Translations under genes and position numbers: made by a program
In this document: piece after piece, positions 1 to 64,000 of the stretch
Layout: the number at the start of each line of letters is the position of its first letter
Position numbering within the stretch: position 1 is the stretch's first letter
Notes under the pieces: model-generated
What the model saw: the letters and a program-made list of their open reading frames with translations, nothing else
Told to the model about the DNA's origin: nothing
Database searches by the model: none
NCBI GenBank assembly: GCA_018714845.1
Contig: DVMR01000035.1
Location: 1-64,000 of the forward strand
Reading direction: 5' to 3'
DNA: 64,000 nucleotides
Origin: Candidatus Ventrousia excrementavium
Lineage (GTDB): Bacteria; Bacillota; Clostridia; Oscillospirales; Butyricicoccaceae

Positions 1-51
1 GCCACCTTGCCAAGGTGGAGGTAGCGAGTTCGAGCCTCGTCATCCGCTCCA
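1..51 (+). tRNA. tRNA-Gly (GCC), 5' part outside window
   Basis: The 3' part of a tRNA is visible. The anticodon arm has stem CCACC/GGTGG around loop TTGCCAA, giving anticodon GCC (Gly). A TTCGAGC T-loop with GCGAG/CTCGT stem follows, then the 3' acceptor strand, discriminator T48 and encoded CCA at 49-51. The D-arm and 5' acceptor strand lie before base 1. A second tRNA gene follows 120 bases later, so the two are probably co-transcribed. Confidence 0.9.
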
Positions 52-89
52 CTTCCATATGGCTTTTAAGGAAGCCATATGGAAGTGGA
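48..89. repeat. 18-bp perfect inverted repeat overlapping the tRNA-Gly CCA end
   Basis: Bases 48-65 pair perfectly with 72-89 around a 6-base loop (TTAAGG). The left arm includes the discriminator base and CCA of tRNA-Gly, so in the unprocessed transcript the 3' end of the tRNA would sit in a long helix. No U-tract follows, so it is not a typical terminator. A second hairpin (GACAGGAG/CTCCTGTC, about 130-162) fills the rest of the spacer before tRNA-Cys. I infer a processing or folding role; none is proven. Confidence 0.7.
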
Positions 90-171
90 AACACAGGAAG
101 GTGTATGAGAGAAAATCTCGTGAGAAGAAGACAGGAGTTTTTGGTGTTTCAAAGCTCCTGTCATATTGTAT

Positions 172-246
172 GGCGCCATAGCCAAGTGGTAAGGCACGGG
201 TCTGCAAAACCCTGATTCCCCAGTTCAAATCTGGGTGGCGCCTCCA
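172..246 (+). tRNA. tRNA-Cys (GCA)
   Basis: Complete 75-base cloverleaf. The acceptor strands GGCGCCA and TGGCGCC pair, the anticodon loop contains GCA (Cys), the T-arm carries TTCAAAT, and CCA is encoded at 244-246. Its 3' end, together with the terminator behind it, is duplicated at 7803-7862, which marks it as the integration site of the adjoining element. The gene itself stays intact after integration. Confidence 0.97.
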
Positions 247-283
247 ACTTATGCCCTGTAACCGCAATGGTTACAGGGTTTTT
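224..283. repeat. attL, 60-bp direct repeat copy 1
   Basis: Covers the last 23 bases of tRNA-Cys and the whole terminator hairpin. It matches 7803-7862 at 59 of 60 positions (G253 versus A7832). Tyrosine integrases commonly use tRNA 3' ends as attachment sites; here the terminator is carried along too, so both junctions keep one. Confidence 0.92.
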
Positions 284-284
284 T
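254..284 (+). terminator. Rho-independent terminator of the tRNA operon
   Basis: Ten-base-pair stem CCCTGTAACC/GGTTACAGGG with a 5-base loop, followed by six T. It ends the tRNA-Gly/tRNA-Cys transcript and lies inside the duplicated attachment sequence, so a second copy exists at 7833-7862. Confidence 0.9.
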
Positions 285-300
285 GTTGTCTTTTTGGGCC

Positions 301-326
301 TTTTGACCCCAACTTTGACCCCTTAC
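301..326. promoter_or_regulatory. Left integrase arm-type sites (two TTTGACCCC)
   Basis: Two TTTGACCCC copies start 12 bases apart (302 and 314), followed by TTAC. The same 26-bp arrangement with one mismatch occurs near the other end at 7673-7698 in the same orientation. Repeats just inside both ends of an integrase element are typical arm-type binding sites for the integrase N-terminal domain. Function is inferred from position. Confidence 0.65.
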
Positions 327-332
327 AGAAAA

Positions 333-1514
333 TTACCCCGAAATGCTTTGAATGAACTGCTCCATGCGGGCGGCACTTTCCTGCTTCATTTTGTCGGTGA
401 TATGTCCGTAGACGTCCAGCGTGAATGCCGCTGTGGCGTGGCCGAGATTGCTCTGGACTGTTTTTATGTCGTCCCCGGAATGAATGGCGGCCACGGCATA
501 CGAATGCCGCAGGTCGTGAAAGCGCGCGTCAGGCCGCCCGATGGATGCAGCCACTTTTTTGAAGGCACGATAAACGGCGGATTTCGTCAGGTGCAGTCCG
601 CGTTCGTCGGTAAACACAAGGTCACTTTGCACCCATGCCGGACCGGCAGCCAGCCGGTGTTCCAGCTGCGCCAGCTTTCGACGCCGCAGCTGCGCCATGA
701 CAAACGGCGCGGCGGCAATGGTCCGCACCTTGCTGCTCTTTGTGCTGACGAGCGCATAAGCGTCCATCCCTGTTTCCTGATGCAGCTGCATCTGCTTATC
801 AATGGTCAGCAGTCCGCGTTCAAAGTCCACGCAGTCCCATGTCAGCCCCAGCACCTCGCCCTGGCGCAGACCGGTAAACAGGGTGACGATAAAAAGGTCT
901 TCGAAGCGGTGCCCCCGAATGGCTTTGAGAAAATCGGCAATCTGGGGCTCGTCAAGGGGCTGGATGGCCGGTTTTTCGGCGCGGGGAAGAGTGCAGGCGT
1001 CAGCGGGATTGAAGCGGATATAGTCGTTGCGCGCCGCCTGCCTGAGCGCGCTGTGCAGGACGCCGTGAACGCACTTGATGCTTTTGGGAGACAGGCCGGG
1101 CCGGCCGTTGTGCTCGCAAAGCAGGCTGTTGTAAAACTGCTGGATGGTGTGGGTATTGAGCGCTTCCAGACGGATTGCGCCCAGCGCGGGCTTGATGTGC
1201 AGGCGGATATGGTCCTTGTAAATGGCGACCGTGCGGGGCTTGCAGCCGCTTAAATAGGTTTCAGACCAGATATCCAGCCACTCACCGACGCTCATTTTGC
1301 AGGGGTTTTTGTACGTCCCGGCATCGATGGCCGCGGTGATTTCGGACAGCTTTTTGCGGCATTCCTTTTGCGTCGCCGCATAGACAGAGCGCCGGATAGG
1401 CTTGCCGGTGCCGGGGTCTGAACCGACGGTGAAGCGGGCTTCCCAACGTCCGTCCGGCCGCTGGCGGATGCTGCCTGCGCCCTGTGCGGCGCGCGTGTTA
1501 CTCTTGCGGGGCAT
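333..1514 (-). CDS. Tyrosine recombinase/integrase
   Basis: 393-aa site-specific recombinase that should integrate and excise the element at tRNA-Cys. The N-terminus carries an arm-binding domain (about residues 13-70), then a SAM-like core-binding domain (about 75-175), then the catalytic domain with R217 (TGLRQGE), the HDLR box at 333-336, H359 (LGHA) and nucleophile Y369. All expected catalytic residues are present, so it is probably active. The ATG at 1514 is chosen because GAAAGGAGT lies just upstream; an upstream extension lacks a site. Its start overlaps the 3' end of the repressor gene by 17 bases, so the two are likely co-transcribed. Confidence 0.95.
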   Translation of the reverse strand: MPRKSNTRAAQGAGSIRQRPDGRWEARFTVGSDPGTGKPIRRSVYAATQKECRKKLSEITAAIDAGTYKNPCKMSVGEWLDIWSETYLSGCKPRTVAIYKDHIRLHIKPALGAIRLEALNTHTIQQFYNSLLCEHNGRPGLSPKSIKCVHGVLHSALRQAARNDYIRFNPADACTLPRAEKPAIQPLDEPQIADFLKAIRGHRFEDLFIVTLFTGLRQGEVLGLTWDCVDFERGLLTIDKQMQLHQETGMDAYALVSTKSSKVRTIAAAPFVMAQLRRRKLAQLEHRLAAGPAWVQSDLVFTDERGLHLTKSAVYRAFKKVAASIGRPDARFHDLRHSYAVAAIHSGDDIKTVQSNLGHATAAFTLDVYGHITDKMKQESAARMEQFIQSISG

Positions 1515-2217
1515 CGGGGTCACTCCTTTCGTTTTGTCCCGGCAGAAGAGACTCAATAATTTTGGATGCAATGGTCAAATCGAAGAAGCCTTGTAATTCC
1601 GTCTTAGCCCCGTTGATGCGGTCCTGCAATTCTCGTTCAACATACGTCGCAATGATACCATATTTTCGATATTCCCGATTGATTTCTTCAATATAAATGC
1701 TTCTGTCGTCTGGGCAATCGGCAGCGCAGTCACCCGGCAATCTTAAATATTCATTGATAGCATGACACAGATTACTCACTACACTCATAAGACTGCTTTT
1801 CCACGCTCTACGGGGGTTGAAACGGAAAAATTCATCAAAGAACTGCTTCGGATTGTATTCGTCATCCGAAAAACCGCCGCGGTACCGCCCGTCTTCGTCA
1901 CGCCACGCGATATTGTTGTGTAAAAACTGGACAGACTGGGCGTTCAGCCCGGTATACCGGCAGACCTGCTGCAACGTGCCGTCAGGGTCTTTGACGTCTG
2001 ACAGCCCCAGCAGCCAGTCGGAAGACACGTTGCATCGTTCGGCAATCTGCCGCAGCGTCAGCGCATCGGGAACGCGGTCACCATTCAAATAGAAGTTGAC
2101 CGTGGGGCGCGAAAGACCTAAAAAGGCAGCGAATGCAGCGATAGTTTTTTTGCCTTGCAACTCGCATAAACGGTCGCAAAAGATAGGAAATCGGTGCTGT
2201 TTTTCTGATTGTTTCAT
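1498..2217 (-). CDS. CI-like XRE-family repressor
   Basis: 239-aa protein with an N-terminal helix-turn-helix (about residues 20-65, including AAFLGLSRPTVNFYLNG) of the Cro/C1 type, then a longer C-terminal part without a recognisable LexA/CI autoprotease motif. ATG at 2217 has AAGGGGTG upstream. It is divergent from the Cro-like gene at 2408 and precedes the integrase, the usual place for the lysogeny or satellite master repressor (Stl-like in PICIs). It probably represses the rightward promoter and perhaps its own. The induction mechanism is unclear: without a peptidase motif, derepression could occur by antirepressor binding, which is inference. Confidence 0.8.
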   Translation of the reverse strand: MKQSEKQHRFPIFCDRLCELQGKKTIAAFAAFLGLSRPTVNFYLNGDRVPDALTLRQIAERCNVSSDWLLGLSDVKDPDGTLQQVCRYTGLNAQSVQFLHNNIAWRDEDGRYRGGFSDDEYNPKQFFDEFFRFNPRRAWKSSLMSVVSNLCHAINEYLRLPGDCAADCPDDRSIYIEEINREYRKYGIIATYVERELQDRINGAKTELQGFFDLTIASKIIESLLPGQNERSDPDAPQE

Positions 2218-2325
2218 TTGATTACACCCCTTGCCGAAAATTTTACGCACCATGTCGAAAAAAATCGTCACGACAGCGTTTTATTTAGCTTTGAATTAAC
2301 AAGTGTCACATAATTTTAAATATTG

Positions 2326-2354
2326 TTGCTATTGTTGTACATATATATTATAAT
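2326..2354 (+). promoter_or_regulatory. Rightward promoter of the element
   Basis: TTGCTA (2326-2331) and TATAAT (2349-2354) are separated by 17 bases, upstream of the Cro-like gene. Arms TGTAC (about 2336) and GTACA (about 2362) bracket the -10 box and could form an operator for the neighbouring regulators. The surrounding AT-rich stretch 2272-2400 also must hold the leftward repressor promoter. Confidence 0.6.
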
Positions 2355-2407
2355 ATAGATGGTACAGAGAAATGTCAACAACAATTTTTTTGAAAGGAGA
2401 AGGTTTC

Positions 2408-2590
2408 GTGAACAATCAGGACATTCGAACGGCGGCAAAAATGCGCGGGGTGCGGCTTTGGCAAATAGCCGAGGCACTGGGCATCACGGACGGCAATTTC
2501 AGCCGCAGGCTCAGGCGCGAGCTGTCTGAAACGGACAAGGAGCGCATTCTGCACATCATCGACAATCTGGCACAGGGGGTGACGCCATGA
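2408..2590 (+). CDS. Small Cro-like HTH protein
   Basis: 60-aa protein that is nearly all helix-turn-helix (residues about 15-40, LWQIAEALGITDGNFSRRL). GTG at 2408 is preceded by AAAGGAG at 8 bases. First gene of the rightward operon, opposite the CI-like repressor, which suggests a Cro-like switch role. The stop codon overlaps the next start (ATGA), so the two are translationally coupled. Confidence 0.75.
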   Translation: MNNQDIRTAAKMRGVRLWQIAEALGITDGNFSRRLRRELSETDKERILHIIDNLAQGVTP

Positions 2591-2775
2591 CCGGGAAGCT
2601 GGCGCTGACCGTGACCGAAGCGGCCCAGCTGGCGAGCGTATCTCGTCCGACTCTGTACCGCTGGATGAAGCTGGACGGCTTTCCGGTGTTCAAGCTGGGC
2701 GGCTGCACGAGAATCCCTGCGCAGGCCTTTGCCTTGTGGCTCGAAAGTCAGGTCGGGGGTGAAAAGCGTGCATGA
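2587..2775 (+). CDS. AlpA/excisionase-like DNA-binding protein
   Basis: 62-aa protein of the MerR-like winged HTH type used by AlpA and excisionases: a TVTEAAQLASVSRPTLYRWM helix-turn-helix followed by a FPVFKLGGCTRIP wing and a terminal helix. It would bend DNA at the element ends for excision, or activate element genes as AlpA does. Overlaps the upstream gene by 4 bases. The fold assignment is firm; choosing between excisionase and AlpA-like activator is not possible from sequence. Confidence 0.75.
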   Translation: MTGKLALTVTEAAQLASVSRPTLYRWMKLDGFPVFKLGGCTRIPAQAFALWLESQVGGEKRA

Positions 2776-2890
2776 AAAAGAAAAGGCCCATCCAGCCGCG
2801 GCAACGGCTGGACAGGCAATGACGGGATTCGGCCGGACAGGCATTCGTCCCGTCCATGATTATACCACAAACGACACAAAAGGTCGAGCC

Positions 2891-3250
2891 GTGAAGCGGT
2901 TGAGCGACGGGCAGAAAAGGCGTGTGGTGCAGCTCATCCGCCGGGAGTGCTGCAACCTGTACGAGGGCAGCTGCCTGCTGCTCGACGACGGCGAGCCGGT
3001 CCCGTGCCCGCAGATGATGACCAATTCGCTGCTGTGCCGGTATTTCCGCAGCGCGGTTTTGCCCATTGACAAGGCGCTTGAGGCGGAAATCATGGGGCAC
3101 GACGGCGTCAAGACCTGTCAGGTGTGCGGCAGGCCCTTCCGGGCGGTCAGCAACCGCGCCAAATACTGCGAGGCGTGCAGCCGCACGGTGCGGCGCAAAA
3201 AGGACGCTGAGCGCAAACGGGAAAAGCGGTGGGAAAATGTCCGCATTTAG
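2891..3250 (+). CDS. Cysteine-rich VLP-domain protein with zinc-ribbon tail
   Basis: 119-aa protein from GTG 2891, with AAAAGG upstream. The N-terminal half holds the cysteine pattern of the Cys-rich VLP family seen in Firmicutes mobile elements (RECCN, GSC, VPCPQ, LLCRYFRSAVLP). The C-terminal half adds CQVCGRPF and YCEAC, a likely zinc ribbon, and a very basic tail. Function of the family is unknown; nucleic-acid binding is likely from the zinc motif and charge. A GTG at 2768 would add 41 residues of low-complexity sequence and is less convincing. Confidence 0.75.
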   Translation: MKRLSDGQKRRVVQLIRRECCNLYEGSCLLLDDGEPVPCPQMMTNSLLCRYFRSAVLPIDKALEAEIMGHDGVKTCQVCGRPFRAVSNRAKYCEACSRTVRRKKDAERKREKRWENVRI

Positions 3251-3364
3251 AGCTTTCAAAACCCAGTGTTTGCAAGGGTTTGCGGGCACGCGAACAAAGG
3301 GGGCAATATCATTTGACCTGAACCCCCGAAAACAGGATTCTAAATGCGGACAAGGAGTGAAGCA

Positions 3365-3709
3365 ATGAAGATAGAAGCATTACTGAGCCGGGGCCGCGCA
3401 GGGGCCGTGCCGATGGTGCAGCTGGTGGCGTGGACGGGGCTGGACAGCCGCAGCATCCGGCAGCTGATTGAACGGGAACGCCGGCAGGGCGCCCCCATTT
3501 TGTCAGACAACCGAAGCGGGTATTTTCTGGCGGGCAGCCCGGAAGAGGTCGAGCGGTTCAGCCGGTCGATGGAGCACCGTGCGCGCGAGATTCTGCGCAC
3601 CGCCGCCGCTGTCCGCGCCGCCGCCGGCTGTGCCGGCAGACACCCGGCTCCGCCATGTTCGACATTCGGCACGCCCAGCGAAGGGCCGGGCGGCCTGAAC
3701 CGGTCCTAG
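3365..3709 (+). CDS. Small HTH protein
   Basis: 114-aa protein; ATG 3365 has AAGGAG 7 bases upstream. Residues about 15-60 (VQLVAWTGLDSRSIRQLIER, then APILSDNRSGYFLAG) look like a winged helix with a short beta wing, followed by a helical stretch and an Ala/Pro-rich tail. It sits directly before the winged-helix gene at 3713, three bases away. This type of protein is common in replication or regulation modules of clostridial elements. No specific function can be named. Confidence 0.65.
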   Translation: MKIEALLSRGRAGAVPMVQLVAWTGLDSRSIRQLIERERRQGAPILSDNRSGYFLAGSPEEVERFSRSMEHRAREILRTAAAVRAAAGCAGRHPAPPCSTFGTPSEGPGGLNRS

Positions 3710-3712
3710 CGC

Positions 3713-4084
3713 ATGTCGAGACGAAAAAAGACGCCGTTCGCGCCGTGGGAGAGCAACACATCGAATGGACTTGAGGACAGGTTCATCCGTATCGGCGAAA
3801 CACAGCTGATGTCGGCAGCAATGAAGCGGCTGGGGGACAAGGCCAATCGCCTGTTCGTGTACATGAAGCTGGAAGCCCGCGGCAAACGCGAGTTTGCCAT
3901 GCCGTATACGAAAATCATGAAAGTCATGCCCATCAGCCGCCCGACCATCAAGACGACCATTGAAGAGCTGGAGCGGGCCGGGTTTATCGACATTCTGGAG
4001 CGCAACGGCAATGTGCGCAAGCCCAACCTTTACGCCTTTTCAACCCGGTGGCGTGAAATGGAAAAAAGTGTAAAAGTGCAGTAA
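3713..4084 (+). CDS. Winged-helix protein, possible replication initiator or regulator
   Basis: 123-aa protein. The central part (RLFVYMKLEARGK, then YTKIMKVMPISRPTIKTTIE, then ELERAGFIDILERNG) is a winged HTH resembling the DNA-binding domain of phage and plasmid replication proteins. Its 3' end runs straight into four palindromic repeats (4081-4218), an arrangement typical of an initiator with its iterons or of an autoregulator with its operators. There is no helicase or primase domain, so if it initiates replication it must recruit host enzymes. Initiator versus repressor is undecided. Confidence 0.6.
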   Translation: MSRRKKTPFAPWESNTSNGLEDRFIRIGETQLMSAAMKRLGDKANRLFVYMKLEARGKREFAMPYTKIMKVMPISRPTIKTTIEELERAGFIDILERNGNVRKPNLYAFSTRWREMEKSVKVQ

Positions 4085-4218
4085 AGCCATTTTACCAGTC
4101 AAAGGCCAAACTGGTAAAGCCGTTTTACCAGTAAAGGGTTTTTCCCCGTACAGCTGGTAAAACAGCTTTACTACCAGTGAGCATTTACCCCCTGCGCAGC
4201 TAGTAAAACCATTTTACT
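4081..4218. repeat. Four palindromic iteron-like repeats (GTAAA-N5-TTTAC)
   Basis: Copies lie at 4081-4095, 4111-4131 (CTGGTAAA-N5-TTTACCAG, perfect 8-bp arms), 4154-4177 (imperfect) and 4202-4218 (AGTAAAA-N3-TTTTACT). They begin inside the last codons of the winged-helix gene. A dimeric protein, most simply that gene's product, is the likely ligand. The following bases to 4414 carry no gene I can support. Confidence 0.75.
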
Positions 4219-4414
4219 GAATATATAGATATACCATGCCAGGGGGTTTTAAAAAAGGGGTTTACTGGGGGCTTTTACGCAGGGTCGGCCCGGAGCAGCC
4301 GTGGCCTGTCACCATGCGCCTGACCGGCTGGCTGGCGCTGTATCAGTCTGAAAGAGCCGATTTTGAAGCAGTGAAATGAGCAGTAAATCGAACGGTGAAA
4401 AGGAGCATGAAAGC

Positions 4415-4675
4415 ATGTTTTACTTAAAGCACAAAGGGAAAAAGCTGTATATCGAAAGCGACAACGTGTACACAACCTGTCCGCAGTGCGGGAAAGAGCA
4501 CGCGGTCGACCTGAACGATGCCATTATAGACGGCGTGCTCGACCTGTACGGCCTCGACATTTTCTGCACGGAGTGTTCGGCTAAGCGTCGGGCGTCTGGC
4601 GGCAGCTCGCCGCAAGTTGCCGCAGGCTGCCGCAACTCGCCGCAGACTGCCGCAAGCTGGGAATATGACGCATGA
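4415..4675 (+). CDS. Small zinc-ribbon protein
   Basis: 86-aa protein starting MFYLKHKGKKLYIES, with AAAAGGAG upstream. CPQCGKEH and CTEC form a probable four-cysteine zinc site (about residues 25-55). Similar short proteins occur in Firmicutes phages and islands; function unknown. The C-terminal third is encoded by a 10-bp tandem repeat (4601-4660), which suggests recent repeat growth inside the gene. ATG 4376 is a possible earlier start but has no good ribosome site. Its stop overlaps the next start (ATGA). Confidence 0.6.
   Translation: MFYLKHKGKKLYIESDNVYTTCPQCGKEHAVDLNDAIIDGVLDLYGLDIFCTECSAKRRASGGSSPQVAAGCRNSPQTAASWEYDA
4601..4660 (+). repeat. 10-bp tandem repeat, six units
   Basis: Six successive 10-base units share a core of the form GCCGCA followed by four variable bases (for example CGCAAGTTGC, CGCAGGCTGC, CGCAACTCGC, CGCAGACTGC). 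The period equals one helical turn, so all cores face the same side of the DNA. The array lies in the end of the zinc-ribbon gene, 145 bases before the 11-bp array. Confidence 0.75.
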
Positions 4676-4818
4676 TTCCGGCGGCGTGTCTGAGCTGTGA
4701 GCATCGGGACGACTGGACAGGCTGTCCGGAGCGCTGCGAGTATGTCAAACGGCGGCTGGTGCACGAGCTGTGCAGGCAGACGGCAGAGCTGGCCGCGCAG
4801 AGAAAAACAAACCAATAA
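4672..4818 (+). CDS. Small cysteine-rich protein (48 aa)
   Basis: Begins MIPAACLSCEHRDDW and has CLSC plus CPERC, a four-cysteine zinc-type pattern, then a basic helical tail ending QRKTNQ. The ATG overlaps the previous stop (ATGA), arguing for real translation. Its last codons run into the 11-bp repeat array. Function unknown; third Cys-rich small protein of the element. Confidence 0.55.
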   Translation: MIPAACLSCEHRDDWTGCPERCEYVKRRLVHELCRQTAELAAQRKTNQ

Positions 4819-4881
4819 CAAACCAATAACAAACCAATAACAAACCGGAACAAACCGGGAACAAAACCGGAACAAAATCAC
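4806..4881. repeat. 11-bp iteron array, seven units
   Basis: Three exact AACAAACCAAT units are followed by AACAAACCGG, AACAAACCGGG, AACAAAACCGG and a final AACAAAATCAC. Period is 11 bases with one 10-base unit. Short phased direct repeats next to a DNA-binding gene module are typical of plasmid-type origins or transfer origins. No relaxase is present, so a replication origin or a site read by a helper element are the two simple options. Confidence 0.8.
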
Positions 4882-5130
4882 GAGAAATCACGAACGAAAA
4901 AAGAGCAGGTTTTAGCAGTTTTTTACAGGTAAAAAAGAGCACGGTCTGCGGATTTGTGGGGGCCTGCGCCCCACCGCAAACACTTCGTTGGTTTGCGTCG
5001 GGGACCCCTTTCATTTTTCCATAAGTGGGGATTACTCCCCCCTTATCGCTCGCTGTGCTCGCTAACCCCCCTGTCGGGCTTTGCCCTCTCAGGGTGCAGT
5101 TTCCCGGCGCATGTCCGGGAAACTGCGGAA
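4882..5130. other. Gene-free, hairpin-rich stretch
   Basis: No convincing reading frame. A segment near 4945-4965 resembles the CTGCGGATTTTGTGGGGG motif at 33209-33227. An 11-bp perfect inverted repeat (CAGTTTCCCGG at 5097-5107, CCGGGAAACTG at 5115-5125) directly precedes the shared core repeat. It is probably the upstream, more divergent part of the dispersed structured element described next. Confidence 0.5.
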
Positions 5131-5470
5131 TGAATCCGCCCGTCCCGGCGAAGCCGGGGTCCTGCGTCATCCTCGCGAAGCGAGATTGACGCCCCAAGCA
5201 CAGGCCTTTAGCAGGGAAGGGAGTCAGCGGTACAGTCGCCGCGCGCGTCGCGACGCCGCGACAGGCCGGCAAGCGCCGGCTGGCGATTGGCTCCGCCGGT
5301 CTCCGAAATCGGTTTCATCAATTTGGGCGGCGCGCGGAGCGCAAGCGCGGCAAGGGTTACATCAAGGGCATTTTTTGGTTCTTTTTGTTGCTCGTGACAA
5401 AAAGAACAACCAGAGACGGCTGGCATCCGGCATCGCGCTGGCGTCAACAGCAGCGCCCTGCCGACCGGGA
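5131..5470. repeat. Dispersed structured repeat, copy 1
   Basis: Bases 5142-5388 match 33291-33537 without gaps and with five differences; flanks to about 5470 match more loosely. The sequence is packed with short inverted repeats, such as CCGGCGAAGCCGG, CTCGCGAAGCGAG, GCCGGC/GCCGGC and GGTTCTTTTTG paired with CAAAAAGAAC. Open frames on either strand are not supported by ribosome sites and probably arise from GC richness. It is either a mobile non-autonomous repeat or a large structured RNA. One copy sits in the integrated element, the other in the chromosome. Confidence 0.8.
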
Positions 5471-5517
5471 CAAACTAACCGCAGTCTGCGCGCAAAAAGC
5501 CGCAAAATCACGCACAT

Positions 5518-5546
5518 AAAAAGGGGACGGCATTGCCGTCCCTTTT
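5518..5546. terminator. Bidirectional terminator
   Basis: GGGACGGC/GCCGTCCC stem with a three-base loop, A-run on the left and T-run on the right, so it can act on both strands. On the minus strand it lies 168 bases beyond the Uma2 stop and would end that operon. Confidence 0.75.
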
Positions 5547-5630
5547 CACTGGCGACACGGCTCCGCGCCTTGCAGCGCAAGCCCTTGCGGCATGTGGCCG
5601 ACAAACAACTGACAAACAACCGACACGCCG

Positions 5631-5670
5631 TCACCGTAACTCACGGTGATTCACCGTGATTCACCGTAAG
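5631..5670. repeat. 10-bp tandem repeat TCACSGTRAN, four units
   Basis: TCACCGTAAC, TCACGGTGAT, TCACCGTGAT and TCACCGTAAG follow each other without gaps. TCACCGTGA is nearly self-complementary, so each unit is also a potential dimer half-site. It lies 40 bases beyond the Uma2 stop. Two ACAAACAAC units at 5600-5620 recall the 11-bp array. The rest of 5547-5713 shows no gene. Confidence 0.7.
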
Positions 5671-5713
5671 CTGCGGCGAATCACGGCCGGCATCCCGTCA
5701 AAACCAATTCGTG

Positions 5714-6289
5714 TTAAGTGGGAAAGACTTTGCCCAAGTCAATGAAACATCCATCCAAAACGTTGACCCGCGCAATATCTTCCCGGCCGTAGTCCTCGCA
5801 GAGGCGGAGAAGTCCGCCGTCCAGCGTGAACACCTGTACCGACTGCGTGTCCGGCTCGACAATCCAGTATTCCCGAACCCCTGCCCGCTGGTATAGACCC
5901 AGCTTTACAAGCCTGTCATGCCGTCGGGTGGAAGGAGAGAGGACTTCAACAATAAAATCAGGCGCGCCTTTGCACCCGTACTTATCCAGTTTGCCGCTGT
6001 CGCACACAACGGAAATGTCAGGCTCGACCACCGTATCGACGCTTTCCGGGCTGTCGCCGTCTCGCTCGAAAAGGCGGACCGCAAACGGGGCCGCATACAC
6101 CCGGCATTTTTTCCCGTCCAAAAAGTTTGCAAGCTGTCGGAACAGTTCTCCGCTGATTTCCTGATGCACCCTGGACGGCGGAGCCATCATGAACACTTGT
6201 CCATCAATGATTTCTGCCCGTTCGTTTTCATCCCACACAAGCACGTCTGCAAACGTGCGCCGGGCATTTTCTGCCGGAAATACCATCAT
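5714..6289 (-). CDS. Uma2-family (DUF820) PD-(D/E)XK nuclease-like protein
   Basis: 191-aa protein of the Uma2 family, a putative restriction-endonuclease fold. Recognisable features are VEPDISVV, APDFIVEVLSPST (the ExxSPST signature) and the GVREYWIVEPD strand. The active-site-like Asp and Glu of EPD and DFIVE are kept, as is the downstream basic helix. Overlaps the upstream RHH gene by one base (TAATG), with AAGGGGGTG as ribosome site, so the pair is one transcription unit. Uma2 proteins are abundant in cyanobacteria and known in mobile elements, but their function is unsettled. Pairing with an RHH protein suggests a toxin-antitoxin or defence role; that is inference. Confidence 0.85.
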   Translation of the reverse strand: MMVFPAENARRTFADVLVWDENERAEIIDGQVFMMAPPSRVHQEISGELFRQLANFLDGKKCRVYAAPFAVRLFERDGDSPESVDTVVEPDISVVCDSGKLDKYGCKGAPDFIVEVLSPSTRRHDRLVKLGLYQRAGVREYWIVEPDTQSVQVFTLDGGLLRLCEDYGREDIARVNVLDGCFIDLGKVFPT

Positions 6290-6480
6290 TACACCCCCTT
6301 GTCACGCTGCATGGTCTCGTCAATGGCCCGGTTGATGAATCCGTTCACGCTTTCGCCGCAGGATTCGGCATGGGCCTTGATAACGTCCTTTTGGCCTTTC
6401 GGCATGGTCAACAGCAATTTGTCATACTTTTCACGGACGTATTTATTAACTGCTTTTTGCTGTGCTTTAGACACCGGCAT
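6289..6480 (-). CDS. Ribbon-helix-helix (Arc-like) protein
   Basis: 63-aa protein: a basic N-terminus, then YDKLLLTMPKGQKDVIKAHA and ESVNGFINRAIDETM, matching the beta-strand, helix, helix layout of Arc/CopG-type regulators and antitoxins. ATG 6480 has AAGGAGA upstream. It is encoded directly before Uma2 with TAATG coupling, like an antitoxin-toxin pair. Three copies of an AT-rich palindrome lie 75-155 bases upstream and are candidate operators for autoregulation. Confidence 0.75.
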   Translation of the reverse strand: MPVSKAQQKAVNKYVREKYDKLLLTMPKGQKDVIKAHAESCGESVNGFINRAIDETMQRDKGV

Positions 6481-6553
6481 TGAGTTGTCTCCTTTCCGAG
6501 GGCGGCAAAATGCTGACACCTTCTCCAGTATGCCATTATTATATCATGTTTGT

Positions 6554-6635
6554 CTATTTATATCAATATAGAAAATACACAATATATTTATATAAATATT
6601 GGTAAGTTTGCCAGTAGATATATTTATATAAATAT
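6554..6635. promoter_or_regulatory. Three AT-rich palindromes between divergent genes
   Basis: ATATTTATATAAATAT, a perfect 16-bp palindrome, occurs at 6584-6599 and 6620-6635, and a 14/16 match at 6554-6569. Centres are 30 and 36 bases apart. The sites lie between the RHH-Uma2 operon and the rightward gene at 6802 and can control both. The remaining bases to 6801 hold no gene; they contain a short GC-rich leader to the next gene. Confidence 0.65.
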
Positions 6636-6801
6636 AGTATAATAAGACCATAGCAAAGAGGAAGCGGGCAGGAAGAAGCGGTGAAAGGCCGCCGAGGCCG
6701 AAAGCGTCCCGACGTGCCGGGCAATATCCCTGTGAGGCCAAAGGCCAATAGGCAGGAAGATTCCCGGCAGGCCCGCTTCCCGAATGAAAGGAGAAAGCAG
6801 C

Positions 6802-7068
6802 ATGAACATGAACGAACGGGTCCGGGAACTGCGGGCGCTGCGGCAGATGGCAAACGAGCTGGCCGCCGAAATCGAGGCCATTGAAAGCGAGGTCAAGGCC
6901 GAAATGAGCGCCCGCGATGTGGACACACTGACGGGGACCGACTGGCGCATTACATGGAAGAGCGTGACGAGCAGCCGTCTGGATACAGCGGCCCTGAAAA
7001 AGGAGCTGCCCGAGCTGGCCGAGCGTTTTACCCGCCAGACGACGGTGCGCCGCTTCGTCGTGGCGTGA
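6802..7068 (+). CDS. Small coiled-coil protein
   Basis: 88-aa protein with AAAGGAG before ATG 6802. Residues about 3-40 form an acidic coiled coil (heptads of Leu/Ala/Ile), followed by a conserved-looking C-terminus with WRITWKSVTSSRLDT and ending RRFVVA. Proteins with this layout are frequent in clostridial phages and islands. I cannot assign a function; the next gene follows after 15 bases. Confidence 0.6.
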   Translation: MNMNERVRELRALRQMANELAAEIEAIESEVKAEMSARDVDTLTGTDWRITWKSVTSSRLDTAALKKELPELAERFTRQTTVRRFVVA

Positions 7069-7083
7069 AAGGGGGCGGGAAGG

Positions 7084-7584
7084 ATGCACTATCCGATTGA
7101 CGAGCAGGAGTTCCTTGCCGAGATGCGCAGGCAGGGACCTGTCAATGCGTTGGCCGAAGAGGTGATTTCGCACATGCTGCCGGTCATCAACCTGAGCTAC
7201 GAGTGCGGGCGCAAAGGGGCGAAGTCCCTTGACGGGCTGCCAGAGACGGGCTCCGGCGAGCTGCAAACGCTGTTCATCCGCTGGTGTGACAGAGCCTACC
7301 ATGCGGGGGTTTTGGAGCGGATGCGGCGGTACATCGACAGAACAGGCTTTAAAAACCGGGATTACAGCCTGGTTTTGACCGAGGTGTACGCACTCGGGGA
7401 GCTGGGAGCGGTCGAAGCGGCGTGTCTGGCGTTTGATTACGGGCAGGCCAAAGGCGTCCGTGCCGCACGAAAGGCCGCGAAGCCGCGGCAGGCGGTTGGC
7501 TTCGCCGGCCCAGCTGATGCGCAAAGTGTGTGCCAGTCGGCGCTTGCCGACCTGCGGAACAGCAGGCGAATATCGACGTACTGA
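7084..7584 (+). CDS. Unknown element protein
   Basis: 166-aa, mostly helical protein (YPIDEQEFLAEMRRQGPVNA at the start) that I do not recognise. It is the last gene before attR. The reading frame after about residue 145 looks atypical, and a different frame continues cleanly from about 7531 to a stop at 7668-7670 with a protein-like sequence (AEQQANIDVLSRIRDD, then EQKLEAVRLLLTIRQNG). This may be a frameshift, or a short overlapping gene. Confidence 0.5.
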   Translation: MHYPIDEQEFLAEMRRQGPVNALAEEVISHMLPVINLSYECGRKGAKSLDGLPETGSGELQTLFIRWCDRAYHAGVLERMRRYIDRTGFKNRDYSLVLTEVYALGELGAVEAACLAFDYGQAKGVRAARKAAKPRQAVGFAGPADAQSVCQSALADLRNSRRISTY

Positions 7585-7672
7585 GCCGGATTCGGGACGA
7601 CCCTGCGTCGTCCCCTGAACAAAAGCTGGAAGCCGTCAGACTGCTCCTGACCATCCGGCAAAACGGGTGATT

Positions 7673-7698
7673 TTTTGACCCCAATTTTGACCCCTTAC
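7673..7698. promoter_or_regulatory. Right integrase arm-type sites (two TTTGACCCC)
   Basis: Same 26-bp arrangement as at 301-326 with one mismatch, about 105 bases inside attR. The bases between 7699 and 7802 hold no gene; they include the right-hand recombination region. Confidence 0.65.
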
Positions 7699-7802
7699 GG
7701 CATTTATGATGTCTGACAGCATTTTACAGGAAAATCGTGAAAGCGTTGAAAACACTGGGTTTCAGGGCATGGCATTAACGGCATTTTACGCTCCCGGGCT
7801 AA

Positions 7803-7862
7803 TTCAAATCTGGGTGGCGCCTCCAACTTATACCCTGTAACCGCAATGGTTACAGGGTTTTT
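7803..7862. repeat. attR, 60-bp direct repeat copy 2
   Basis: Carries a 3' tRNA-Cys fragment and a complete copy of the terminator hairpin (7833-7857 plus T-run). Together with attL it defines the element ends. Confidence 0.92.
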
Positions 7863-7965
7863 GTGTTAAAAAACAAAACACAGGCTTTTGCGATTGGGGG
7901 TGTCGTAGAACCGCCAGCTCGTAGGCGCAGGGGATGGAGCCTTTTGTTGAAAGGCGGTGCAGAGA

Positions 7966-7994
7966 TTGACCTTGCTGGTAATATGTAATAAAAT
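7966..7994 (+). promoter_or_regulatory. Promoter of SLH gene 1
   Basis: TTGACC and TAAAAT with a 17-base spacer. The same boxes and spacing precede the paralogous gene at 31093-31121, which supports the call. Confidence 0.75.
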
Positions 7995-8028
7995 TAAATA
8001 AAATTTAAAAAAGAAAGAAGCTGATAAA

Positions 8029-9963
8029 ATGCAAGCAAAACGCCTATTCGCAGGTCTTTTGTCTGCGGTGCTGCTCATGATCCTGCTGCCCGTCGGGGCA
8101 TCGGCGGCGGACAGCGATGTAATCGGGGTTTTTCAGGGCCCGGATATCTATGTGACGGTGCGGCCCTTTACCATCAGTGAGCCCGGTTATGAGCTGAATG
8201 CCGATTCGCACGTATATTATCAGGGGTTTTATGAGGGACTTTACGCGAAGACAGGCCCTGCAGATACCCGCCACGGCGTACGGATTGGCTACTTTAATGC
8301 AGATGGTGAGCTTCAGGCTGAAAGCTGGGTGCTGAGCACTTATGCAGTGAATGTCAGCGAGGAGCGTGCGAGCGTGTCCGATGACCGCATCATATTCTGG
8401 GATGGCGAGTCGTCGACATCGGAGGATCTCGGTCTGCCCGAAAGCAATGAGGTCCTTTACGGATATATGGACACGCACGGCAATGTTGTCATCGAGCCAC
8501 AGTATTTCGCAGACGAAATCAACGCTTTCCATGACGGATATGCCTATCTTGATGTGTACACAAATCAAGATGATACCGGCGAAACCGGCCGTCTCATCGA
8601 TGCTGACGGCAATACCGTCATGACTTTTAAGTACGGGCGCACACGCGCACAGAACTATATCAATCATTCAGACGGCATCGTCTGTTATCGTGAATCTGAT
8701 CGCGACATGGTGGAAATTTGGGAAGAAAAGATTGTCTATGCTGATATCGCAACCGGTGATGTCATCATGGAGTTTGATATGCTGGAGGATGCCGACGGCT
8801 ACCTGTCTGACCGGCTGATTCCCCGGATTGGTGGTACATACAGCCCGTTTTCTGAGGGATATCTGGTCTGCCTGGACTACCGCGGTGTCAGCGCCGAGAC
8901 GCTGGCTTACAACGAGCAGGAAAACCGTTATGCTATTTTTGACCGTTCGGGCAACGAGGTCGGCGCTCTGCCCGAGGGTCTCTGGCCGGCGGACACGATC
9001 AACGGTGCCGGATTCCAGGGGGGTCTGATGTTGGTTCGCGGAAATGAGACCAATCAGTACGGCGATATTGCATATGGCGCTGTCAATACGCAGGGCGAGC
9101 TGGTATTCGAGCTCGGAAATTTGGCGAGTAACCCGTCCGAGTGCGGACTGGTTGTCCTTTCTTCCGCGGCGGGCAGCGATACAGTTGATTTTGACGGCAA
9201 TGTTGTCATCCCCAACGACGTCACGCTGCCCAATGGGCTTCAGCTGGATATCGTTCGTGGGTCGTCCGAGCACCCGTACTTCAGTGATGATGGTATCGCT
9301 CTGGGCGTAACCTATGCGAATGGGCAGGCCAATGCTTATTATGTGCTCGAGGCGCATGAGGGTGTGTACTCCGGCAGCGCGCCGATTCTGTATGGGGCTG
9401 AAAACGTCACCCCGACCGACCCTGAGACGCCGACTGAGCCGGCAGGCGATACCCCGTCGAGCTGGGCAGTGAAAAACGTCAATACCGCCGTCGAGGCGGG
9501 CATTGTGCCCGACACCTTGCAGTCAGCGTATACGCAGGCCACCACGCGCGCTGAGTTCTGCGCACTGGCTGTCGAGCTTTATGAGACCATCATGGGCACG
9601 GAAATCACCGAACGCGCCACCTTCAGCGACACGACAGACGTCAACGTCGAGAAAATGGCCGGTCTGAGTGTTGTCAACGGCGTGGGCGACGGACGATTTG
9701 ATCCGAGCGCGTCCCTGACCCGTGAAGAAGCGGCGACCATGCTGTCCCGTCTGGCCAATGTGATGGAAAAGCCGCTGACCGCCGGCACGGCCAGTTTTGC
9801 CGACAACGCATCCATCTCCAGCTGGGCTTCTGAGGCCGTGGGACAGGTGCAGGCTTCGGGCATCATGAACGGTATCGAGGGTAATCAGTTCGCGCCCTCT
9901 GACCCGTACACCCGTGAGCAGAGCATCGTCACCATGCTGCGGCTGTATGACTTTGTGAAATAA
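8029..9963 (+). CDS. Secreted WG-repeat protein with SLH domains (paralog 1)
   Basis: 644-aa exported surface protein. Signal peptide with hydrophobic core LLSAVLLMILLPV and cleavage near ASAA (residues 1-27). The body (about 30-450) holds WG/KWG-type beta repeats, for example GYMDTHGNVVIEPQYF and RLIDADGNTVMTF. A Pro/Thr-rich linker (TPTDPETPTEPAG) leads to three SLH repeats (about 480-644) with FDPSASLTREEAA and FAPSDPYTREQS motifs, which anchor proteins to the cell-wall polymer. A paralog of 643 aa lies at 31155 in the same orientation; signal peptide and SLH part are almost identical while the WG part differs. Ligand unknown. Confidence 0.9.
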   Translation: MQAKRLFAGLLSAVLLMILLPVGASAADSDVIGVFQGPDIYVTVRPFTISEPGYELNADSHVYYQGFYEGLYAKTGPADTRHGVRIGYFNADGELQAESWVLSTYAVNVSEERASVSDDRIIFWDGESSTSEDLGLPESNEVLYGYMDTHGNVVIEPQYFADEINAFHDGYAYLDVYTNQDDTGETGRLIDADGNTVMTFKYGRTRAQNYINHSDGIVCYRESDRDMVEIWEEKIVYADIATGDVIMEFDMLEDADGYLSDRLIPRIGGTYSPFSEGYLVCLDYRGVSAETLAYNEQENRYAIFDRSGNEVGALPEGLWPADTINGAGFQGGLMLVRGNETNQYGDIAYGAVNTQGELVFELGNLASNPSECGLVVLSSAAGSDTVDFDGNVVIPNDVTLPNGLQLDIVRGSSEHPYFSDDGIALGVTYANGQANAYYVLEAHEGVYSGSAPILYGAENVTPTDPETPTEPAGDTPSSWAVKNVNTAVEAGIVPDTLQSAYTQATTRAEFCALAVELYETIMGTEITERATFSDTTDVNVEKMAGLSVVNGVGDGRFDPSASLTREEAATMLSRLANVMEKPLTAGTASFADNASISSWASEAVGQVQASGIMNGIEGNQFAPSDPYTREQSIVTMLRLYDFVK

Positions 9964-9975
9964 CCCCAAAAAGAG

Positions 9976-10009
9976 AAGCTCCGGACGGCTTAGCCGTCCG
10001 GAGCTTTTT
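9976..10009. terminator. Terminator after SLH gene 1
   Basis: AAGCTCCGGACGGCT and its complement form a long stem followed by TTTTT. The same hairpin follows paralog 2 at 33099. It can also stop minus-strand transcription arriving from the CobW-like gene; bases 10010-10100 hold nothing else I can identify. Confidence 0.9.
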
Positions 10010-10100
10010 CTGTTTATACGAGGACTTGATATTACCCGGGCATATTGCCTGTGCCAGTGAGGAGAAACGCGACCGAGGTTAGATCTACGCCGTAAAAAGA

Positions 10101-11051
10101 TTAAGCCGGTTGGTTTGTAACCAGCTGTATAAGCCGCTTTTCACACAAATCAACCCCGATGACGCAAAAGGCACTGTCCGTCTGCGGACTGCCCGGGCGG
10201 ATGTCAGTATGCCCGCGGATATAATCAAACTCCAGCCAGCCGCCCGCCATATCGCGTACAATCCCTTTGGCGCGCAGCACCGTTCCGGCATTTTCAGACG
10301 CAAGACCTGCAGAAATTTGCAGCAGACGCTCGCGGGTATATTGGTCCGCAGGGCGGCAGGTCCAGCTGACAAAGGTCTGTCCTGCTTCATGGTGATGATG
10401 CGCATGGGAGTGATGCTCATGCACATGGCCGGCCTGCGGTATCTGCAAGGGCTTCCGTTTCTCCGCAGCGCCGGCAAGTGCCTGACGCAGCGTCTCGGCG
10501 TCCAGCAAATCCCATGGAACAGCGAGAACATCGGCATGGGGATTGAGCGCGCCAAGATATTGGGCACAGTCGCTTACACGCTGCCGGTCTGCACCGGCGA
10601 TATGGCTCAGCATCATCAGGTCGGCATTTTTCACCTGGTCCAGATAAAACTCACCAAAGCTTTCGGCATAATCCCGGCATAATTCCGCGTCGCACACGGT
10701 GACGGCGCAGGCTGTTTCAAGTCCGGCATCCTGAGCAGAGCGCAGGACTTCAGATAACTTGGCAACGCCAGACGGCTCGATGAGGATGATTTCCGGGGAA
10801 AATCGGCTGACAAGCTCGCACAAAGCCTGTGTAAAGTCGCCGGCCAGCGAACAGCAAATGCACCCCGAGGTCAGTTCACGGACCGCGAGCCCGGTCTGCG
10901 CCAGAAATGCGCCGTCGATTCCGACTTCGCCGAATTCATTTTCGACCAGTGCCAGCTTCTGTCCCGGCCAGCAAAGCGAGGCCAGCCTGCGAATGAGCGT
11001 GGTTTTGCCTGCTCCCAGAAAACCTGAAATAATGACGACCTGTGCTGCCAT
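10101..11051 (-). CDS. CobW/COG0523-family GTPase-like metallochaperone
   Basis: 316-aa protein. P-loop GFLGAGKTT (10-18), metal-binding CICC (64-67, ELTSGCICCSL) and a C-terminal CobW domain are clear. A histidine-rich stretch at 209-221 could bind Zn, Ni or Co. The usual NKxD guanine-specificity motif is replaced (SHIA at 149-152), so nucleotide preference may differ. Last gene of the corrinoid operon, starting one base after the previous stop. Members next to methyltransferase genes are thought to supply metal; here zinc for the UroD-fold enzyme or cobalt for the corrinoid are possible. The supplied metal is inference. Confidence 0.85.
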   Translation of the reverse strand: MAAQVVIISGFLGAGKTTLIRRLASLCWPGQKLALVENEFGEVGIDGAFLAQTGLAVRELTSGCICCSLAGDFTQALCELVSRFSPEIILIEPSGVAKLSEVLRSAQDAGLETACAVTVCDAELCRDYAESFGEFYLDQVKNADLMMLSHIAGADRQRVSDCAQYLGALNPHADVLAVPWDLLDAETLRQALAGAAEKRKPLQIPQAGHVHEHHSHAHHHHEAGQTFVSWTCRPADQYTRERLLQISAGLASENAGTVLRAKGIVRDMAGGWLEFDYIRGHTDIRPGSPQTDSAFCVIGVDLCEKRLIQLVTNQPA

Positions 11052-11052
11052 T

Positions 11053-11907
11053 TTATTTCGCCCCCTGCAAAAAATCCAGCCGGTACAGTGCGCGGCAGGG
11101 TGCCGACAGGCGATTCAGGCACCCCAGCCCCCAAATCTGCGCGTGTTCATCTTCCGCGGCCTGCAAAAGCGCCTGCTCAAAATTGAGCCCTTCGCTGACG
11201 GGCACGGCTGTGCATTGGACAGCGCCGGTATCGAGCAGACTTTGCGTCATTTTGCCGCAAAGAAAGATGGTCATATCCGGACACTGGTGCCGGATGCTGT
11301 CAAACAGCCGCGCTATACCAGGGGCAACATGGGTGGTAAAGGTCCTCTGGCCGACAATGTCGACAGTTGCAACCGGGTCGGCGTAAGACAAAATGCGCGC
11401 CCCGGCGCGGCGGGCACGGACGGCATAATCAACACAGGCCTGCTCCATGCGGCGCAGCAGCGCCTGACCGTCGTCCCGGCGCAGGGCCTTGAAAAACGCG
11501 CCCATGGGCAGGAGCTGACTGAAAATGGTAAATACGCCGGTTGCTCCATAAGCGACACACAGGCCCTGCTCTGCGAGGGTGCTGACCGCACCCAGAACCG
11601 CATCAATGCGGGAGCTGTTCAGGCAAAACTGCGCGGGCAGTTCGGACAGTGAGGCGTAGGGCGGCTGTGGAACCCGGGCGCCCCGTTCGTCCAGCCGCAC
11701 AACGGCGCCCAGCGCTTCGGCTTCCAGCGTGTTGCAAAAGGGAAGGCGGCACAGCCTGCCGCCGCGTTCGGCACACAGCCTGCCTGCGGCCGCGGCAATA
11801 TTCTGCGGGCTGTTGTACAGCTGCTGCGCCGTCAGGCCCATGTCCCGCAGCAGAGCAGGCGTAATCTGTTCAGGCTCTGACCCGGACAGACAGACAAAGG
11901 TCTCCAT
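11053..11907 (-). CDS. Short UroD-fold (MtaA-like) protein lacking a zinc ligand
   Basis: 284-aa member of the uroporphyrinogen decarboxylase superfamily used by corrinoid methyltransferases. It is shorter than its relatives here (341-376 aa), mainly at the N-terminus. The HxCG zinc motif of the others reads FLCG (215-218), so the His ligand is missing while C217 and C263 remain. It may be non-catalytic or use another metal site. AGGAGG lies within the end of the upstream activator gene. It sits between the activator and CobW-like genes, so it belongs to the same process. Confidence 0.75.
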   Translation of the reverse strand: METFVCLSGSEPEQITPALLRDMGLTAQQLYNSPQNIAAAAGRLCAERGGRLCRLPFCNTLEAEALGAVVRLDERGARVPQPPYASLSELPAQFCLNSSRIDAVLGAVSTLAEQGLCVAYGATGVFTIFSQLLPMGAFFKALRRDDGQALLRRMEQACVDYAVRARRAGARILSYADPVATVDIVGQRTFTTHVAPGIARLFDSIRHQCPDMTIFLCGKMTQSLLDTGAVQCTAVPVSEGLNFEQALLQAAEDEHAQIWGLGCLNRLSAPCRALYRLDFLQGAK

Positions 11908-11910
11908 GCG

Positions 11911-13578
11911 CTATTCCTCCTGAAATTTCATGGCCTGGACAAAGACTTTTTCATAACCGTCAAGGGCTGAAAGCTCGACATAATCAATGCGCCCGGCAAT
12001 ATCTTCGACTCTTTTCCGTTCATCCCGGGACAGCAGACAGAGCATGGCCCCAGACTTTGACGTATTGCCCACATAGCGTACAACAGGGCCCAGCGCCGCC
12101 GGGATGATGCCGGCCCCGACCAGGCTTTCGACTTTCAGATGCGCGCCGAACTGCCCGGCGACCAGCATTTCGTCTATCTCAGACGGACCGATGCCGGCAA
12201 ACCGCATCATGGTCTGGATACCGGACAGCAGGGCGCCTTTGGCAAGCTGTACCTGACGGATGTCGTTCTGCGTCAAAATGATGCCGGCCGACGCATCGAG
12301 CACGACGCGCTTTTTTCCGTCTACGACATCCACAAGAGGGTGTGTCTGCAGCCGTCCGGTTGGCTGGATGATTCCGTGCGCCCGCAGCTGCGCAATGGCA
12401 GCCAGCAGCCCGCTGCCGCACAGTCCGCGCGGCGCGGTGTTCCCGATGACGGTCAGCATGGCCGTCAGTGTCCCATCTCGGTCGGCGAGATGCACGTCCT
12501 CGACAGCGCCGGCCGCGGCACGCATACCACAGCTGATATTCATGCCCTCAAGCGCCGGTCCTGCGGCACAGGAGCAGGCGTACATTCTGCCGGCGCGGGA
12601 CAGCACGATTTCGCCGTTTGTGCCGATGTCAATAAAAAGCACCGTCCTGTCCGTCCGGTCCAGACCGCAGGTCAGCACGCCCGCCGTGATATCCCCGCCG
12701 ACAAAGGCCGAGACAGCAGGCAGGCAATAGACCATACAGGCCGGCGATGCAGGAAGCCCCAGCACCGAGGCCGGACAGGTCTGCGCTCCGTGCAGAGCAG
12801 GGCGGTAGGGTGTGCGCCCCATGCCGGAAGGGTCAGCGCCCAGCAAAAGGTGAATCATGGTGTTGTTGGCCGCTATGGCAATCTCATAAACATGGTCCGG
12901 CCGGACGCCGGCAGTGTTATGGCTGTACAGGTGCCCGAGCAGCGACTGCAGGTCGCGCAGCACGGCATCCCGCAGCTCTGCGGCCCCGCCGGGCTGACCG
13001 GCATATTGAATACGGCTCATCACGTCCTGGCCATAGACGCTCTGGCTGTTGACACACGATGCGCTGAGCAGCTCCTGCCCGGTGCAAAGGTCGACAAGGG
13101 TCGCAACGATGGTTGTCGTTCCGATGTCCACGGCAATGCCGAACAGGCGCTCGGCCGTGTCGCCCGGCTCATCCAAAGCTTGCGATTCCAAACGCAGCAG
13201 GCGCGTGCCGCCCTGTGCGGTCCGCTCCTTGCGGACGACAGGCAGCCCCTCGGCGGGGCGCGTCAGACCGCTGCTGATGATATCGCTGACCGCCTCGCGG
13301 GCCGGCAGCTCAACCGTCATGTCACCTTCCACCGTGTGCAGACAGGCCAGCCGCCAGCCCGCATGGAGCTCGTCTGCTGTAAAAAAACGCCGATCTTCCG
13401 GCTGAGCGGGGGGCGGGGAGTCGGGCAGGCGGACGCGGCATTTGCCGCACTTGCCCATACCGCCGCAGGGGGCATCCATCAGGCGGCGCGCCGCCAGGGT
13501 GCGGTACAGATTTTCGCCGGCCGCACAGTCAACAGACTGCTGCGGCCGGCCCGGAAGACATACAGTAATGCGCGGCAT
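11911..13578 (-). CDS. Reductive activator of corrinoid proteins (RACo-type, DUF4445)
   Basis: 555-aa protein that returns inactive Co(II) corrinoid to Co(I) using ATP. An N-terminal plant-type [2Fe-2S] domain has C38, C44, C47 (CGGMGKCGKC) and C79. A middle linker leads to an ASKHA-type ATPase domain from about residue 145 (AVDIGTTTIVATLVD), with FIDIGTNGEIVL and GMRAAAGAVE further on. It lies two bases after the corrinoid-protein gene, its expected substrate. Length and domain order match RACo. Strong assignment. Confidence 0.93.
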   Translation of the reverse strand: MPRITVCLPGRPQQSVDCAAGENLYRTLAARRLMDAPCGGMGKCGKCRVRLPDSPPPAQPEDRRFFTADELHAGWRLACLHTVEGDMTVELPAREAVSDIISSGLTRPAEGLPVVRKERTAQGGTRLLRLESQALDEPGDTAERLFGIAVDIGTTTIVATLVDLCTGQELLSASCVNSQSVYGQDVMSRIQYAGQPGGAAELRDAVLRDLQSLLGHLYSHNTAGVRPDHVYEIAIAANNTMIHLLLGADPSGMGRTPYRPALHGAQTCPASVLGLPASPACMVYCLPAVSAFVGGDITAGVLTCGLDRTDRTVLFIDIGTNGEIVLSRAGRMYACSCAAGPALEGMNISCGMRAAAGAVEDVHLADRDGTLTAMLTVIGNTAPRGLCGSGLLAAIAQLRAHGIIQPTGRLQTHPLVDVVDGKKRVVLDASAGIILTQNDIRQVQLAKGALLSGIQTMMRFAGIGPSEIDEMLVAGQFGAHLKVESLVGAGIIPAALGPVVRYVGNTSKSGAMLCLLSRDERKRVEDIAGRIDYVELSALDGYEKVFVQAMKFQEE

Positions 13579-13580
13579 GG

Positions 13581-14243
13581 CTATTCTTTCTGGCTGGCGG
13601 CCACCATGCCTTTGGCCCAGCCGGCAGCTGCTGCGGCGTCAGTCGTATAAGCGTCTGCGCCAATCTGCGCGGCATATGCCTGCGAAACCGGACCACCGCC
13701 AATCATGACCTTGATCTGGTCCTGCAGGCCTTCTTCCCTGAGCAGGTCGACAACAGCTTTCATGTTGTGCATGGTCGTCGTCATCAGCGTAGACAGGCAG
13801 ATAATGCGTGCGCCAACCTCTTTGGCTTTTTCAACAAAGGCGCGGGGCTCAACATCGCGGCCCAGGTCGTAAACCTGGAAGCCCGCCGCTTCGAGCATAA
13901 TCTTGACCAGGTTTTTGCCGATGTCGTGGGTGTCGCCCTGCACGACCCCGATAACAACGGCAACGCTGCCGCGCGAGGCGTCTTTGGGAAGGTGCGGGCG
14001 CAGCACATCGAGCCCGTTGTACATGGCGTCAGAGCAGATGAGCAGCTCGGGAACAAAATACTCTTCCTGCTCGTACAGCTCACCCGCTTTTTCCATGCCG
14101 CGGGACAGGCCGTTGACAATGCCCTCGTAGGCGTTGTAGCCATTGTTGACGTATTCCTGTGCCACGCCGGTCACAGCTTCATCCTCCATTTCGAGGACGC
14201 ACCGGTCCAGCTCAGCCAGCAGTTTTTCTTTATCAGCAGACAT
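13581..14243 (-). CDS. Corrinoid (B12-binding) methyl carrier protein
   Basis: 220-aa protein of the MtaC/MtbC/MttC type. Residues 1-90 are the four-helix cap domain; residues 91-220 are the Rossmann B12 domain with D104-x-H106-x-x-G109 (GDTHDIG), whose His binds cobalt from below, and the GGGPVS loop. It shuttles a methyl group between two methyltransferases. The neighbours give one UroD-fold methyltransferase upstream and the RACo activator downstream. GAAAGGAG precedes ATG 14243. Confidence 0.93.
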   Translation of the reverse strand: MSADKEKLLAELDRCVLEMEDEAVTGVAQEYVNNGYNAYEGIVNGLSRGMEKAGELYEQEEYFVPELLICSDAMYNGLDVLRPHLPKDASRGSVAVVIGVVQGDTHDIGKNLVKIMLEAAGFQVYDLGRDVEPRAFVEKAKEVGARIICLSTLMTTTMHNMKAVVDLLREEGLQDQIKVMIGGGPVSQAYAAQIGADAYTTDAAAAAGWAKGMVAASQKE

Positions 14244-14260
14244 GATTTTCTCCTTTCCAG

Positions 14261-15391
14261 TTATACCAGATGCTCTTCAATCAGGCCGCGGCACGGCTTT
14301 CCTTTTTGTGCGCCGCGTCCGTAGCGCCGGGCGGCATAAATATAGGCTTCCAGGTTCTCGCGCGGGGTGCCAAGCGGCACCTCACATCCAACGGCGAGCG
14401 AGTATCCGCAGGGGCTGTCACTCCCTTTGATCAGGCACTGCTTGACAGACTCGATGACATCGTCAATGGTTCCGTTGCGCAGTACGGTCGTCGGCGGGAC
14501 GTTACCCGAGATTTTCATTTTGTCCCCCACCGTCTGTTTAAGCTCGGCCAGGTCCTCGCAGTTGTCCACGCTGAAGGACGGGAATCCCAGCTCAGCCAGG
14601 TCGTTCCAGATATGCTTTGTCCGGCCGCAGATATGAATGCCCGGCACAGAGCCGGTGATTTTTTTGATGCCTGCCAGAAGGTCGGCCATGTGGGGCTTGG
14701 AAAACTCGCGGAACATGCGGTCTGAAATCAGATTGGCCGACGTCGCAGGGTCGGCCAGTCCGACGGGAATGGTCCCAAACTCATTGCAGTTGTATTCGAC
14801 CCATTTCAGCGTACACTGCACGGCAAAATCGAGCAGCCGATGCGCGTTTTTCTTATCGCGAATCATATCGCGCAGGAAAAGTTCGGGCTGCCGGATGGAG
14901 ATGGCAGTGGTCATCGGGCCAGCGCCCCCCGTCACAACCATGCACTTTCCGCCCATGCGTTCGCGGATATCGCGCGCCCGCTGCATCTTTTCCTGCAGGT
15001 ACGGGTTGGTCTCGGGGTCAAAAACCAGCTCGTCGAGCATGGAGTAATCTTTGAGAACAAAGTCAGTCAGGTAATCGGTGTCATTTTCAGGATAAACAGC
15101 CTTTGAACCAAGCGCCTCTCCGACACCGCGCAGCGACAGGTTGGTGTTGGCGGCCATGCCGCTGCCGCAAAACTCAGCCCTGACCTTTTCGGCAAGCTCA
15201 AACTGAATGTCAAGGGAGCGGCGGTATTGGCCGGGTGTATAGCCGTACAGCCGGACGAGCGAGTACGCGTTGCCCAGGGTAAAGGGAATGCGGTCGACCT
15301 CCTGTCCCATGGCGTACGCTTTCATGCGTTCGGCGTTGGTCATGGTGTCGGGATAATTTTCCATCTCGCGCTTGAGCGTCTGATAATCCAT
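14261..15391 (-). CDS. UroD-fold corrinoid methyltransferase
   Basis: 376-aa MtaA/MtbA/CmuA-like protein. The zinc-type motif H253-x-C255 (GIHICG) with a downstream C336 (AVGCEVP) is intact, so it is probably an active zinc methyltransferase that moves methyl to or from the corrinoid protein encoded next. GGGGAGG precedes ATG 15391. First enzyme after the MetQNI-like importer genes (22 bases from the permease stop), which links it to imported substrate. Whether it is the substrate-demethylating or acceptor-methylating partner cannot be told; no MttB- or MtrH-type gene is in the window. Confidence 0.85.
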   Translation of the reverse strand: MDYQTLKREMENYPDTMTNAERMKAYAMGQEVDRIPFTLGNAYSLVRLYGYTPGQYRRSLDIQFELAEKVRAEFCGSGMAANTNLSLRGVGEALGSKAVYPENDTDYLTDFVLKDYSMLDELVFDPETNPYLQEKMQRARDIRERMGGKCMVVTGGAGPMTTAISIRQPELFLRDMIRDKKNAHRLLDFAVQCTLKWVEYNCNEFGTIPVGLADPATSANLISDRMFREFSKPHMADLLAGIKKITGSVPGIHICGRTKHIWNDLAELGFPSFSVDNCEDLAELKQTVGDKMKISGNVPPTTVLRNGTIDDVIESVKQCLIKGSDSPCGYSLAVGCEVPLGTPRENLEAYIYAARRYGRGAQKGKPCRGLIEEHLV

Positions 15392-15413
15392 CGTGATTCC
15401 TCCCCGCGGTGTG

Positions 15414-16076
15414 TTATTTGAGCTTTTTATAGACTGCGTTGCCAATCAGCTGGATAATCTGTACCAGCACGACCAGAATGGCCACTGTCGAATACATGAT
15501 TTGATCGTTGAAGTTGTTGTAGCCGTAGCGGATGGCGATATTGCCCAGCCCGCCGGCGCCTACCATGCCGGCCGCTGTCGTCGCGCCCAGCGCAGCGACC
15601 GTTGCAAAACAGACGACCGATGCGATGCCCGGGATGGATTCGACGATGATGACATGCCAGATGATTTGAAACGTCGACGCGCCGAAGGATTTGGCAGCCT
15701 CGACAGCTTCGCGGCTGACCTCGTCCATGTGACTCTGGATGAGACGTCCCATATACGGCGACATGCTGACGCACAGCGGGAAAATGGCAGCCGGCACACC
15801 GATGGAGGAGCCGGTGAGGAAACGCGTCACAGGGATGAGCGAAACCATTAGGATGACAAAGGGGAAGGAACGGACCAGGTTGATGATGACGTCGATGGTC
15901 CGGTAGACAAAACGATTGGGGCGCAGCCCCTCGGGCCGCGTGACGTGCAGAATGATTGCGATAATCATGCCGACGAAAAAGGAAATGAGTACCGTAAAGA
16001 ACATGATTTGCAGCGTGGTGACAAAGGCAGGCCAAACGACTTCAAAAATATATTGCTGTAATGAAAGCCGCTCCAT
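15414..16076 (-). CDS. MetI-like ABC transporter permease
   Basis: 220-aa inner-membrane protein with about five hydrophobic segments (for example TLQIMFFTVLISFFVGMIIA) and the EAA-type loop EAAKSFGASTFQIIWHVIIVE that contacts the ATPase. Length and order fit the methionine (MetI) permease family. It forms a complex with the adjoining MetN-like ATPase and MetQ-like lipoprotein. AAAGGAGG lies upstream of ATG 16076. Substrate could be methionine or a methylated relative. Confidence 0.88.
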   Translation of the reverse strand: MERLSLQQYIFEVVWPAFVTTLQIMFFTVLISFFVGMIIAIILHVTRPEGLRPNRFVYRTIDVIINLVRSFPFVILMVSLIPVTRFLTGSSIGVPAAIFPLCVSMSPYMGRLIQSHMDEVSREAVEAAKSFGASTFQIIWHVIIVESIPGIASVVCFATVAALGATTAAGMVGAGGLGNIAIRYGYNNFNDQIMYSTVAILVVLVQIIQLIGNAVYKKLK

Positions 16077-16079
16077 GCT

Positions 16080-17039
16080 TTATGATGCCTCCTTTACGGC
16101 GTGCCACAAAAGCTGACGATTGGCAAACATGCCCTTGAGCTGCGCCGCATTTTCATTTTTGACATTAACGGTCACTTCGGTAAACTGCTCACCCTTATAG
16201 GCGCTGGTTCCTGTCGAGAGAATCCGCGCCCCATACTGATTGTACACAGCGGGAATCAAGTCGAGCTGCTGCTCGGCCAGCAGGAAGGAATAGGTGCCGC
16301 CTTCATCGGGGCAGCGCATCCGCTCCTGCCCGAGCAGGGTCAGAAGAGCGTCCGGCTTTTGCAGAAAGACCTCTTTGACGTCGCCGGCAGCGGCAATTTT
16401 TCCGTTTTCCAGAATGGAGATGGTGTCGCACACCTCGCGCACAACGCTCATCTGGTGTGTGACGACGATGATGGTCAGCCCCAGCTTTTGGTTGATTTCG
16501 CGCAGCAGATTGAGAACCGAGCGGGTCGTTTTGGGGTCGAGGGCGCTCGTCGCCTCGTCGCACAGCAGGATTTTTGAGTCAAGCGCCAGGGCGCGCGCGA
16601 TGGCGACGCGCTGCTTCTGCCCGCCCGACAGCACCGAGGGGCGCTCGTCGATTTTTTCTGAAATATCGACGAGTTCTAAAAGCTCGCGCACGCGTTTATC
16701 GACCGTCTGCTTGTCATACTTCCAGCAGTGCATGGGCAGAGCGACATTCTGGTAGACCGTGCGGCGCTCGATGAGAGAAAACTGCTGAAAAATCATGCCG
16801 ATGCCACGGCGCAGTTCGCGAATTTGCTGCTTGGACAGGTCTCGGATTTCGGTTCCGTCGATTTTGAGGCTGCCGCTCTGGTAGTTTTCAAGCCCGTTGA
16901 TGCAGCGCAGAAGAGTCGACTTGCCTGCGCCGCTGCGCCCGACCAGCCCGTAAATTTCGCCGGTGCGGATGTTCAGGCTGATATTTTTCAGCACCTCGAG
17001 TGTGCCGAAGGACTTGCAGAGATTGTGTATTTCGATCAT
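16080..17039 (-). CDS. MetN-like ABC transporter ATPase
   Basis: 319-aa ATPase. Walker A GRSGAGKST (about 36-44), Q-loop IGMIFQQFSL, signature LSGGQKQRVAIARAL, Walker B ILLCDEATSALDP and H-loop VVTHQM are present. The C-terminal 75 residues resemble the NIL domain that senses methionine in MetN, though divergent. It drives import with the downstream permease. ATG 17039 is followed directly by MIEIHNLCKSFG, a normal start. Confidence 0.9.
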   Translation of the reverse strand: MIEIHNLCKSFGTLEVLKNISLNIRTGEIYGLVGRSGAGKSTLLRCINGLENYQSGSLKIDGTEIRDLSKQQIRELRRGIGMIFQQFSLIERRTVYQNVALPMHCWKYDKQTVDKRVRELLELVDISEKIDERPSVLSGGQKQRVAIARALALDSKILLCDEATSALDPKTTRSVLNLLREINQKLGLTIIVVTHQMSVVREVCDTISILENGKIAAAGDVKEVFLQKPDALLTLLGQERMRCPDEGGTYSFLLAEQQLDLIPAVYNQYGARILSTGTSAYKGEQFTEVTVNVKNENAAQLKGMFANRQLLWHAVKEAS

Positions 17040-17131
17040 ATCTGCTCCTCGCTTACTTCTCTGTGATGCGGCAAGGCGGCGAATACCATGCGGTATCCGC
17101 CGGCCCTGCTGAAATCACGGTCGAATGTTTT

Positions 17132-18073
17132 TTAGAAAAGGATTTTCCAGATGGGAACGGGTTCGTTCTTGGCGTTGACAGCCTCGACAAAGGTGTCGCT
17201 CGTCATGGCGTCCATTAAATCAGAGACCCACTGGGCGTCCTTGTCATCGCCGCGCACGGCGATGATCTGGGGATAGGCGGCCGCCCCTTCGTCGAACAGC
17301 TTGAGCAGATTGCACTCGTACTTCTGTGTCGAGTTATTGGAATAGAAAACCATGGCCAAGTCGACGTCGCCGTCCACCGCGGCGTAGCGGGCGAACATCG
17401 AAACCTCGACAAACTCAAGCTCCTTGGGGTTCTCTTCAATGTCGAACAGGGTGTAGTACGAACCCTCAGGGATTTCTTTCAGGGTAATCCAGCCGATGGA
17501 TTCCAAGTCTTCGAGGTTGACCGACAGATTACTGGCGTCATCAGCAACAGCGATGGATGCACCGTTAGGGACCTCGTCAAGCGACGCGTATTTTTTGGAA
17601 ACAATGGCGTCAATGCTCGAAATCAGATACGGCTCGCAGGCATACAGGTCTGTACCGTTGGATGCATTGTAGGCTTCGAGATAGGGCAGATGCTGGATGC
17701 AGTTAGCGTCAATCGAGCCCTCGATGAGAGCAGTGTTGCAGACGACGGGGTCATCAAACATCTTGATTTCGACTTCGTAGCCCCATTCACCCATCATTTC
17801 AGGGAGAAAATATGTAAAGTCTTCAAAAGTAGAGGTAATGCCCAGAATGATCTTCTGTTTATTGGGGTCAGCCTGGCGCGTCTCCTCATCCGAGCTTTCA
17901 GGCTGTGCGGTGTCGTCTGTCCCCTGGTTTTCGTTCTGCGTCTCGTTTTGGCCCTCGTTCTGTGTCTGATCTGTCTCTGTACTGCTGTCCTGCGGCTGGG
18001 TTTCGCTGGCACAGCCAGCCAACAGGCCGACAAGTGTCATCACGGCGAGCATCAGGCATAAAAGTTTTTTCAT
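17132..18073 (-). CDS. MetQ/NlpA-family substrate-binding lipoprotein
   Basis: 313-aa lipoprotein. Signal sequence with lipobox LLAGC (C about 21), then an unusually Gln/Asn/Glu-rich linker to residue 70, then the NlpA fold with CIQHLPYLEAYN, the family's substrate-side motif. First gene of the methyl-transfer operon; AAAGGAG precedes ATG 18073. It captures substrate outside the membrane for the MetN/MetI-like pair. Family members mostly bind methionine, but context with corrinoid enzymes allows other methylated ligands. Confidence 0.9.
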   Translation of the reverse strand: MKKLLCLMLAVMTLVGLLAGCASETQPQDSSTETDQTQNEGQNETQNENQGTDDTAQPESSDEETRQADPNKQKIILGITSTFEDFTYFLPEMMGEWGYEVEIKMFDDPVVCNTALIEGSIDANCIQHLPYLEAYNASNGTDLYACEPYLISSIDAIVSKKYASLDEVPNGASIAVADDASNLSVNLEDLESIGWITLKEIPEGSYYTLFDIEENPKELEFVEVSMFARYAAVDGDVDLAMVFYSNNSTQKYECNLLKLFDEGAAAYPQIIAVRGDDKDAQWVSDLMDAMTSDTFVEAVNAKNEPVPIWKILF

Positions 18074-18099
18074 GGTTGATCTCCTTTGGTTTTTTTATC

Positions 18100-18118
18100 T
18101 TAAAGGATTTCCCTTTAA
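18100..18118. promoter_or_regulatory. Inverted repeat upstream of the MetQ-like gene
   Basis: TTAAAGG (18100-18106) and CCTTTAA (18112-18118) lie 27 bases from the start codon and could be an operator. The rest of 18119-18405 is AT-rich, should contain the operon promoter, and shows no gene. I looked for the GC-rich helices of SAM riboswitches and saw none. Confidence 0.4.
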
Positions 18119-18405
18119 AATCAACTGGAATATTTATGCTTGCTATGTATATTTATTTAATTCGACATACTGCCTTGATGCTCTGCAGATGGTTTATAGA
18201 TTTGGTATATAAAACGGATTTTCATTTATTTTCAATGATTTTTGGCATTTTTCGCAGCATCCATTATTATATTGGGTTTTTATAAAATTGCAATAGATTT
18301 CTGACATTTATTCAAACAATCAAACAGGTACAGACATATTATCACTTTGGCCTATATCTCCTGGCGTCCGGACGCAGAAAAAACGGACAGGGATAGGCAT
18401 ACGAA

Positions 18406-18427
18406 AAGCCGGCCTTTGGGCCGGCTT
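18406..18427. terminator. Terminator of the 28318-18496 operon
   Basis: AAGCCGGCC/GGCCGGCTT with a four-base loop; on the minus strand it is followed by TTTTC. It ends transcription from the UroD-fold gene at 18496 before the MetQ operon promoter. Confidence 0.75.
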
Positions 18428-18495
18428 CTTTGCATTGGCTTTCTTAGACACTGCCCGGTGGCAGTATGCAAAGAGCGGAGATGCGGCGGTACGTA

Positions 18496-19521
18496 TTAGC
18501 TTTCCTGCTGGCAGACTTTTTTTAAGTGCGCCAGCATGGCCTGTTCGTTTTCAAGAGGCGTTTTCATTCCAAGGCCGCAGGCAGGGGCCAAAATATCGAC
18601 GCCGCTTTTCAGGCAGGATGCTGTCATGACGCTGATTTTCTGCGGGTCGCCGAACTCCAGCCCATAGGTGCTGATATTGCCCATCAGCACACGGCCGGGC
18701 AGATTTTCACGCGCCTCGCGCATGGGGACAATGGCATCAAAGCTGAGCGCGTGGCTGCTGATGCAGCTGGCCTGTCTGTAAACAGGGCTCATCTGGCCGC
18801 AGATGTGAACGATGGTGCCGACGCCCTCTTGCCGGAAGCGCTCGACCAGACGGTTGAGACAGGGGACGGCAAACTCGGCGAAGTATTTGGGCCCCAATAT
18901 CTCACCCGTACCGCTGGGGTCAGAAATGGCAATGACATCCGCACCCGCCGCAATCTGGGCCAGACCGAACTGCATCAGCTGCTCTGTTATAAAGTCCATA
19001 TAGGCGTGAGCCTGGCTGTTTTTTTTGCGCAGCTCCCGGTAAAAGGTTGTGGGCTCCAAAAGCGAGGCCGCCGTGCTGACCGGACCGCTGAGGTTGCCGA
19101 TGACCGGAACGTCAGGGCACTGCTCCTTAAGCAGGGAGATGGCCTGAAGCACAACGCCTGCACGGCCTTTTGTTACATCCATGACAGGCAGCCGGTCGGC
19201 CTCGTCTACCGACTGGATGACACAGCCCACAACGTGCGGCTCGTAAATCCGGCTGCCCAAATCAATCTGGGCACCCATGGCCTCGGCCTCGACCGTCATG
19301 CAAAAGGGAACCCCCACATTTTCAAAACAGCCGAAATCGTAGACCGCTTTTGCCAGCGCGGCCATCTGCCGCGCGTCGCAGTGGGCCTGCGGCAGCGACA
19401 CACCGCAGGCGTCCATCAGCGCCGATGTCACCATGTTCATCATACCGCCCGGACAGATGCAGGCCGGCCGGTCGGTCTTTTTCTGCTCTAATATGCGCAA
19501 AAGACGCTCTTTTTCTGTCAT
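18496..19521 (-). CDS. UroD-fold corrinoid methyltransferase (MtaA/CmuA-like)
   Basis: 341-aa protein with an intact zinc-type motif: H239-x-C241 (VHICG) and C315 (LAPACGLG). N-terminus MTEKERLLRILEQKKTDRP is the family's standard start. AAAGGAAC precedes ATG 19521. It is the last gene of the sugar-type ABC operon, 13 bases after the MATE gene. It can be expected to work with a corrinoid carrier, the only visible candidate being the one at 13581. Confidence 0.85.
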   Translation of the reverse strand: MTEKERLLRILEQKKTDRPACICPGGMMNMVTSALMDACGVSLPQAHCDARQMAALAKAVYDFGCFENVGVPFCMTVEAEAMGAQIDLGSRIYEPHVVGCVIQSVDEADRLPVMDVTKGRAGVVLQAISLLKEQCPDVPVIGNLSGPVSTAASLLEPTTFYRELRKKNSQAHAYMDFITEQLMQFGLAQIAAGADVIAISDPSGTGEILGPKYFAEFAVPCLNRLVERFRQEGVGTIVHICGQMSPVYRQASCISSHALSFDAIVPMREARENLPGRVLMGNISTYGLEFGDPQKISVMTASCLKSGVDILAPACGLGMKTPLENEQAMLAHLKKVCQQES

Positions 19522-19534
19522 TATGCTGTTCCTT

Positions 19535-20923
19535 TCACTGCATTGTCTCCGCGGCGGACTCTGCCACCGGTCTGCCGGCAATGCGATAAATGCCCCTATT
19601 CATCCATTTTTTGCTTTTCCAGCGGCCGAACATGATGGCGCCGCGGACACATTCGTCAATGCCTGCAACAATCCAGATGCCGACCGTGCCCCAAGCTGTC
19701 AGGTGGACCGAGAGCCATGAGCCGCCGACGGCAATGACCCACATGCAGCAGGCGGCAATAAAAACGGGAACGCTGACATCTCCTGCCCCGCGCAGTCCGC
19801 CGACCAGCACCACATTGACCGCGCGGCCCACTTCAACGACGACATTGGCCCACATCAGGTGCCTGCCGATTTCGATAACCTGCGGATTTTGTGTGAAGAT
19901 GCTGAAAAGCTGGTCAGAAAATACGCAGGCAATCAGGCTGATGGCGCCGGTTTCCAGCACCGACAGCTTTAGGCCGCGCATACATTCGCCGTTTGCCTGC
20001 CCGTATTGGCCCGCGCCGATTCGGTGGCCGATCATCAGCTGTGTCGCTGAAGCAATAGCGTTGGTGAACAGCTGGAAAAAGGCGGCGATATTGAGCAGAT
20101 AGGTCCGCGCCACGATATCGGTTTCGCTCAGGTAATGCAGTACAATGCCGGTGATAATCAGCTGCGTGATATTGTAATTGGCCGAATCAAAAATGCTGGG
20201 AACGCCCAGCGCAAAAATGCTCTTGACGTCAGCCATCCGGATTGCGCGGATGCAGCGGAATACAGCCGGGCTTTCAATCCGGGTAAAGTATACCACAGTG
20301 AGCAGAACGCTGCAAACCACCTTTGCAATTAGCGTGGCAATGGCTGCGCCTGCAACGCCCATGGGCGGAAGGCCCAGCAGGCCCAGGACCATAATCATGT
20401 CCAGCACCAGATTGAGCACGCCCATGCTGGCTGAAATATACATCGAAACCCGCGTTTCGCCATGACTGTACAGAATGCTGCTGATGGCGCCCTGATACGC
20501 GTCAAGCACAATGCCCCAGGCCAGAATCCCCAGATAAGCTGACGCCATGGCGAAAAGCTCGCCCTGGGCGCCCAGCATCTGCAGAAAAGCATCGTGAAAA
20601 ACAAGGACCACAGCCGAAATGACGACGCCAAAGGACGTGTTGAGCAGGATGCACAGCAGACCGGTCTGCGAAGCTCTTTCACGGTTACCCCGGCCCAGAT
20701 ACTGGGCGACCAGAATGCTTGTCGCGCCGCAGACCACGCTGAAAATCAGGCTGCAGAGCGAGGTAATCTGACACGCCGTGCTGACGGCGCTCGACGCGAG
20801 GTCGCTCACCCGGCTTAAAACATAAACGTCGATGAAGCCCAGAAGGATTCCCAAAATATTGCTGACAAAGATGGGCCATGCCAGCTGAAACAGCCGAAGC
20901 TCTTTTTTCTCTGCGGTGTGCAA
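19535..20923 (-). CDS. MATE-family efflux transporter
   Basis: 462-aa membrane protein with about 12 hydrophobic segments in the two-fold MATE layout, starting near LFQLAWPIFVSNILG. It exports organic cations or other small molecules using an ion gradient. TTG at 20923 is chosen because it gives the normal family length and follows the ATPase stop; the ribosome site there is weak, and the longer frame upstream overlaps the ATPase gene and is out of character. In this operon it may remove a demethylated product, which is inference. Confidence 0.85.
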   Translation of the reverse strand: MHTAEKKELRLFQLAWPIFVSNILGILLGFIDVYVLSRVSDLASSAVSTACQITSLCSLIFSVVCGATSILVAQYLGRGNRERASQTGLLCILLNTSFGVVISAVVLVFHDAFLQMLGAQGELFAMASAYLGILAWGIVLDAYQGAISSILYSHGETRVSMYISASMGVLNLVLDMIMVLGLLGLPPMGVAGAAIATLIAKVVCSVLLTVVYFTRIESPAVFRCIRAIRMADVKSIFALGVPSIFDSANYNITQLIITGIVLHYLSETDIVARTYLLNIAAFFQLFTNAIASATQLMIGHRIGAGQYGQANGECMRGLKLSVLETGAISLIACVFSDQLFSIFTQNPQVIEIGRHLMWANVVVEVGRAVNVVLVGGLRGAGDVSVPVFIAACCMWVIAVGGSWLSVHLTAWGTVGIWIVAGIDECVRGAIMFGRWKSKKWMNRGIYRIAGRPVAESAAETMQ

Positions 20924-20972
20924 GGTGTCACATCCAGTTTCAGTGATTTTGCGGCATCTGTCAGGACGTACA

Positions 20973-22064
20973 TCACAGGCGAGCCTGTGATTCGGCGTCA
21001 AACAGATGCACCTTGCTTTTGTCCAGAAACAGCTCCAGGCTTTCGCCCACTTTGGCGCGCACGGACAGGGGAGCCATGACGCGCAGCGCGTGCCCGTGAA
21101 AATCGCCGACCAGCAGAAGCCTGCCGCCCAGGTTTTCATAGCGGTCCAGCACACAGCGGATGGGCTGCAGGTCCCTGCCCGTTCTGCTGACCAGCAGGTC
21201 TTCGGGCCGGATGCCGGCAATCACCTGCTGTCCGTCGCGCGGCAGCAGCGCGGCCTGGTACTGGGGCAGGTCCAGCTGAAAAGCGCCGCAGTCGAGGACC
21301 GCCCGGCCCTGCCGGACCTGCACCGCCGCCGGAATCAGGTTGATTTTTGGCGAGCCGACAAAGCTCGCGACAAACAGACTGGCCGGCTGGTCATAGATTT
21401 GCTGCGGCGTGCCCAGCTGTTCAATCGTGCCGTTTTTCATCACAGCGACCCGGGTGGCCATGGTCATGGCGTCGACCTGGTCGTGCGTCACATAAACAAA
21501 GGGGACGTGCAGCCGGTGAAACAGGCTGAGAATTTCGGGGCGCAGCCGGGTGCGCAGGCCGTCATCCAGGTTGGACAGCGGCTCGTCAAATAAATACAGC
21601 TTGCATTCGCCGGCCATGGCGCGCCCCATGGCGACACGCTGCCGCTCGCCGCCTGAGAGCATGTGGGGCTTTTTGCCCAAATGCCGGCCAATGTCAAGAA
21701 TGCCCGACACCTTTTCCACTGCCTGGGTCCGTTCTTTCCGCTTCATATGAGCGACCTCGAGGGCGAAGGTCAGGTTTTTGCGAATGCTCATGTGCGGATA
21801 AAGCGCGTAGTTCTGAAAGACCATGCCGATGCCGCGCTGCTGCGGCTCCAGTGCCGTGACGTCCTGCCCGTCAATATACACCTGACCCTCTGAAGGGCGG
21901 ACGAGACCTGAGATAATGCGCAGAAGCGTGGTCTTGCCGCAGCCTGAGGGCCCCAGAAGCACCAGAAACTCATCGCAGCCGACATCCAGGCTGATGTCCC
22001 GCACGGCGGGGCGGTCGCTGTCTTTATACTGCTTGCTGATATGGCTCAAGGTCAATCCTGTCAT
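20973..22064 (-). CDS. UgpC/MsmK-type ABC transporter ATPase
   Basis: 363-aa ATPase of CUT1-type importers. Walker A GPSGCGKTT, Q-loop MVFQNYALYP, signature LSGGERQRVAMGRAM, Walker B LYLFDEPLSNLD and a C-terminal TOBE/MalK-type regulatory region (about 235-363, AGIRPEDL). ATG 22064 gives the usual N-terminus; GTG 22073 is an alternative. It is the ATPase inside the same operon as the permeases, while a second ATPase of the same type lies at 28571. Confidence 0.9.
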   Translation of the reverse strand: MTGLTLSHISKQYKDSDRPAVRDISLDVGCDEFLVLLGPSGCGKTTLLRIISGLVRPSEGQVYIDGQDVTALEPQQRGIGMVFQNYALYPHMSIRKNLTFALEVAHMKRKERTQAVEKVSGILDIGRHLGKKPHMLSGGERQRVAMGRAMAGECKLYLFDEPLSNLDDGLRTRLRPEILSLFHRLHVPFVYVTHDQVDAMTMATRVAVMKNGTIEQLGTPQQIYDQPASLFVASFVGSPKINLIPAAVQVRQGRAVLDCGAFQLDLPQYQAALLPRDGQQVIAGIRPEDLLVSRTGRDLQPIRCVLDRYENLGGRLLLVGDFHGHALRVMAPLSVRAKVGESLELFLDKSKVHLFDAESQARL

Positions 22065-22074
22065 TGCGACCACC

Positions 22075-23010
22075 CTATACCCTTAAATCTTTGATGCGCC
22101 GCACTTCATCCTCAGAGCATCCTGCCTCGGAATAGCGGGCCTTTTCGTAGATGGCGTGCAGCTCCTGATAACATTCCTCCTGCGGCAGCGCCACGAGCTG
22201 CTCAATTTCCGCCGGCGCCAGCCATTCGGGAATGGCCTGGCCCCGTCCGCGGCGATGGTTGATGCATTTGCGGTAAATCCGCCGCACTTTGGCCTCGGGT
22301 GAGAAGTCGAGCAGCCGTTCTTTTGTGCCCGCCGAGCCGCTCAGCCGCGTCTCGCGGTCCGCAGTATTGCGCGCTGCAGTGCGGCCGGCTTCCGGCCGCG
22401 CGCGGAGAATAAGACGGCGCGCCAGACTGACAAGGCCCATAACGCACAATACGAGGAGCAGCAGCACGCCGATGATGATGAGCACGGTCTGTACGCTGTT
22501 GATCAGATTTTCCCAGGGGGAATCGCTCTGCGCCGCAATCTGGTTCATGGCGCCCAGCAGGTCCGTATTGCTCTGAACAGTCAGCTCGTCGCGGCCCAAG
22601 CCGTCTGTTTCAAAAACCGCGCCGAAAATGGCGCCCAGACAGTAAAGAAACAGGGTTTTGAGCTTGTCGAGCAGCGTTCCACTGTAAATTTCGCGGACCA
22701 GAGCCATGCCAATCAGGGTCATGACGAGAAAGACTGCCAGATACAGCGCGCCGGTCTGCGCGATCTTCTTTTGGGGCAGGGAATAGACGCGCATGTTGTC
22801 GGTCACAAACTTCTGCTGGCGGTGAAAATAACCGTGCAGAAAAAAGTGCAGAATGCCGAAAAGCGTGATGATTTCGCCGAACACAATCGTGCGTGGAGAG
22901 CCGGAAATACGCCCGATGACCTGTGAGGCCACGGCGACAACGCCGATTGTGACATGAAAGCTGCGCATGGAACTGCGCACCCACAGCCGGGCCAGTGCAT
23001 TACCTGCCAT
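22075..23010 (-). CDS. Membrane protein with DUF4129-like C-terminus
   Basis: 311-aa protein. Several hydrophobic segments in residues 1-130 and one near 200 (VLIIIGVLLLLVLCVMGLVS), then a basic cytoplasmic tail with VRRIYRKCINHRRGRGQAIP and EWLAPAEIEQLV, resembling the DUF4129 domain usually encoded with MoxR and DUF58. ATG 23010 has GGGAGGTGG upstream and overlaps the DUF58 gene end by 11 bases, indicating coupling. Function unknown beyond belonging to this module. Confidence 0.7.
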   Translation of the reverse strand: MAGNALARLWVRSSMRSFHVTIGVVAVASQVIGRISGSPRTIVFGEIITLFGILHFFLHGYFHRQQKFVTDNMRVYSLPQKKIAQTGALYLAVFLVMTLIGMALVREIYSGTLLDKLKTLFLYCLGAIFGAVFETDGLGRDELTVQSNTDLLGAMNQIAAQSDSPWENLINSVQTVLIIIGVLLLLVLCVMGLVSLARRLILRARPEAGRTAARNTADRETRLSGSAGTKERLLDFSPEAKVRRIYRKCINHRRGRGQAIPEWLAPAEIEQLVALPQEECYQELHAIYEKARYSEAGCSEDEVRRIKDLRV

Positions 23011-24145
23011 AAGCCACCTCCCAAAGCATGACATCGGCATCCTGCAGCAGCCGCTCGGGAAGCTCGCTGCCCGGATATGCCGGTACAATCCAGCAGGCCT
23101 TGACGGCGCGGGCGCAGAGCTCGCGCCACTCGTTGACAACCGATTCGCCCGTCTCAGTGGAAATAAACACCCACGAGACCTTGCGGTTTGGCTGAGCGTC
23201 CATTTTTTCGGCCTGTTCGCGCAAAAGCGCGGCAGCCGTCGGCTCGCCCCGTTCCCTGGGGATTTTCAGCCGGGCCAGACTGTGCTGAATCGCGGCGCTG
23301 TGCTGCGCGTTGGCGCCCCCGCCGATGCGCAGCTGCTCGCCGGACAGGCAGTCGCAGCCGTTGGTGACGAGTGACGTCGTCACGCCCCGGCCGATGAACT
23401 CGTCAGCCATGGCGGCCGCAATGCGGATGCTCTCTTCAAGCAGCGCATCCGGCTTGAGCAGCGAGTCCCATTCCGTATCGAGAAGAATGGCAATCTCCTG
23501 CTCGGCGGTAAAGTCGCGGATATTGACGCGCAGCTCGCCGGTCTTGGCCGAGGCCTTCCAGTTGATGTCGCGCATGGGGTCAAAGCTCTGGTATTGGCGG
23601 ATTCCGCGGAAGGTAAAGGGGTCGTCGCAGTCGGATGCGCGGACCACGGTCTCGCCCATCATCCGCTGCGTCGCGACCATCAGCCTGCGCGCATCGGTTT
23701 TTCCCGGCAGCACGCAGATGCTGCTGTCGACCTTCTGACGCGCCAGAAAGCGCCGGGTGTAGAACAAATCGTTGCCGACAAAGTCAACGCCGTCAATGGC
23801 ATAATATCCGCGCCTGGAGCAGAAAAGGGGCAGTTCACGGTCAACGCGCTCGTTGCCGCGCAGCGAAAAAATCTCGCTGCGATAGTTTTTATCGGAAATG
23901 GCCAGGTTGCTCTGGTCCTGAAACTCCAGGCCGCGGTCTACTTCAACATTGACCTTGACTGTGACGAGCGGAATACTTTTGCGATTTTCCACCGTCGCGG
24001 TCAGCAGCACGGCATCGCCCTCGCGGGCCTCTTTTTCGGAAAAGACGACAGAGGCACTCAGCTTGCGGTTCCACAAAAACCGGCATGCCAGCATTTGCAG
24101 CCAGTAAACTGCGGCAGCACCCAGAACGAACAAAAGAATATTCAC
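23000..24145 (-). CDS. DUF58 (vWA-like) membrane-anchored protein
   Basis: 381-aa protein. One or two N-terminal membrane segments (ILLFVLGAAAVYWLQMLA), a beta-rich stretch to about 200, then the DUF58 signature DDPFTFRGIRQYQSFDPMRDINWKASAKTG and a vWA-like domain. GTG 24145 overlaps the MoxR stop (GTGA), the shortest coupling possible. DUF58 proteins partner MoxR ATPases and are thought to act in folding or maturation of envelope complexes. Here the partner could be the transporter; that is inference. Confidence 0.85.
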   Translation of the reverse strand: MNILLFVLGAAAVYWLQMLACRFLWNRKLSASVVFSEKEAREGDAVLLTATVENRKSIPLVTVKVNVEVDRGLEFQDQSNLAISDKNYRSEIFSLRGNERVDRELPLFCSRRGYYAIDGVDFVGNDLFYTRRFLARQKVDSSICVLPGKTDARRLMVATQRMMGETVVRASDCDDPFTFRGIRQYQSFDPMRDINWKASAKTGELRVNIRDFTAEQEIAILLDTEWDSLLKPDALLEESIRIAAAMADEFIGRGVTTSLVTNGCDCLSGEQLRIGGGANAQHSAAIQHSLARLKIPRERGEPTAAALLREQAEKMDAQPNRKVSWVFISTETGESVVNEWRELCARAVKACWIVPAYPGSELPERLLQDADVMLWEVAYGR

Positions 24146-25089
24146 GCCGATCGTCCCCAGTTTTCGGTCGGAACCGGTATTTGATCCATGATTTTTTCCA
24201 TCATGCGGACGCCGGCCGCCCTGCCCTGGCTGCCCCGGGGAAAAACCAGACGGTGTGCAAGAACGGGGGCGCAAAGGGTTTTGACGTCTTCAGGCACCAC
24301 ATAGTCACGGCCCGCAATAAAGGCATGAGCGCGAACTGCGCGCAGCAGGGCCAGCGTGCCGCGCGGGCTTACGCCGGACACAATCTCAGCTGTGGTGCGG
24401 GTGGCCTGCACAATCTGCACCATGTAATTCATCAGCTCGGGGTGGACATAAACGCTTTTGTAGGCAGCCTGCATGGCGACCAGATCTTCGACAGTGCACA
24501 CCGGCTCCAGCATTTCAAGCGGGGCGTCAACCAAAAAACGGTTCATGATGGCCAGCTCTTCTTCAGGCGTCGGCATTCCCATCGAGATCTGGATGAGAAA
24601 GCGGTCGAGCTGCGCTTCAGGCAGGGGATAGGTGCCGGCCGTTTCGACCGGATTTTGCGTTGCAATGACGAAAAACGGCTGCTTTAAGGGCAGAGTCTCG
24701 CCGTCAATGGTAATCTGGCGCTCTTCCATGCACTCCAGAAGGCTCGACTGGGTTCGCGGCGTGGCACGGTTGATTTCGTCAGCCAGCAGAATATTGCAGA
24801 AGGCCGGGCCGCGGCGCAGGACGAACGCGCTTTCTTTTTGATTGTAGTAATTCATGCCGGTCACGTCAGACGGCAGCAGGTCGGGCGTGAACTGAATGCG
24901 GCCGAACTCGGCGTCGACCGACCGTGCCAGCGACTTGGCGAGCACGGTTTTACCCGTGCCGGGCACGTCGTCGAGCAGCACATGCCCGCCGGCCAGCAGG
25001 GCGGTCAGGACCAGGTCAATCTCTTGACTCTTGCCGATGATGACTTTTTCAATATTGCTGCGAATCTCTGTGATTTTCTGATTGTTCAC
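24142..25089 (-). CDS. MoxR-family AAA ATPase
   Basis: 315-aa AAA+ chaperone-like ATPase: Walker A DVPGTGKT, Walker B LLADEINRA, sensor-1 IATQNPVE, and the C-terminal lid with SPRGTLALLRA. GTG 25089 has GAGGTG upstream and leaves a 13-base gap from the permease gene; ATG 25128 would overlap that gene. MoxR proteins assemble or activate metal-containing and envelope complexes with DUF58 partners. Its place between ABC permeases and ATPase is unusual. Confidence 0.9.
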   Translation of the reverse strand: MNNQKITEIRSNIEKVIIGKSQEIDLVLTALLAGGHVLLDDVPGTGKTVLAKSLARSVDAEFGRIQFTPDLLPSDVTGMNYYNQKESAFVLRRGPAFCNILLADEINRATPRTQSSLLECMEERQITIDGETLPLKQPFFVIATQNPVETAGTYPLPEAQLDRFLIQISMGMPTPEEELAIMNRFLVDAPLEMLEPVCTVEDLVAMQAAYKSVYVHPELMNYMVQIVQATRTTAEIVSGVSPRGTLALLRAVRAHAFIAGRDYVVPEDVKTLCAPVLAHRLVFPRGSQGRAAGVRMMEKIMDQIPVPTENWGRSA

Positions 25090-25102
25090 GGGGCAGGCAC
25101 CT

Positions 25103-25936
25103 CTACTTATCTCCAGATTTAAAGACATAGGCTTTGATCATCGCTTTTTGTCCGATGAAATAGACGAGCAGCGTGGGAATGGCTGACAAAATGCCGCCGG
25201 CCATGATGCTGGGCAGCGTGCCGGCATTGCCGTACGACGAGTTCATGTATGAGAGCAGCACCGGAAAGGTCCTGTCCCGTTCGTTTAAAATGTAGATCAG
25301 CGGCCCGAACAGGTCAGACCACACACTGATAAATGTGTTGAGAATCATGATGATAAAGACCGGCTTGGCCATGGGAACGACGATTTGCCACAGCAGCCGG
25401 AAATGCCCGCACCCCGCGACCCGCGCCGCGTCCAGAATGGGCTGGGGGATGGTCAGGTAATACTGCCGCAGCAGGAAGATGTAATAGGCATTGCCCAGAA
25501 AGGCGGGCACCCACAGCGGCATCAGTGTCCCGTACCAGCCCAGCTTGACGTAGACGATGAACTGAGGGAAAAAAGTCACGGTACCCGGCATCATCATGGT
25601 GATGAGCAGCAGCGCCATGATGACTTTTTTGTACCTGAACTTTAAAAAAGCCACTGCATAGGCGACGATTGCGTTGGAAACAACGACGCCGACAATATTG
25701 ATGGCACACAGCTTGACGGTATTCCAGATATAACGCCAGCCGTCATAGTCGGTAAAAAATTTGAGATAGTTGCTGAAGTCAAAGGAATCAACCCACCAGT
25801 TCATGGGGCGCTCAAAGACCTTGACCGGGTCCTTGAAAGAGGTAATAATCATCCAGAAAAACGGGACGAGCATGGTGACTGCAAACAGCAGAATCACTCC
25901 GTAGCGGGCAAAAAACTGTATATGCCGTTTTTTCAT
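25103..25936 (-). CDS. CUT1 ABC permease, MalG-like
   Basis: 277-aa permease with six hydrophobic segments and the EAA loop (LDAARVAGCGHFRLLWQIVV). Typical of the second permease in oligosaccharide or glycerol-phosphate importers. Its ATG shares one base with the upstream stop (TGATG). Confidence 0.9.
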   Translation of the reverse strand: MKKRHIQFFARYGVILLFAVTMLVPFFWMIITSFKDPVKVFERPMNWWVDSFDFSNYLKFFTDYDGWRYIWNTVKLCAINIVGVVVSNAIVAYAVAFLKFRYKKVIMALLLITMMMPGTVTFFPQFIVYVKLGWYGTLMPLWVPAFLGNAYYIFLLRQYYLTIPQPILDAARVAGCGHFRLLWQIVVPMAKPVFIIMILNTFISVWSDLFGPLIYILNERDRTFPVLLSYMNSSYGNAGTLPSIMAGGILSAIPTLLVYFIGQKAMIKAYVFKSGDK

Positions 25937-26868
25937 CAGTCTTCATCACCGCCGTCGTTTTCATAATACACCATGGGCGCTGACACCTTCATCACAAGGA
26001 AGGACAGCACCATGATAATGATGAACAGAATCCATGCCATTGCACAGGCCTTGCCCATTTTGTGGTACAGGAAAGCGTTTTTATAAAGGTATAGTGCGTA
26101 AAACATGGTGGAGTTGTTGGGGCCGCCGTCTGTAATCAGGTAGCCCGATGTAAAGGTCTGCAGCCCGCCGATGATGTTGGTCAGCAGCTGGAACAGAAGG
26201 ATTGGGCTCATAGAGGGCAGCGTGATGGTGAAAAGCCGCCGCCACCAGCCGGCGCCGGCCAGCAGGGCAGCCTCGTGCAGGTGCCGGGGCACTGTCTGTA
26301 GTCCGGCCAGATAAATGACGATGCCACCGCCGATGCCCCACAGGCTCATGATGGCCAGCGCAATGAGCGACCATCGTTCGTCGCCCAGCCAGTTGGGACC
26401 CTGCACACCGATCAGGCTGAGCAACTGGTTGACAAGCCCGAACCGATAATTGAAGATATACGACCACAAAAGCGCTGCGGCAACGCTCGAAACAACGCAG
26501 GGCATGTAGTAAATGGTGCGGAGAATGCCCGAATAGGGAAGGTCGCCGTTGAGCAGCATGGCCGTTGCAAGGGAAAGAACCATGTTGATGGGAATGGTCA
26601 TGGCGCAGTACTGGAAGGTTACGCGCAGCGACTTTAAAAAAATCTCTTCCGTGAACAGCTCTTTGTAATTTGCAAGCCCTACCCAGACAGGGTCACTGAC
26701 AATCTTCCATTCGGTAAAGCTGATGTACAGCGAGCCTAAAAGCGGCAGCAGCGTCAGCAGCACAAAGCCGATGACCCATGGGCTGATCCACAGGAAAAAA
26801 CGCGGCGTATGTCCCAGCCGTTTGTGCCTGAGCTTTCGAAGCGGCTTTATGATGGTTTTGCCTTTCAT
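25936..26868 (-). CDS. CUT1 ABC permease, MalF-like
   Basis: 310-aa permease with about six membrane segments, starting after a basic N-terminus (KPLRKLRHKRLG), and the EAA loop HEAALLAGAGWWRRLFTITL. GAGGTG precedes ATG 26868. Heterodimer partner of the next gene. A strong hairpin separates it from the binding-protein gene, a common way to give the binding protein more mRNA. Confidence 0.9.
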   Translation of the reverse strand: MKGKTIIKPLRKLRHKRLGHTPRFFLWISPWVIGFVLLTLLPLLGSLYISFTEWKIVSDPVWVGLANYKELFTEEIFLKSLRVTFQYCAMTIPINMVLSLATAMLLNGDLPYSGILRTIYYMPCVVSSVAAALLWSYIFNYRFGLVNQLLSLIGVQGPNWLGDERWSLIALAIMSLWGIGGGIVIYLAGLQTVPRHLHEAALLAGAGWWRRLFTITLPSMSPILLFQLLTNIIGGLQTFTSGYLITDGGPNNSTMFYALYLYKNAFLYHKMGKACAMAWILFIIIMVLSFLVMKVSAPMVYYENDGGDED

Positions 26869-26889
26869 CAAGTTTTCACCTCACATAAC

Positions 26890-26917
26890 GGAAAGCGCCC
26901 CGTAAGAGGCGCTTTCC
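26890..26917 (-). promoter_or_regulatory. Intercistronic hairpin after the binding-protein gene
   Basis: GGAAAGCGCC/GGCGCTTTCC with an 8-base loop and no T-run on the minus strand. Such hairpins protect the upstream mRNA 3' end and lower expression of the permeases. Confidence 0.65.
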
Positions 26918-26947
26918 AGTGGCAGCATACAGACTGAGGAATCGCCT

Positions 26948-28318
26948 TTATTGATTGGCCAGCTCTGCATCCAGCAGTTCCGAGCACTCGGTCTGGATGG
27001 CGTGCATGGCGTCCTCCGGTGTAATCTGATCATCCACCATCTGATAAATGTAGTTGTCCACAACCGCGGTCATTTCCCACCAGCACAGGCACTGGCCCTG
27101 CTGGTTCTGCGAATAGGGCAGCGTCTCGACGCGCAGCGAGTGGTGCTCGGGGCCGCCGGGAATGTCGAGAACCTCGTCGAGCATGGCGACATCCTTGCGC
27201 AGCGGCGTGATAAGACCGGTCTTGGCCATGATGCGCTGGGCCTCGTAGGTCGTCATGAAATAGGCGAATTCTTTGGCAAGTTCGGGATTTTCAGACTGCG
27301 AGCTGACCGCATAGCCGGCATACAGAACCGGGGTGTCGCCCTCCTGGTGCATGGACTCGGGCAGCGGTGCGATATCCCACTCAAAATCTTCAATGGCACT
27401 CAGCCAGACAATGTCATAAACACCCGACATGTAAAAGGCGTATTCACCGCCGGCAAAGCCGCCGGTCAGATAGGTGCCGTCGTCAGCAGAGGGAGCGATG
27501 CCGTCATCACTGGCCTGCTTAATCCACTCCAGCGTCTCGAGCGCCTCGGGAGATTCAAATACGACCTCAGTGGGGTTGTTCATATCATCAAGAAACTTGC
27601 CGCCCTTTGAAAACAGGACATTGAGCCAGTTACCCGTCGCGGTGCTCAGGCCGATTGTGGTGGGAACGCCGTCCGCATCGCGCACCGTGGTGGCCTCAGC
27701 CATTTCGGACAGCTCTTCCCAGGTGGTGTCAGCCGTCGGGTAATCAAGACCGGCTGCATCCAGCATGTCCTTATTGTAGAACAGCACTGTGGTGCAGGCG
27801 CCGACCGGCGTGGCGTAATAGTCGCCCTCATACAGGTAGGCATCATACAGGTTGGTGGAGTAAAGCTCTTCGTCCCACAGTTCCTCATGCTCTTCATAAA
27901 TATCTGAAAGGGGCATCAGCATGCCTTCACGCATCCAGCTGAGCAGCGTCTGGGGATGGCCATAAATGACGTCGGGCGACTGGCCGCCGATAAACCGGGT
28001 CTCAACAGCGGTGCCGTAATCGTCGTTCAGAGCCTCAAAGTGGACTGTCGTGCCGGGGTGCGACGCCATAAAAGCCTCGCAGGCCTCAAGGTCGCACTCA
28101 ATCTCAGCGTCCGAGCCCCAGGCGACAAAGGTGATTTCGCCGGTCGGGCCAGTGTATTCTTCACCGGAATCGGAGCCGCTGTCATCTGACGGCGTAGTAT
28201 TGTCATCGCCGGCAGGTGTTGTGGGTGTATTATCCTGTGTTTCTGTCTCGGAGTTGTTGCAGGCGACCATGCCCAATAGCATGACGACCGCCAGCAGCAG
28301 CGCTAGGGCTTTTTTCAT
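26948..28318 (-). CDS. CUT1-type substrate-binding lipoprotein
   Basis: 456-aa lipoprotein: signal peptide with lipobox MVAC (C about 20), a Thr/Asp/Gly-rich linker (residues 22-55), then the solute-binding protein fold of family 1 (ITFVAWGSDAEIE, then FFIGGQSPDVIYG-like region and GGFAGGEYAFYMSG). AAAGGAGAG precedes ATG 28318. It determines the substrate for the importer; family members bind sugars, oligosaccharides or glycerol phosphates. The methyltransferase at the operon end hints at a methylated or methoxylated ligand, inference only. Confidence 0.88.
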   Translation of the reverse strand: MKKALALLLAVVMLLGMVACNNSETETQDNTPTTPAGDDNTTPSDDSGSDSGEEYTGPTGEITFVAWGSDAEIECDLEACEAFMASHPGTTVHFEALNDDYGTAVETRFIGGQSPDVIYGHPQTLLSWMREGMLMPLSDIYEEHEELWDEELYSTNLYDAYLYEGDYYATPVGACTTVLFYNKDMLDAAGLDYPTADTTWEELSEMAEATTVRDADGVPTTIGLSTATGNWLNVLFSKGGKFLDDMNNPTEVVFESPEALETLEWIKQASDDGIAPSADDGTYLTGGFAGGEYAFYMSGVYDIVWLSAIEDFEWDIAPLPESMHQEGDTPVLYAGYAVSSQSENPELAKEFAYFMTTYEAQRIMAKTGLITPLRKDVAMLDEVLDIPGGPEHHSLRVETLPYSQNQQGQCLCWWEMTAVVDNYIYQMVDDQITPEDAMHAIQTECSELLDAELANQ

Positions 28319-28406
28319 CGTGCGTTTCTCTCCTTTGCTTTTCTCCAGCGGCAAATTTGTTTTTTAAAATTTGCCGCATTTTTGATGGCCCGCAGAACCA
28401 CTATAC

Positions 28407-28435
28407 ATTATGCCAAAAGGTTTATTTTTTGTAAA
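28407..28435 (-). promoter_or_regulatory. Promoter of the CUT1 operon
   Basis: On the minus strand TTTACA (28435-28430) and CATAAT (28412-28407) with 17 bases between. The AT-rich gap 28319-28570 holds no gene. Confidence 0.6.
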
Positions 28436-28570
28436 TAGTTTTAAAATAACATTTGAATTTTCAATGAATTTGTTATTTTTTATCGTGTTTTTCAAAAGAA
28501 CATCAAAGGAGTGTAAAATTATTATTTTCAAATTAAGTTTAATAAATATATTTTGATTGCCGGTCTGCTC

Positions 28571-29689
28571 TCAGTGGGCAATCGCCAGTCCGCTTTCGGA
28601 ATCAAAAACGTGAATCTGGTCGACGGCAAGCTGCAGAGTGAGGGACTGTCCGACCTCGACGGGGGCGTAGGTGCGCGCGCGGGCTGTCAGCTCGGCGTCG
28701 CCGACAGACAGGTACAGCTTTTTTTCAGCGCCCAGAATGTCAATGGCGGTCACGCGAGCATCGGCCGGCGTCAGTGCCACATCGGGAATAGCCGTACCCT
28801 CGCACACGGGATAAAGGTCCTCGGCACGAATGCCGGCGACGACGGTTTTTTCCACATATCCGCGGTCTTTCAGGACGCTGCCCTTCCAGTCCGGCAGAGG
28901 AATGATACAGCCGCCCGTCTGCAGGGCGGGCGCGCCCTGGTGCAGCACACACTGCGCGCTGAACAGGTTCATGGATGCGCCGCCGACAAAGCGGGCGACA
29001 AACAGGTTCTGGGGCCGGCTGTAGATGTTCTGCGGCGTGTCGACCTGCTTGATTTCGCCGGCGTCCATGACAACGACGCGCGAGCCCAGCGTCATGGCCT
29101 CGGTCTGGTCATGTGTGACGTAAAGCGTCGTGACGCCCAGGTCTTTTTGCAGCCGGGCGATTTCTGAGCGCAGCTCGTTGCGCATGGCAGTGTCCAGATT
29201 GCTCAGCGGCTCGTCCATCAAAAACACCCTGGGCTGACAGACGAGCGCACGGCCGATGGCGATACGCTGGCACTGGCCGCCCGAAAGACCTTTGGCCTTG
29301 TGCTTTAAAAGCTCGGTGATGCCCAGTGTCTGCGCCATGGCCGCCACTTTTTCGCGACGCTCTTTTTTGGGCATCCGCTGCATCTTCAGTGCGAATTCCA
29401 TATTTTCTTCAACCGTCAGATTGGGAAACAGCGCGTAGTTTTGAAATACCATGGCAATATTGCGCTTTTTGGGGTCAAGCTCGTTGACGACTTTGCCGTC
29501 GATTCTGAGCTCGCCGGAAGTAATCTCCTCCAGCCCCGCCACCATGCGCAGCACGGTGGACTTTCCGCAGCCTGAAGAGCCGACAATCACCACAAATTCG
29601 CCGTCCTCGATGTCAAGGTTGAAGTTTTTGACAGCCTCTGTGCCGGACATGAACACCTTGCTGATATGTGAAAACTGTATGCTGGCCAT
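28571..29689 (-). CDS. UgpC/MsmK-type ABC ATPase, second copy
   Basis: 372-aa ATPase with Walker A GSSGCGKST, MVFQNYALFP, Walker B VFLMDEPLSNLD, the H-loop VTHDQTEAMTLG and a C-terminal TOBE region. The signature reads LSGGQCQRIAIGRAL, with Cys where Arg is usual. GGGAGGAG precedes ATG 29689. It lies upstream of the binding-protein gene as a separate unit with its own start region; one of the two ATPases may serve several importers, as MsmK does in streptococci. Confidence 0.9.
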   Translation of the reverse strand: MASIQFSHISKVFMSGTEAVKNFNLDIEDGEFVVIVGSSGCGKSTVLRMVAGLEEITSGELRIDGKVVNELDPKKRNIAMVFQNYALFPNLTVEENMEFALKMQRMPKKERREKVAAMAQTLGITELLKHKAKGLSGGQCQRIAIGRALVCQPRVFLMDEPLSNLDTAMRNELRSEIARLQKDLGVTTLYVTHDQTEAMTLGSRVVVMDAGEIKQVDTPQNIYSRPQNLFVARFVGGASMNLFSAQCVLHQGAPALQTGGCIIPLPDWKGSVLKDRGYVEKTVVAGIRAEDLYPVCEGTAIPDVALTPADARVTAIDILGAEKKLYLSVGDAELTARARTYAPVEVGQSLTLQLAVDQIHVFDSESGLAIAH

Positions 29690-29862
29690 GCCATCTCCTC
29701 CCGCCGATGACGCATTATCGAACTTTACGATAAATGGTTGTGAAAAAAGCATTTTTATCTATAAATAACGCGTAAAATAAGCAAAAAATAAGATTTTTTG
29801 TCACTTTTTCAATGATAATCTTTCTCGGCGCCTTTGTCAACCGCTTTTTCTTTATTTGGCGC

Positions 29863-29892
29863 TTGACAAGCCGGGGCTGCCGGAGATATGCT
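29863..29892 (+). promoter_or_regulatory. Promoter of the 29932 methyltransferase gene
   Basis: TTGACA and TATGCT with an 18-base spacer, 40 bases before the start codon. Confidence 0.7.
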
Positions 29893-29931
29893 AAAAATCA
29901 ACAGATTGCGCACAGTAGAGGAGAAGTTCAT

Positions 29932-31011
29932 ATGCAAAAGCTTATCGACGAGCTGTATCGGTTTGACCGGCGCCCGGTTTACGCGATTTACGGGGTGCCG
30001 AGCGATTTTGGCTTTGCCTGTATGGACAAGGTCAGCATTGCGGTAGACCTGGGATTTCGGTCGCGGCAGGCGGGAGTCGTTACGGCTGTTGCCGAGAACC
30101 CCTTTGCGTCGGTAAAAGAGGTCGAAGACTTTCCGTGGCATGTCTCGCTGGACGGCGCACAGGCACAGGCTGAGCTGGAAATGCTGCGGGGATGGCTGGC
30201 AAACAACATCGTGCACCAGGGCGGCGGATGCTTTGGACCTCTGACTGTAGCAGCTTGCATCGTCGGCGTTGAAGAATGTGTGCGCATGGTGCACAAGCGT
30301 CCGGAAGTTCTGCACGCCGTGCTGCGCCGCGTCACCGACTTTATGCTTCTGCTGGCGCGCGAAGAGCAGCGACTGGGTGCTGATTCCTTTTGGATTGCCG
30401 AGCCGGTGGCGTCGCTGTTGTCGCCGAGGTCCTGCTGTGTCTTCTGCACCCCGTACCTGAAAGAAATTTTTAACGCGCTGGACATTCCTGGTGTGCTGCA
30501 CGTCTGCGGCAACACAGACCCGCATCTCGGCGCGCTACTCGAAACCGGGGCGCAGGCACTGAGCATTGACTGGTGCACCGACCTGGTCCGTTATCTGGAA
30601 GCCGCGCCCGATGATGTTGTCATTATGGGCAACATCAACCCCATGCTGCTGTGGCAGGGCACGCAGGACGAAGTGCGGGCTCAGACCGAAGCCCTGATGC
30701 GGCAGACGCGCGATTATAAAAACTTTGTCCTGGCGACGGGGTGTCAGGTGCCGTCGGCGGCGCCGCGCGAAAATGTTGAGCTCATGCTCGACATCGGCCG
30801 GTCTTTTCCCGTCTGGAGCAACGACCAGTACCGGCTGATTCATCAGCTGGCCAATTTGTACTGCCAAAGCGGCAGTACAGCCTTTGATGTGCTGTGTACA
30901 CAAAAGGATGTTCCGGCAGAGCTGCGCTGCGCTGCAGAGAATATGGCGCGCCGGCGCCTCGAAAACGGCGTGGGAAAACGAGCCGATGCAAAAGCATCGT
31001 TATCGAACTGA
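29932..31011 (+). CDS. UroD-fold methyltransferase-like protein
   Basis: 359-aa member of the same superfamily as the genes at 14261 and 18496, with H190-x-C192 (LHVCG) and C271 (ATGCQVP), so the zinc-type site is intact. GAGGAGAAG precedes ATG 29932. The only plus-strand gene between the two SLH paralogs, and divergent from the ABC ATPase gene, so shared control is possible. The corrinoid partner is unknown. It lacks the usual first 20-30 residues of the family. Confidence 0.8.
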   Translation: MQKLIDELYRFDRRPVYAIYGVPSDFGFACMDKVSIAVDLGFRSRQAGVVTAVAENPFASVKEVEDFPWHVSLDGAQAQAELEMLRGWLANNIVHQGGGCFGPLTVAACIVGVEECVRMVHKRPEVLHAVLRRVTDFMLLLAREEQRLGADSFWIAEPVASLLSPRSCCVFCTPYLKEIFNALDIPGVLHVCGNTDPHLGALLETGAQALSIDWCTDLVRYLEAAPDDVVIMGNINPMLLWQGTQDEVRAQTEALMRQTRDYKNFVLATGCQVPSAAPRENVELMLDIGRSFPVWSNDQYRLIHQLANLYCQSGSTAFDVLCTQKDVPAELRCAAENMARRRLENGVGKRADAKASLSN

Positions 31012-31092
31012 ATGAAAGCGGAAGAAAAGGTAAATGGCAGGCTGGTCCCGGCAGGGACTGGCTTTTTGCAGAAAGCTTTAGATACACAGAGA

Positions 31093-31121
31093 TTGACCTG
31101 CCTGGAAACATATGATAAAAT
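31093..31121 (+). promoter_or_regulatory. Promoter of SLH gene 2
   Basis: TTGACC and TAAAAT, 17-base spacer, matching the boxes before SLH gene 1 at 7966. The AT-rich leader and ribosome-site region are also alike. Confidence 0.75.
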
Positions 31122-31154
31122 TATATAAAATTTAAAAAGAAAGAAGTGGGTGAA

Positions 31155-33086
31155 ATGAAAGCAAAACGTCTTTTCGCAGGCCTTTTGTCCGCAGTCATGC
31201 TGATGACCGTTCTGCCCGTCGGGGCGTCTGCGGCTGGGTATACACCGCCCGCGCTGCCCGATGTCTTTCAGGGGGATGGACTGTATGTCACGGTGACACC
31301 GTTTAAACCGCCGTTGGACGTCGACTTTGTGCTGGGAAGCAGCGCAGAAGGGTTTCATGGCGGCTGGATCGGGTTCACTACGGGAGAAGAAGAGCGTGAT
31401 GAATACGGCTATCTGACAGGCAGCTACGCGGCAGTGCACTACGTAGACAGGAACGGCAATGTACTTGAAACCGATGCAGATATCATCGACAAAGCCATAG
31501 ATGGCAACACCGTCAGCGATGCTTTACAGTTTTATGACGGCATGTGCGCGTTCGTTGACCATGAAACAGAGCTTATCGGTTATCTGGATGAGGACGGCAA
31601 TGTAGCTATTGAGCCTCAATTTTATATGGTCTATGCCTTCAGCGATGGTCTGGCGGCTGTAAATGATGGAGGATACGACTGGTACTATATTGACAAGAGC
31701 GGCAACAAGGTGCTTGGGCCATACAATAGCGACCAAGTAAGCTTTTTCAGTGAGGGGCTTGCGCCGTGGAGCGGGCATCTGGATAACGGCGATTACTTTG
31801 TCGGCTACATTGACAAGAACGGCGACGCAGCCGTCATCCTGTATCAGGGCGACGGAGAAGACTGCAACCTGGAGCTGCTGGGTGGAAGCTATACACCCGA
31901 CAGTTCTCTTGGCAGTTACTTTTCCGAAGGTTATGCCATCGTCAAGGAAGAACGCGACGGGAGCCGGTATCCTGTATATCTTATTATTGACACCGAGGGC
32001 AATGAGATCGGGCGTGTTGACCCCGGCGCACCTATGACAGCGGTTCCCTACAGCGTTGTGCATGACGGACTGATTATCACGGGCTTTACCAACACGGAAG
32101 GCGGAAGCGGCGGCGGTGTCGGCGCTGTCGATGTCCACGGCAATATTGTCGTAGAGCCGGGAAAAGTGGGATCCGGTAATCCATATTACAACAGCGGGCT
32201 TGTCCGAGGCACAGCGGAATCCGGGCTTTTTATCGACAAGAAGGGCAATACGGTCGTTCCGTACAGTTTTTCCGAAGTAGTGGGAGTGGACGCAGTAACG
32301 CTCCAAAAAGAAGCTCAAAAAGCCTATAATGCGCCGGGTGCTGTTTTAGAGTTTAGTATGGATGCAACCAACTTCAATGACGGCTTGTCGCTGCTTACAG
32401 TTACATTGAGGTCTAACGGCATGTCGGTGGTGGACAAATGGTATTATGTACTCGAATCCCATGAAGGTACATACACCGGCCCCGGAAAGGTCTACAATGC
32501 CGCGACCGGGCAGATTACGGGCGGCGGAAGCACCTCGACCGATCCTGAGACGCCGACTGAGCCGACAGGCGGCACCCCGTCGAGCTGGGCAGTGGAAAAC
32601 GTCAATACTGCTGTCGAGGCGGGCATTGTGCCCGACACCTTGCAGTCAGCGTATACGCAGGCCACCACGCGCGCTGAGTTCTGCGCACTGGCCGTTGAGC
32701 TGTATGAGACCGTCATGGGCACGGAAATCACCGAACGCGCCACTTTCAGCGACACGACAGACGTCAACGTCGAAAAGATGGCCGGTCTGGGGGTTGTCAA
32801 CGGTGTAGGCGACGGCAAATTTGACCCGAGTGCATCGCTGACCCGTGAGGAAGCGGCAACCATGCTGTCCCGCCTGGCCAATGTGATGGAAAAGCCGTTG
32901 ACCACCGGCACGGCCAGCTTTGCTGACAACGCATCCATTTCCAGCTGGGCTTCTGAGGCCGTGGGACAGGTGCAGGCTTCGGGCATCATGAACGGCATTG
33001 AGGGCAATCAGTTCGCACCCTCTGACCCGTACACCCGCGAGCAGAGCATCGTTACCATGCTTCGGCTATATGACTTTGTGAAATAA
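31155..33086 (+). CDS. Secreted WG-repeat protein with SLH domains (paralog 2)
   Basis: 643-aa surface protein. Signal peptide (LLSAVMLMTVLPVGASAA), WG-type repeats (GYLDEDGNVAIEPQFY, YYIDKSGNKVLGPY, GYIDKNGDAAV), a Thr/Pro linker and three C-terminal SLH repeats. The last about 175 residues are almost identical to the protein at 8029; the WG part has diverged, as expected if the anchor is conserved and the ligand-facing part varies. ATG 31155 is chosen since it aligns with the paralog start. Direct-repeat position makes recombination between the two genes possible. Confidence 0.9.
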   Translation: MKAKRLFAGLLSAVMLMTVLPVGASAAGYTPPALPDVFQGDGLYVTVTPFKPPLDVDFVLGSSAEGFHGGWIGFTTGEEERDEYGYLTGSYAAVHYVDRNGNVLETDADIIDKAIDGNTVSDALQFYDGMCAFVDHETELIGYLDEDGNVAIEPQFYMVYAFSDGLAAVNDGGYDWYYIDKSGNKVLGPYNSDQVSFFSEGLAPWSGHLDNGDYFVGYIDKNGDAAVILYQGDGEDCNLELLGGSYTPDSSLGSYFSEGYAIVKEERDGSRYPVYLIIDTEGNEIGRVDPGAPMTAVPYSVVHDGLIITGFTNTEGGSGGGVGAVDVHGNIVVEPGKVGSGNPYYNSGLVRGTAESGLFIDKKGNTVVPYSFSEVVGVDAVTLQKEAQKAYNAPGAVLEFSMDATNFNDGLSLLTVTLRSNGMSVVDKWYYVLESHEGTYTGPGKVYNAATGQITGGGSTSTDPETPTEPTGGTPSSWAVENVNTAVEAGIVPDTLQSAYTQATTRAEFCALAVELYETVMGTEITERATFSDTTDVNVEKMAGLGVVNGVGDGKFDPSASLTREEAATMLSRLANVMEKPLTTGTASFADNASISSWASEAVGQVQASGIMNGIEGNQFAPSDPYTREQSIVTMLRLYDFVK

Positions 33087-33098
33087 CCAGGAAAAGAG

Positions 33099-33132
33099 AA
33101 GCTCCGGACGGCTAAGCCGTCCGGAGCTTTTT
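33099..33132 (+). terminator. Terminator after SLH gene 2
   Basis: Same AAGCTCCGGACGGCT stem as at 9976, with T-run. Confidence 0.9.
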
Positions 33133-33199
33133 CTTTTGGATGACAGTACACGGATATCTTTCCTGCACCGGAGCAAACCACAAGGCCCGGCGGCATGCC

Positions 33200-33620
33200 C
33201 CACAAAATCTGCGGATTTTGTGGGGGCCCCGATTATTTCATACTCGCTCGGCGGAATGAATCCGCCGGCTCGATACGCGCGACCCCGCGCGTCCCGGCGA
33301 AGCCGGGGCCCTGCGTCATCCTCGCGAAGCGAGATTGACGCCCCAAGCACAGGCCTTTAGCAGGGAAGGGAGTCAACGGTACAGTCGCCGCGCGCGTCGC
33401 GACGCCGCGACAGGCCGGCACGCGCCGGCTGGCGATTGGCTCCGCCGGTCTCCGAAATCGGTTTCATCAATTTGGGCGGCGCGCGGAGCGCAAGCGCGGC
33501 AACGGTTACATAAAGGGCATTTTTTGGTTCTTTTTGTCGCCAAACAAAAAGAACAGCCAGAGACGGGCTGACTTCCGGCACTGCGCTGGCATAGACAGCA
33601 GCTGCCCATGTCCGGTCATT
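33200..33620. repeat. Dispersed structured repeat, copy 2
   Basis: Begins with CCCCACAAAAT/ATTTTGTGGGG (a perfect 11-bp hairpin) and continues into the 247-bp core (33291-33537) shared with 5142-5388 at all but five positions. The hairpin GGTTCTTTTTG/CAAAAAGAAC near 33525-33555 keeps its pairing although the loop differs (TCGCCAAA versus TTGCTCGTGA region), which argues for selection on structure. Bases 33621-33700 show nothing further. Confidence 0.8.
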
Positions 33621-33709
33621 GCACCAGTGGGTGCAGGATCGGCCGAGCTTTTGGGTGTTCGCGACAAAAAGTATTCATACACCCCGGCAGGTACCGATTT
33701 TACATACCC

Positions 33710-33771
33710 TTGACAAACAGCCAGAAGCGGCCTATAATAAAATCGTTGCGCACGCAACATTGCGCGCGCAA
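33710..33771 (+). promoter_or_regulatory. MarR-gene promoter with two adjoining operators
   Basis: TTGACA (33710-33715) and TATAAT (33733-33738), 17-base spacer, near consensus. Just downstream lie GTTGCG-CA-CGCAAC (33745-33758) and TTGCGCGCGCAA (33760-33771), two palindromes 15 bases apart. They are fitting sites for the MarR protein encoded next, giving autorepression. Confidence 0.8.
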
Positions 33772-33794
33772 CAAAAAGAAGAGGGAGTGTTGAA

Positions 33795-34226
33795 ATGGCT
33801 GAAACGAGAGGTAACCTGATGCACAATATCGGGCTCATTTCGCGCTGCGCGACGCTGTACCGTGACGCGCGGCTTGAGCATTTGGGCATCAGCGGCTACC
33901 AGGCTTCGTATGTTACGCAAATATGCCGCTGTCCCGGCATTTCACAGGATCAGCTGGCGCAGAAGCTGCATGTCAACCGCAGCAGTGTGACACGACAGCT
34001 GGCCATGCTGGAAGAGAATGGCTTTATTACCCGCTGCCGCAGTGACAGCGACCGCCGCCTGATGCAGGTATATCCAACCGAAAAAATGAAGCAGGCCCTG
34101 CCTGTTGTCCGCGAATGTTTTCACTCGTGGCGCGACAGCCTGACCGAGGGGCTGAGCGAGGAGGAAATCAGCACGCTTGAGCGTCTGCTCACTCGTCTGG
34201 CCGAACGGGCGGAGGGGCTGCAATGA
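33795..34226 (+). CDS. MarR-family transcriptional regulator
   Basis: 143-aa regulator with the winged HTH of MarR (about 40-105: SQDQLAQKLHVNRSSVTRQL, then EENGFITRCRSDSDRR). It should repress itself and the two ABC exporter genes behind it until an effector binds. The stop overlaps the next start (ATGA). The palindromes at 33745-33771 are the likely operators. Confidence 0.92.
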   Translation: MAETRGNLMHNIGLISRCATLYRDARLEHLGISGYQASYVTQICRCPGISQDQLAQKLHVNRSSVTRQLAMLEENGFITRCRSDSDRRLMQVYPTEKMKQALPVVRECFHSWRDSLTEGLSEEEISTLERLLTRLAERAEGLQ

Positions 34227-35932
34227 AAATGATATTCAGGGTCTACCTGCGCCCCGAAATGGGCAGAATCATCTTTCAGGTCTTCATCAAGCTGAGCGGT
34301 ACGCTCATCGAGCTTTTGCTGCCGTGGATGCTGTCAGTCGTGCTTGATGACCTGGTCCCCCAGGGTGATATGGGCCTGATTTTGTGGTGGGGTGTTTTGA
34401 TGGTCATCTGTGCCCTGCTGGCATGGTGGGGCAATGCTTCGGCCAACCGCATGTCGACGCGCATATCGCGCGACATCACCCGCAGGCTGCGCCACGACCT
34501 GTTTGCCCGCACGGCTTACCTGTCGAGTGCGCAAGAAGACGCATTTACCACGCCATCGCTCATCTCGCGGCTGAGCAGCGACACCTATAATATGCACCAG
34601 ATGGTCGACCGAATGATGCGCCTGGGCGTGCGCGCGCCTATTCTGCTGATTGGCGGAATTTCGGTCACGCTGCTTTTGGACCCGGTGCTGACGCTTGTGC
34701 TGGCGGCGACGCTGCCGCTTTTAGGCATTGTCGTGTGGCAGGTGTCGAGCCGCGGTATCAAAATGTACACAAAAACGCAGGAAGCACTCGACCGGATGAT
34801 TCGCCGCGCGCAGGAGAGCATGGCCGGCATTCGCGTCATTCAGGCGCTGAGCAAGTCGGACTTTGAGCGCGGCAGGTACGACGAGGCGAACCGCGAGGTC
34901 GTGCGGCGTGAACGCCGCGCCGCCATGTTGATGAACGTCACAAGCCCGGTCATGAACCTTCTGCTCAACACCGGCCTCACCTGCGTCATCATTGTGGGTG
35001 CGTACCGTGTCAACGCCGGGCTGACAGGCCCGGGTACCATCATCGCTTTCATGAACTACTTTACAATTATTCTGAACGCGCTCATGATGGTGTCGCGCCT
35101 GTTTGTCATGTATTCCAAGGGCGTCGCCAGCGGCAAGCGCATCGCCGAGGTGCTGGAAAGCGAGAGGCAGATGCTGCCGCAAAGTATTCCTGAAGAAAAG
35201 ACGGAAAACTGCATCGAGTTTGACCACGTTTCGTTTTCGTACAGCAAGGTGCGCAATAACCTGACAGACATCCATTTTACACTCAAAAAAGGTGAGACGC
35301 TGGGCATTATCGGGCCGACAGGCAGCGGAAAGAGCACTATTTTAAACCTGCTGCTGCGGTTTTACGACCCGGACAAGGGCAGCATCCGCATCGATGGGCG
35401 CGATGTGCGAAGTATTCCGCACAAGGAGCTGCATACCATGTTCGGCGTGGTGTTCCAGAACGATTTTCTGTATGCAGGAACGATTGAAGAAAATATCGAC
35501 TTTGGCCGCGGTTTGTCTCACGAGAGCATTGAAAAGGCCGCGCACACCGCGCAGGCCGAGTTTATCGCCGAGCGCGAGGGCGGATTCGAGGCCGAGCTGG
35601 TGCCTAAGGGCGCCAATTTGAGCGGCGGTCAGAAACAGCGTATGCTGCTGTCGCGCGCCATGGCGGGCAACCCGTACATCCTGCTGCTCGACGATAGCTC
35701 AAGCGCGCTGGACTACAAGACTGACGCCGCGCTGCGCCGTGCGCTGGCGCGCAATTTCGCCGAAACAACCAAGATTATCATTGCGCAGCGTGTCAGCTCC
35801 ATCCGCACAGCGGATAAGATTCTGGTACTGGAGGACGGCAAAGAGGCCGGCTACGGCACGCACGAAGAACTGATGCGCAGCTGCCCGAGCTATCGCGAAA
35901 TTGCGGACGCACAGATGGGAGAGGTGAGCTGA
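34223..35932 (+). CDS. Heterodimeric ABC exporter subunit, degenerate ATP site
   Basis: 569-aa exporter half: six membrane helices (1-310), then the ATPase domain with Walker A GPTGSGKST, MFGVVFQND, signature LSGGQKQRMLLSRAM and Walker B LLLDDSSSALD. The catalytic Glu after Walker B is Asp, the mark of the non-hydrolysing site in BmrCD/LmrCD/TM287-288 type pairs. Overlaps MarR upstream and the partner gene downstream by 1-4 bases. Likely drug or lipid export. Confidence 0.92.
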   Translation: MKMIFRVYLRPEMGRIIFQVFIKLSGTLIELLLPWMLSVVLDDLVPQGDMGLILWWGVLMVICALLAWWGNASANRMSTRISRDITRRLRHDLFARTAYLSSAQEDAFTTPSLISRLSSDTYNMHQMVDRMMRLGVRAPILLIGGISVTLLLDPVLTLVLAATLPLLGIVVWQVSSRGIKMYTKTQEALDRMIRRAQESMAGIRVIQALSKSDFERGRYDEANREVVRRERRAAMLMNVTSPVMNLLLNTGLTCVIIVGAYRVNAGLTGPGTIIAFMNYFTIILNALMMVSRLFVMYSKGVASGKRIAEVLESERQMLPQSIPEEKTENCIEFDHVSFSYSKVRNNLTDIHFTLKKGETLGIIGPTGSGKSTILNLLLRFYDPDKGSIRIDGRDVRSIPHKELHTMFGVVFQNDFLYAGTIEENIDFGRGLSHESIEKAAHTAQAEFIAEREGGFEAELVPKGANLSGGQKQRMLLSRAMAGNPYILLLDDSSSALDYKTDAALRRALARNFAETTKIIIAQRVSSIRTADKILVLEDGKEAGYGTHEELMRSCPSYREIADAQMGEVS

Positions 35933-37755
35933 TGGCACGCGAAAAGAGAATGCCGGGAAATGTGGGCGGCGGCCGGCGCGGCGGAGCGTTTGAAAAGCCC
36001 AAGGGCAAGCCGAGCGCTATTTTGATTCGCCTGTGGAAATATCTGTACCATTATAAATGGATGCTGCTGCTGGCAGCGACGCTCAGCATCGGCGGCAATC
36101 TGCTGGCTCTGGTCGGCCCCAAGCTGTCGGGCTTTGCCATTGACGCCATTGAACCCGGCCCGGGACAGGTTATTTTTTCATCTGTCTTTTACTACGCCGG
36201 ACTGATGATGGCCTGTTACCTGGCGTCGGCCGTCATCAGCTACGCACTGGCCATGCTGATGGTGCAGCTCAGCCGCAATGTTGTATATCAGATGCGCAAG
36301 GACGTTTTTGACCATCTGCTGCGTCTGCCAGTGCGGTTTTATGACAACCACGCCATCGGCGATGTCCTGAGTGTTTTGTCGTATGACATCGATACCATCA
36401 ACGCTTCGCTGTCCAACGACCTGGTGCAGATGCTGTCGAGCGTCATCACGGTGGTGGGCTCGTTCAGCATGATGCTCTCCATCTCGCCCAAGCTTATTTT
36501 GATTTTTGTCTTTACCATCCCTGTTTCCATTTTGTTTACGCGCTTTCGCTCCAAAAAGGTGCGGCCGCTTTACAGCAAGCGTTCGCGCAAGCTGGGCGAG
36601 CTCAACGGCTATGTTGAGGAAATGACGGGCGGCATGAAGACCATCCGTGCTTACAGCCGTGAAGAAATTTTTATCGGCAGGTTTGAGGAAAAGAACGAGG
36701 CTGCCTGCGAGGCCAACTACCGCGCTGACAGCTTTTCTAGCGTCACCGGTCCGACCGTCATGTTCATCAACAACCTGTCGCTGGCGCTCATCAGCATCTT
36801 TGGCGGTATTTTGTACATGGCCGGCGGCATCACGCTGGGCAATGTCTCATCCTTTGTCATGTATTCGCGCAAGTTCTCGGGTCCCATCAATGAGTTTGCC
36901 AATATCATCAGCGAGCTGCAGTCGGCGCTGGCCGCGGCCGAGCGCGTATTCCGCCTGCTCGACGAGCCGGAAGAGGTTCCCGACGCCATTGGTGCCGGCG
37001 AGCTTAACAATGTCCGCGGCCGCGTGACGTTGGAAAACGTCTGCTTTGGCTACGACGACACAAAGCAGGTGCTGCGCAACTTCAGCATCGAAACCGAACC
37101 GGGGCAGACGGTCGCCATCGTCGGCCCGACGGGCGCGGGCAAAACGACCATTATCAACCTGCTCATGCGGTTTTATGACGCCGATTCAGGCAAAATCAAA
37201 ATTGACGGCCACGATATCTGCAGCGTCACCCGTGACAGCCTGCGGCGCGCGTGGTCCATGGTTTTGCAGGATACCTGGCTGTTTTCAGGTACGATTTTTG
37301 AAAACCTGGCCTACGGCAAGGAGAATGTCACCCTGGATGAGGTCAAGGCGGCCGCGCGGGCCGCGCGCATCGACGGCTTTATCGAATCGCTTCCCCAGGG
37401 GTATGACACCGTGCTGCGCGACGGCGGGTCCAACATCTCAAAAGGACAGAAACAGCTGTTGACCATTGCGCGCGCCATGCTGCTCGACGCGCCCATGCTC
37501 ATTCTGGACGAGGCGACATCCAATGTCGATACACAGACTGAGCAGAAGATTCAGGCCGCCATGCTGCGGCTGATGAAGGGACGCACCTGCTTTGTCATCG
37601 CGCACCGATTGTCGACCATCCGCCATGCGGACAAAATCATCGTCCTGCGTGAGGGGGCGGCCGCTGAGTGCGGTACCCATGACGAGCTCATGCGCAAGGG
37701 CGGCTACTACAGCGAGCTTTACCGCGCGCAGTTCGACGCCGCCGCTTCCTGCTGA
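35932..37755 (+). CDS. Heterodimeric ABC exporter subunit, catalytic
   Basis: 607-aa partner: a longer basic N-terminus, six membrane helices (about 35-330), ATPase domain with Walker A GPTGAGKTT, signature region ISKGQKQLLTIARAM (Lys in place of the second Gly) and Walker B LILDEATSNVD with catalytic Glu. In such pairs the canonical Glu and altered signature are distributed as seen here. One base overlaps with the upstream gene. A terminator follows at 37771. Confidence 0.92.
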   Translation: MAREKRMPGNVGGGRRGGAFEKPKGKPSAILIRLWKYLYHYKWMLLLAATLSIGGNLLALVGPKLSGFAIDAIEPGPGQVIFSSVFYYAGLMMACYLASAVISYALAMLMVQLSRNVVYQMRKDVFDHLLRLPVRFYDNHAIGDVLSVLSYDIDTINASLSNDLVQMLSSVITVVGSFSMMLSISPKLILIFVFTIPVSILFTRFRSKKVRPLYSKRSRKLGELNGYVEEMTGGMKTIRAYSREEIFIGRFEEKNEAACEANYRADSFSSVTGPTVMFINNLSLALISIFGGILYMAGGITLGNVSSFVMYSRKFSGPINEFANIISELQSALAAAERVFRLLDEPEEVPDAIGAGELNNVRGRVTLENVCFGYDDTKQVLRNFSIETEPGQTVAIVGPTGAGKTTIINLLMRFYDADSGKIKIDGHDICSVTRDSLRRAWSMVLQDTWLFSGTIFENLAYGKENVTLDEVKAAARAARIDGFIESLPQGYDTVLRDGGSNISKGQKQLLTIARAMLLDAPMLILDEATSNVDTQTEQKIQAAMLRLMKGRTCFVIAHRLSTIRHADKIIVLREGAAAECGTHDELMRKGGYYSELYRAQFDAAASC

Positions 37756-37770
37756 CCGGAAATTTATCTC

Positions 37771-37808
37771 AAAGCACGCCGCCCCCGCAGCGGGGAAGGC
37801 GTGCTTTT
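37771..37808 (+). terminator. Terminator after ABC exporter operon
   Basis: AAGCACGCC/GGCGTGCTT outer stem with an inner CCCCGC/GGGG helix, then TTTTCTTT. Confidence 0.85.
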
Positions 37809-37906
37809 CTTTGTGGATACAGGCTGCGCTGACACACCAAAAACTGGCCTTTTTTGAAGATTTCAGGCGAAAAACAGCGCAAAAAGCCGGGGCAACAAAT
37901 CGTGTC

Positions 37907-37935
37907 TTGACCTTTTGGCCCAAACCTGATACGCT
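37907..37935 (+). promoter_or_regulatory. Promoter of the XRE membrane regulator
   Basis: TTGACC and TACGCT with a 17-base spacer, 18 bases before the start codon. Confidence 0.55.
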
Positions 37936-37952
37936 CGGACCGAGGTGATACC

Positions 37953-38630
37953 ATGACAATCAATCAAAATCTGCGCGACCTTCGTCAGCTGTCCGGCATG
38001 ACGCAGGAAGAGGTGGCCAACCGCGTCGGCCTGACCCGGCAGGCCATTTCAGGTTATGAGTCGGGGCGCACACAGCCTGACCTTGACATGCTGGAAAAGC
38101 TCGCCGCACTGTATGGGACCGACATATCGGGTATTTTATACGGCCGCAGCGCCGAGCAGAGAAAGCTGCGCGCCGTCAGGGTCGCGGCTGTGGTGACGCT
38201 GGCAGCCGTGCTGCTGCTGACACTGTGCCGTTCCGGATTGCTTCTGTTCATGAATACGGTTTTCCCTGTGGGGGAGCTCGGCACAATGACCGAAGCAGCC
38301 GAACAGGTTATCAATGTTCGCTTTGCCCTGCTTCGCGCTTCAGAGCTGAGCGGGGGGCTGGCACAGCTCTTTTCGGCCGTGGGCTGCCTGATTATGGGCG
38401 TTTTGCTGACCGGCCTGCGGCGTCTGCCGCCGGCGCGCGGGAGAGCGCTTTTCCTACTTGTTTTTGCGGCGGGGTCGCTGGCTTGCGCCCTGCTGCCAGC
38501 TGCCTTTGACAGCATTTACAGTACGGCGGACTACCTGCTGCCTCTGCTCGGCACAGCAACGCCCGTTATCTTGCTGGCAGTGTATGTCATTGCGCTCTGT
38601 TTGTACCGAAAACGCCGGACGGTAAAGTGA
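37953..38630 (+). CDS. XRE-family regulator with membrane domain
   Basis: 225-aa protein: an N-terminal HTH (residues 5-60, GMTQEEVANRVGLTRQAISG) and four hydrophobic segments in residues 75-218, so it is a membrane-anchored DNA-binding protein. GAGGTGATACC precedes ATG 37953. Such proteins occur in Firmicutes as sensors of envelope state or regulators of nearby exporters; the ABC pair upstream is a possible target. Stands as a single gene between two terminators. Confidence 0.8.
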   Translation: MTINQNLRDLRQLSGMTQEEVANRVGLTRQAISGYESGRTQPDLDMLEKLAALYGTDISGILYGRSAEQRKLRAVRVAAVVTLAAVLLLTLCRSGLLLFMNTVFPVGELGTMTEAAEQVINVRFALLRASELSGGLAQLFSAVGCLIMGVLLTGLRRLPPARGRALFLLVFAAGSLACALLPAAFDSIYSTADYLLPLLGTATPVILLAVYVIALCLYRKRRTVK

Positions 38631-38651
38631 AAAAGCCCCGAGGGGCTTTTT
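38630..38651. terminator. Bidirectional terminator
   Basis: AAAAAGCCCC/GGGGCTTTTT with a two-base loop between the convergent XRE and tmcAL genes; it serves both. Confidence 0.9.
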
Positions 38652-39852
38652 ACAAGATAACAGGCTGACGCCGCCAGGCGTCCCCGGCCTGCTCGTGCTG
38701 CCAGCCGGGCAGAGCCAGACGGTATAAATCATCTGCCAGCACCTCGCGCTCGAAAAGCGCGAGGGCCTGCTGAGAAAGCGCCTTGATTTCCGCCGGACGC
38801 GTGACGACGGGCAGGGCGCTTTTTTGCGCCATGTCCCGCAAAAGAGTGCGGCCGGTCTGTGACAGCCCAAGCACGCGGATATAGGGGATGGGCTGCGCCT
38901 GGTCAGAAGCAGTGACGCCCAGAAAGGCGCACAGCAGCATCCGCCGCAGTCGTGACGCCGGATAGCGCTTGGTTTTGGCAGCCTGCCAGACAGCGTCAAA
39001 GCTGCGCCCCTGCCGAATTGCGTCGTACAGACGATGCTCCAGCCCCTCGGACGCACCGGGCAGCGCAGCCAGCTCGTCAATGCCCATGCGCAGCAGCTGG
39101 GGCAGAAGCGCACATTCAAAGCGCTCAAGCGACAGCATGAGTTTGCCGTGCCGGGCTCCGTCAGCCAGCAAATCAAAGGAAGCCCGGGGCAGGTAGGGGC
39201 GCACGCTTTCCCAGTCGTCGGAGCGCAGACGTTCACGCAGCCAGGTGGCAGAGGCAAATCCATCCGCCGGTTCACCGTCGTGGCCTGCGCCTTCGCGCGG
39301 CAGAGCGATGGGCTGTACGCCGCTTTGCAGGCTGCGCAGCGCCTTGAGGTATTCAATGGCCAGCGTATTGTTGGGGCGGCGCAAAAGTTCGGCTTCGCTG
39401 CGCAGACGGGCGTACAAAGCGCGTTCACGCGCACGGGCATAGGGAATACCAGTTCCGAGATGCTCCAAAGTCGCGTCAATGGTGCTCTTTTCGAGAGCAG
39501 CATCGGCCAGCGCCTGCAGGCGGCCAAGATCGGGGTCCTCGGCGCCAAAGGCCAGATGGGTGACAACGCCGGTGGATGTCAGCAGGCTGACAGCGGCCCG
39601 GGCAAAACCTTCAGCCGAACTGAGTGACCACGGCAGCGGCAGCTCGAGCACAAGGTCCGCGCCACCGTGCAGCGCACTTTCTGCTCGCAGATGCCTAGGG
39701 GCGACAGCGGGTTCGCCCCGCTGGACAAAATTGCCCGACATGCAGCAGACAATGGCGGTATCCGAACCCAGGCGGGTGCGTACAGCGGCGATCTGTGCCA
39801 TGTGACCGGTGTGAAATGGATTGTATTCGCAGACAATACCGCAGGTTTTCAT
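38650..39852 (-). CDS. tmcAL: tRNA(Met) cytidine acetate ligase
   Basis: 400-aa YlbM/TmcAL-type enzyme that makes N4-acetylcytidine at the wobble base of elongator tRNA-Met from acetate and ATP. The nucleotidyltransferase motif NPFHTGH is at 11-17, with the GNFVQRGEPAV loop and the RRPNNTLAIEYL region further on. AAGGAG precedes ATG 39852. It is divergent from ackA, which makes acetyl phosphate from acetate; the shared metabolite is notable but may be coincidence. Confidence 0.92.
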   Translation of the reverse strand: MKTCGIVCEYNPFHTGHMAQIAAVRTRLGSDTAIVCCMSGNFVQRGEPAVAPRHLRAESALHGGADLVLELPLPWSLSSAEGFARAAVSLLTSTGVVTHLAFGAEDPDLGRLQALADAALEKSTIDATLEHLGTGIPYARARERALYARLRSEAELLRRPNNTLAIEYLKALRSLQSGVQPIALPREGAGHDGEPADGFASATWLRERLRSDDWESVRPYLPRASFDLLADGARHGKLMLSLERFECALLPQLLRMGIDELAALPGASEGLEHRLYDAIRQGRSFDAVWQAAKTKRYPASRLRRMLLCAFLGVTASDQAQPIPYIRVLGLSQTGRTLLRDMAQKSALPVVTRPAEIKALSQQALALFEREVLADDLYRLALPGWQHEQAGDAWRRQPVIL

Positions 39853-40135
39853 GATTTTCTCCTTACAGCTCCGCTGCGGGCGCTTGGCCGGACTGCGGCG
39901 GAGAATACGTTTGTTTTCTACTCGATCAGCGCGGCAAATCAAAGAAAAAGCCCAAAATGATGTTGTCTTTTGCCTGGGAGTAGTGTAAAATATTGAATGG
40001 CTTCATTATACGTGAAAAAACCGAAAATTACAAAGGAATCTTGGCAGAGCCATGCCGGTGCGTCGGACGGGAAGTGCGCCGGGCTGACCGGCACGGCTTT
40101 GCCAACACATCCGCAAGTTAAGGAGTGCAGGTAAA

Positions 40136-41329
40136 ATGAACGTTTTGGTAATCAATGCGGGCAGCTCGTCGCTCAAGTATCAGCTGATTGAGATGAGCAC
40201 TGAGCAGGTGTTGGCCAAGGGCCTTTGCGAGCGCATCGGCATCGACGGCAAGTACACCTATGAGGCGCACGGCGAAAAAATCAAAGGCGAGACCCCGATG
40301 AAGACCCATTCCGACGCCATCCGTTTTCTGACGTCCATGCTGGTGGACGAGAAAAACGGCGTCATCAAGAGCATGAGCGAAATCGACGCTGTCGGCCACC
40401 GTGTCGTTTCGGCGGGCGAAAAGTTTTCTGAGTCAGTCCTGCTGACCCCCGAGAGCAAGGCTGCCATCGAGGAGTGCATTCCCCTGGCCCCGCTGCACAA
40501 CCCGGCCAACCTGACCGGCGTCGCCGCCTGTGAAGAGGTCATGCCCGGTGTTCCGCAGGTCGCCGTGTTCGATACCGCTTTCCACGCCAAAATGCCGGCC
40601 AAAGCCTATATCTACGCTGTGCCCTATGAGTACTATGAGAAGTACGGCGTGCGCCGCTACGGCTTCCACGGCACGTCACATCGCTTTGTGTCGGCCAAAG
40701 CCGCCGAAATGCTGGGCAAGCCTCTGTCCGAGCTCAAGATCATTACCTGCCATCTGGGCAACGGCTCGTCGGTCGCGGCCATTGACGGCGGTGTCAGCGT
40801 TGACACCAGCATGGGCCTGACCCCGCTCGAGGGTCTGCCGATGGGCACCCGCTCCGGCTCGATTGACCCGGCGATTGTTGAGTTCATCGCTGAAAAAGAG
40901 AACATGAACGTCAAGGAAGTGCTCAATGTTCTCAACAAAAAGTCGGGCGTTCTGGGCGTGTCGGGCGTTTCCTCTGACTTCCGCGACCTGGACAATGCCG
41001 CTGCTGAGGGCAACAAGCGCGCCGAGCTGGCCATCGAGCTGTTTGTTTACAGCGTCAAGAAGTATATCGGCGCTTATGCCGCCGCCATGGGAGGAGTCGA
41101 CGCCGTCGTCTTTACCGCCGGCGTGGGTGAAAACTCCGCTGACCTGCGTGCGCGCATGGTCGAGGGCCTGGAGTTCATGGGCATCGCCATTGATAAGGAA
41201 AAGAACAACTTCCGCGGCGAGATGCGGGATATTTCCGCTCCCGGAGCCAAGGTCAAAACCCTCGTCATCCCCACCAATGAAGAGCTGGTCATCGCCATGG
41301 ACACCATGGCCATTGTCGGCAAGAAATAA
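40136..41329 (+). CDS. ackA: Acetate kinase
   Basis: 397-aa enzyme interconverting acetate plus ATP and acetyl phosphate plus ADP. N-terminal [15 protein letters not shown], the [10 protein letters not shown] active-site segment and the GTRSGSIDP and FTAGVGENS motifs of the ASKHA fold are all present; length is standard. TTAAGGAG precedes ATG 40136. No pta gene is adjacent. In a fermenter this yields ATP from acetyl-CoA. The upstream gap 39853-40135 contains the two divergent promoters but none I can place with confidence. Confidence 0.97.
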
Positions 41330-41338
41330 TCAAGCAAA

Positions 41339-41373
41339 AGCGGGACGGCTTAAAAAGCCGTCCCGCTCTTTAT
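41339..41373. terminator. Terminator after ackA
   Basis: AGCGGGACGGCTT/AAGCCGTCCCGCT with a three-base loop and a T-rich tail; it lies between convergent ackA and the LysR gene. Confidence 0.9.
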
Positions 41374-42290
41374 TTTGCCAGAAGCTCCTGCACGCTTTGC
41401 AGGTATTCCTGCGCCAGCAGACCGAGGGTGTGTCCGCGCTTTTTCAGGTACCCGATTTCGAGCATAAAACCCGCGTCGCGCACTCGCCTGCGCTGGATAC
41501 CGGGAAAAAAGTCGCTGTCAAACGAGGCCGAAGGGTGAAAAACGCCCAGATGCACAGCCGACGTCTGCGAGAGCAGATGAATCATGGTACCGCGGTCCGA
41601 AACCGTGATGAAGTTGCCGGGCTGTACGCGGTGGAAGACTTCTTCATCTAAAGCGGCGAACAGCGGATGCGGCTCGGCATAGGTGATGATGGGCAGGCTG
41701 CTGAGCTGTGCCATGTTGACCTCAGCCTGAGTATCATCATGCAGGGGACAGTGTGGACCCATCATGATGTAAGGAGCGCCGGTGTATATGCGGACGTATT
41801 CAAGGCCCATATCGTGTATCATTCCGCTCCATTGGCTTTTCTTCAGGTCGGGCATGGTCAAAAGGCCAATCTCGCACTGCTCTTCGGCGACACTGGTGAC
41901 AACGGCGCTGCGCGCATCCTCGACGTAGTTGAGAGCAATGGGCTCTTCATGGTAGCGATTGCACAGGTCGGTGAAAAGACGGCTGGCAAAAAACAGGTAG
42001 TAAACAGCAACGCTCAGGCTGAGCGGCTGCTCACAGTCACGGTCGATATACTGCTCAATAGCTGCCATGTGCTTGAGAATTTCACGACCGTGCGCGATAA
42101 ATTCGACGCCAAAGCTGGTCAAAGAAATGCCGGACTGCGAACGAACAAAGATATCGTGGCCCAGCTCGCGCTCCAGCGACTTGATGGATGAGCTGAGGCT
42201 GGACTGCGCCAGATACAGGCTCTGCGCTGCGCGGTTGATGGAACCGGTATTGTACACCTCAATCGCCTGACGGATCTGTTCCAGCTTCAT
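41370..42290 (-). CDS. LysR-family transcriptional regulator
   Basis: 306-aa regulator: N-terminal HTH (residues 3-60, SINRAAQSLYLAQSSLSSSI) and a LysR co-inducer domain (about 90-300). Divergent from the DUF819 transporter and amidohydrolase genes, so it very likely controls them. AT-rich gap 42291-42645 has repeated AACGGA motifs near 42310-42340 and weak promoter boxes for the rightward gene, in line with activator dependence. Confidence 0.92.
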   Translation of the reverse strand: MKLEQIRQAIEVYNTGSINRAAQSLYLAQSSLSSSIKSLERELGHDIFVRSQSGISLTSFGVEFIAHGREILKHMAAIEQYIDRDCEQPLSLSVAVYYLFFASRLFTDLCNRYHEEPIALNYVEDARSAVVTSVAEEQCEIGLLTMPDLKKSQWSGMIHDMGLEYVRIYTGAPYIMMGPHCPLHDDTQAEVNMAQLSSLPIITYAEPHPLFAALDEEVFHRVQPGNFITVSDRGTMIHLLSQTSAVHLGVFHPSASFDSDFFPGIQRRRVRDAGFMLEIGYLKKRGHTLGLLAQEYLQSVQELLAK

Positions 42291-42645
42291 GGATGATGGT
42301 CCCTTTCTTCTAACGGAATAACCGAATGACTGTTAACGGAGATTTCGTTACTGAATTATAGCAAATCACTTAAAAACTGTCAAGAAAAAGCATAAAAGCA
42401 GCGCTTTAAACAGTGCTGAAGATAAATGTTTAAGCCTTTACTGGACAGTTAGGATATGTTATGGTAACAAAGGGAAAATGCACAAAAATAAATTAAAAAA
42501 ATGATTAAAGTTGACATTATATATAAATATGATAGGACATTACCGAAAAAAACAATATAGTATATTGATGGATAGATGATATAATTAAATAAAATCTGTG
42601 CGTGGCCACGCAGAGAAGTTGTTCAATTTTATAAGGAGGGATATT
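42291..42645. promoter_or_regulatory. Divergent LysR control region
   Basis: 355 AT-rich bases without a gene. Contains a TTGACA (about 42513), a TATAAT (about 42579) lacking a good -35, and a perfect 14-bp palindrome TGCGTGGCCACGCA (42599-42612) in the leader of the transporter gene. The LysR site itself is probably within 42300-42580. Confidence 0.5.
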
Positions 42646-43830
42646 ATGACGACCCTGATCGGCAGTGATCAAACCTGGTTAATGTGGATGATGGTTGCAG
42701 TCATGGCGGCATTTTCCGTTTGGGGCGAGCAAAAGACCAAATGGGGCGGAAAAATCGGCGCGGCGTGCGTTGCAATCTTCAGCACCATGATTCTTGTCAA
42801 CATCCGTGTGCTGCCGTCGTCATCGCCTGTTTATTCGGCGGTCAGCGACTACATTTTGCCACTGTCCATCCCCCTGCTGCTTTTCCAGTGTGATTTAAAG
42901 AAAATTATCAAAGAATCTGGGAAAATGTTTATTGTCTACCATGTTGCCGCACTGGGAAGTGTAATCGGCTCTTTGCTGATTGGCGTTTTGTTCCGCAGCA
43001 CACCTGATATTGATGGTATTGTCGCCATGGAAATCGGCGCCAACATCGGCGGTACAGTCAATATGGTTGCCTGCGGCAATGCGTTTAATTTGGATCAGAC
43101 CTATATCAGTGCTGTGGCTGTTTCGGCGAATCTGCTTGTGGCCTTTTTAATGATCGGTCTGAGCGCTGCCACGGACAGCAAATGGGTACGCAGAAATTTC
43201 CCGCACCCTCATGTCGATGCGTTTGAGGCACAAATCGATACATCGGCCGGGTCGATCGCTGAACAGTACTGGAAACCCAAAAATGTTTCGCTGCTGTCCA
43301 TTGCGTTGAGCCTGGCCACGACTTTTGTCATTTGCGGTGTCGGCAACCTGATCGCCACCTGGGTCAGGTCGTTGGGGCTGCCCACCATCCTCGACCAGCT
43401 GTTCGGGTCAATCTACCTGATCATCTGTACGATTACAATTATTCTGGTTACCCTGTTCCCCAAATTCTTTCAAAAACTTGGAGGAGCTGAAGAGCTCGGT
43501 ACTTTGATGATTATGATGTACTTTGTCTCAATCGGCGGCGCGGCGGACCTGATGGAACTGCTTCAGGTCGGCGGTGTCATTCTCTGCGCCATGGTCTTTG
43601 TCACAGTCGGTAACCTGGGCTGTCTGTTTGGCTTTGGCAAGCTGTTCAAGTGGAACTGGGAGGAGCTGTGCAATGCGTCGTGCGCTACGATTGGCGGCCC
43701 GACGACTGCGGCGGCATTCTCAATCAATAAGGGCTGGAATGCTCTGATTGTTCCCGGCATTTTGATCGGACTGTGGGGGTACGCCATCGGAAGCTATGTC
43801 GGCATCCTGTGCGGTAATATCTTCAGTTGA
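42646..43830 (+). CDS. DUF819-family membrane transporter
   Basis: 394-aa protein with about 10-11 hydrophobic segments spread along its length, for example LLSIALSLATTFVICGVGNL. The two-fold layout with GANIGGTVN and ASCATIGGPTTAAAF fits DUF819, a family of likely solute carriers. AAGGAGG precedes ATG 42646. The next gene encodes an amidohydrolase of D-aminoacylase type, so the transporter probably moves its substrate or product, such as an N-acyl or D-amino acid. Transport function is inferred. Confidence 0.85.
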   Translation: MTTLIGSDQTWLMWMMVAVMAAFSVWGEQKTKWGGKIGAACVAIFSTMILVNIRVLPSSSPVYSAVSDYILPLSIPLLLFQCDLKKIIKESGKMFIVYHVAALGSVIGSLLIGVLFRSTPDIDGIVAMEIGANIGGTVNMVACGNAFNLDQTYISAVAVSANLLVAFLMIGLSAATDSKWVRRNFPHPHVDAFEAQIDTSAGSIAEQYWKPKNVSLLSIALSLATTFVICGVGNLIATWVRSLGLPTILDQLFGSIYLIICTITIILVTLFPKFFQKLGGAEELGTLMIMMYFVSIGGAADLMELLQVGGVILCAMVFVTVGNLGCLFGFGKLFKWNWEELCNASCATIGGPTTAAAFSINKGWNALIVPGILIGLWGYAIGSYVGILCGNIFS

Positions 43831-43869
43831 TTTTAGTCCGATATCCTGATAAAATACAAAGTAATAGTT

Positions 43870-43909
43870 GGCCCTCCGTTTTTTGGCGGTCGCCAGAAAG
43901 CGGAGGGCC
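43870..43909 (+). promoter_or_regulatory. Leader hairpin before the amidohydrolase gene
   Basis: GGCCCTCCG (43870-43878) pairs with CGGAGGGCC (43901-43909), with GGCG/CGCC inside. There is no T-run behind it. It may end some transporter transcripts or set relative expression of the two genes. Confidence 0.55.
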
Positions 43910-43946
43910 TGGTTATGATTGCAGGTAATAAAGGAGGAACGCTGTA

Positions 43947-45548
43947 ATGTATGAGCTGTTGATTAAAAACGCCACCGTGATCGACGGGACCGGAAAGCCG
44001 GGGTTCGCGGCTGCTGTCGCGTGCGAAAGCGGTAAGCTGAAGGTTCTGTCCCCGGACTGTGACTGCGAGGCCGCCAAGGTCATTGACGGCAGCGGACTGT
44101 ATCTGACCCCGGGCTTTATTGACCCGCATTCTCACGGCGACGTGCCGCTGGGGCGGCACTTCAACTCTGTTTCCAAGCTGTCTCAGGGCATCACCACCCA
44201 TGTCACCGGTCAGTGTGGCTTTTCCATGTTCCCGGTCGACCCGGCACGGCTCAAGCCCATGCAGGACGGCATGGCCATTTTTACCGACAGCTTCCCCGCC
44301 GAAATGGAGACTTTTACCAGTTTTGAAAATTACCTGAAGTATGTCTCGACCCTCAAGCTGCCCGAAAACGTCAAGTTCAACGTGGGGCATGTTTCGCTGC
44401 GCATTGCGGCCATGGGATTTGACAACCGTAAGCCGACGGCCGAGGAGCTGGAGAAAATGAAATCCATGCTGCGCGAGGCCATGGAGCACGGCGCCATCGG
44501 CCTGTCGAGCGGCCTCATCTACATCCCCAGCGTTTATGCAGATACAGAGGAGTTCGTCGAGCTGTGCAAGGTGGTCGCAGAGTACGACGGCATTTACACC
44601 ACCCACATGCGCAACGAGGGCGACGACGTGCTCAAGTCGATTGAAGAATCCATCGAGGTTGGCCGCCGGAGCGGCTGCCGCGTACATATTTCGCATCTCA
44701 AGGTGTGCGGACAGAAAAACTGGGGCCTTTCCCAAAAGATTGTAGAAATGATTAAACAGGCGCAGCAAGAGGGCATTCGTGTTTCTGCGGACCAGTATCC
44801 GTACACCGCATCGATGACCCATCTCAACGTCTGCATTCCGCCCAAGTACTTTACAAAGGGCATTCCCGGCATGGTCGAGCTTTTGAAAGACCCGGCCATG
44901 CGCCAGCAGATTAAAATGGAGATGATGGACCCGGACACGCATTTTGAGAACCAGTACATTAACTGCGGCGGGTTTGACGGTGTTTTTGTCTCGCGCTGCG
45001 CGGAAACGCCGGAGTACGAGGGCATGACCATCGGCGAGGCAGCCCGCAAGCATGACATGGACCCGTTCGATTTGTTCTTTGACCTGCTCATCCGCAATAA
45101 GGGCGTGGCGTCGGCCATTTACTTCTGCATGGGTGAGGAGGATGTTTTCAACATCATCCAGTGCGACAGCGTTGTTCCTGGCACTGACGGCATCGTCAAG
45201 TCAGAGAGCGAGCGCGCGCATCCGCGCGCCTACGGCACCATGCCCCGCGCCATCCGCTGGTTTGTCAAGGAAAATCATCTGATGCCGCTCGAAGCCATGA
45301 TCCACAAAATGACCGGACAGGCGGCGCAGCTTTGCATGATTGAGGGTAAGGGTGTCATTGCCGACGGCATGGACGCCGACCTTGTGCTGTTTAATTATGA
45401 CACCATCTGTGACACTGCCGACTTTATGGAGTCGAGCCGTCTGGCTGAAGGCATTGAATATGTCATTGTGGGCGGCGAGGTCGTGTACCATGACAAGCAG
45501 CTGACCGGCGCCACGCCGGGCCGGGTCATTCTGCACGGCAAACGGTAA
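43947..45548 (+). CDS. N-acyl-D-amino-acid deacylase-type amidohydrolase
   Basis: 533-aa metal-dependent hydrolase of the D-aminoacylase family. Metal motif HSHGD (FIDPHSHGDV, about residue 62), the bridging Cys in TGQCGFS (about 90), THMRNEG and VHISHLK histidines, and a C-terminal beta domain (VIADGMDADLVLFN) are visible. AAAGGAGG precedes ATG 43947. It should release free amino acids from N-acyl or D-configured derivatives brought in by the neighbouring transporter. Exact substrate is open; related members act on dihydropyrimidines or dipeptides. Confidence 0.88.
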   Translation: MYELLIKNATVIDGTGKPGFAAAVACESGKLKVLSPDCDCEAAKVIDGSGLYLTPGFIDPHSHGDVPLGRHFNSVSKLSQGITTHVTGQCGFSMFPVDPARLKPMQDGMAIFTDSFPAEMETFTSFENYLKYVSTLKLPENVKFNVGHVSLRIAAMGFDNRKPTAEELEKMKSMLREAMEHGAIGLSSGLIYIPSVYADTEEFVELCKVVAEYDGIYTTHMRNEGDDVLKSIEESIEVGRRSGCRVHISHLKVCGQKNWGLSQKIVEMIKQAQQEGIRVSADQYPYTASMTHLNVCIPPKYFTKGIPGMVELLKDPAMRQQIKMEMMDPDTHFENQYINCGGFDGVFVSRCAETPEYEGMTIGEAARKHDMDPFDLFFDLLIRNKGVASAIYFCMGEEDVFNIIQCDSVVPGTDGIVKSESERAHPRAYGTMPRAIRWFVKENHLMPLEAMIHKMTGQAAQLCMIEGKGVIADGMDADLVLFNYDTICDTADFMESSRLAEGIEYVIVGGEVVYHDKQLTGATPGRVILHGKR

Positions 45549-45609
45549 AAGAAGCGGCGGGCGGCGCCCTGCCGTCCGCCGTTTGGACGATGTCAAAGGG
45601 GGAGTATCC

Positions 45610-46080
45610 GTGGACAAGACCAATGTCATGCGGGCGCTGGAGCGGGCGAAAATTACCTACACACCGCATTATTACGACGCATCTGACGGCCTGATTGACG
45701 GGGTCAGCGTGGCCAAAAAGGTCAATCTGCCGTCTGAGGCGGTTTTCAAGACCCTGGTGACGCGGGGCCACGGCGGGTCGGTGCTCGTTTTTGTCATTCC
45801 AGTTCAAAAAGAGCTGGACCTGAAAAAGGCCGCCCGGGCGGCGGCCGTCAAGTCGGTGGAAATGCTCAGGCAGAGCGAGCTTTTGCCGATGACCGGCTAT
45901 GTGCACGGCGGCTGCTCGCCGATTGGAATGAAAAAGCGCTTTCCCACCTTTGTGGATATGAGCGCCGGGGACTTGCAGACTATGGCGGTCAGCGCGGGCA
46001 GAATCGGTGCGCAGGTCGAGCTGGCGCCCGGGGACCTGCTGCGCGCAGCGGACGGAAGTCTGGCTGATTTGTGCGTATGA
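45610..46080 (+). CDS. YbaK/EbsC-type Cys-tRNA(Pro) deacylase
   Basis: 156-aa trans-editing enzyme of the YbaK/ProX class, which hydrolyses mischarged Cys-tRNA(Pro). KVNLPSEAVFKTLVT (with the conserved Lys of VFKTL), GYVHGGCSPIGMKKRFPTF are family hallmarks. GTG 45610 has GGGGGAG upstream and gives the usual length; a TTG 27 bases earlier is less likely. Convergent with spoIIID, with no evident terminator between them. Confidence 0.92.
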   Translation: MDKTNVMRALERAKITYTPHYYDASDGLIDGVSVAKKVNLPSEAVFKTLVTRGHGGSVLVFVIPVQKELDLKKAARAAAVKSVEMLRQSELLPMTGYVHGGCSPIGMKKRFPTFVDMSAGDLQTMAVSAGRIGAQVELAPGDLLRAADGSLADLCV

Positions 46081-46084
46081 CCGG

Positions 46085-46339
46085 TCAGCTGCCCATGTGC
46101 TCGTATTTGGCCTTTGTAGCGGCGCCGCCGCGCAGATGGCGTTCGCTTTTGTTCTGCGCCAGAACGCGCTGTGTCTGTTCGTACAGAGAGCGGTTGACGC
46201 TGTAAAGCCGTTCGGTGACATCTTTATGTACCGTGCTTTTTGAAACGCCGAATTTTTTGGCTGCCTGGCGCACTGTGGCGCCTGTTTCAGTGATGTATGT
46301 TGCGATGTCGACACACCGCGCATAAGCGTCGCTTTTCAA
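46085..46339 (-). CDS. spoIIID: Sporulation regulator SpoIIID
   Basis: 84-aa DNA-binding protein controlling mother-cell genes with sigma-E. The HTH VRQAAKKFGVSKSTVHKDV and the downstream SERHLRGGAATKAKY motif match SpoIIID closely. TTG 46339 is preceded by GGGGAGGG and gives the known length. Its presence shows the organism can form endospores. Confidence 0.95.
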   Translation of the reverse strand: MKSDAYARCVDIATYITETGATVRQAAKKFGVSKSTVHKDVTERLYSVNRSLYEQTQRVLAQNKSERHLRGGAATKAKYEHMGS

Positions 46340-46429
46340 ACAGAGTCCCTCCCCGACCAGTTCTGATAATCTATATGGCGGGGAAGGGCGGGATATGCCA
46401 TCATCTGGCGCTGCAAGGGAGTGATATCC

Positions 46430-47236
46430 ATGAAAATCGCCGCAATCCAGATGCCTGTGGGCATGGATAAGCGGGAAAATCTGCGCACGGCGGCAGAGTT
46501 TGTCCGCCGTGCTGCCGAACAGGGAGCGCGCATCGCCGTGCTGCCGGAAATGTTTTTCTGTCCCTATACCAACGAGTATTTTCCGCAGTACGCCGAGGAA
46601 CAGGGAGGGCCGGCCTTTGAGGCGATGGCCGGCATGGCGCGGCAGAACAGCCTGACACTGGTTGCAGGCTCCATGCCCGAGCGCGACGGTGGGCGGCTTT
46701 ACAACACCGGCTTTGTCTTTGACCCACAGGGACAGGTCATCGCACGGCACCGCAAGGTGCATCTTTTTGACATCAATGTGCAGGGCGGCCAGCGCTTCTG
46801 CGAGTCAGACGTCTTTACGCCCGGCGAAGATGTCACGGTGTTTGGGGCCGATGGGCACCGCTTTGGTCTGTGCATCTGCTTTGACATCCGCTTTCCCGAG
46901 CTGTTCCGGCGAATGGCGCTCAAGGGGGCTGAGGCAATTTTTGTGCCTGCGGCCTTCAACATGACGACAGGCCCCATGCACTGGGAGCTGTCTTTCCGCA
47001 TGCGCGCGGTCGACAACCAGCTGTTTACTGTCGGTGCCGCTCCGGCGCGCGACGAGCAGGGCTGCTATGTCTCCTATGCCCATTCGATTGTCTGTTCGCC
47101 GTGGGGAAAGGTGCTGGCGCAGGCAGGTACAGATCCCGAGCTGCTGGTGGCTGAGCTCGACCTGAGTGAGAACGAGCGCGTGCGCGCGCAGCTGCCGCTG
47201 CTGTCGGCCCGCCGGCCCGATGTATATGAAAAATAA
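46430..47236 (+). CDS. Carbon-nitrogen hydrolase (nitrilase superfamily, omega-amidase-like)
   Basis: 268-aa amidase with the catalytic triad E40 (LPEMF), K109 (HRKVHLFD) and C150 (CICFDIRFPE). The sequence pattern resembles NIT2/omega-amidase, which cleaves alpha-ketoglutaramate. GGAGTG precedes ATG 46430. Single gene with its own terminator. Confidence 0.92.
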   Translation: MKIAAIQMPVGMDKRENLRTAAEFVRRAAEQGARIAVLPEMFFCPYTNEYFPQYAEEQGGPAFEAMAGMARQNSLTLVAGSMPERDGGRLYNTGFVFDPQGQVIARHRKVHLFDINVQGGQRFCESDVFTPGEDVTVFGADGHRFGLCICFDIRFPELFRRMALKGAEAIFVPAAFNMTTGPMHWELSFRMRAVDNQLFTVGAAPARDEQGCYVSYAHSIVCSPWGKVLAQAGTDPELLVAELDLSENERVRAQLPLLSARRPDVYEK

Positions 47237-47240
47237 AAAG

Positions 47241-47272
47241 TCCCGGCCGCTTTCAAGCGGTCGGGATTTTTT
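47241..47272. terminator. Terminator
   Basis: TCCCGGCCGCTT/AAGCGGTCGGGA with a two-base loop and six T; the opposite strand has AAAAAG, so it can serve the convergent Cys-rich gene as well. Confidence 0.9.
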
Positions 47273-47477
47273 ACAGCTGAAAGGCCTCGGGCGCGGGCAG
47301 AGCACGCGGCAGGGCGGGAGGCGCCGGTTTACGGCGCATGGGGTCATAGCAGAAATGGCGGCAGTGGAAGTCAAAGGACACGGGGCCCTTTTTCATGCAC
47401 AGCATTTCGTCGCCGCGAAAATCGCGGGCGTATTGGCACAGGGCGCAGACCCTGCGGGGCGGTTCATCATAAAGCAT
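47271..47477 (-). CDS. Small cysteine-rich protein
   Basis: 68-aa protein with CALCQYA, a Cys near LCMKKG and CRHFC, suggesting a bound zinc or Fe-S. Tail is Pro-rich. AAGGAGG precedes ATG 47477. It follows ylbJ on the same strand. Similar short proteins are annotated as hypothetical in many Clostridia. Function unknown. Confidence 0.65.
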   Translation of the reverse strand: MLYDEPPRRVCALCQYARDFRGDEMLCMKKGPVSFDFHCRHFCYDPMRRKPAPPALPRALPAPEAFQL

Positions 47478-47512
47478 GTCGGCGCCTCCTTGACAGTTGT
47501 TATCAGTCATCA

Positions 47513-48694
47513 TTATACAGGAGAATCCGACTTTTTACAACGGGTAATGAGACGGAAAAACAGGGAAAGCACGGCAAGGGTCAGCCAGCACGCAGCAGAC
47601 GCGCCGAGCGATGCCCAAAAGGACGGCGACAGTTCGGACAAGGGCGGGATGGGCGCAGCCGAAGTGCCTGACGCAGCGACGCCGAGGGGCAGCAGGCGGA
47701 CGGCGAGCCAGGTCAGCAGACCGGCCAGGCAGCCGTGCAGCGCTTTACCTGCAAGATAGGGCAGGGGAGACAGACCGCTGTCGCCGATCAGAGTGAGCAC
47801 CTGGCAGTGTACGGAAAGCCCGGCCCAGCCCAGCAGAAAGGCGGCCGCAGTCAGCTTGGTTCCCATGCCGGCGTCGAGGGGGAGCAGGCCCTTGACACCG
47901 CTTGTCACCTCGAGCAGTCCGCCCAGCACCTGCCCGGTCAGATCGGCGTCCAGCCCCAAGGGGGCGAGCAGGGTGCTCAAACCCCGTGCAAGGGCGGGGA
48001 TGACGCCAAGCAGCCCGAGCAGACGGATGACGACGGCGAAAAAGATGACAAAGGCACAGACGTTAAGGATCGATGAAAACGACGAGGTCACAGCGCTGGT
48101 AAAGGCGCGGCCGAGCGGAGCGCAGACCACATCGATGCGCCCCTGCACCGGCCGCTGCGTTGTGCTCTGCCGGCGTGCACGAAGGGAAAACAACACGCCG
48201 ACAGTGACTGAGGCCAGTACATGCGTGGCGTAAAGCAGCGCGCCGGCCCCGGTTCCCCCAAGCATGGAGGCGCCGACCGCTCCGAGGATGAAGGCAGGCC
48301 CGGAATTGTTGCAGAAGGCGAGCAGGCGCTCGGCCTCGGCTTTGGTGCACGCGCCCTGCTCATACAGTGAAATGGCGGTCCGGGCGCCCACAGGGTATCC
48401 GCCGACCAGCCCCAGAACAAAGGCTGGAGCGCACACGCCGGGCACACCGAACAGAAAGCGCATGGGCTTTTCAAACGCGCGCCCGGCCAGCGCGGCCAGT
48501 CCGGTCTGCACACACAGCGATGATACGACGAAAAAGGGGAAAAGCGACGGGATGAGGACCTGTGCGCACAGTGCGACGCCGTCAGCTGCCGCCTGTGATG
48601 TTTCACGGGTGAACAGCACCAGCCCCAGTGCAAAAATCCCGATGCCCAGGTAAATCTGCGTCTCAATGATGCGTTTTCGCAATATACTGTTCAT
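47513..48694 (-). CDS. ylbJ: Sporulation membrane protein YlbJ
   Basis: 393-aa polytopic protein with nucleoside-recognition (Gate) domains. LIPSLFPFFVVSSL near the N-terminus and FCNNSGPAFILGAVG in the middle are typical of YlbJ, a sigma-E-dependent protein needed for spore cortex formation in Bacillus. Divergent from yqfC, another sporulation gene. Confidence 0.9.
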   Translation of the reverse strand: MNSILRKRIIETQIYLGIGIFALGLVLFTRETSQAAADGVALCAQVLIPSLFPFFVVSSLCVQTGLAALAGRAFEKPMRFLFGVPGVCAPAFVLGLVGGYPVGARTAISLYEQGACTKAEAERLLAFCNNSGPAFILGAVGASMLGGTGAGALLYATHVLASVTVGVLFSLRARRQSTTQRPVQGRIDVVCAPLGRAFTSAVTSSFSSILNVCAFVIFFAVVIRLLGLLGVIPALARGLSTLLAPLGLDADLTGQVLGGLLEVTSGVKGLLPLDAGMGTKLTAAAFLLGWAGLSVHCQVLTLIGDSGLSPLPYLAGKALHGCLAGLLTWLAVRLLPLGVAASGTSAAPIPPLSELSPSFWASLGASAACWLTLAVLSLFFRLITRCKKSDSPV

Positions 48695-48770
48695 AGCAAG
48701 GCTCCATTTCGTTTGAGCTTTGCCAAACTATATGCGAAAGCACCGGAGCACATGCGGAGGGAACAGTGTG

Positions 48771-49070
48771 ATGGAGAAACGGGATAAAGGGCAAAAAGTC
48801 CCCTGGCGGGAGCAGGTGCGGCAGGCGGTTGCCGAAATGGATGTGCCGGCCTATGCGCTGCTCGACGTGCCGCGCATCGAGCTGACGGGAAGCGGGCAGC
48901 TTTTGATTGAGCGGCACCACGGGGTGCTGGAATACAGCGAGGAGTGCATACGCGTGGCGGCCCGCGACATGACCATCAGGGTCACCGGCATGGAGCTGCA
49001 GCTGCGGACCATGACGCAGACAGAAATCGCCGTGACCGGCCTGATTGCGTCGGTCGAACTGCAGCGCTAG
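48771..49070 (+). CDS. yqfC: Sporulation protein YqfC
   Basis: 99-aa protein with the YqfC/YabP beta fold: VPRIELTGSGQLLIERHHGV and YSEECIRV, then LRTMTQTEIAVTG. GGAGGG precedes ATG 48771. Directly followed by yqfD, as in Bacillus. Confidence 0.9.
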   Translation: MEKRDKGQKVPWREQVRQAVAEMDVPAYALLDVPRIELTGSGQLLIERHHGVLEYSEECIRVAARDMTIRVTGMELQLRTMTQTEIAVTGLIASVELQR

Positions 49071-49081
49071 GGGGTGCGGCC

Positions 49082-50278
49082 ATGCTCATGCAATGTGTCA
49101 ATTTTCTGCGCGGCAGCGTGCGCATTTCGGTACAGGGGGCGGGTATTGAACGCTTTCTCAACGTGTGCGCCGCCAACGGCATCGCCTTTTGGGGGGTGCA
49201 TCGCGTCGCACCGGACCGCATTGAAGCCAGCGTGCGAATCAGCGGCTTTTTCGCCCTGCGGCCCTATGCGCGGCGGACCATGTGCCGTATCCGCGTTACC
49301 GGCAAATCGGGCGCGCCCTTTTACGGGCGGCGTCTGCGCAGGCGGCACGCCCTGGTGCTGGGCGCCGTGCTGTGTGCAGCGATTTTATACGCGCTGTCCG
49401 GATTTGTGTGGACTATCAGCATCGAGGGGTGCGAAAGCATGACCCAGGCCGAGGTCATGACGCTGTTGGAACAGAACGGCCTGTATATCGGCGCGCGGAC
49501 GTCGGGAATCAATGCGGGCGCGGTGCGCAACGCTCTGCTCGAGCAGACCGATCGGCTGTCGTATCTGGCCGTCAATCTGCACGGCAGTCATGCACAGGTC
49601 ATTGTGCGCGAGCACGGCGTCGTGCGCGAAGAGCTGGACATCGACACGCCCTGCGACGTCGTGGCGGACAAAACGGGTGTTATCGACAGTCTGATCGTGC
49701 GCAGCGGCACTGCCATGACCGAGGTGGGAAAGACCGTCGAGGCCGGCGAACTGCTGGCGTCGGGCACCATGCTCAGCCAGCAGGGAGAGACCTGGCTTGT
49801 GCACGCCGACGCCGAGGCCACGCTGCGAACGTGGCGCACCGTGCAGCTGGCGCTGTCTGATCAGATCGACGCCGCCGTACCCACAGGGGAGATAAAAACG
49901 CGGCATGCACTGATAATCGGCTCAAAAAGGCTGAACCTATATCTGGTTGAAAGTGCGCCGTTTGCGTGTTATGATAAAAAGGTGGAGAAAAAATCGTTGT
50001 CTGTGTCAGAAAACCTGCGATTTCCGCTGACGCTGGTGACTGAGACTTACATTGAACTCGAGCGCGCCCCGTTGGAGCTGAGTGAGGAAAAATGTGCTGA
50101 AACGCTGCATGAGCGCCTGCTCGACATGCTGGAGAGGCAGGCGGCCGACGCCGCTGTGACTGAGCTCGATTACCGGTTTGAGAAAAAGGACGGCCGCCTG
50201 GTGGCCACGCTGCAGGCCGAATGCCTTGAGCGCTGCGGCGTGCAGGTGCCGCTCGGCGCAGCTGACGGGCAGCCGTAA
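49082..50278 (+). CDS. yqfD: Sporulation protein YqfD
   Basis: 398-aa membrane protein of the YqfD family (stage IV type). N-terminal domain GSVRISVQGAGIERFLNVCA, a single membrane segment (ALVLGAVLCAAILYALSGF, about residue 100), then an extracytoplasmic part with POTRA-like FVWTISIEGCES and EQNGLYIGARTSG. ATG 49082 lies 11 bases past yqfC. Expected in the forespore-mother-cell interface. Confidence 0.9.
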   Translation: MLMQCVNFLRGSVRISVQGAGIERFLNVCAANGIAFWGVHRVAPDRIEASVRISGFFALRPYARRTMCRIRVTGKSGAPFYGRRLRRRHALVLGAVLCAAILYALSGFVWTISIEGCESMTQAEVMTLLEQNGLYIGARTSGINAGAVRNALLEQTDRLSYLAVNLHGSHAQVIVREHGVVREELDIDTPCDVVADKTGVIDSLIVRSGTAMTEVGKTVEAGELLASGTMLSQQGETWLVHADAEATLRTWRTVQLALSDQIDAAVPTGEIKTRHALIIGSKRLNLYLVESAPFACYDKKVEKKSLSVSENLRFPLTLVTETYIELERAPLELSEEKCAETLHERLLDMLERQAADAAVTELDYRFEKKDGRLVATLQAECLERCGVQVPLGAADGQP

Positions 50279-50312
50279 AAATAACAGGATATCATGGAAG
50301 TGAGGAAAACTT

Positions 50313-51317
50313 TTGCACACGATTACTATGGAGTTGGACATCGCCGTTTTGCAGGATGTATTCGGTGTCGGCGACGTCAATTTGAAAACCATTGAGCAGC
50401 ATCTCGGGGTCTCGGTGCTGACCCGCGACGGTACGGTTGAGGTCAAGGGTGAGATCACGGATGATGTCGAGCTTGCCGCAGAGACGCTGCGGACACTGTG
50501 CCTGATGCGCCGCGCAGGCGAGGTTGTCGACGAGTTTGCAGTGCTGCGTGTCATTGACCTGGTGCGCACCGGCGACGCCGAGGCAGCGCTGGCCGCCATG
50601 AAGGACACCATCGTCATCACCCACCGCGGCGCGCCTGTCAAGTGCCGTACCATCGGCCAGCGCCGGTACCTTGAGGCCATCAAGAACAATACCGTGTCCA
50701 TTTGTATCGGGCCTGCGGGCACAGGCAAGACTTATCTGGCCGTGGCCGCTGTTGTCGCCATGCTCAAGCGCAAGGAGATCGACAAGATTATCATGTGCCG
50801 CCCCGCCGTCGAAGCGGGTGAAAAACTGGGCTTTCTGCCCGGCGATTTGCAAAACAAGGTCGACCCCTATCTGCGCCCGCTGTATGACGCGCTGGACGAG
50901 ATTTTAGGCCATGACACGGTGCAGAAGTATGTGGAAAACCGCACCATCGAAGTGGCTCCGCTCGCCTATATGCGCGGCCGCACCCTGAAAAACGCCGGCG
51001 TCATTGTCGACGAGTGTCAGAACCTTGTCATGACGTCTCTTAAAATGATTCTGACCCGTCTGGGCGAGGGGTCGCGTATGATCCTGACCGGCGACGTCAC
51101 CCAGATTGACCTGCCGGCGGGCAGCGAGTCGGGCCTGAAGAAGTGCGCTGAGCTCTTGCAGGGCATCGAAGGCATTGAGGTCGTTGAGCTGACGGGCCGC
51201 GACGTCGTGCGCCACAAGCTGGTCGGACAGATTGTCAAGGCCTTTGAAAAGTACGAGGAACAGAGGGCCGGGCAGCAGCCCCGCAAGGGCGGCGGACACC
51301 GCTACTATAAAAAGTAG
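50313..51317 (+). CDS. phoH: PhoH-like ATPase
   Basis: 334-aa protein. N-terminal KH-like region, then the PhoH ATPase with Walker A GPAGTGKTYLA (about residues 132-142) and Walker B VIVDECQN. TTG 50313 with GAGG upstream is preferred; ATG 50328 lacks a site. It is followed by an unknown gene and ybeY; the PhoH-YbeY pairing in rRNA quality control is widely conserved. Confidence 0.93.
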   Translation: MHTITMELDIAVLQDVFGVGDVNLKTIEQHLGVSVLTRDGTVEVKGEITDDVELAAETLRTLCLMRRAGEVVDEFAVLRVIDLVRTGDAEAALAAMKDTIVITHRGAPVKCRTIGQRRYLEAIKNNTVSICIGPAGTGKTYLAVAAVVAMLKRKEIDKIIMCRPAVEAGEKLGFLPGDLQNKVDPYLRPLYDALDEILGHDTVQKYVENRTIEVAPLAYMRGRTLKNAGVIVDECQNLVMTSLKMILTRLGEGSRMILTGDVTQIDLPAGSESGLKKCAELLQGIEGIEVVELTGRDVVRHKLVGQIVKAFEKYEEQRAGQQPRKGGGHRYYKK

Positions 51318-51327
51318 GGGCGATCGT

Positions 51328-51702
51328 ATGGAGCGGTTTGACGGATTTGACGAGCGGTCCTTTCACCTGGGCATGATTGAGGCCTTTTGCGAAATGGTCG
51401 CACAGGGCGTTAAGCCCCTGGCCTTCAGCCCTGTGCTCGAGTCCGAGGAGTGGCAGACGCTGCAGCCTTATGCTGAGCAGACTGCGGCGCGTTTTGCTGT
51501 GCACAGTTTTGCAGAGCCTGAGTTGTTCGCCGGCGACCTGGCCGACGCTGACAGCCTGAAAGGGAAAATCGTTGTACTCTATTACAAGGATGAGGCCGTT
51601 TTGAAAGAGTATCTGGCCATCAAGCAGGACGCCGCCGGCAGCGATACCGGAAGAAAAGCGGCGTCAAAGCGTCTGCGGCGGCTGCTGGGCTACAAGGTCT
51701 GA
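51328..51702 (+). CDS. Unknown conserved-position protein
   Basis: 124-aa protein, ATG 51328 after AGGGG. Acidic N-terminal helices (SFHLGMIEAFCEMVAQGVK), an alternating middle part (GKIVVLYYKDEAVLKEYLA) and a basic end (RKAASKRLRRLLGYKV). I do not recognise it. It occupies the place between phoH and ybeY where many Firmicutes have the c-di-AMP phosphodiesterase PgpH (YqfF), but is much too small to be that. Confidence 0.65.
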   Translation: MERFDGFDERSFHLGMIEAFCEMVAQGVKPLAFSPVLESEEWQTLQPYAEQTAARFAVHSFAEPELFAGDLADADSLKGKIVVLYYKDEAVLKEYLAIKQDAAGSDTGRKAASKRLRRLLGYKV

Positions 51703-51723
51703 ACTGCCGAAAAAGCCCCAACA

Positions 51724-51752
51724 TTGTATTTGAAACGAAAAAATAGTATAAT
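51724..51752 (+). promoter_or_regulatory. Promoter before ybeY
   Basis: TTGTAT and TATAAT with a 17-base spacer, 42 bases before the ybeY start. Confidence 0.7.
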
Positions 51753-51793
51753 CTGGAGACAGGCAGAACACAGCAAAAAAAGGAGGACAGGCC

Positions 51794-52288
51794 ATGCTGG
51801 AAGTGACTCTGTACAGTGAGCTCGAGGCCGAGCATCCGCAGGAGAGGCAACTGATTACGCAGGCGGCACAGGCTGCGTTTGCGCTTTTCGACTTTCCGTT
51901 TGACGCAGGGGTCGACGTCACGCTGGTCGACGATGAGGGCATTCGCGCAGTCAACCGCGACATCCGCCAGATTGACCGCGCGACCGATGTGCTGTCCTTT
52001 CCCATGCTGGAGTTTTCTGAGGGTCAGTACGGCGGAAGCCTGGAGCAGGACCGTGACCCCGATACAGGGCGGCTTTTTCTGGGCGACGTGCTCATTTCGC
52101 TTGAGCGCGCCCGGGCGCAGGCACAGGAATACGGTCATTCGGCCGAGCGCGAATGTGCCTATCTGACCGTCCATTCCATGCTGCACCTGCTCGGCTATGA
52201 CCATATGGATGAAGGACCGCAAAAGGCGGCCATGCGCGCCCGCGAAGAGGAAGTGCTGGCGTCGATGGGTCTGAAACGCGAGGAGTGA
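51794..52288 (+). CDS. ybeY: Endoribonuclease YbeY
   Basis: 164-aa metal-dependent RNase acting in 16S rRNA 3' maturation and ribosome quality control. The zinc motif is HSMLHLLGYDH near residue 130 (three His in H-x3-H-x5-H). TDVLSFPM is also typical. AGGAGG precedes ATG 51794. Followed by era after 4 bases. Confidence 0.96.
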   Translation: MLEVTLYSELEAEHPQERQLITQAAQAAFALFDFPFDAGVDVTLVDDEGIRAVNRDIRQIDRATDVLSFPMLEFSEGQYGGSLEQDRDPDTGRLFLGDVLISLERARAQAQEYGHSAERECAYLTVHSMLHLLGYDHMDEGPQKAAMRAREEEVLASMGLKREE

Positions 52289-52292
52289 TATC

Positions 52293-53192
52293 ATGAGCCA
52301 GATCACAAAAGCCGGCATTTTTTCCATTGTCGGCCGGCCAAACGTCGGCAAAAGCACCCTGACCAACGCGCTGTGCGGAGTCAAGGTGGCCATTGTGTCC
52401 AACAAGCCGCAGACGACCCGCACCCGTATCACCGGCGTGCTTAATTCGGACGACTGCCAGCTCATTTTTCTCGATACGCCGGGCCTGCATAAGCCCCGTA
52501 CCCGTCTGGGCGAGACCATGGTCCGCGTCATCAATGAGACGGTCACTGACGTGGACACCGTCGTGCTTGTCGTTGAACCGGTGCCGCGCATTGGCATTCC
52601 CGAGCAGATGCTCATTGACAAAATCAACGAGTTCCATCTGCCGGCCATTTTGGTCATCAACAAAATTGACACAGTCAAAAAAGAGAGCCTGCTCGAGGTC
52701 ATGGCCGCTTATCAGAACGCGTGCTCCTTTGACGCTGTGGTGCCGATTGCCGCATCGCGCGGCGAGGGGCTGGATGTGCTGCTCGACGAGCTCAAAAAGC
52801 ACTGCCAGCCGTCGCCCCAGCTGTTCCCGGACGGCATGGTGTCTGACCAGCCTGAGCGGCAGCTGGTGGCCGAGGTCATCCGCGAAAAACTGCTCATGGC
52901 GCTCGACAAAGAGGTTCCTCACGGCATTGCCGTGGAGATTGAAAAATACGTCGAGCGTGAGGATGGGCTGATGGAGATTGGCGCCGTCATTTACTGCGAG
53001 CGCCGCAGCCACAAGGGCATTGTCATCGGCAAGCACGGGGCCATGCTCAAAAAGGTCGGCGCCGCGGCGCGGACCGAGATTGAGCAGATGCTCGATACAA
53101 AAGTATTTCTTGAGCTGTGGGTCAAGGTCAAGGAGGACTGGCGCAATAACGTCAATCAAATCCGCAGCATGGGCTTGTATGACGAGCCGTAA
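52293..53192 (+). CDS. era: GTPase Era
   Basis: 299-aa ribosome-assembly GTPase. G1 GRPNVGKST, G3 DTPGLH, G4 NKID and a C-terminal KH domain with VIGKHGAMLKKVG. Binds 16S rRNA 3' end; works with YbeY. Length is standard. Confidence 0.98.
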   Translation: MSQITKAGIFSIVGRPNVGKSTLTNALCGVKVAIVSNKPQTTRTRITGVLNSDDCQLIFLDTPGLHKPRTRLGETMVRVINETVTDVDTVVLVVEPVPRIGIPEQMLIDKINEFHLPAILVINKIDTVKKESLLEVMAAYQNACSFDAVVPIAASRGEGLDVLLDELKKHCQPSPQLFPDGMVSDQPERQLVAEVIREKLLMALDKEVPHGIAVEIEKYVEREDGLMEIGAVIYCERRSHKGIVIGKHGAMLKKVGAAARTEIEQMLDTKVFLELWVKVKEDWRNNVNQIRSMGLYDEP

Positions 53193-53270
53193 AAGTTTTT
53201 TCCAGCTTTGTCTTTATTTTTTTCGGGTAGCACCGCAAGGTGATGCAGAAACTAAGGCCGAGGTGATGAG

Positions 53271-53372
53271 ATGAGGGACGAAAGCTGGGAGCTTTTTAAA
53301 AAAACCGGTCTGCCGCAGGCTTACTGTTATTACAAGGCGCGCGAGCGCCGGCAGCGCGGCGAAAGGCCGTAA
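53271..53372 (+). CDS. YqzL-like small protein
   Basis: 33-aa protein starting MRDESWELFKKTGLPQAYC, matching the W-x-x-F-x-x-TG-x-x-x-x-Y pattern of YqzL, which sits between era and recO in Bacillus. GAGGTG precedes ATG 53271. The basic tail (KARERRQRGERP) is rich in Arg. Function of the family is unknown; position is the main support. Confidence 0.7.
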   Translation: MRDESWELFKKTGLPQAYCYYKARERRQRGERP

Positions 53373-53388
53373 AGGGGGACGTCGGTCC

Positions 53389-54045
53389 ATGCACGCAGTT
53401 GTCGGCGGGCTGGTCATCCGCTCGGTCGATTACAGGGAAAGCGATAAGATTCTCACCGTGCTGACCGACCGGCTGGGCAAGCTGACGGTCAGCGCGCGCG
53501 GCGCGCGCCGGCGCGGCAGCCGTCTGCTGCCCGCCGTGCAGCTTTTTGCTTATTCTGAAATGACCCTTTTTGAATACAACGGACGTTACCGGCTTGACGA
53601 GGCTGAGACGCGCGAGCAGTTTGCCGGGCTGCGCCACGACCTTGACAGCACAGCGCTGGCGTCCTATCTGGCCGAGGTGCTGGGCACTGAGGCTGAAGGT
53701 GACCCGCTGCAGCCCGGTGTCATGCGCCTGTCGCTCAACAGCCTTTACGCCCTGTCACAGAGCGTGGCCGAGCGCTGGAAGGTCAAGGCGGCGTTCGAGC
53801 TGCGCTACGCTGCGCTTTCGGGCTACGCGCCTGACAGCAGGACGCTGTCGCAGGCTTTGGACGAGCCGGCTCTGCGGGCGGCGCGTTACATATTGAGCTG
53901 TGATTTGAAAAAAATTCTGTCTTTTTCACTCGACGGCGAAAGTCGCGCTGTTTTGTGTGACTTTACCGAAAAATACCTTCTGTCGCGCCTGGAGCGCGGC
54001 TTTTCGACGTTGGACTTTTATCATAAACTGGGAGACCTGACATGA
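53389..54045 (+). CDS. recO: DNA repair protein RecO, zinc-less form
   Basis: 218-aa recombination mediator. N-terminal OB fold (GLVIRSVDYRESDKILTVLT, KLTVSARGARR) followed by the helical domain. Usual Firmicutes RecO has about 250 residues and a four-Cys zinc module near residue 150-185; here AALSGYAPD leads straight into the last helices and no Cys pairs are seen. Overlaps mutS2 by 4 bases (ATGA). Confidence 0.92.
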   Translation: MHAVVGGLVIRSVDYRESDKILTVLTDRLGKLTVSARGARRRGSRLLPAVQLFAYSEMTLFEYNGRYRLDEAETREQFAGLRHDLDSTALASYLAEVLGTEAEGDPLQPGVMRLSLNSLYALSQSVAERWKVKAAFELRYAALSGYAPDSRTLSQALDEPALRAARYILSCDLKKILSFSLDGESRAVLCDFTEKYLLSRLERGFSTLDFYHKLGDLT

Positions 54046-56420
54046 CATTGCAAGAAAAATCACTGCGCACGCTCGAGCTTCACAAAGTGCTCGAGCTGCT
54101 GGCAGAGCAGACACAGACCGACCTGGCTCGCGAGCGGGCGCTGTCTCTGCGCCCTGAAACGGTGCTCAGCCGCTGTGAGCTTTTGCAGCAGCAGTGCGCC
54201 GATGCCGTTCACCTGATGGGGCTGTTCGGCAGTCCATCCTTTGACGGGGTCAGGGACCTGTCGGGGGCGTTGTCGCGCGCCGACATGGGCGGCGTTTTAA
54301 ACATGGCCGAGCTGCTTGCTGTGGCGCGGCTGTTGCGTGCGGCCCGCACGACGCGCGGTTACCTTGAAAATCACCGCGAGGGAAAAACCTCGCTCGACGA
54401 GCTGTTTTCCTCTCTGTCGGGCAACAAATATCTGGAAGATAAAATCACCACATCCATCATCTCAGAAGAGGAAATAGCCGACTCGGCCAGCTCTGAGCTG
54501 AATGATATCCGCCGGCAGATGCGCGTCGCGTCGTCGCGCGTGCGCGAGACCTTAAACCGCATCACATCCTCGCCCACTTACCAGAAAATGCTGCAGGACA
54601 GTCTGGTCACCATCCGCTCGGGGCGGTATGTTGTGCCGGTCAAGGCCGAGTACCGCTCGGCGTTTGGCGGGCTGGTGCACGATGTGTCCTCGAGCGGGGT
54701 GACGCTTTTTATCGAGCCCACGGCTGTCGTCGATTTAAACAACAGCATCCGCGTGCTGGCCGGCAAGGAGCAGCAGGAGATTGAACGCATCCTGGCCGCC
54801 CTGTCGGCCGAGGTTGCGGCCTGCGCCGGCGCCATGCAGCGCGATTATGAGACGCTGTGCGCGCTTGATTTCATTTTTGCCCGCGGCAAGCTGGCCTATA
54901 AGATGAAGGCCCTGCGCCCCCGTCTGAGCGACAGCGGCAAAACGGTCCTGCACCGCGCGCGCCATCCGCTGCTCGACATTGAAAAGGCGGTGCCCATTGA
55001 CTTTGAAATCGGCGGCAAATGCGACACCGTCATCATCACCGGCCCCAACACGGGCGGCAAAACGGTCAGCATCAAAACGGTCGGACTTCTGACCGTCATG
55101 GCCCAGTGCGGGCTGCAGATTCCGGCCGGCGAGGACAGCGTTGTGCGCCTGCGCACGTCGGTGCTGGCCGACATTGGCGACGAACAGAGCATTGAGCAGT
55201 CGCTGTCTACCTTTTCATCCCATATGGTCAACATCGTTGACATCCTTCATGCGGCCGACAGCGGCGCGCTGGTGCTGCTCGACGAGCTGGGGGCCGGCAC
55301 TGACCCGGTCGAGGGCGCGGCGCTGGCCATGGCCATTATCGAAGAGCTCCGCCGCCGCGGCAGCGCCGTCATCGCCACGACCCATTATGCTGAGCTCAAA
55401 ATGTACGCTCTGGAGACCGACGGGGTCGAAAATGCGTCCTGCGAGTTTGACGTGCAGACGCTGCGGCCAACCTACCGCCTTGTCTTCGGCATTCCCGGCA
55501 AATCCAACGCCTTTGCCATTGCCTCGCGGCTGGGGCTGGATGACGCTGTCATCGAAAGCGCGAACAGCCGTATCGGCGCCGAGAGCAAGCGCTTTGAAGA
55601 GGTCATTTCGCAGCTCGAGGAAAAGCGGCAGGAGCTGGAGCACCGTCTGGCATCTGCTGAGCGTGACCGCGCCAAAGCGGCCGAGGCCGAGCGCACGGCG
55701 CGTGAGCGCCTGAGCACGCTCGAAGGCGAACGCGAGAAACTTATCATGGATGCCAAGCTCAAGGCGCAGGAGATTTTGAACAATGCGCGCGCCACATCGG
55801 AGTATGTGCTGACCGAGGCGCGCAGGCTGCGCCAGCAGGCAGAAGAGGGCAAAGACCCCAATCTGGCTGCGGCGCGGGCCGCTTTCCGCGGGCAGATTTC
55901 AGATGCAGAGCGCCTGACCACACTGGAAAAGGCCAAGAAAAAGGCCATCCCACCCCCGCGCCCCCTGCGGGCCGGGGATACGGTCGAGCTTCTGGCGACC
56001 AAAACGCGGGCCACAGTGCTCGAGACGCCGGCCCCGGGTGGCAATGTGCGCGTGCAGGCCGGCATCATGAAGATTACAGTGCGGCCCGATGAGATTCAGT
56101 TCATTGAAGAGAGCAGGCCCAAGCCGGTCCAGGCGCCCAAAAGTACGGCCGGCGGCCGTGTTCCCCGGCCCGAGGGCCAGGGGGCCAGCCTTGATTTGCG
56201 CGGCATGACGGCTGAAGAGGCCATCATGGAGCTGGGGCGCTTTATCGACGGCGCAGTGCGGATGCACCTGCCGGCAGTTACCATCATCCACGGCAAGGGG
56301 ACCGGCGTTCTGCGGCGCGCCGTACAGGCCGAGCTCAAGGGAATGCCGCAGGTCAAAAGTTATCGCCTCGGCGTTTACGGCGAGGGCGAGGACGGCGTGA
56401 CCATCGCCACGCTGGAATAA
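54042..56420 (+). CDS. mutS2: MutS2 ATPase/endonuclease
   Basis: 792-aa protein. MutS-type core and clamp, ATPase Walker A TGPNTGGKTVS (about residue 333), Walker B LLDELGAGTDP, a long coiled coil (about 515-620), and a C-terminal Smr endonuclease domain with LDLRGMTAEEA and HGKGTGVLR. In Firmicutes it acts in ribosome collision rescue and in suppressing recombination. Full length. Confidence 0.97.
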   Translation: MTLQEKSLRTLELHKVLELLAEQTQTDLARERALSLRPETVLSRCELLQQQCADAVHLMGLFGSPSFDGVRDLSGALSRADMGGVLNMAELLAVARLLRAARTTRGYLENHREGKTSLDELFSSLSGNKYLEDKITTSIISEEEIADSASSELNDIRRQMRVASSRVRETLNRITSSPTYQKMLQDSLVTIRSGRYVVPVKAEYRSAFGGLVHDVSSSGVTLFIEPTAVVDLNNSIRVLAGKEQQEIERILAALSAEVAACAGAMQRDYETLCALDFIFARGKLAYKMKALRPRLSDSGKTVLHRARHPLLDIEKAVPIDFEIGGKCDTVIITGPNTGGKTVSIKTVGLLTVMAQCGLQIPAGEDSVVRLRTSVLADIGDEQSIEQSLSTFSSHMVNIVDILHAADSGALVLLDELGAGTDPVEGAALAMAIIEELRRRGSAVIATTHYAELKMYALETDGVENASCEFDVQTLRPTYRLVFGIPGKSNAFAIASRLGLDDAVIESANSRIGAESKRFEEVISQLEEKRQELEHRLASAERDRAKAAEAERTARERLSTLEGEREKLIMDAKLKAQEILNNARATSEYVLTEARRLRQQAEEGKDPNLAAARAAFRGQISDAERLTTLEKAKKKAIPPPRPLRAGDTVELLATKTRATVLETPAPGGNVRVQAGIMKITVRPDEIQFIEESRPKPVQAPKSTAGGRVPRPEGQGASLDLRGMTAEEAIMELGRFIDGAVRMHLPAVTIIHGKGTGVLRRAVQAELKGMPQVKSYRLGVYGEGEDGVTIATLE

Positions 56421-56454
56421 CAGGAAAGACAAAACACAAAGGGGAAAAGAAAAT

Positions 56455-57183
56455 ATGGTCGGAGCAGGTACGCTGGTCAACGCGGCTGCCATTGTCGCGG
56501 GCGGAGCGGTCGGTCTGTTGTTCAAAAAGGGAATACCGAAGCGCTTTCAGGAAATCATTTTTACCGCCCAGGGCACCGGCGTCTTTCTTTTGGGCGTGCT
56601 CGGCGTTGTGACACAGGCGGTGACGGCGGCGCAGGACGGCGTTTTGACGTCGTCCTACGGGCTGGGGCTGGTGCTGTCGCTCGTGCTGGGCGGGCTGGTC
56701 GGCGAACTCATCGGCATTGACCGCCTGTTCGACCGCATTGCCAACTTTTTAAAGCGCAAACTGTCAAAGCCGGGGGCCGCTGAAAATGTCGATATCGGGG
56801 CTGGCTTTGCCAGCTCGACGGTGCTGTTCTGTGCAGGGGCCATGGCCATCATCGGCTCAATTCAGGACGGCATTATGGGCGACCCATCCATGCTCTTTAC
56901 CAAAGCGGTGCTCGACGGCGTCATCTCGATTATTTTCGCCACAGTCTATGGTTACGGCGTCATGCTGTCGGCCCTGTCCATTCTGGTCTATCAGGGGGCC
57001 ATTACGCTGATTGCGTACTTTCTGGGCGATTACATTCCCATGGTCGTTGTGGGACAGATGTCACTTGTCGGCTCGGCTGTGCTCATGCTCATCGGGTTTG
57101 ACCTGTGGGATATCAAAAAATTCAATGTCGCCAACCTGATTCCCGCCGCCTTTATGCCGATTTTACTTTATTTTTTCCTTTAG
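56455..57183 (+). CDS. DUF554-family membrane protein
   Basis: 242-aa protein with about seven hydrophobic segments (GTLVNAAAIVAGGAVGLLF at the start, FASSTVLFCAGAMAIIGSIQ in the middle). The family is widespread and thought to be a transporter, but without known substrate. AAAGGGGAAA precedes ATG 56455. Confidence 0.9.
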   Translation: MVGAGTLVNAAAIVAGGAVGLLFKKGIPKRFQEIIFTAQGTGVFLLGVLGVVTQAVTAAQDGVLTSSYGLGLVLSLVLGGLVGELIGIDRLFDRIANFLKRKLSKPGAAENVDIGAGFASSTVLFCAGAMAIIGSIQDGIMGDPSMLFTKAVLDGVISIIFATVYGYGVMLSALSILVYQGAITLIAYFLGDYIPMVVVGQMSLVGSAVLMLIGFDLWDIKKFNVANLIPAAFMPILLYFFL

Positions 57184-57208
57184 TCCCGCGAGAATTGCAG
57201 AAAAGGGA

Positions 57209-57237
57209 TTGCCAAGTCGGAAAGAATCTGTTAAAAT
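57209..57237 (+). promoter_or_regulatory. Promoter of the HPr-like gene
   Basis: TTGCCA and TAAAAT with a 17-base spacer, 44 bases before the start codon. Confidence 0.7.
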
Positions 57238-57281
57238 AAGTTATAATCAACCAACCGAATCTCAGGAAGCGAGGGAGCTTT

Positions 57282-57545
57282 ATGTTTTCCAAAGACATTA
57301 CAGTAACCAATCAGGTGGGCCTGTACGCCCGGCCGGCAACCTTTTTTATTCAGAAAGCCAATGAGTTTCGCAGCACCATGATGGTGGAAAAGGACGACCG
57401 CAAGGTCAATGCCAAGAGCCTGCTGGGTGTTTTGTCGCTCGGCATCACCAAGGGCAGCACCATTACCATTTCGGCTGAAGGCCCCGATGAGGAAGAGGCT
57501 GTCAACGCGTTGTGCGCCCTGATTGCCGCCAATTTCGGAGAATAA
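57282..57545 (+). CDS. HPr-like protein with Tyr at position 15
   Basis: 87-aa HPr/Crh fold. In HPr the phosphorylated His15 stands in GLHARPA; here the segment reads GLYARPA with Y15, so it cannot take phosphate from enzyme I in the usual way. Ser46 of the regulatory site is kept (NAKSLLG). This resembles Crh of Bacillus, where His15 is Gln and only Ser46 is phosphorylated by HPr kinase. A regulatory role in carbon catabolite control is therefore the best guess. It has its own promoter and terminator. Confidence 0.9.
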   Translation: MFSKDITVTNQVGLYARPATFFIQKANEFRSTMMVEKDDRKVNAKSLLGVLSLGITKGSTITISAEGPDEEEAVNALCALIAANFGE

Positions 57546-57597
57546 GGCTCGCAGCGGGTACACCGGCGCTTTGCCTGTGCGCCCCCATATTGTCCGG

Positions 57598-57624
57598 AAG
57601 CGCCGCCCGCATGCGGCGCTTTTT
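57598..57624 (+). terminator. Terminator after the HPr-like gene
   Basis: AAGCGCCGC/GCGGCGCTT with a 6-base loop, then TTTTT, 21 bases before uvrC. Confidence 0.88.
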
Positions 57625-57644
57625 GCATAGCCTGGAGGTTTTTT

Positions 57645-59471
57645 ATGACCCTGTCACAGCTTCGGCAAAAGGCGCACGAGCTGCCGCTTGTGCCCGGCGT
57701 GTACCTGATGCGCGACAAGAACGGTCAGGTCATTTACGTCGGCAAGGCCAAAGTGCTGAAAAACCGCGTCAGCCAGTATTTTGCCAATCTGGCTTCGCAC
57801 ACGGCTAAGACGCGGCGGCTGGTCGAAAACATTGACGATTTTGAGACCATTTACGCCAAGACCGAGTTTGATGCCCTGCTGCTGGAAAACACGCTCATTA
57901 AGCGCTATAAGCCCAAATACAACATCCTGCTCAAAGACGACAAAGGCTACCCCTATGTCCGTCTGGGCAAGGGGGAATACGCGACTTTTTCCATCGTTCC
58001 TGCGCGGCAGGATGACGGGGCGCGCTATTTCGGCCCCTACGGCGGCCGCGGCGCGGCCAAGGCGGCCATCGATATTGTGCGCGAGACCTTTGCCCTGCCC
58101 ACCTGCACGCGCAAGTTCCCGCGCGACATCGGCAAGGAGCGCCCCTGCCTGATGTTGCACCTGAACAAATGCTGCGGCGTGTGCACCGGCAGCGTCAGCC
58201 CCGAACAGTACGCCGAACTTCTGCGCCAGAGCGCTCTGCTGCTCGAGGGCAAGGGCGATGACCTGGCGCACGCGATGGAAGAAAAGATGAACGAGCGCGC
58301 CGAAGCGCTCGATTTTGAAGGGGCCGCGCTGCTGCGCGACCGGATGCGCGCTGTTCAAAAGCTGGGCCGCAGCCGGCTGGTCACCGGCGTCACACTGTCT
58401 GACATCGACGTTCTGGCCTGCGGCCTGCGCGGAACGCGGGCGGCGTTTGCCTTGCTTTCCTACGGCGGCGGCAGCCTGATGGACAAAAAGGTGCAGTTTT
58501 TTGACGGCCTTGAAGAGCAGGATCTGCCTGATGCCCTGGGCAGCTTTATCAAGCAGTATTACAGCCGTGCGGGCAATGCGCCGCGCGAGCTGGCGCTTGA
58601 CCGCGATATCGACGACCGTGAAGGTGTCGAGGCCCTGCTTTCGTCGCTGCGTGGACGGCGCTGTTCTGTGCTGGTGCCGCAGCGCGGCGAAAAGCTGCAG
58701 ATGGTCCGTTTGGCGGCTGACAACGCCCGGCTGGAGCTCGAGGCGCTCGAGACCCGCGAGCAGCGTTCGCGCAAGACGCTGGTGCTGCTGGGCGAAATGC
58801 TGGGACTTGAAAAAACGCCCCGGCGCATCGAGGCTTTTGATATTTCCAACACAGCCGGCAGCGACCCGGTCGCGTCCATGACGGTGTTTGAGGATGGCGC
58901 GCCCAAAAAAAGCGCCTATAAAAAGTTCAAGGTTAAGCTGGCCGCAGGCGGGGACGACTACGGCGCCATGGCTGAGGTCGTCGGCCGCCGGCTCGACCGT
59001 GCGTTGGGCGGAGACGAGAGCTTTCTGCCTCTGCCCGACCTGTTTTTGATGGACGGCGGCGCGGGGCAGACTCATGTCGCTTTGCAGCAGCTCAGGCAGC
59101 GCGGGGTCACGGTCCCCATTTTCGGTATGGTCAAGGATTCGCACCATCGCACCAGAGCGCTTGTCACGGCGGACGGGCGCGAGATTGGCATTGTGTCAAC
59201 GCCGGCTGTGTTCGCCCTGGTTGGGCGTATTCAGGAGGAGACCCACCGTTTTGCCGTGGCTTACCATCACGATGTACGGGCCAAAAACGCCCGGCGTTCA
59301 GCGCTTGACGGCATTCCGGGGCTGGGAGAGAGGCGCCGCAGGCAGCTGATGCGGCACTTCGGCACGGTTTCGGCCATTCGCCGCGCTTCGGCGGATGAGC
59401 TGGCGGCCGTTGTGCCGCGCAATGTGGCGGAAGAGATTGTGCGTCACTTTTCGGAAAAGGAGCAGAAATAG
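57645..59471 (+). CDS. uvrC: Excinuclease ABC subunit C
   Basis: 608-aa nuclease making both incisions in nucleotide excision repair. GIY-YIG domain at the N-terminus (VYLMRDKNGQVIYVGKAK), UVR motif about 200-235, RNase H-like C-terminal nuclease (IEAFDISNTAGSDPVASMT, then FLMDGGAGQ) and tandem helix-hairpin-helix (IPGLGERRRRQLMRHFG). GGAGG precedes ATG 57645. Confidence 0.98.
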   Translation: MTLSQLRQKAHELPLVPGVYLMRDKNGQVIYVGKAKVLKNRVSQYFANLASHTAKTRRLVENIDDFETIYAKTEFDALLLENTLIKRYKPKYNILLKDDKGYPYVRLGKGEYATFSIVPARQDDGARYFGPYGGRGAAKAAIDIVRETFALPTCTRKFPRDIGKERPCLMLHLNKCCGVCTGSVSPEQYAELLRQSALLLEGKGDDLAHAMEEKMNERAEALDFEGAALLRDRMRAVQKLGRSRLVTGVTLSDIDVLACGLRGTRAAFALLSYGGGSLMDKKVQFFDGLEEQDLPDALGSFIKQYYSRAGNAPRELALDRDIDDREGVEALLSSLRGRRCSVLVPQRGEKLQMVRLAADNARLELEALETREQRSRKTLVLLGEMLGLEKTPRRIEAFDISNTAGSDPVASMTVFEDGAPKKSAYKKFKVKLAAGGDDYGAMAEVVGRRLDRALGGDESFLPLPDLFLMDGGAGQTHVALQQLRQRGVTVPIFGMVKDSHHRTRALVTADGREIGIVSTPAVFALVGRIQEETHRFAVAYHHDVRAKNARRSALDGIPGLGERRRRQLMRHFGTVSAIRRASADELAAVVPRNVAEEIVRHFSEKEQK

Positions 59472-59472
59472 C

Positions 59473-60024
59473 ATGCGCATCATTGCAGGGGCGGCCCGCG
59501 GCAGGCAGCTCAAGGCGCCGCCCGGCCTGCATACACGGCCTACCACTGACCGCGTCAAGGAAGCGGTCTTCAGCATTATCCAGTTTCAGGTGCCGGGCGC
59601 CCGCGTGCTCGATTTGTTTGCGGGCTCGGGGCAGCTGGGGCTGGAGTGTTTGTCGCGGGGGGCAGAATCCTGCCTGTTCTGCGACAACGACCGCGCCGCC
59701 CTGCGCGCCGTCGGGCAGAACATCACGGCCTGCGGCGTGCAGGACCGCTGCACGGTTTTTGCCGGAGATTTCCGGTCCGCCGTCGCAGGGCACAGCCCGG
59801 GCAGTTTTGACATTATTCTGCTCGATCCGCCCTATGGCGGAAAAATACTGGAAGATGCCCTCAGGGCTATTGAACAGTTTGACATCCTCGCCGCCCGTGG
59901 TATAATCGTATGTGAAAGCGCCTGTGGGGACAAGGTCTATATTCCCGCTGCCCCCTATGAAAAGCTGCGGGAATATCGCTATGGCTCTACGGCCATCACC
60001 ACACTTATGAGGAGTGCGGAATGA
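59473..60024 (+). CDS. rsmD: 16S rRNA (guanine966-N2)-methyltransferase
   Basis: 183-aa SAM-dependent methyltransferase. SAM site VLDLFAGSGQLGLE and catalytic DPPY (ILLDPPYGG). RIIAGAARGRQLKAP is the standard start. It begins one base after uvrC and overlaps coaD by 4 bases. Confidence 0.97.
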   Translation: MRIIAGAARGRQLKAPPGLHTRPTTDRVKEAVFSIIQFQVPGARVLDLFAGSGQLGLECLSRGAESCLFCDNDRAALRAVGQNITACGVQDRCTVFAGDFRSAVAGHSPGSFDIILLDPPYGGKILEDALRAIEQFDILAARGIIVCESACGDKVYIPAAPYEKLREYRYGSTAITTLMRSAE

Positions 60025-60506
60025 AGCTTGCCATTGTGCCCGGCAGTTTTGACCCTGTGACAAACGGACATCTTGACCTGGCCCGTCGGGCGGCCGGCCT
60101 GTTTGACCGCGTTATTGTCGTTGTCATGGACAATGCGGAAAAGCAGTACCTTTTTTCGCGGGAAGAGCGTTTTGCACTGGTGCAGCAGGCTGTCAGGGAG
60201 CTGCCGGGCGTCGAGGCCGATATGTGGGCCGGGATGCTGTGGGAGTACGCCCGGGACAAAAAAGCGTGCGCCATTGTCAAGGGGGTCCGCAGCGCGCAGG
60301 ACCTGGGGTATGAAATTTTGCAGGCGCGCTTTAATGAAGAAAAATGGCCTGGCGCGCAGACTGTTCTGCTTCCGCCTGCGCCCGGAATGGAAGAGCTGAG
60401 TTCAACGGAGCTGAAACGCCGGGCGGCTTTGGGGCTGGATATCGCCAATCTGGCGCCCTGGGCGGTCTGCCGTGCTTTGCTTGAAAAGCATCATGGACAA
60501 CGATAA
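60021..60506 (+). CDS. coaD: Phosphopantetheine adenylyltransferase
   Basis: 161-aa enzyme of coenzyme A synthesis. GSFDPVTNGHLDL (with the T/HxGH motif) and VKGVRSAQDLGYE are diagnostic. The rsmD-coaD order is common in Firmicutes. Confidence 0.97.
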   Translation: MKLAIVPGSFDPVTNGHLDLARRAAGLFDRVIVVVMDNAEKQYLFSREERFALVQQAVRELPGVEADMWAGMLWEYARDKKACAIVKGVRSAQDLGYEILQARFNEEKWPGAQTVLLPPAPGMEELSSTELKRRAALGLDIANLAPWAVCRALLEKHHGQR

Positions 60507-60521
60507 AGGAGATAACGCACT

Positions 60522-61001
60522 ATGGCTGGAACCACCATTGACGAACTGATTATGACCCTGTATGAAATGATTCAGGACGCCCGCAGCGTGCCCCTGGGCG
60601 ACCGCTGCATCATCGAGCGGGACAAGGCGCTCGACATTCTGGACGAAATCCGCGCCGACCTGCCGGCTGAGCTTAAAATGGCGCGCGAAATCGTGGAAAA
60701 GCGCAATGAGGTCATTTCGGCCGGCAAGCGCGAGTACGATACCATCAAAAAGCAGGCCGAGGATTATGCAAAGCAGCGCGTCAATGACCACGAGGTTGTG
60801 ACCGAAGCGCGCAAGCGCGCGGCTGAGATTATTGCCGGCGCGGAAAACCGTTCGCGTGAAATCATGAAGGCCGCGGGCACTTACTGCGAAGATGCCATGC
60901 GCCGCGCGGAAGATGCCCTGGCACAGACGGCAGACGAGCTCAAGCAGTCGCGCATCCAGTTCCGCCAGCTGCTGCGTGACAAGCCCGCGTCAGAGAGCTG
61001 A
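60522..61001 (+). CDS. Conserved coiled-coil protein after coaD
   Basis: 159-aa acidic/basic helical protein: MAGTTIDELIMTLYEMIQDA, then a long coiled coil to about residue 150 with many Ala/Glu/Arg heptads. Homologs beside coaD in Clostridia are often labelled ATPase subunit H-like or DivIVA-like because of the coiled coil only. AAAGGAG precedes ATG 60522. Function unknown; a role at the septum or membrane is guesswork. Confidence 0.75.
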   Translation: MAGTTIDELIMTLYEMIQDARSVPLGDRCIIERDKALDILDEIRADLPAELKMAREIVEKRNEVISAGKREYDTIKKQAEDYAKQRVNDHEVVTEARKRAAEIIAGAENRSREIMKAAGTYCEDAMRRAEDALAQTADELKQSRIQFRQLLRDKPASES

Positions 61002-61044
61002 GCCTCGGGCCGGGGGACGACAAAGCAAAAAAGGATAAATCAGG

Positions 61045-61079
61045 AACCGCTGGGAATAATAACCAGCGGTTTTCTTTTG
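61045..61079 (+). terminator. Terminator after coiled-coil gene
   Basis: AACCGCTGG/CCAGCGGTT with a 9-base loop and a T-rich tail. Confidence 0.85.
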
Positions 61080-61171
61080 CCTGATGTCGAACATATGTTT
61101 TATGTTTTTAAAAATCGACATTTTGCGACAAAAAAACGCTTTTTGAATAGAGGAAAATTCCGAAAAAGCTC

Positions 61172-61200
61172 TTGCAATTTTTTGGCGCACTGCGTATAAT
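61172..61200 (+). promoter_or_regulatory. Promoter of the mraZ (dcw) cluster
   Basis: TTGCAA and TATAAT with a 17-base spacer. Confidence 0.8.
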
Positions 61201-61213
61201 AAAAGAACAAGCG

Positions 61214-61249
61214 GTGGGAGAAAGTGGCCCTTTGTGCCAGAAAGTGTGA
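61214..61249 (+). promoter_or_regulatory. MraZ-box repeats
   Basis: GTGGGA, GTGGCC, GTGCCA and GTGTGA begin at 61214, 61224, 61234 and 61244, exactly 10 bases apart, with four-base spacers. MraZ binds GTG-type direct repeats of this spacing upstream of its own gene, so this is its autoregulatory operator. Confidence 0.8.
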
Positions 61250-61272
61250 CTGACAAGAGGCAGGTGGGAAGA

Positions 61273-61689
61273 ATGCTCGGTCAATATCCGCATAATATCG
61301 ATGCGAAAGGCCGTCTCGTTTTTCCGACCAAGCTGCGCGAAGAGCTGGGCGACAGCTTTATCGTCACCAAAGGGCTGGACAACTGTCTTTTTGTTTATTC
61401 CGAGCAGGCGTGGGCCGAGCTCGAAAAAAAGATTGCCGCCCTGCCCATGTCCAAATCCCGCAACCTGCAGCGTTTTTTCTTTTCAGGCGCTGCCAGCTGC
61501 GAGGTCGACGCCCAGGGGCGTATTCTGATTCCTACCCATCTGCGCGAGTATGCGGACCTTAAAAAAGAGGTCTTTGTGCTGGGCGTTTCCGGCCGCGCTG
61601 AGATTTGGAACGCCGACCGCTGGCGTGAGTACAGTGAGGGCGTCACGGCTGAAGCGGCAGCCGAGGCCATGGACGAGCTGGGATTTTAA
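61273..61689 (+). CDS. mraZ: Transcriptional regulator MraZ
   Basis: 138-aa protein with two AbrB-like SWT domains; each carries the DxKGR-type motif (NIDAKGRLVFPTKLREE and EVDAQGRILIPTHLREY). It binds the repeats upstream and controls the division cluster. Followed by rsmH after 3 bases. Confidence 0.97.
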   Translation: MLGQYPHNIDAKGRLVFPTKLREELGDSFIVTKGLDNCLFVYSEQAWAELEKKIAALPMSKSRNLQRFFFSGAASCEVDAQGRILIPTHLREYADLKKEVFVLGVSGRAEIWNADRWREYSEGVTAEAAAEAMDELGF

Positions 61690-61692
61690 GTC

Positions 61693-62628
61693 ATGGAGTT
61701 TCATCATGTTCCCGTGCTGGCCCGGCAGTGTATGGATGCTTTGGCCGTCCGGCCTGACGGCGTCTATGTCGACGGCACGACAGGCGGCGGCGGGCACAGC
61801 AGCCTGATTGCACAGCGGCTGGGCGAAGCCGGACGGCTGGTGTGCATTGATCGCGACGACGACGCGCTGCACGCCGCGCGCGCCCGCCTGACCGGTTTTG
61901 CCTGCCGGATTGATTTTGTCAAAAGCAATTTTATGGATATGGACGAAGTGCTGCGCGATCTGGGGATTCCCGCCGTGCAGGGGGTTCTGCTCGACCTGGG
62001 AGTCTCGTCCTATCAGCTGGACACGCCGGAGCGGGGCTTTTCGTATCAGAGCGATGCGCCGCTTGACATGCGCATGGACCGTACACAGGCCCTGACCGCG
62101 CGCGAGGTTGTCAACAGCTACAGTGAACAGCAGCTGCGCGAGATCATCGGTACTTATGGCGAAGAACGGTATGCCGGCCGGATTGCAGCTGTCATTGCAG
62201 CCCGCCGGAAGGACAGGCCTATTGAGACAACGGCCGAGCTGAGCGAAATCGTTCGTTGTGCCATGCCCGCAGCGGCCCGCCGTGAGAAACAGCACCCGGC
62301 CAAGCGCACCTTTCAGGCTGTGCGTATCGAGGTCAATGGTGAGCTTTCGGCAGTGCAGACAGCGCTGGACAGGGCGGTGCCCTGCCTGGCGACTGGCGGA
62401 CGACTGGCGGTGATCAGCTTTCACTCGCTTGAGGACCGTATCGTCAAGCAGACCTTTGCACAGCTGGCAAAGGGTTGTATCTGCCCGAAGGAATTTCCCG
62501 TCTGTGTCTGCGGACGAAAGCCCCAGGTCCGCCTGATTGACAGGGGCGGTGTGACGGCCGACGAGCAGGAGATTTTGGAAAATCCGCGCGCGCGGTCGGC
62601 ACGGCTGCGGACAGCGGAAAAAATATAA
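61693..62628 (+). CDS. rsmH: 16S rRNA (cytosine1402-N4)-methyltransferase
   Basis: 311-aa enzyme. SAM-binding GTTGGGGHSSLI, LLDLGVSSYQLD and SFHSLEDRIVKQ are hallmarks of RsmH (MraW). Normal length and position in the dcw cluster. Confidence 0.98.
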   Translation: MEFHHVPVLARQCMDALAVRPDGVYVDGTTGGGGHSSLIAQRLGEAGRLVCIDRDDDALHAARARLTGFACRIDFVKSNFMDMDEVLRDLGIPAVQGVLLDLGVSSYQLDTPERGFSYQSDAPLDMRMDRTQALTAREVVNSYSEQQLREIIGTYGEERYAGRIAAVIAARRKDRPIETTAELSEIVRCAMPAAARREKQHPAKRTFQAVRIEVNGELSAVQTALDRAVPCLATGGRLAVISFHSLEDRIVKQTFAQLAKGCICPKEFPVCVCGRKPQVRLIDRGGVTADEQEILENPRARSARLRTAEKI

Positions 62629-62654
62629 AGGCCAAAAAGACAGGAGGGACCGCG

Positions 62655-63143
62655 ATGGCAGCATCGCCCGCACGGCAAAGAGCCGCACAAATTGGACAAC
62701 CTAATCCCCGGCAGCAGAGAGGACCGCAGATTGAGCTGCTGCCCGAGAATAAGTCGGTGCGCCGCAAAGCCCCTGCAAAAATCCCCTATGTAAAGTACGG
62801 CGTCATCGTGGCCGGCGTCTTTGCCGTTGTCATACTCATTCTCAGCGGGTACAGTACGCTGACGGAACTTGCCGCACAGAATACCAACCTGAAAGAGGAT
62901 CTCGCTGAGCTGCAGAGCGAAGAAAACGCGCTCAACGCTCAAAAAGAGCAGGTTTACAACCTGACATATGTCGAAGAGTGCGCACAGGATATGGGCATGG
63001 TCAAACAGGACAGTTCGCAGGTCACCTATGTCGACCTGAGCAACCCTGAGCGTTCGGCCATGGCGCAGGAAGAAGTGCAGACCCCGTCACTGATCGCAGG
63101 CCTGATCAGTAGCTTCAACGCCGTGGTGGAATATCTCAACTGA
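62655..63143 (+). CDS. ftsL: Cell division protein FtsL-like
   Basis: 162-aa bitopic protein: a basic cytoplasmic part (1-45), one membrane segment (YGVIVAGVFAVVILILSG, about 48-66), then a coiled coil (LAAQNTNLKEDLAELQSEEN) with the YVEECAQDMGMVK motif common in FtsL. Divisome scaffold with DivIC/FtsB. The protein is longer than many FtsL because of both tails. AGGAGGG precedes ATG 62655. Confidence 0.85.
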   Translation: MAASPARQRAAQIGQPNPRQQRGPQIELLPENKSVRRKAPAKIPYVKYGVIVAGVFAVVILILSGYSTLTELAAQNTNLKEDLAELQSEENALNAQKEQVYNLTYVEECAQDMGMVKQDSSQVTYVDLSNPERSAMAQEEVQTPSLIAGLISSFNAVVEYLN

Positions 63144-63276
63144 CCAAGAGAGTATAAATAGGTTAAGCGGACGGAGGAGTGAGGAATGAAAATTTCTTAC
63201 TCCCGTTTCTTTGAAGGGGTTGTTTTTTTATCCGGCTGCCGCAGGCCGGGCGTTTGGCGTATCCCGAGGTGATGTT

Positions 63277-64000
63277 TTGCAAAGAAAAGCGGATAACAAG
63301 ATGATCAGGCGCATGATAGTTGTTGCGTCTGTGTTGGGCGTAGTGTGTTTTGCATGTGTTGCTGTGCGGCTGTTTTACATGCAGGTCATCAACTTTGACT
63401 TTTATCAGGAAAAGGCGCTGTCGCAGCAGACGCGTGACAAAACGCTGACACCGGTGCGCGGAACGATTTACGACACCAATATGAAGCCGCTGGCCATCAG
63501 CGCATCAACGGAAATGGTCACGCTGGAAGCAACCAAAATCGAGGACGAGGAGCAGGGGCTGCTTATCGCTGAGACACTGTCCGAGCTGCTGGATATGGAT
63601 TATGACGAGGTGCTGGGGCTGGTGCAGGAAAAAGCAACCTATGCAGTTGTCAAAAGAGGCGTTGAAAAAGAGGTTACTGACCAAATCCGCGAGTTCATCA
63701 GCGAAAATGACCTCAACTGCATTTACATGCAGCCTGATTCGACACGGTATTATCCGTTTGGCAACTTTTTGTCACACGTTCTTGGCTTTGTCGGAACCGA
63801 TCAGCAGGGTCTGTCGGGTTTGGAAGCCTATTATGAGGATGAGCTTTCAGGCACGCCAGGGCGAGTCATCACGGCAACCAATGCCGCGGGCGACGAAATG
63901 CCCTTTGCGTATGAAATGTATTACGACGCCGAGGACGGCAACAGTCTGGTACTGACCATTGACGAGGTCATTCAGCATTATCTGGAAAAGAACCTTGAGA
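63277..64000 (+). CDS. Class B penicillin-binding protein (FtsI/SpoVD type), cut by window end
   Basis: Open to the last base; about 241 residues are visible. After a short basic start comes one membrane segment (VVASVLGVVCFACVAVRLFY), then the PBP dimerisation domain with TPVRGTIYDTNMKPLAIS, and FLSHVLGFVGTDQQGLSGLE. The transpeptidase motifs lie outside. TTG 63277 follows GAGGTG at 5 bases; ATG 63301 is the alternative. Position after ftsL suits the septal transpeptidase (PbpB) or the sporulation SpoVD, not distinguishable here. Confidence 0.92.
   Translation, partial: MQRKADNKMIRRMIVVASVLGVVCFACVAVRLFYMQVINFDFYQEKALSQQTRDKTLTPVRGTIYDTNMKPLAISASTEMVTLEATKIEDEEQGLLIAETLSELLDMDYDEVLGLVQEKATYAVVKRGVEKEVTDQIREFISENDLNCIYMQPDSTRYYPFGNFLSHVLGFVGTDQQGLSGLEAYYEDELSGTPGRVITATNAAGDEMPFAYEMYYDAEDGNSLVLTIDEVIQHYLEKNLE

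Follow-up and report, generated by a model that had tools for sequence, protein, structure and literature searches.

The window analysed here, a 64,000-nucleotide stretch of Candidatus Ventrousia excrementavium contig DVMR01000035.1, carries near its start a 7.58-kb island bounded by a 60-bp repeat in a tRNA-Cys gene (strand in brackets where a feature has one):

172–246 (+): tRNA-Cys (gca), integration target (ARAGORN; Rfam RF00005)
224–283: attL, tRNA-Cys 3' end and rho-independent-type terminator, repeated at 7803–7862
301–326: left tandem direct repeat (TTTTGACCCC twice), probable integrase arm site (repeat search)
333–1514 (−): tyrosine integrase, 393 aa from ATG (PF00589, 1.4e-20; PF14659; PHROG_1, 9.6e-73)
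1498–2217 (−): CI-like HTH_3 repressor, overlapping the integrase start (PF01381, 6.4e-10)
2408–2590 (+): Cro-like regulator (PHROG_17740, 1.5e-13)
2587–2775 (+): AlpA/excisionase-type HTH (HTH_17, 3.3e-12; TIGR01764 above cut-off)
2891–3250 (+): Cys_rich_VLP protein (PF14194, 9e-22; PHROG_32573, 2.1e-31)
3365–3709 (+): PHROG_2113 core family protein (PHROGs; AlphaFold)
3713–4084 (+): single-domain RepA_N-like winged-helix protein, candidate replication initiator (PDB profile search; VIA Z score)
4080–4096: dyad 1, AGTAAAGCCATTTTACC (palindrome and shared-motif search, as for dyads 2 to 4)
4113–4129: dyad 2
4156–4172: dyad 3
4202–4218: dyad 4
4219–4240: AT-rich box adjoining the 45-bp side of the array (comparison with relatives; degenerate here)
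4376–4675 (+): zinc-ribbon protein (PHROG_21057, 4.1e-15)
4672–4818 (+): small Cys-rich ORF without a match
5714–6289 (−): Uma2 nuclease-like cargo, PADLOC candidate PDC-S03 (PF05685, 9.4e-37; PADLOC, 1.7e-51)
6289–6480 (−): RHH (Arc-like) regulator, upstream of Uma2 (Pfam)
6555–6637: three AT-rich palindromes between the RHH and Gp157-like genes (palindrome search)
6802–7068 (+): Gp157-like phage protein (PHROG_434 region, 1e-12; PHROG_1956)
7084–7584 (+): uncharacterised right-end protein, common to related locus L029 (tblastn, 50% over 57 aa)
7673–7698: right tandem direct repeat, probable integrase arm site (repeat search)
7803–7862: attR, matching 224–283

The flanking repeat (59 of 60 nt identical, 98%) spans the 3' end of the tRNA gene together with its terminator. 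Just inside both island ends lie the paired direct repeats, each with 12-bp spacing, which probably serve as integrase arm sites; an arrangement like the left one also occurs at the related loci L075, L078, L079 and L090. An Rfam scan of the whole window returned nothing besides tRNA-Cys. The integrase frame is open, with the R, K, HxxR, H and Tyr motifs legible in the sequence. Like PICIs, the island thus combines a specific att site and an integrase with a divergent master repressor and an AlpA/Xis-type regulator. A sequence-only reading had proposed the 60-bp repeats, an intact integrase, a CI/Cro switch and an AlpA-like gene, all of which were borne out by the repeat identity, the open frame and the profile matches. 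Its further claim that relaxase and structural genes are missing also held: in scans with Pfam, PHROGs, NCBIfam and PADLOC, none of the island ORFs examined matched a family of relaxases, terminases, capsid or tail proteins, setting the island apart from cf-PICIs and prophages with their capsid and tail genes. Neither primase nor helicase was detected in these ORFs (Pfam, PHROGs, NCBIfam).

Several of the remaining genes recur in relatives. The Cro-like gene is conserved in L025, L028 and L080, the Gp157-like gene is kept at the right end in L029, L075 and L090, and RHH is a conserved right-end gene in L025, L075, L079, L090 and L113. The RHH-Uma2 pair occupies 5714–6480, and the adjacent palindromes are likely RHH operators. 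The PHROG_2113 gene is conserved upstream of the initiator gene at eight loci; its predicted structure (pLDDT 85.5) consists of a winged helix and a long C-terminal helix, matching common winged-helix folds only. Matches to PHROG_2113 and alpA at 21–23 kb of the window fell within unrelated frames and were dismissed as chance.

The 123-aa winged-helix protein (homologs, 113–141 aa) ends with its domain and lacks the C-terminal host-specific domain of RepA_N initiators, resembling just their DNA-binding N-terminal domain. A PDB profile search placed three RepA_N structures on top (4pql, 5kbj and 4pt7), weakly, with an E value of 0.005. VIA structural alignment likewise ranked RepA_N structures first (Z 8.7 and 8.2, the former close to the level that common folds reach) and also listed the N-terminal domain of PLE RepA (4ro3, Z 6.4). 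PF06970 matched in one family member only, at 0.039. The protein was found in none of 50,697 phage and 72,556 plasmid records, and its pattern had no match in IMG/VR.

As the sequence-only reading had noticed, this gene comes with iterons, as RepA_N genes do: four palindromic sites at 4080–4218 share a motif, compared with at most one in 60 shuffles. Arrays of three to four dyads 3' of the winged-helix stop codon were present in nine of 12 family members (shuffles, at most two). Dyad centres are spaced by 33/43/45–46 bp in this island, L025 and L027, and by 46/43/33 bp, the mirror order, in L029; the array of L028 comprises two dyads only, and L078 has asymmetric repeats. The dyad sequence itself differs among lineages, and one clade carries the same array inverted. 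An AT box of L075 has to be reverse-complemented to match the boxes of L071 and L113 across 21 nt. We read the winged-helix gene, dyad array and AT box as a putative origin module of ~0.6 kb including its gene.

Alternatively, protein and dyads could form a MarR- or TubR-like transcription or segregation module instead of a replication origin. Foldseek indeed put MarR-type regulators in the lead, with HsmR first and TubR also listed, and operators and promoters, too, are built from dyads plus AT-rich DNA. Yet the whole array and its AT box face either way with respect to neighbouring genes, which a promoter would tolerate poorly, a partner resembling TubZ or ParM did not turn up, and the best profile matches are RepA_N structures, whose known iterons also contain inverted sub-repeats and an A-tract (PMC7145576). 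We therefore regard such a module as unlikely and favor the candidate origin.

Searching with the winged-helix gene uncovered a family thinly spread across Oscillospirales and nearby Clostridia, the gene being present in eight of 394 genomes of the order. In seven members, tRNA repeats mark both ends of the island, at Cys, Leu (L028), Met (L029), Pro (L075), Ser (L079) and two Thr genes (L078, L090), with sizes of 3.8–9.9 kb; the att repeats of the six relatives are exact and 23–59 bp long. Bounded islands share the order integrase, CI, Cro (in some), HTH, PHROG_2113 (in some), winged-helix gene and array. Small-terminase-like (TerS) genes are found in three of the seven (L029, L075 and L079, with modest profile scores of 1e-5 to 1e-9) and in the contig fragment L071, which gave the best match (PHROG_309, 1.6e-51), and L029 additionally encodes a tape measure protein (TMP; PHROG_1068, 4.2e-127). 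TerS and TMP place the lineage among phage satellites, and the satellite-like gene order of the sequence-only reading gains weight from relatives that combine it with TerS-like genes, as do Gram-positive PICIs. The tRNA-Cys island is thus one of a scattered set of phage-satellite-like islands, a family not described before, whose common features appear to be a replication-initiator gene of very small size and, after it, a candidate binding-site array of unusually rigid layout.

The relatives' TerS and TMP had no match in the tRNA-Cys island by tblastn. This copy might be a degraded satellite, left without TerS as a remnant that no longer moves or does so only passively. In L029, L075 and L079, TerS and regulator genes sit between the array and RHH, an interval that is partly filled here by a GC-rich dispersed repeat (4880–5600) with 35 partial matches in the genome, and the genomes G001 and G002 hold clearly decayed copies. 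Degradation nevertheless seems doubtful in view of the near-identical att repeats, the complete integrase and the purifying selection on cargo and core genes in the one comparison made (dN/dS below 0.4 in all five genes compared; about 0.06 for Uma2 versus G002). Moreover, three other bounded members (L028, L078 and L090) are also devoid of TerS, so TerS-less elements recur at different tRNAs. Descent from a full prophage by loss of structural genes is very improbable. A short part of the integrase gene does resemble its counterpart in Flavonifractor phage Castelnaud (75% at the DNA level), and several island genes are PHROGs members, but the same compact order recurs in att-bounded, complete 3.8–9.9-kb units at six tRNA types and no full-length phage relative turned up in the phage collection. 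The integrase had no match in IMG/VR.

Occupancy of the site varies. At the same tRNA-Cys, the same-genus genome G001 retains only a truncated integrase remnant, 95.2% identical to the island's, with 25 syntenic tiles averaging 84.4% (maximum, 91.0%), and tRNA-Cys is free of the element in G002. No empty site with identical flanks was found; the downstream flank is unusable for this comparison, as it is part of a repeated SLH gene family and is different in G001 and G002. The region is hence not fixed and invariant among relatives, the outcome that the sequence-only reading had named as fatal to its proposal, as is also evident from the sparse distribution of the winged-helix gene. Judging from these comparisons, the island has moved horizontally. 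Its status as a separate mobile element that includes a replication-like region of its own is supported.

As to the mode of transfer, a minimal integrative mobilizable element could use a conjugative helper via an unrecognised oriT. The Cys_rich_VLP gene, whose sole match in the plasmid collection is annotated 'cysteine-rich VLP protein', would fit, as would streptococcal IMEs, in which a ~100-aa RepA_N protein is likewise reported together with a tyrosine integrase (PMC5357655). These IMEs, however, carry MobV and MobT relaxases, whereas neither relaxase nor coupling protein was found here or among the relatives' scanned ORFs (Pfam, PHROGs, NCBIfam). What relatives do encode is TerS and TMP, and the Gp157-like protein and PHROG_2113 both represent phage families. 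Conjugative transfer, implied by the word 'mobilizable' in the sequence-only reading, is thus unsupported for want of a relaxase and, in our judgment, quite improbable.

We consider a PICI-like, phage-satellite-type genomic island the best reading (probability roughly 0.6). PICIs and SaPIs (PMC6092414) share with it the site-specific att, integrase, divergent repressor and AlpA/Xis-type gene, a replication gene with iterons followed by TerS (here in relatives only), a size below 15 kb and the lack of lysis genes or of a complete set of structural genes; TerS is missing from some PICIs as well, which rely on phage pac/cos (PMC6092414). SaPI-type PICIs, in contrast, encode a primase/helicase Rep, which is missing from this family, and E. 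coli PICIs have two iteron sets flanking an AT region (PMC6092414) rather than one dyad array beside an AT box. Because a single-domain winged-helix protein and array take the place of that Rep, we call the island PICI-like, not a PICI. Phage-dependent induction, interference and transfer further characterise PICIs.

The nearest characterised analogue appears to be the RepA_N replicon of the Vibrio cholerae satellite PLE (PMC7145576), which likewise combines a RepA_N initiator and iterons having inverted sub-repeats with no predicted primase or helicase activity. PLE differs in its large serine recombinase, its host phylum and a RepA that includes a C-terminal domain, only the N-terminal one being present here. 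RepA_N plasmid initiators (pSK41, pTZ2162; 4pql, 4pt7, 5kbj) share the fold, dyad-type iterons and the pattern 'rFxQ...Ls...Y...KPN.Y', but have ~340 aa versus about 113–141 aa here, where the array lies 3' of the gene. PICMI (PMC10803314) are similarly gene-poor (int, alpA, replication gene) and free of capsid remodelling, yet require a primase (prim) besides int and alpA and typically reside at fis in Vibrionaceae, whereas our island has no primase and occupies tRNA-Cys in Clostridia.

Starting from the established anatomy, family, sites and array geometry, we propose a life cycle in which the integrase would act on a 60-bp attP that duplicates the 3' end of tRNA-Cys and recombine it with the chromosome, the CI/Cro pair would silence the island until induction and the AlpA-like protein would probably act as excisionase or activator. 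After excision, the small RepA_N-like protein may bind the four dyads lying directly 3' of its coding sequence and unwind the neighbouring AT-rich box; host or helper replisome proteins could then replicate the circle. Other lineage members might steer packaging via their own small terminase. The tRNA-Cys island encodes no TerS, structural or capsid-redirecting gene, and since TerS is absent, helper-phage packaging is something we infer: it would need a cos/pac-like site or non-specific uptake into a helper's particles, or has been lost. A possible helper is a myophage-like prophage with intact TerL in the same genome; in-frame stops ascribed to this TerL fall outside its 408-aa frame. A search for cos/pac-like DNA common to island and prophage returned dispersed repeats only.

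Literature searches found no satellite family of such anatomy in gut Clostridia, in which bacterial DNA is reportedly often packaged in phage-like particles (PMC12946183). Whether these islands form a distinct phage-satellite family, defined by a RepA_N N-terminal domain that stands alone, a rigid array of four dyads (33/43/45 bp) with diverging sequence but fixed geometry, and an AT box, with TerS and a TMP in some that may adapt the helper's tail, is in our view evenly balanced. If so, they would provide direct evidence for the published suggestion that chromosomal RepA_N genes beside recombinases represent cryptic phage satellites (PMC7145576). The compact origin module also yields a clear-cut prediction: the shortest RepA_N proteins, suspected of another function (PMC5357655), would be initiators. 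Since the dyad sequence is particular to each lineage, experiments could exchange the specificity between protein and sites and map it.

Regarding tail adaptation, the L029 TMP, at 639 aa, is nearly as long as its homologs of 674 and about 711 aa in prophages; this does not imply strong tail shortening, and we discarded it as a tail-shortening device. Two candidate satellites found via this TMP were also rejected, MT836670 being a tail-gene fragment and MT836503 containing no family gene besides TMP. Finally, an 18-mer from the AT box had two matches in 2.9 million viral contigs, one of them a family member carrying the winged-helix, PHROG_2113, RHH and Uma2 genes.

The boundaries proposed by the sequence-only reading, which had described 60-bp flanking repeats, are borne out: the 60 bases at 224-283 comprise the last 23 bases of tRNA-Cys and a hairpin terminator, and a second copy, differing at one position, lies at 7803-7862. 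The window spans bases 1-64000 of an 83-kb contig in a genome of 2.08 Mb and 81 contigs.

Features of the island and its integration site
172-246: tRNA-Cys, integration target
224-283 and 7803-7862: direct repeat
Left part, minus strand: integrase, CI-like repressor
Following the repressor, plus strand, in this order: Cro-like, AlpA-like, Cys_rich_VLP, PHROG_2113 and winged-helix (3713-4084) genes
Right part: zinc-ribbon gene, non-coding stretch, RHH-Uma2 pair (minus strand), two small plus-strand genes

Just inside each end lie tandem repeats of TTTTGACCCC, spaced 12 bases apart. The related islands L075, L078, L079 and L090 have this arrangement at both ends, each with its own sequence, and it is absent from all shuffles; the repeats probably serve as arm sites for the integrase.

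With the winged-helix protein as query, the search yielded the bounded relatives listed here, together with partial, unbounded or decayed ones (L025, L027, L071, L076, L080 and the viral contig L113).

Bounded relatives (locus, length, target, repeat)
L028/L074: 3.84 kb, tRNA-Leu, 59 bp
L029/L077: 9.9 kb, tRNA-Met, 45 bp
L075: 7.66 kb, tRNA-Pro, 47 bp
L079: 7.7 kb, tRNA-Ser, 23 bp
L078: 4.1 kb, tRNA-Thr
L090: 6.6 kb, tRNA-Thr

The integrases of L028 (5073-6458) and L090 (6312-7763) carry a long insertion ahead of the catalytic domain, which Pfam identifies in L028 as a Cro/C1-type HTH (HTH_26, 2.2e-9).

The lineage appears to belong with phage satellites, mainly because relatives carry small-terminase (TerS)-like and tape measure genes. 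In L029, L075 and L079, small-terminase matches (PHROG_2538/4044, 1e-5 to 1e-9) come from HTH proteins related to one another; L071 has a clear small-terminase gene (PHROG_309, 1.6e-51). Inside its 9.9-kb island, L029 further encodes a sigma factor and, at 10588-12507, a 639-aa tape measure protein (PF20155, 1.3e-45) that aligns in pieces to prophage homologs at 40-63% identity. Neither packaging nor tail genes were found in the islands of the window, L028, L078 and L090, and we put the chance that the TerS-less window copy is still packaged at somewhat below even.

Among viral contigs, the 8.4-kb L112 carries PHROG_2113 immediately 5' of a TerS-like gene, plus DnaB/primase-like and ParA-like genes, and is possibly a second satellite type with PHROG_2113 in common. 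Four others of 12-18 kb (L108-L111) share a TerS-like gene, two with an integrase at one end, and are satellite candidates.

The 123-aa winged-helix protein is a RepA_N-like candidate initiator on measures each weak by itself. Its predicted structure (pLDDT 79.7) aligned best to N-terminal domains of RepA_N plasmid initiators (4pql, Z 8.7; 4pt7, Z 8.2), RepA_N initiator structures were also the top three in a sequence-profile search (E 0.005), and its viral fold matches include viral replication proteins. The adjacent DNA is stronger evidence for a replication-like module than these protein matches. Directly after the winged-helix stop codon, 9 of 12 members have three to four dyads (shuffles, at most two).

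Dyad centre spacing in bp, leaving out low-scoring extra matches in the window and L029
Window: 33, 43, 46
L025 and L027: 33-43-45
L071: 33-43-104
L029: 46-43-33
L075: 45-43

The dyads themselves vary among members (GGTAAA..TTTACC, TTGTCC..GGACAA, TGTCG..CGACA, TGCCA..TGGCA, TGGTGG..CCACCA). On the side with the 45-bp spacing there is an AT-rich box. Array and box point the other way with respect to the gene in the L029/L075/L090 group, and the box of L075 shares a 21-nt match with L071 and L113 only as reverse complement. In the winged-helix protein tree, members with the window-type orientation group together with moderate support. A scan of 2.9 million viral contigs with just 18 bases of the box gave two hits, one of which, L113, bears winged-helix, PHROG_2113, RHH and Uma2 genes. 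The window's own box is degenerate, and L028 and L078 deviate from the array pattern. Because the geometry is constant while the sites change, and because both orientations occur, an origin accounts for the module better than a promoter does.

Because the island, known here from sequence alone, shares the layout of PICIs but not their primase/helicase replicon, we term it PICI-like. Functionally, its nearest analogue is PLE, whose authors proposed that chromosomal RepA_N genes adjacent to recombinases may point to cryptic satellites (PMC7145576). Streptococcal IMEs encode RepA_N proteins as short as the island's, with an uncertain role (PMC5357655). No account of the family was found in the open-access literature searched.

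The sequence-only reading of a mobile element agrees with the tRNA-Cys site in related genomes: in G002 no part of the element is there, and G001, of the same genus, holds only the att region, arm repeats and the integrase's last 111 codons, followed by unrelated sequence. This fragment was probably exchanged between the species after their separation, since its 95.2% DNA identity to the window exceeds that of 25 syntenic tiles (mean 84.4%, maximum 91.0%). Elsewhere, G002 has a decayed relative with cro, PHROG_2113, winged-helix, RHH and Uma2 genes. Of 394 genomes from the order, 8 have the winged-helix gene, as do 3 of 391 from the class.

By extension from PICIs (PMC6092414) and PLE (PMC7145576), CI would hold the island in lysogeny-like silence until some signal induced it; the integrase and AlpA-like protein would excise it, the dyad array would serve its replication and, by the same extension, a helper phage would package it. 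A possible helper is the myophage-like prophage on contig C38 of the same genome (about 9.5-39 kb, L100/L101), with terminase, portal, sheath and tape measure genes, portal and sheath being named by gene order and sequence rather than family search. Its large terminase is intact (408 aa) and its tape measure protein has 674 aa; no sequence linking prophage and island was found.

In the window, G002 and L113 alike, the Uma2 cargo (PADLOC candidate PDC-S03) is found downstream of the RHH gene. Its dN/dS of about 0.06 between window and G002 suggests selection for some function, perhaps as a defence or toxin-antitoxin-like pair; Uma2 appears in a survey as a probable solo toxin (PMC2701414).

A GC-rich non-coding repeat family (window 4880-5600 and 33285-33607) takes in parts of the island's non-coding region; these parts have 35 matches in the genome that carries the island and 29 in G001, frequently at the ends of contigs and adjoining SLH-domain genes. 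The SLH/WG gene adjoining attR is likewise a multi-copy family member (window 8029-9963, 32531-33137), its C-terminal SLH module recurring at 92-94% DNA identity in the window, C80 and C74, with shorter pieces in C1 and C48.
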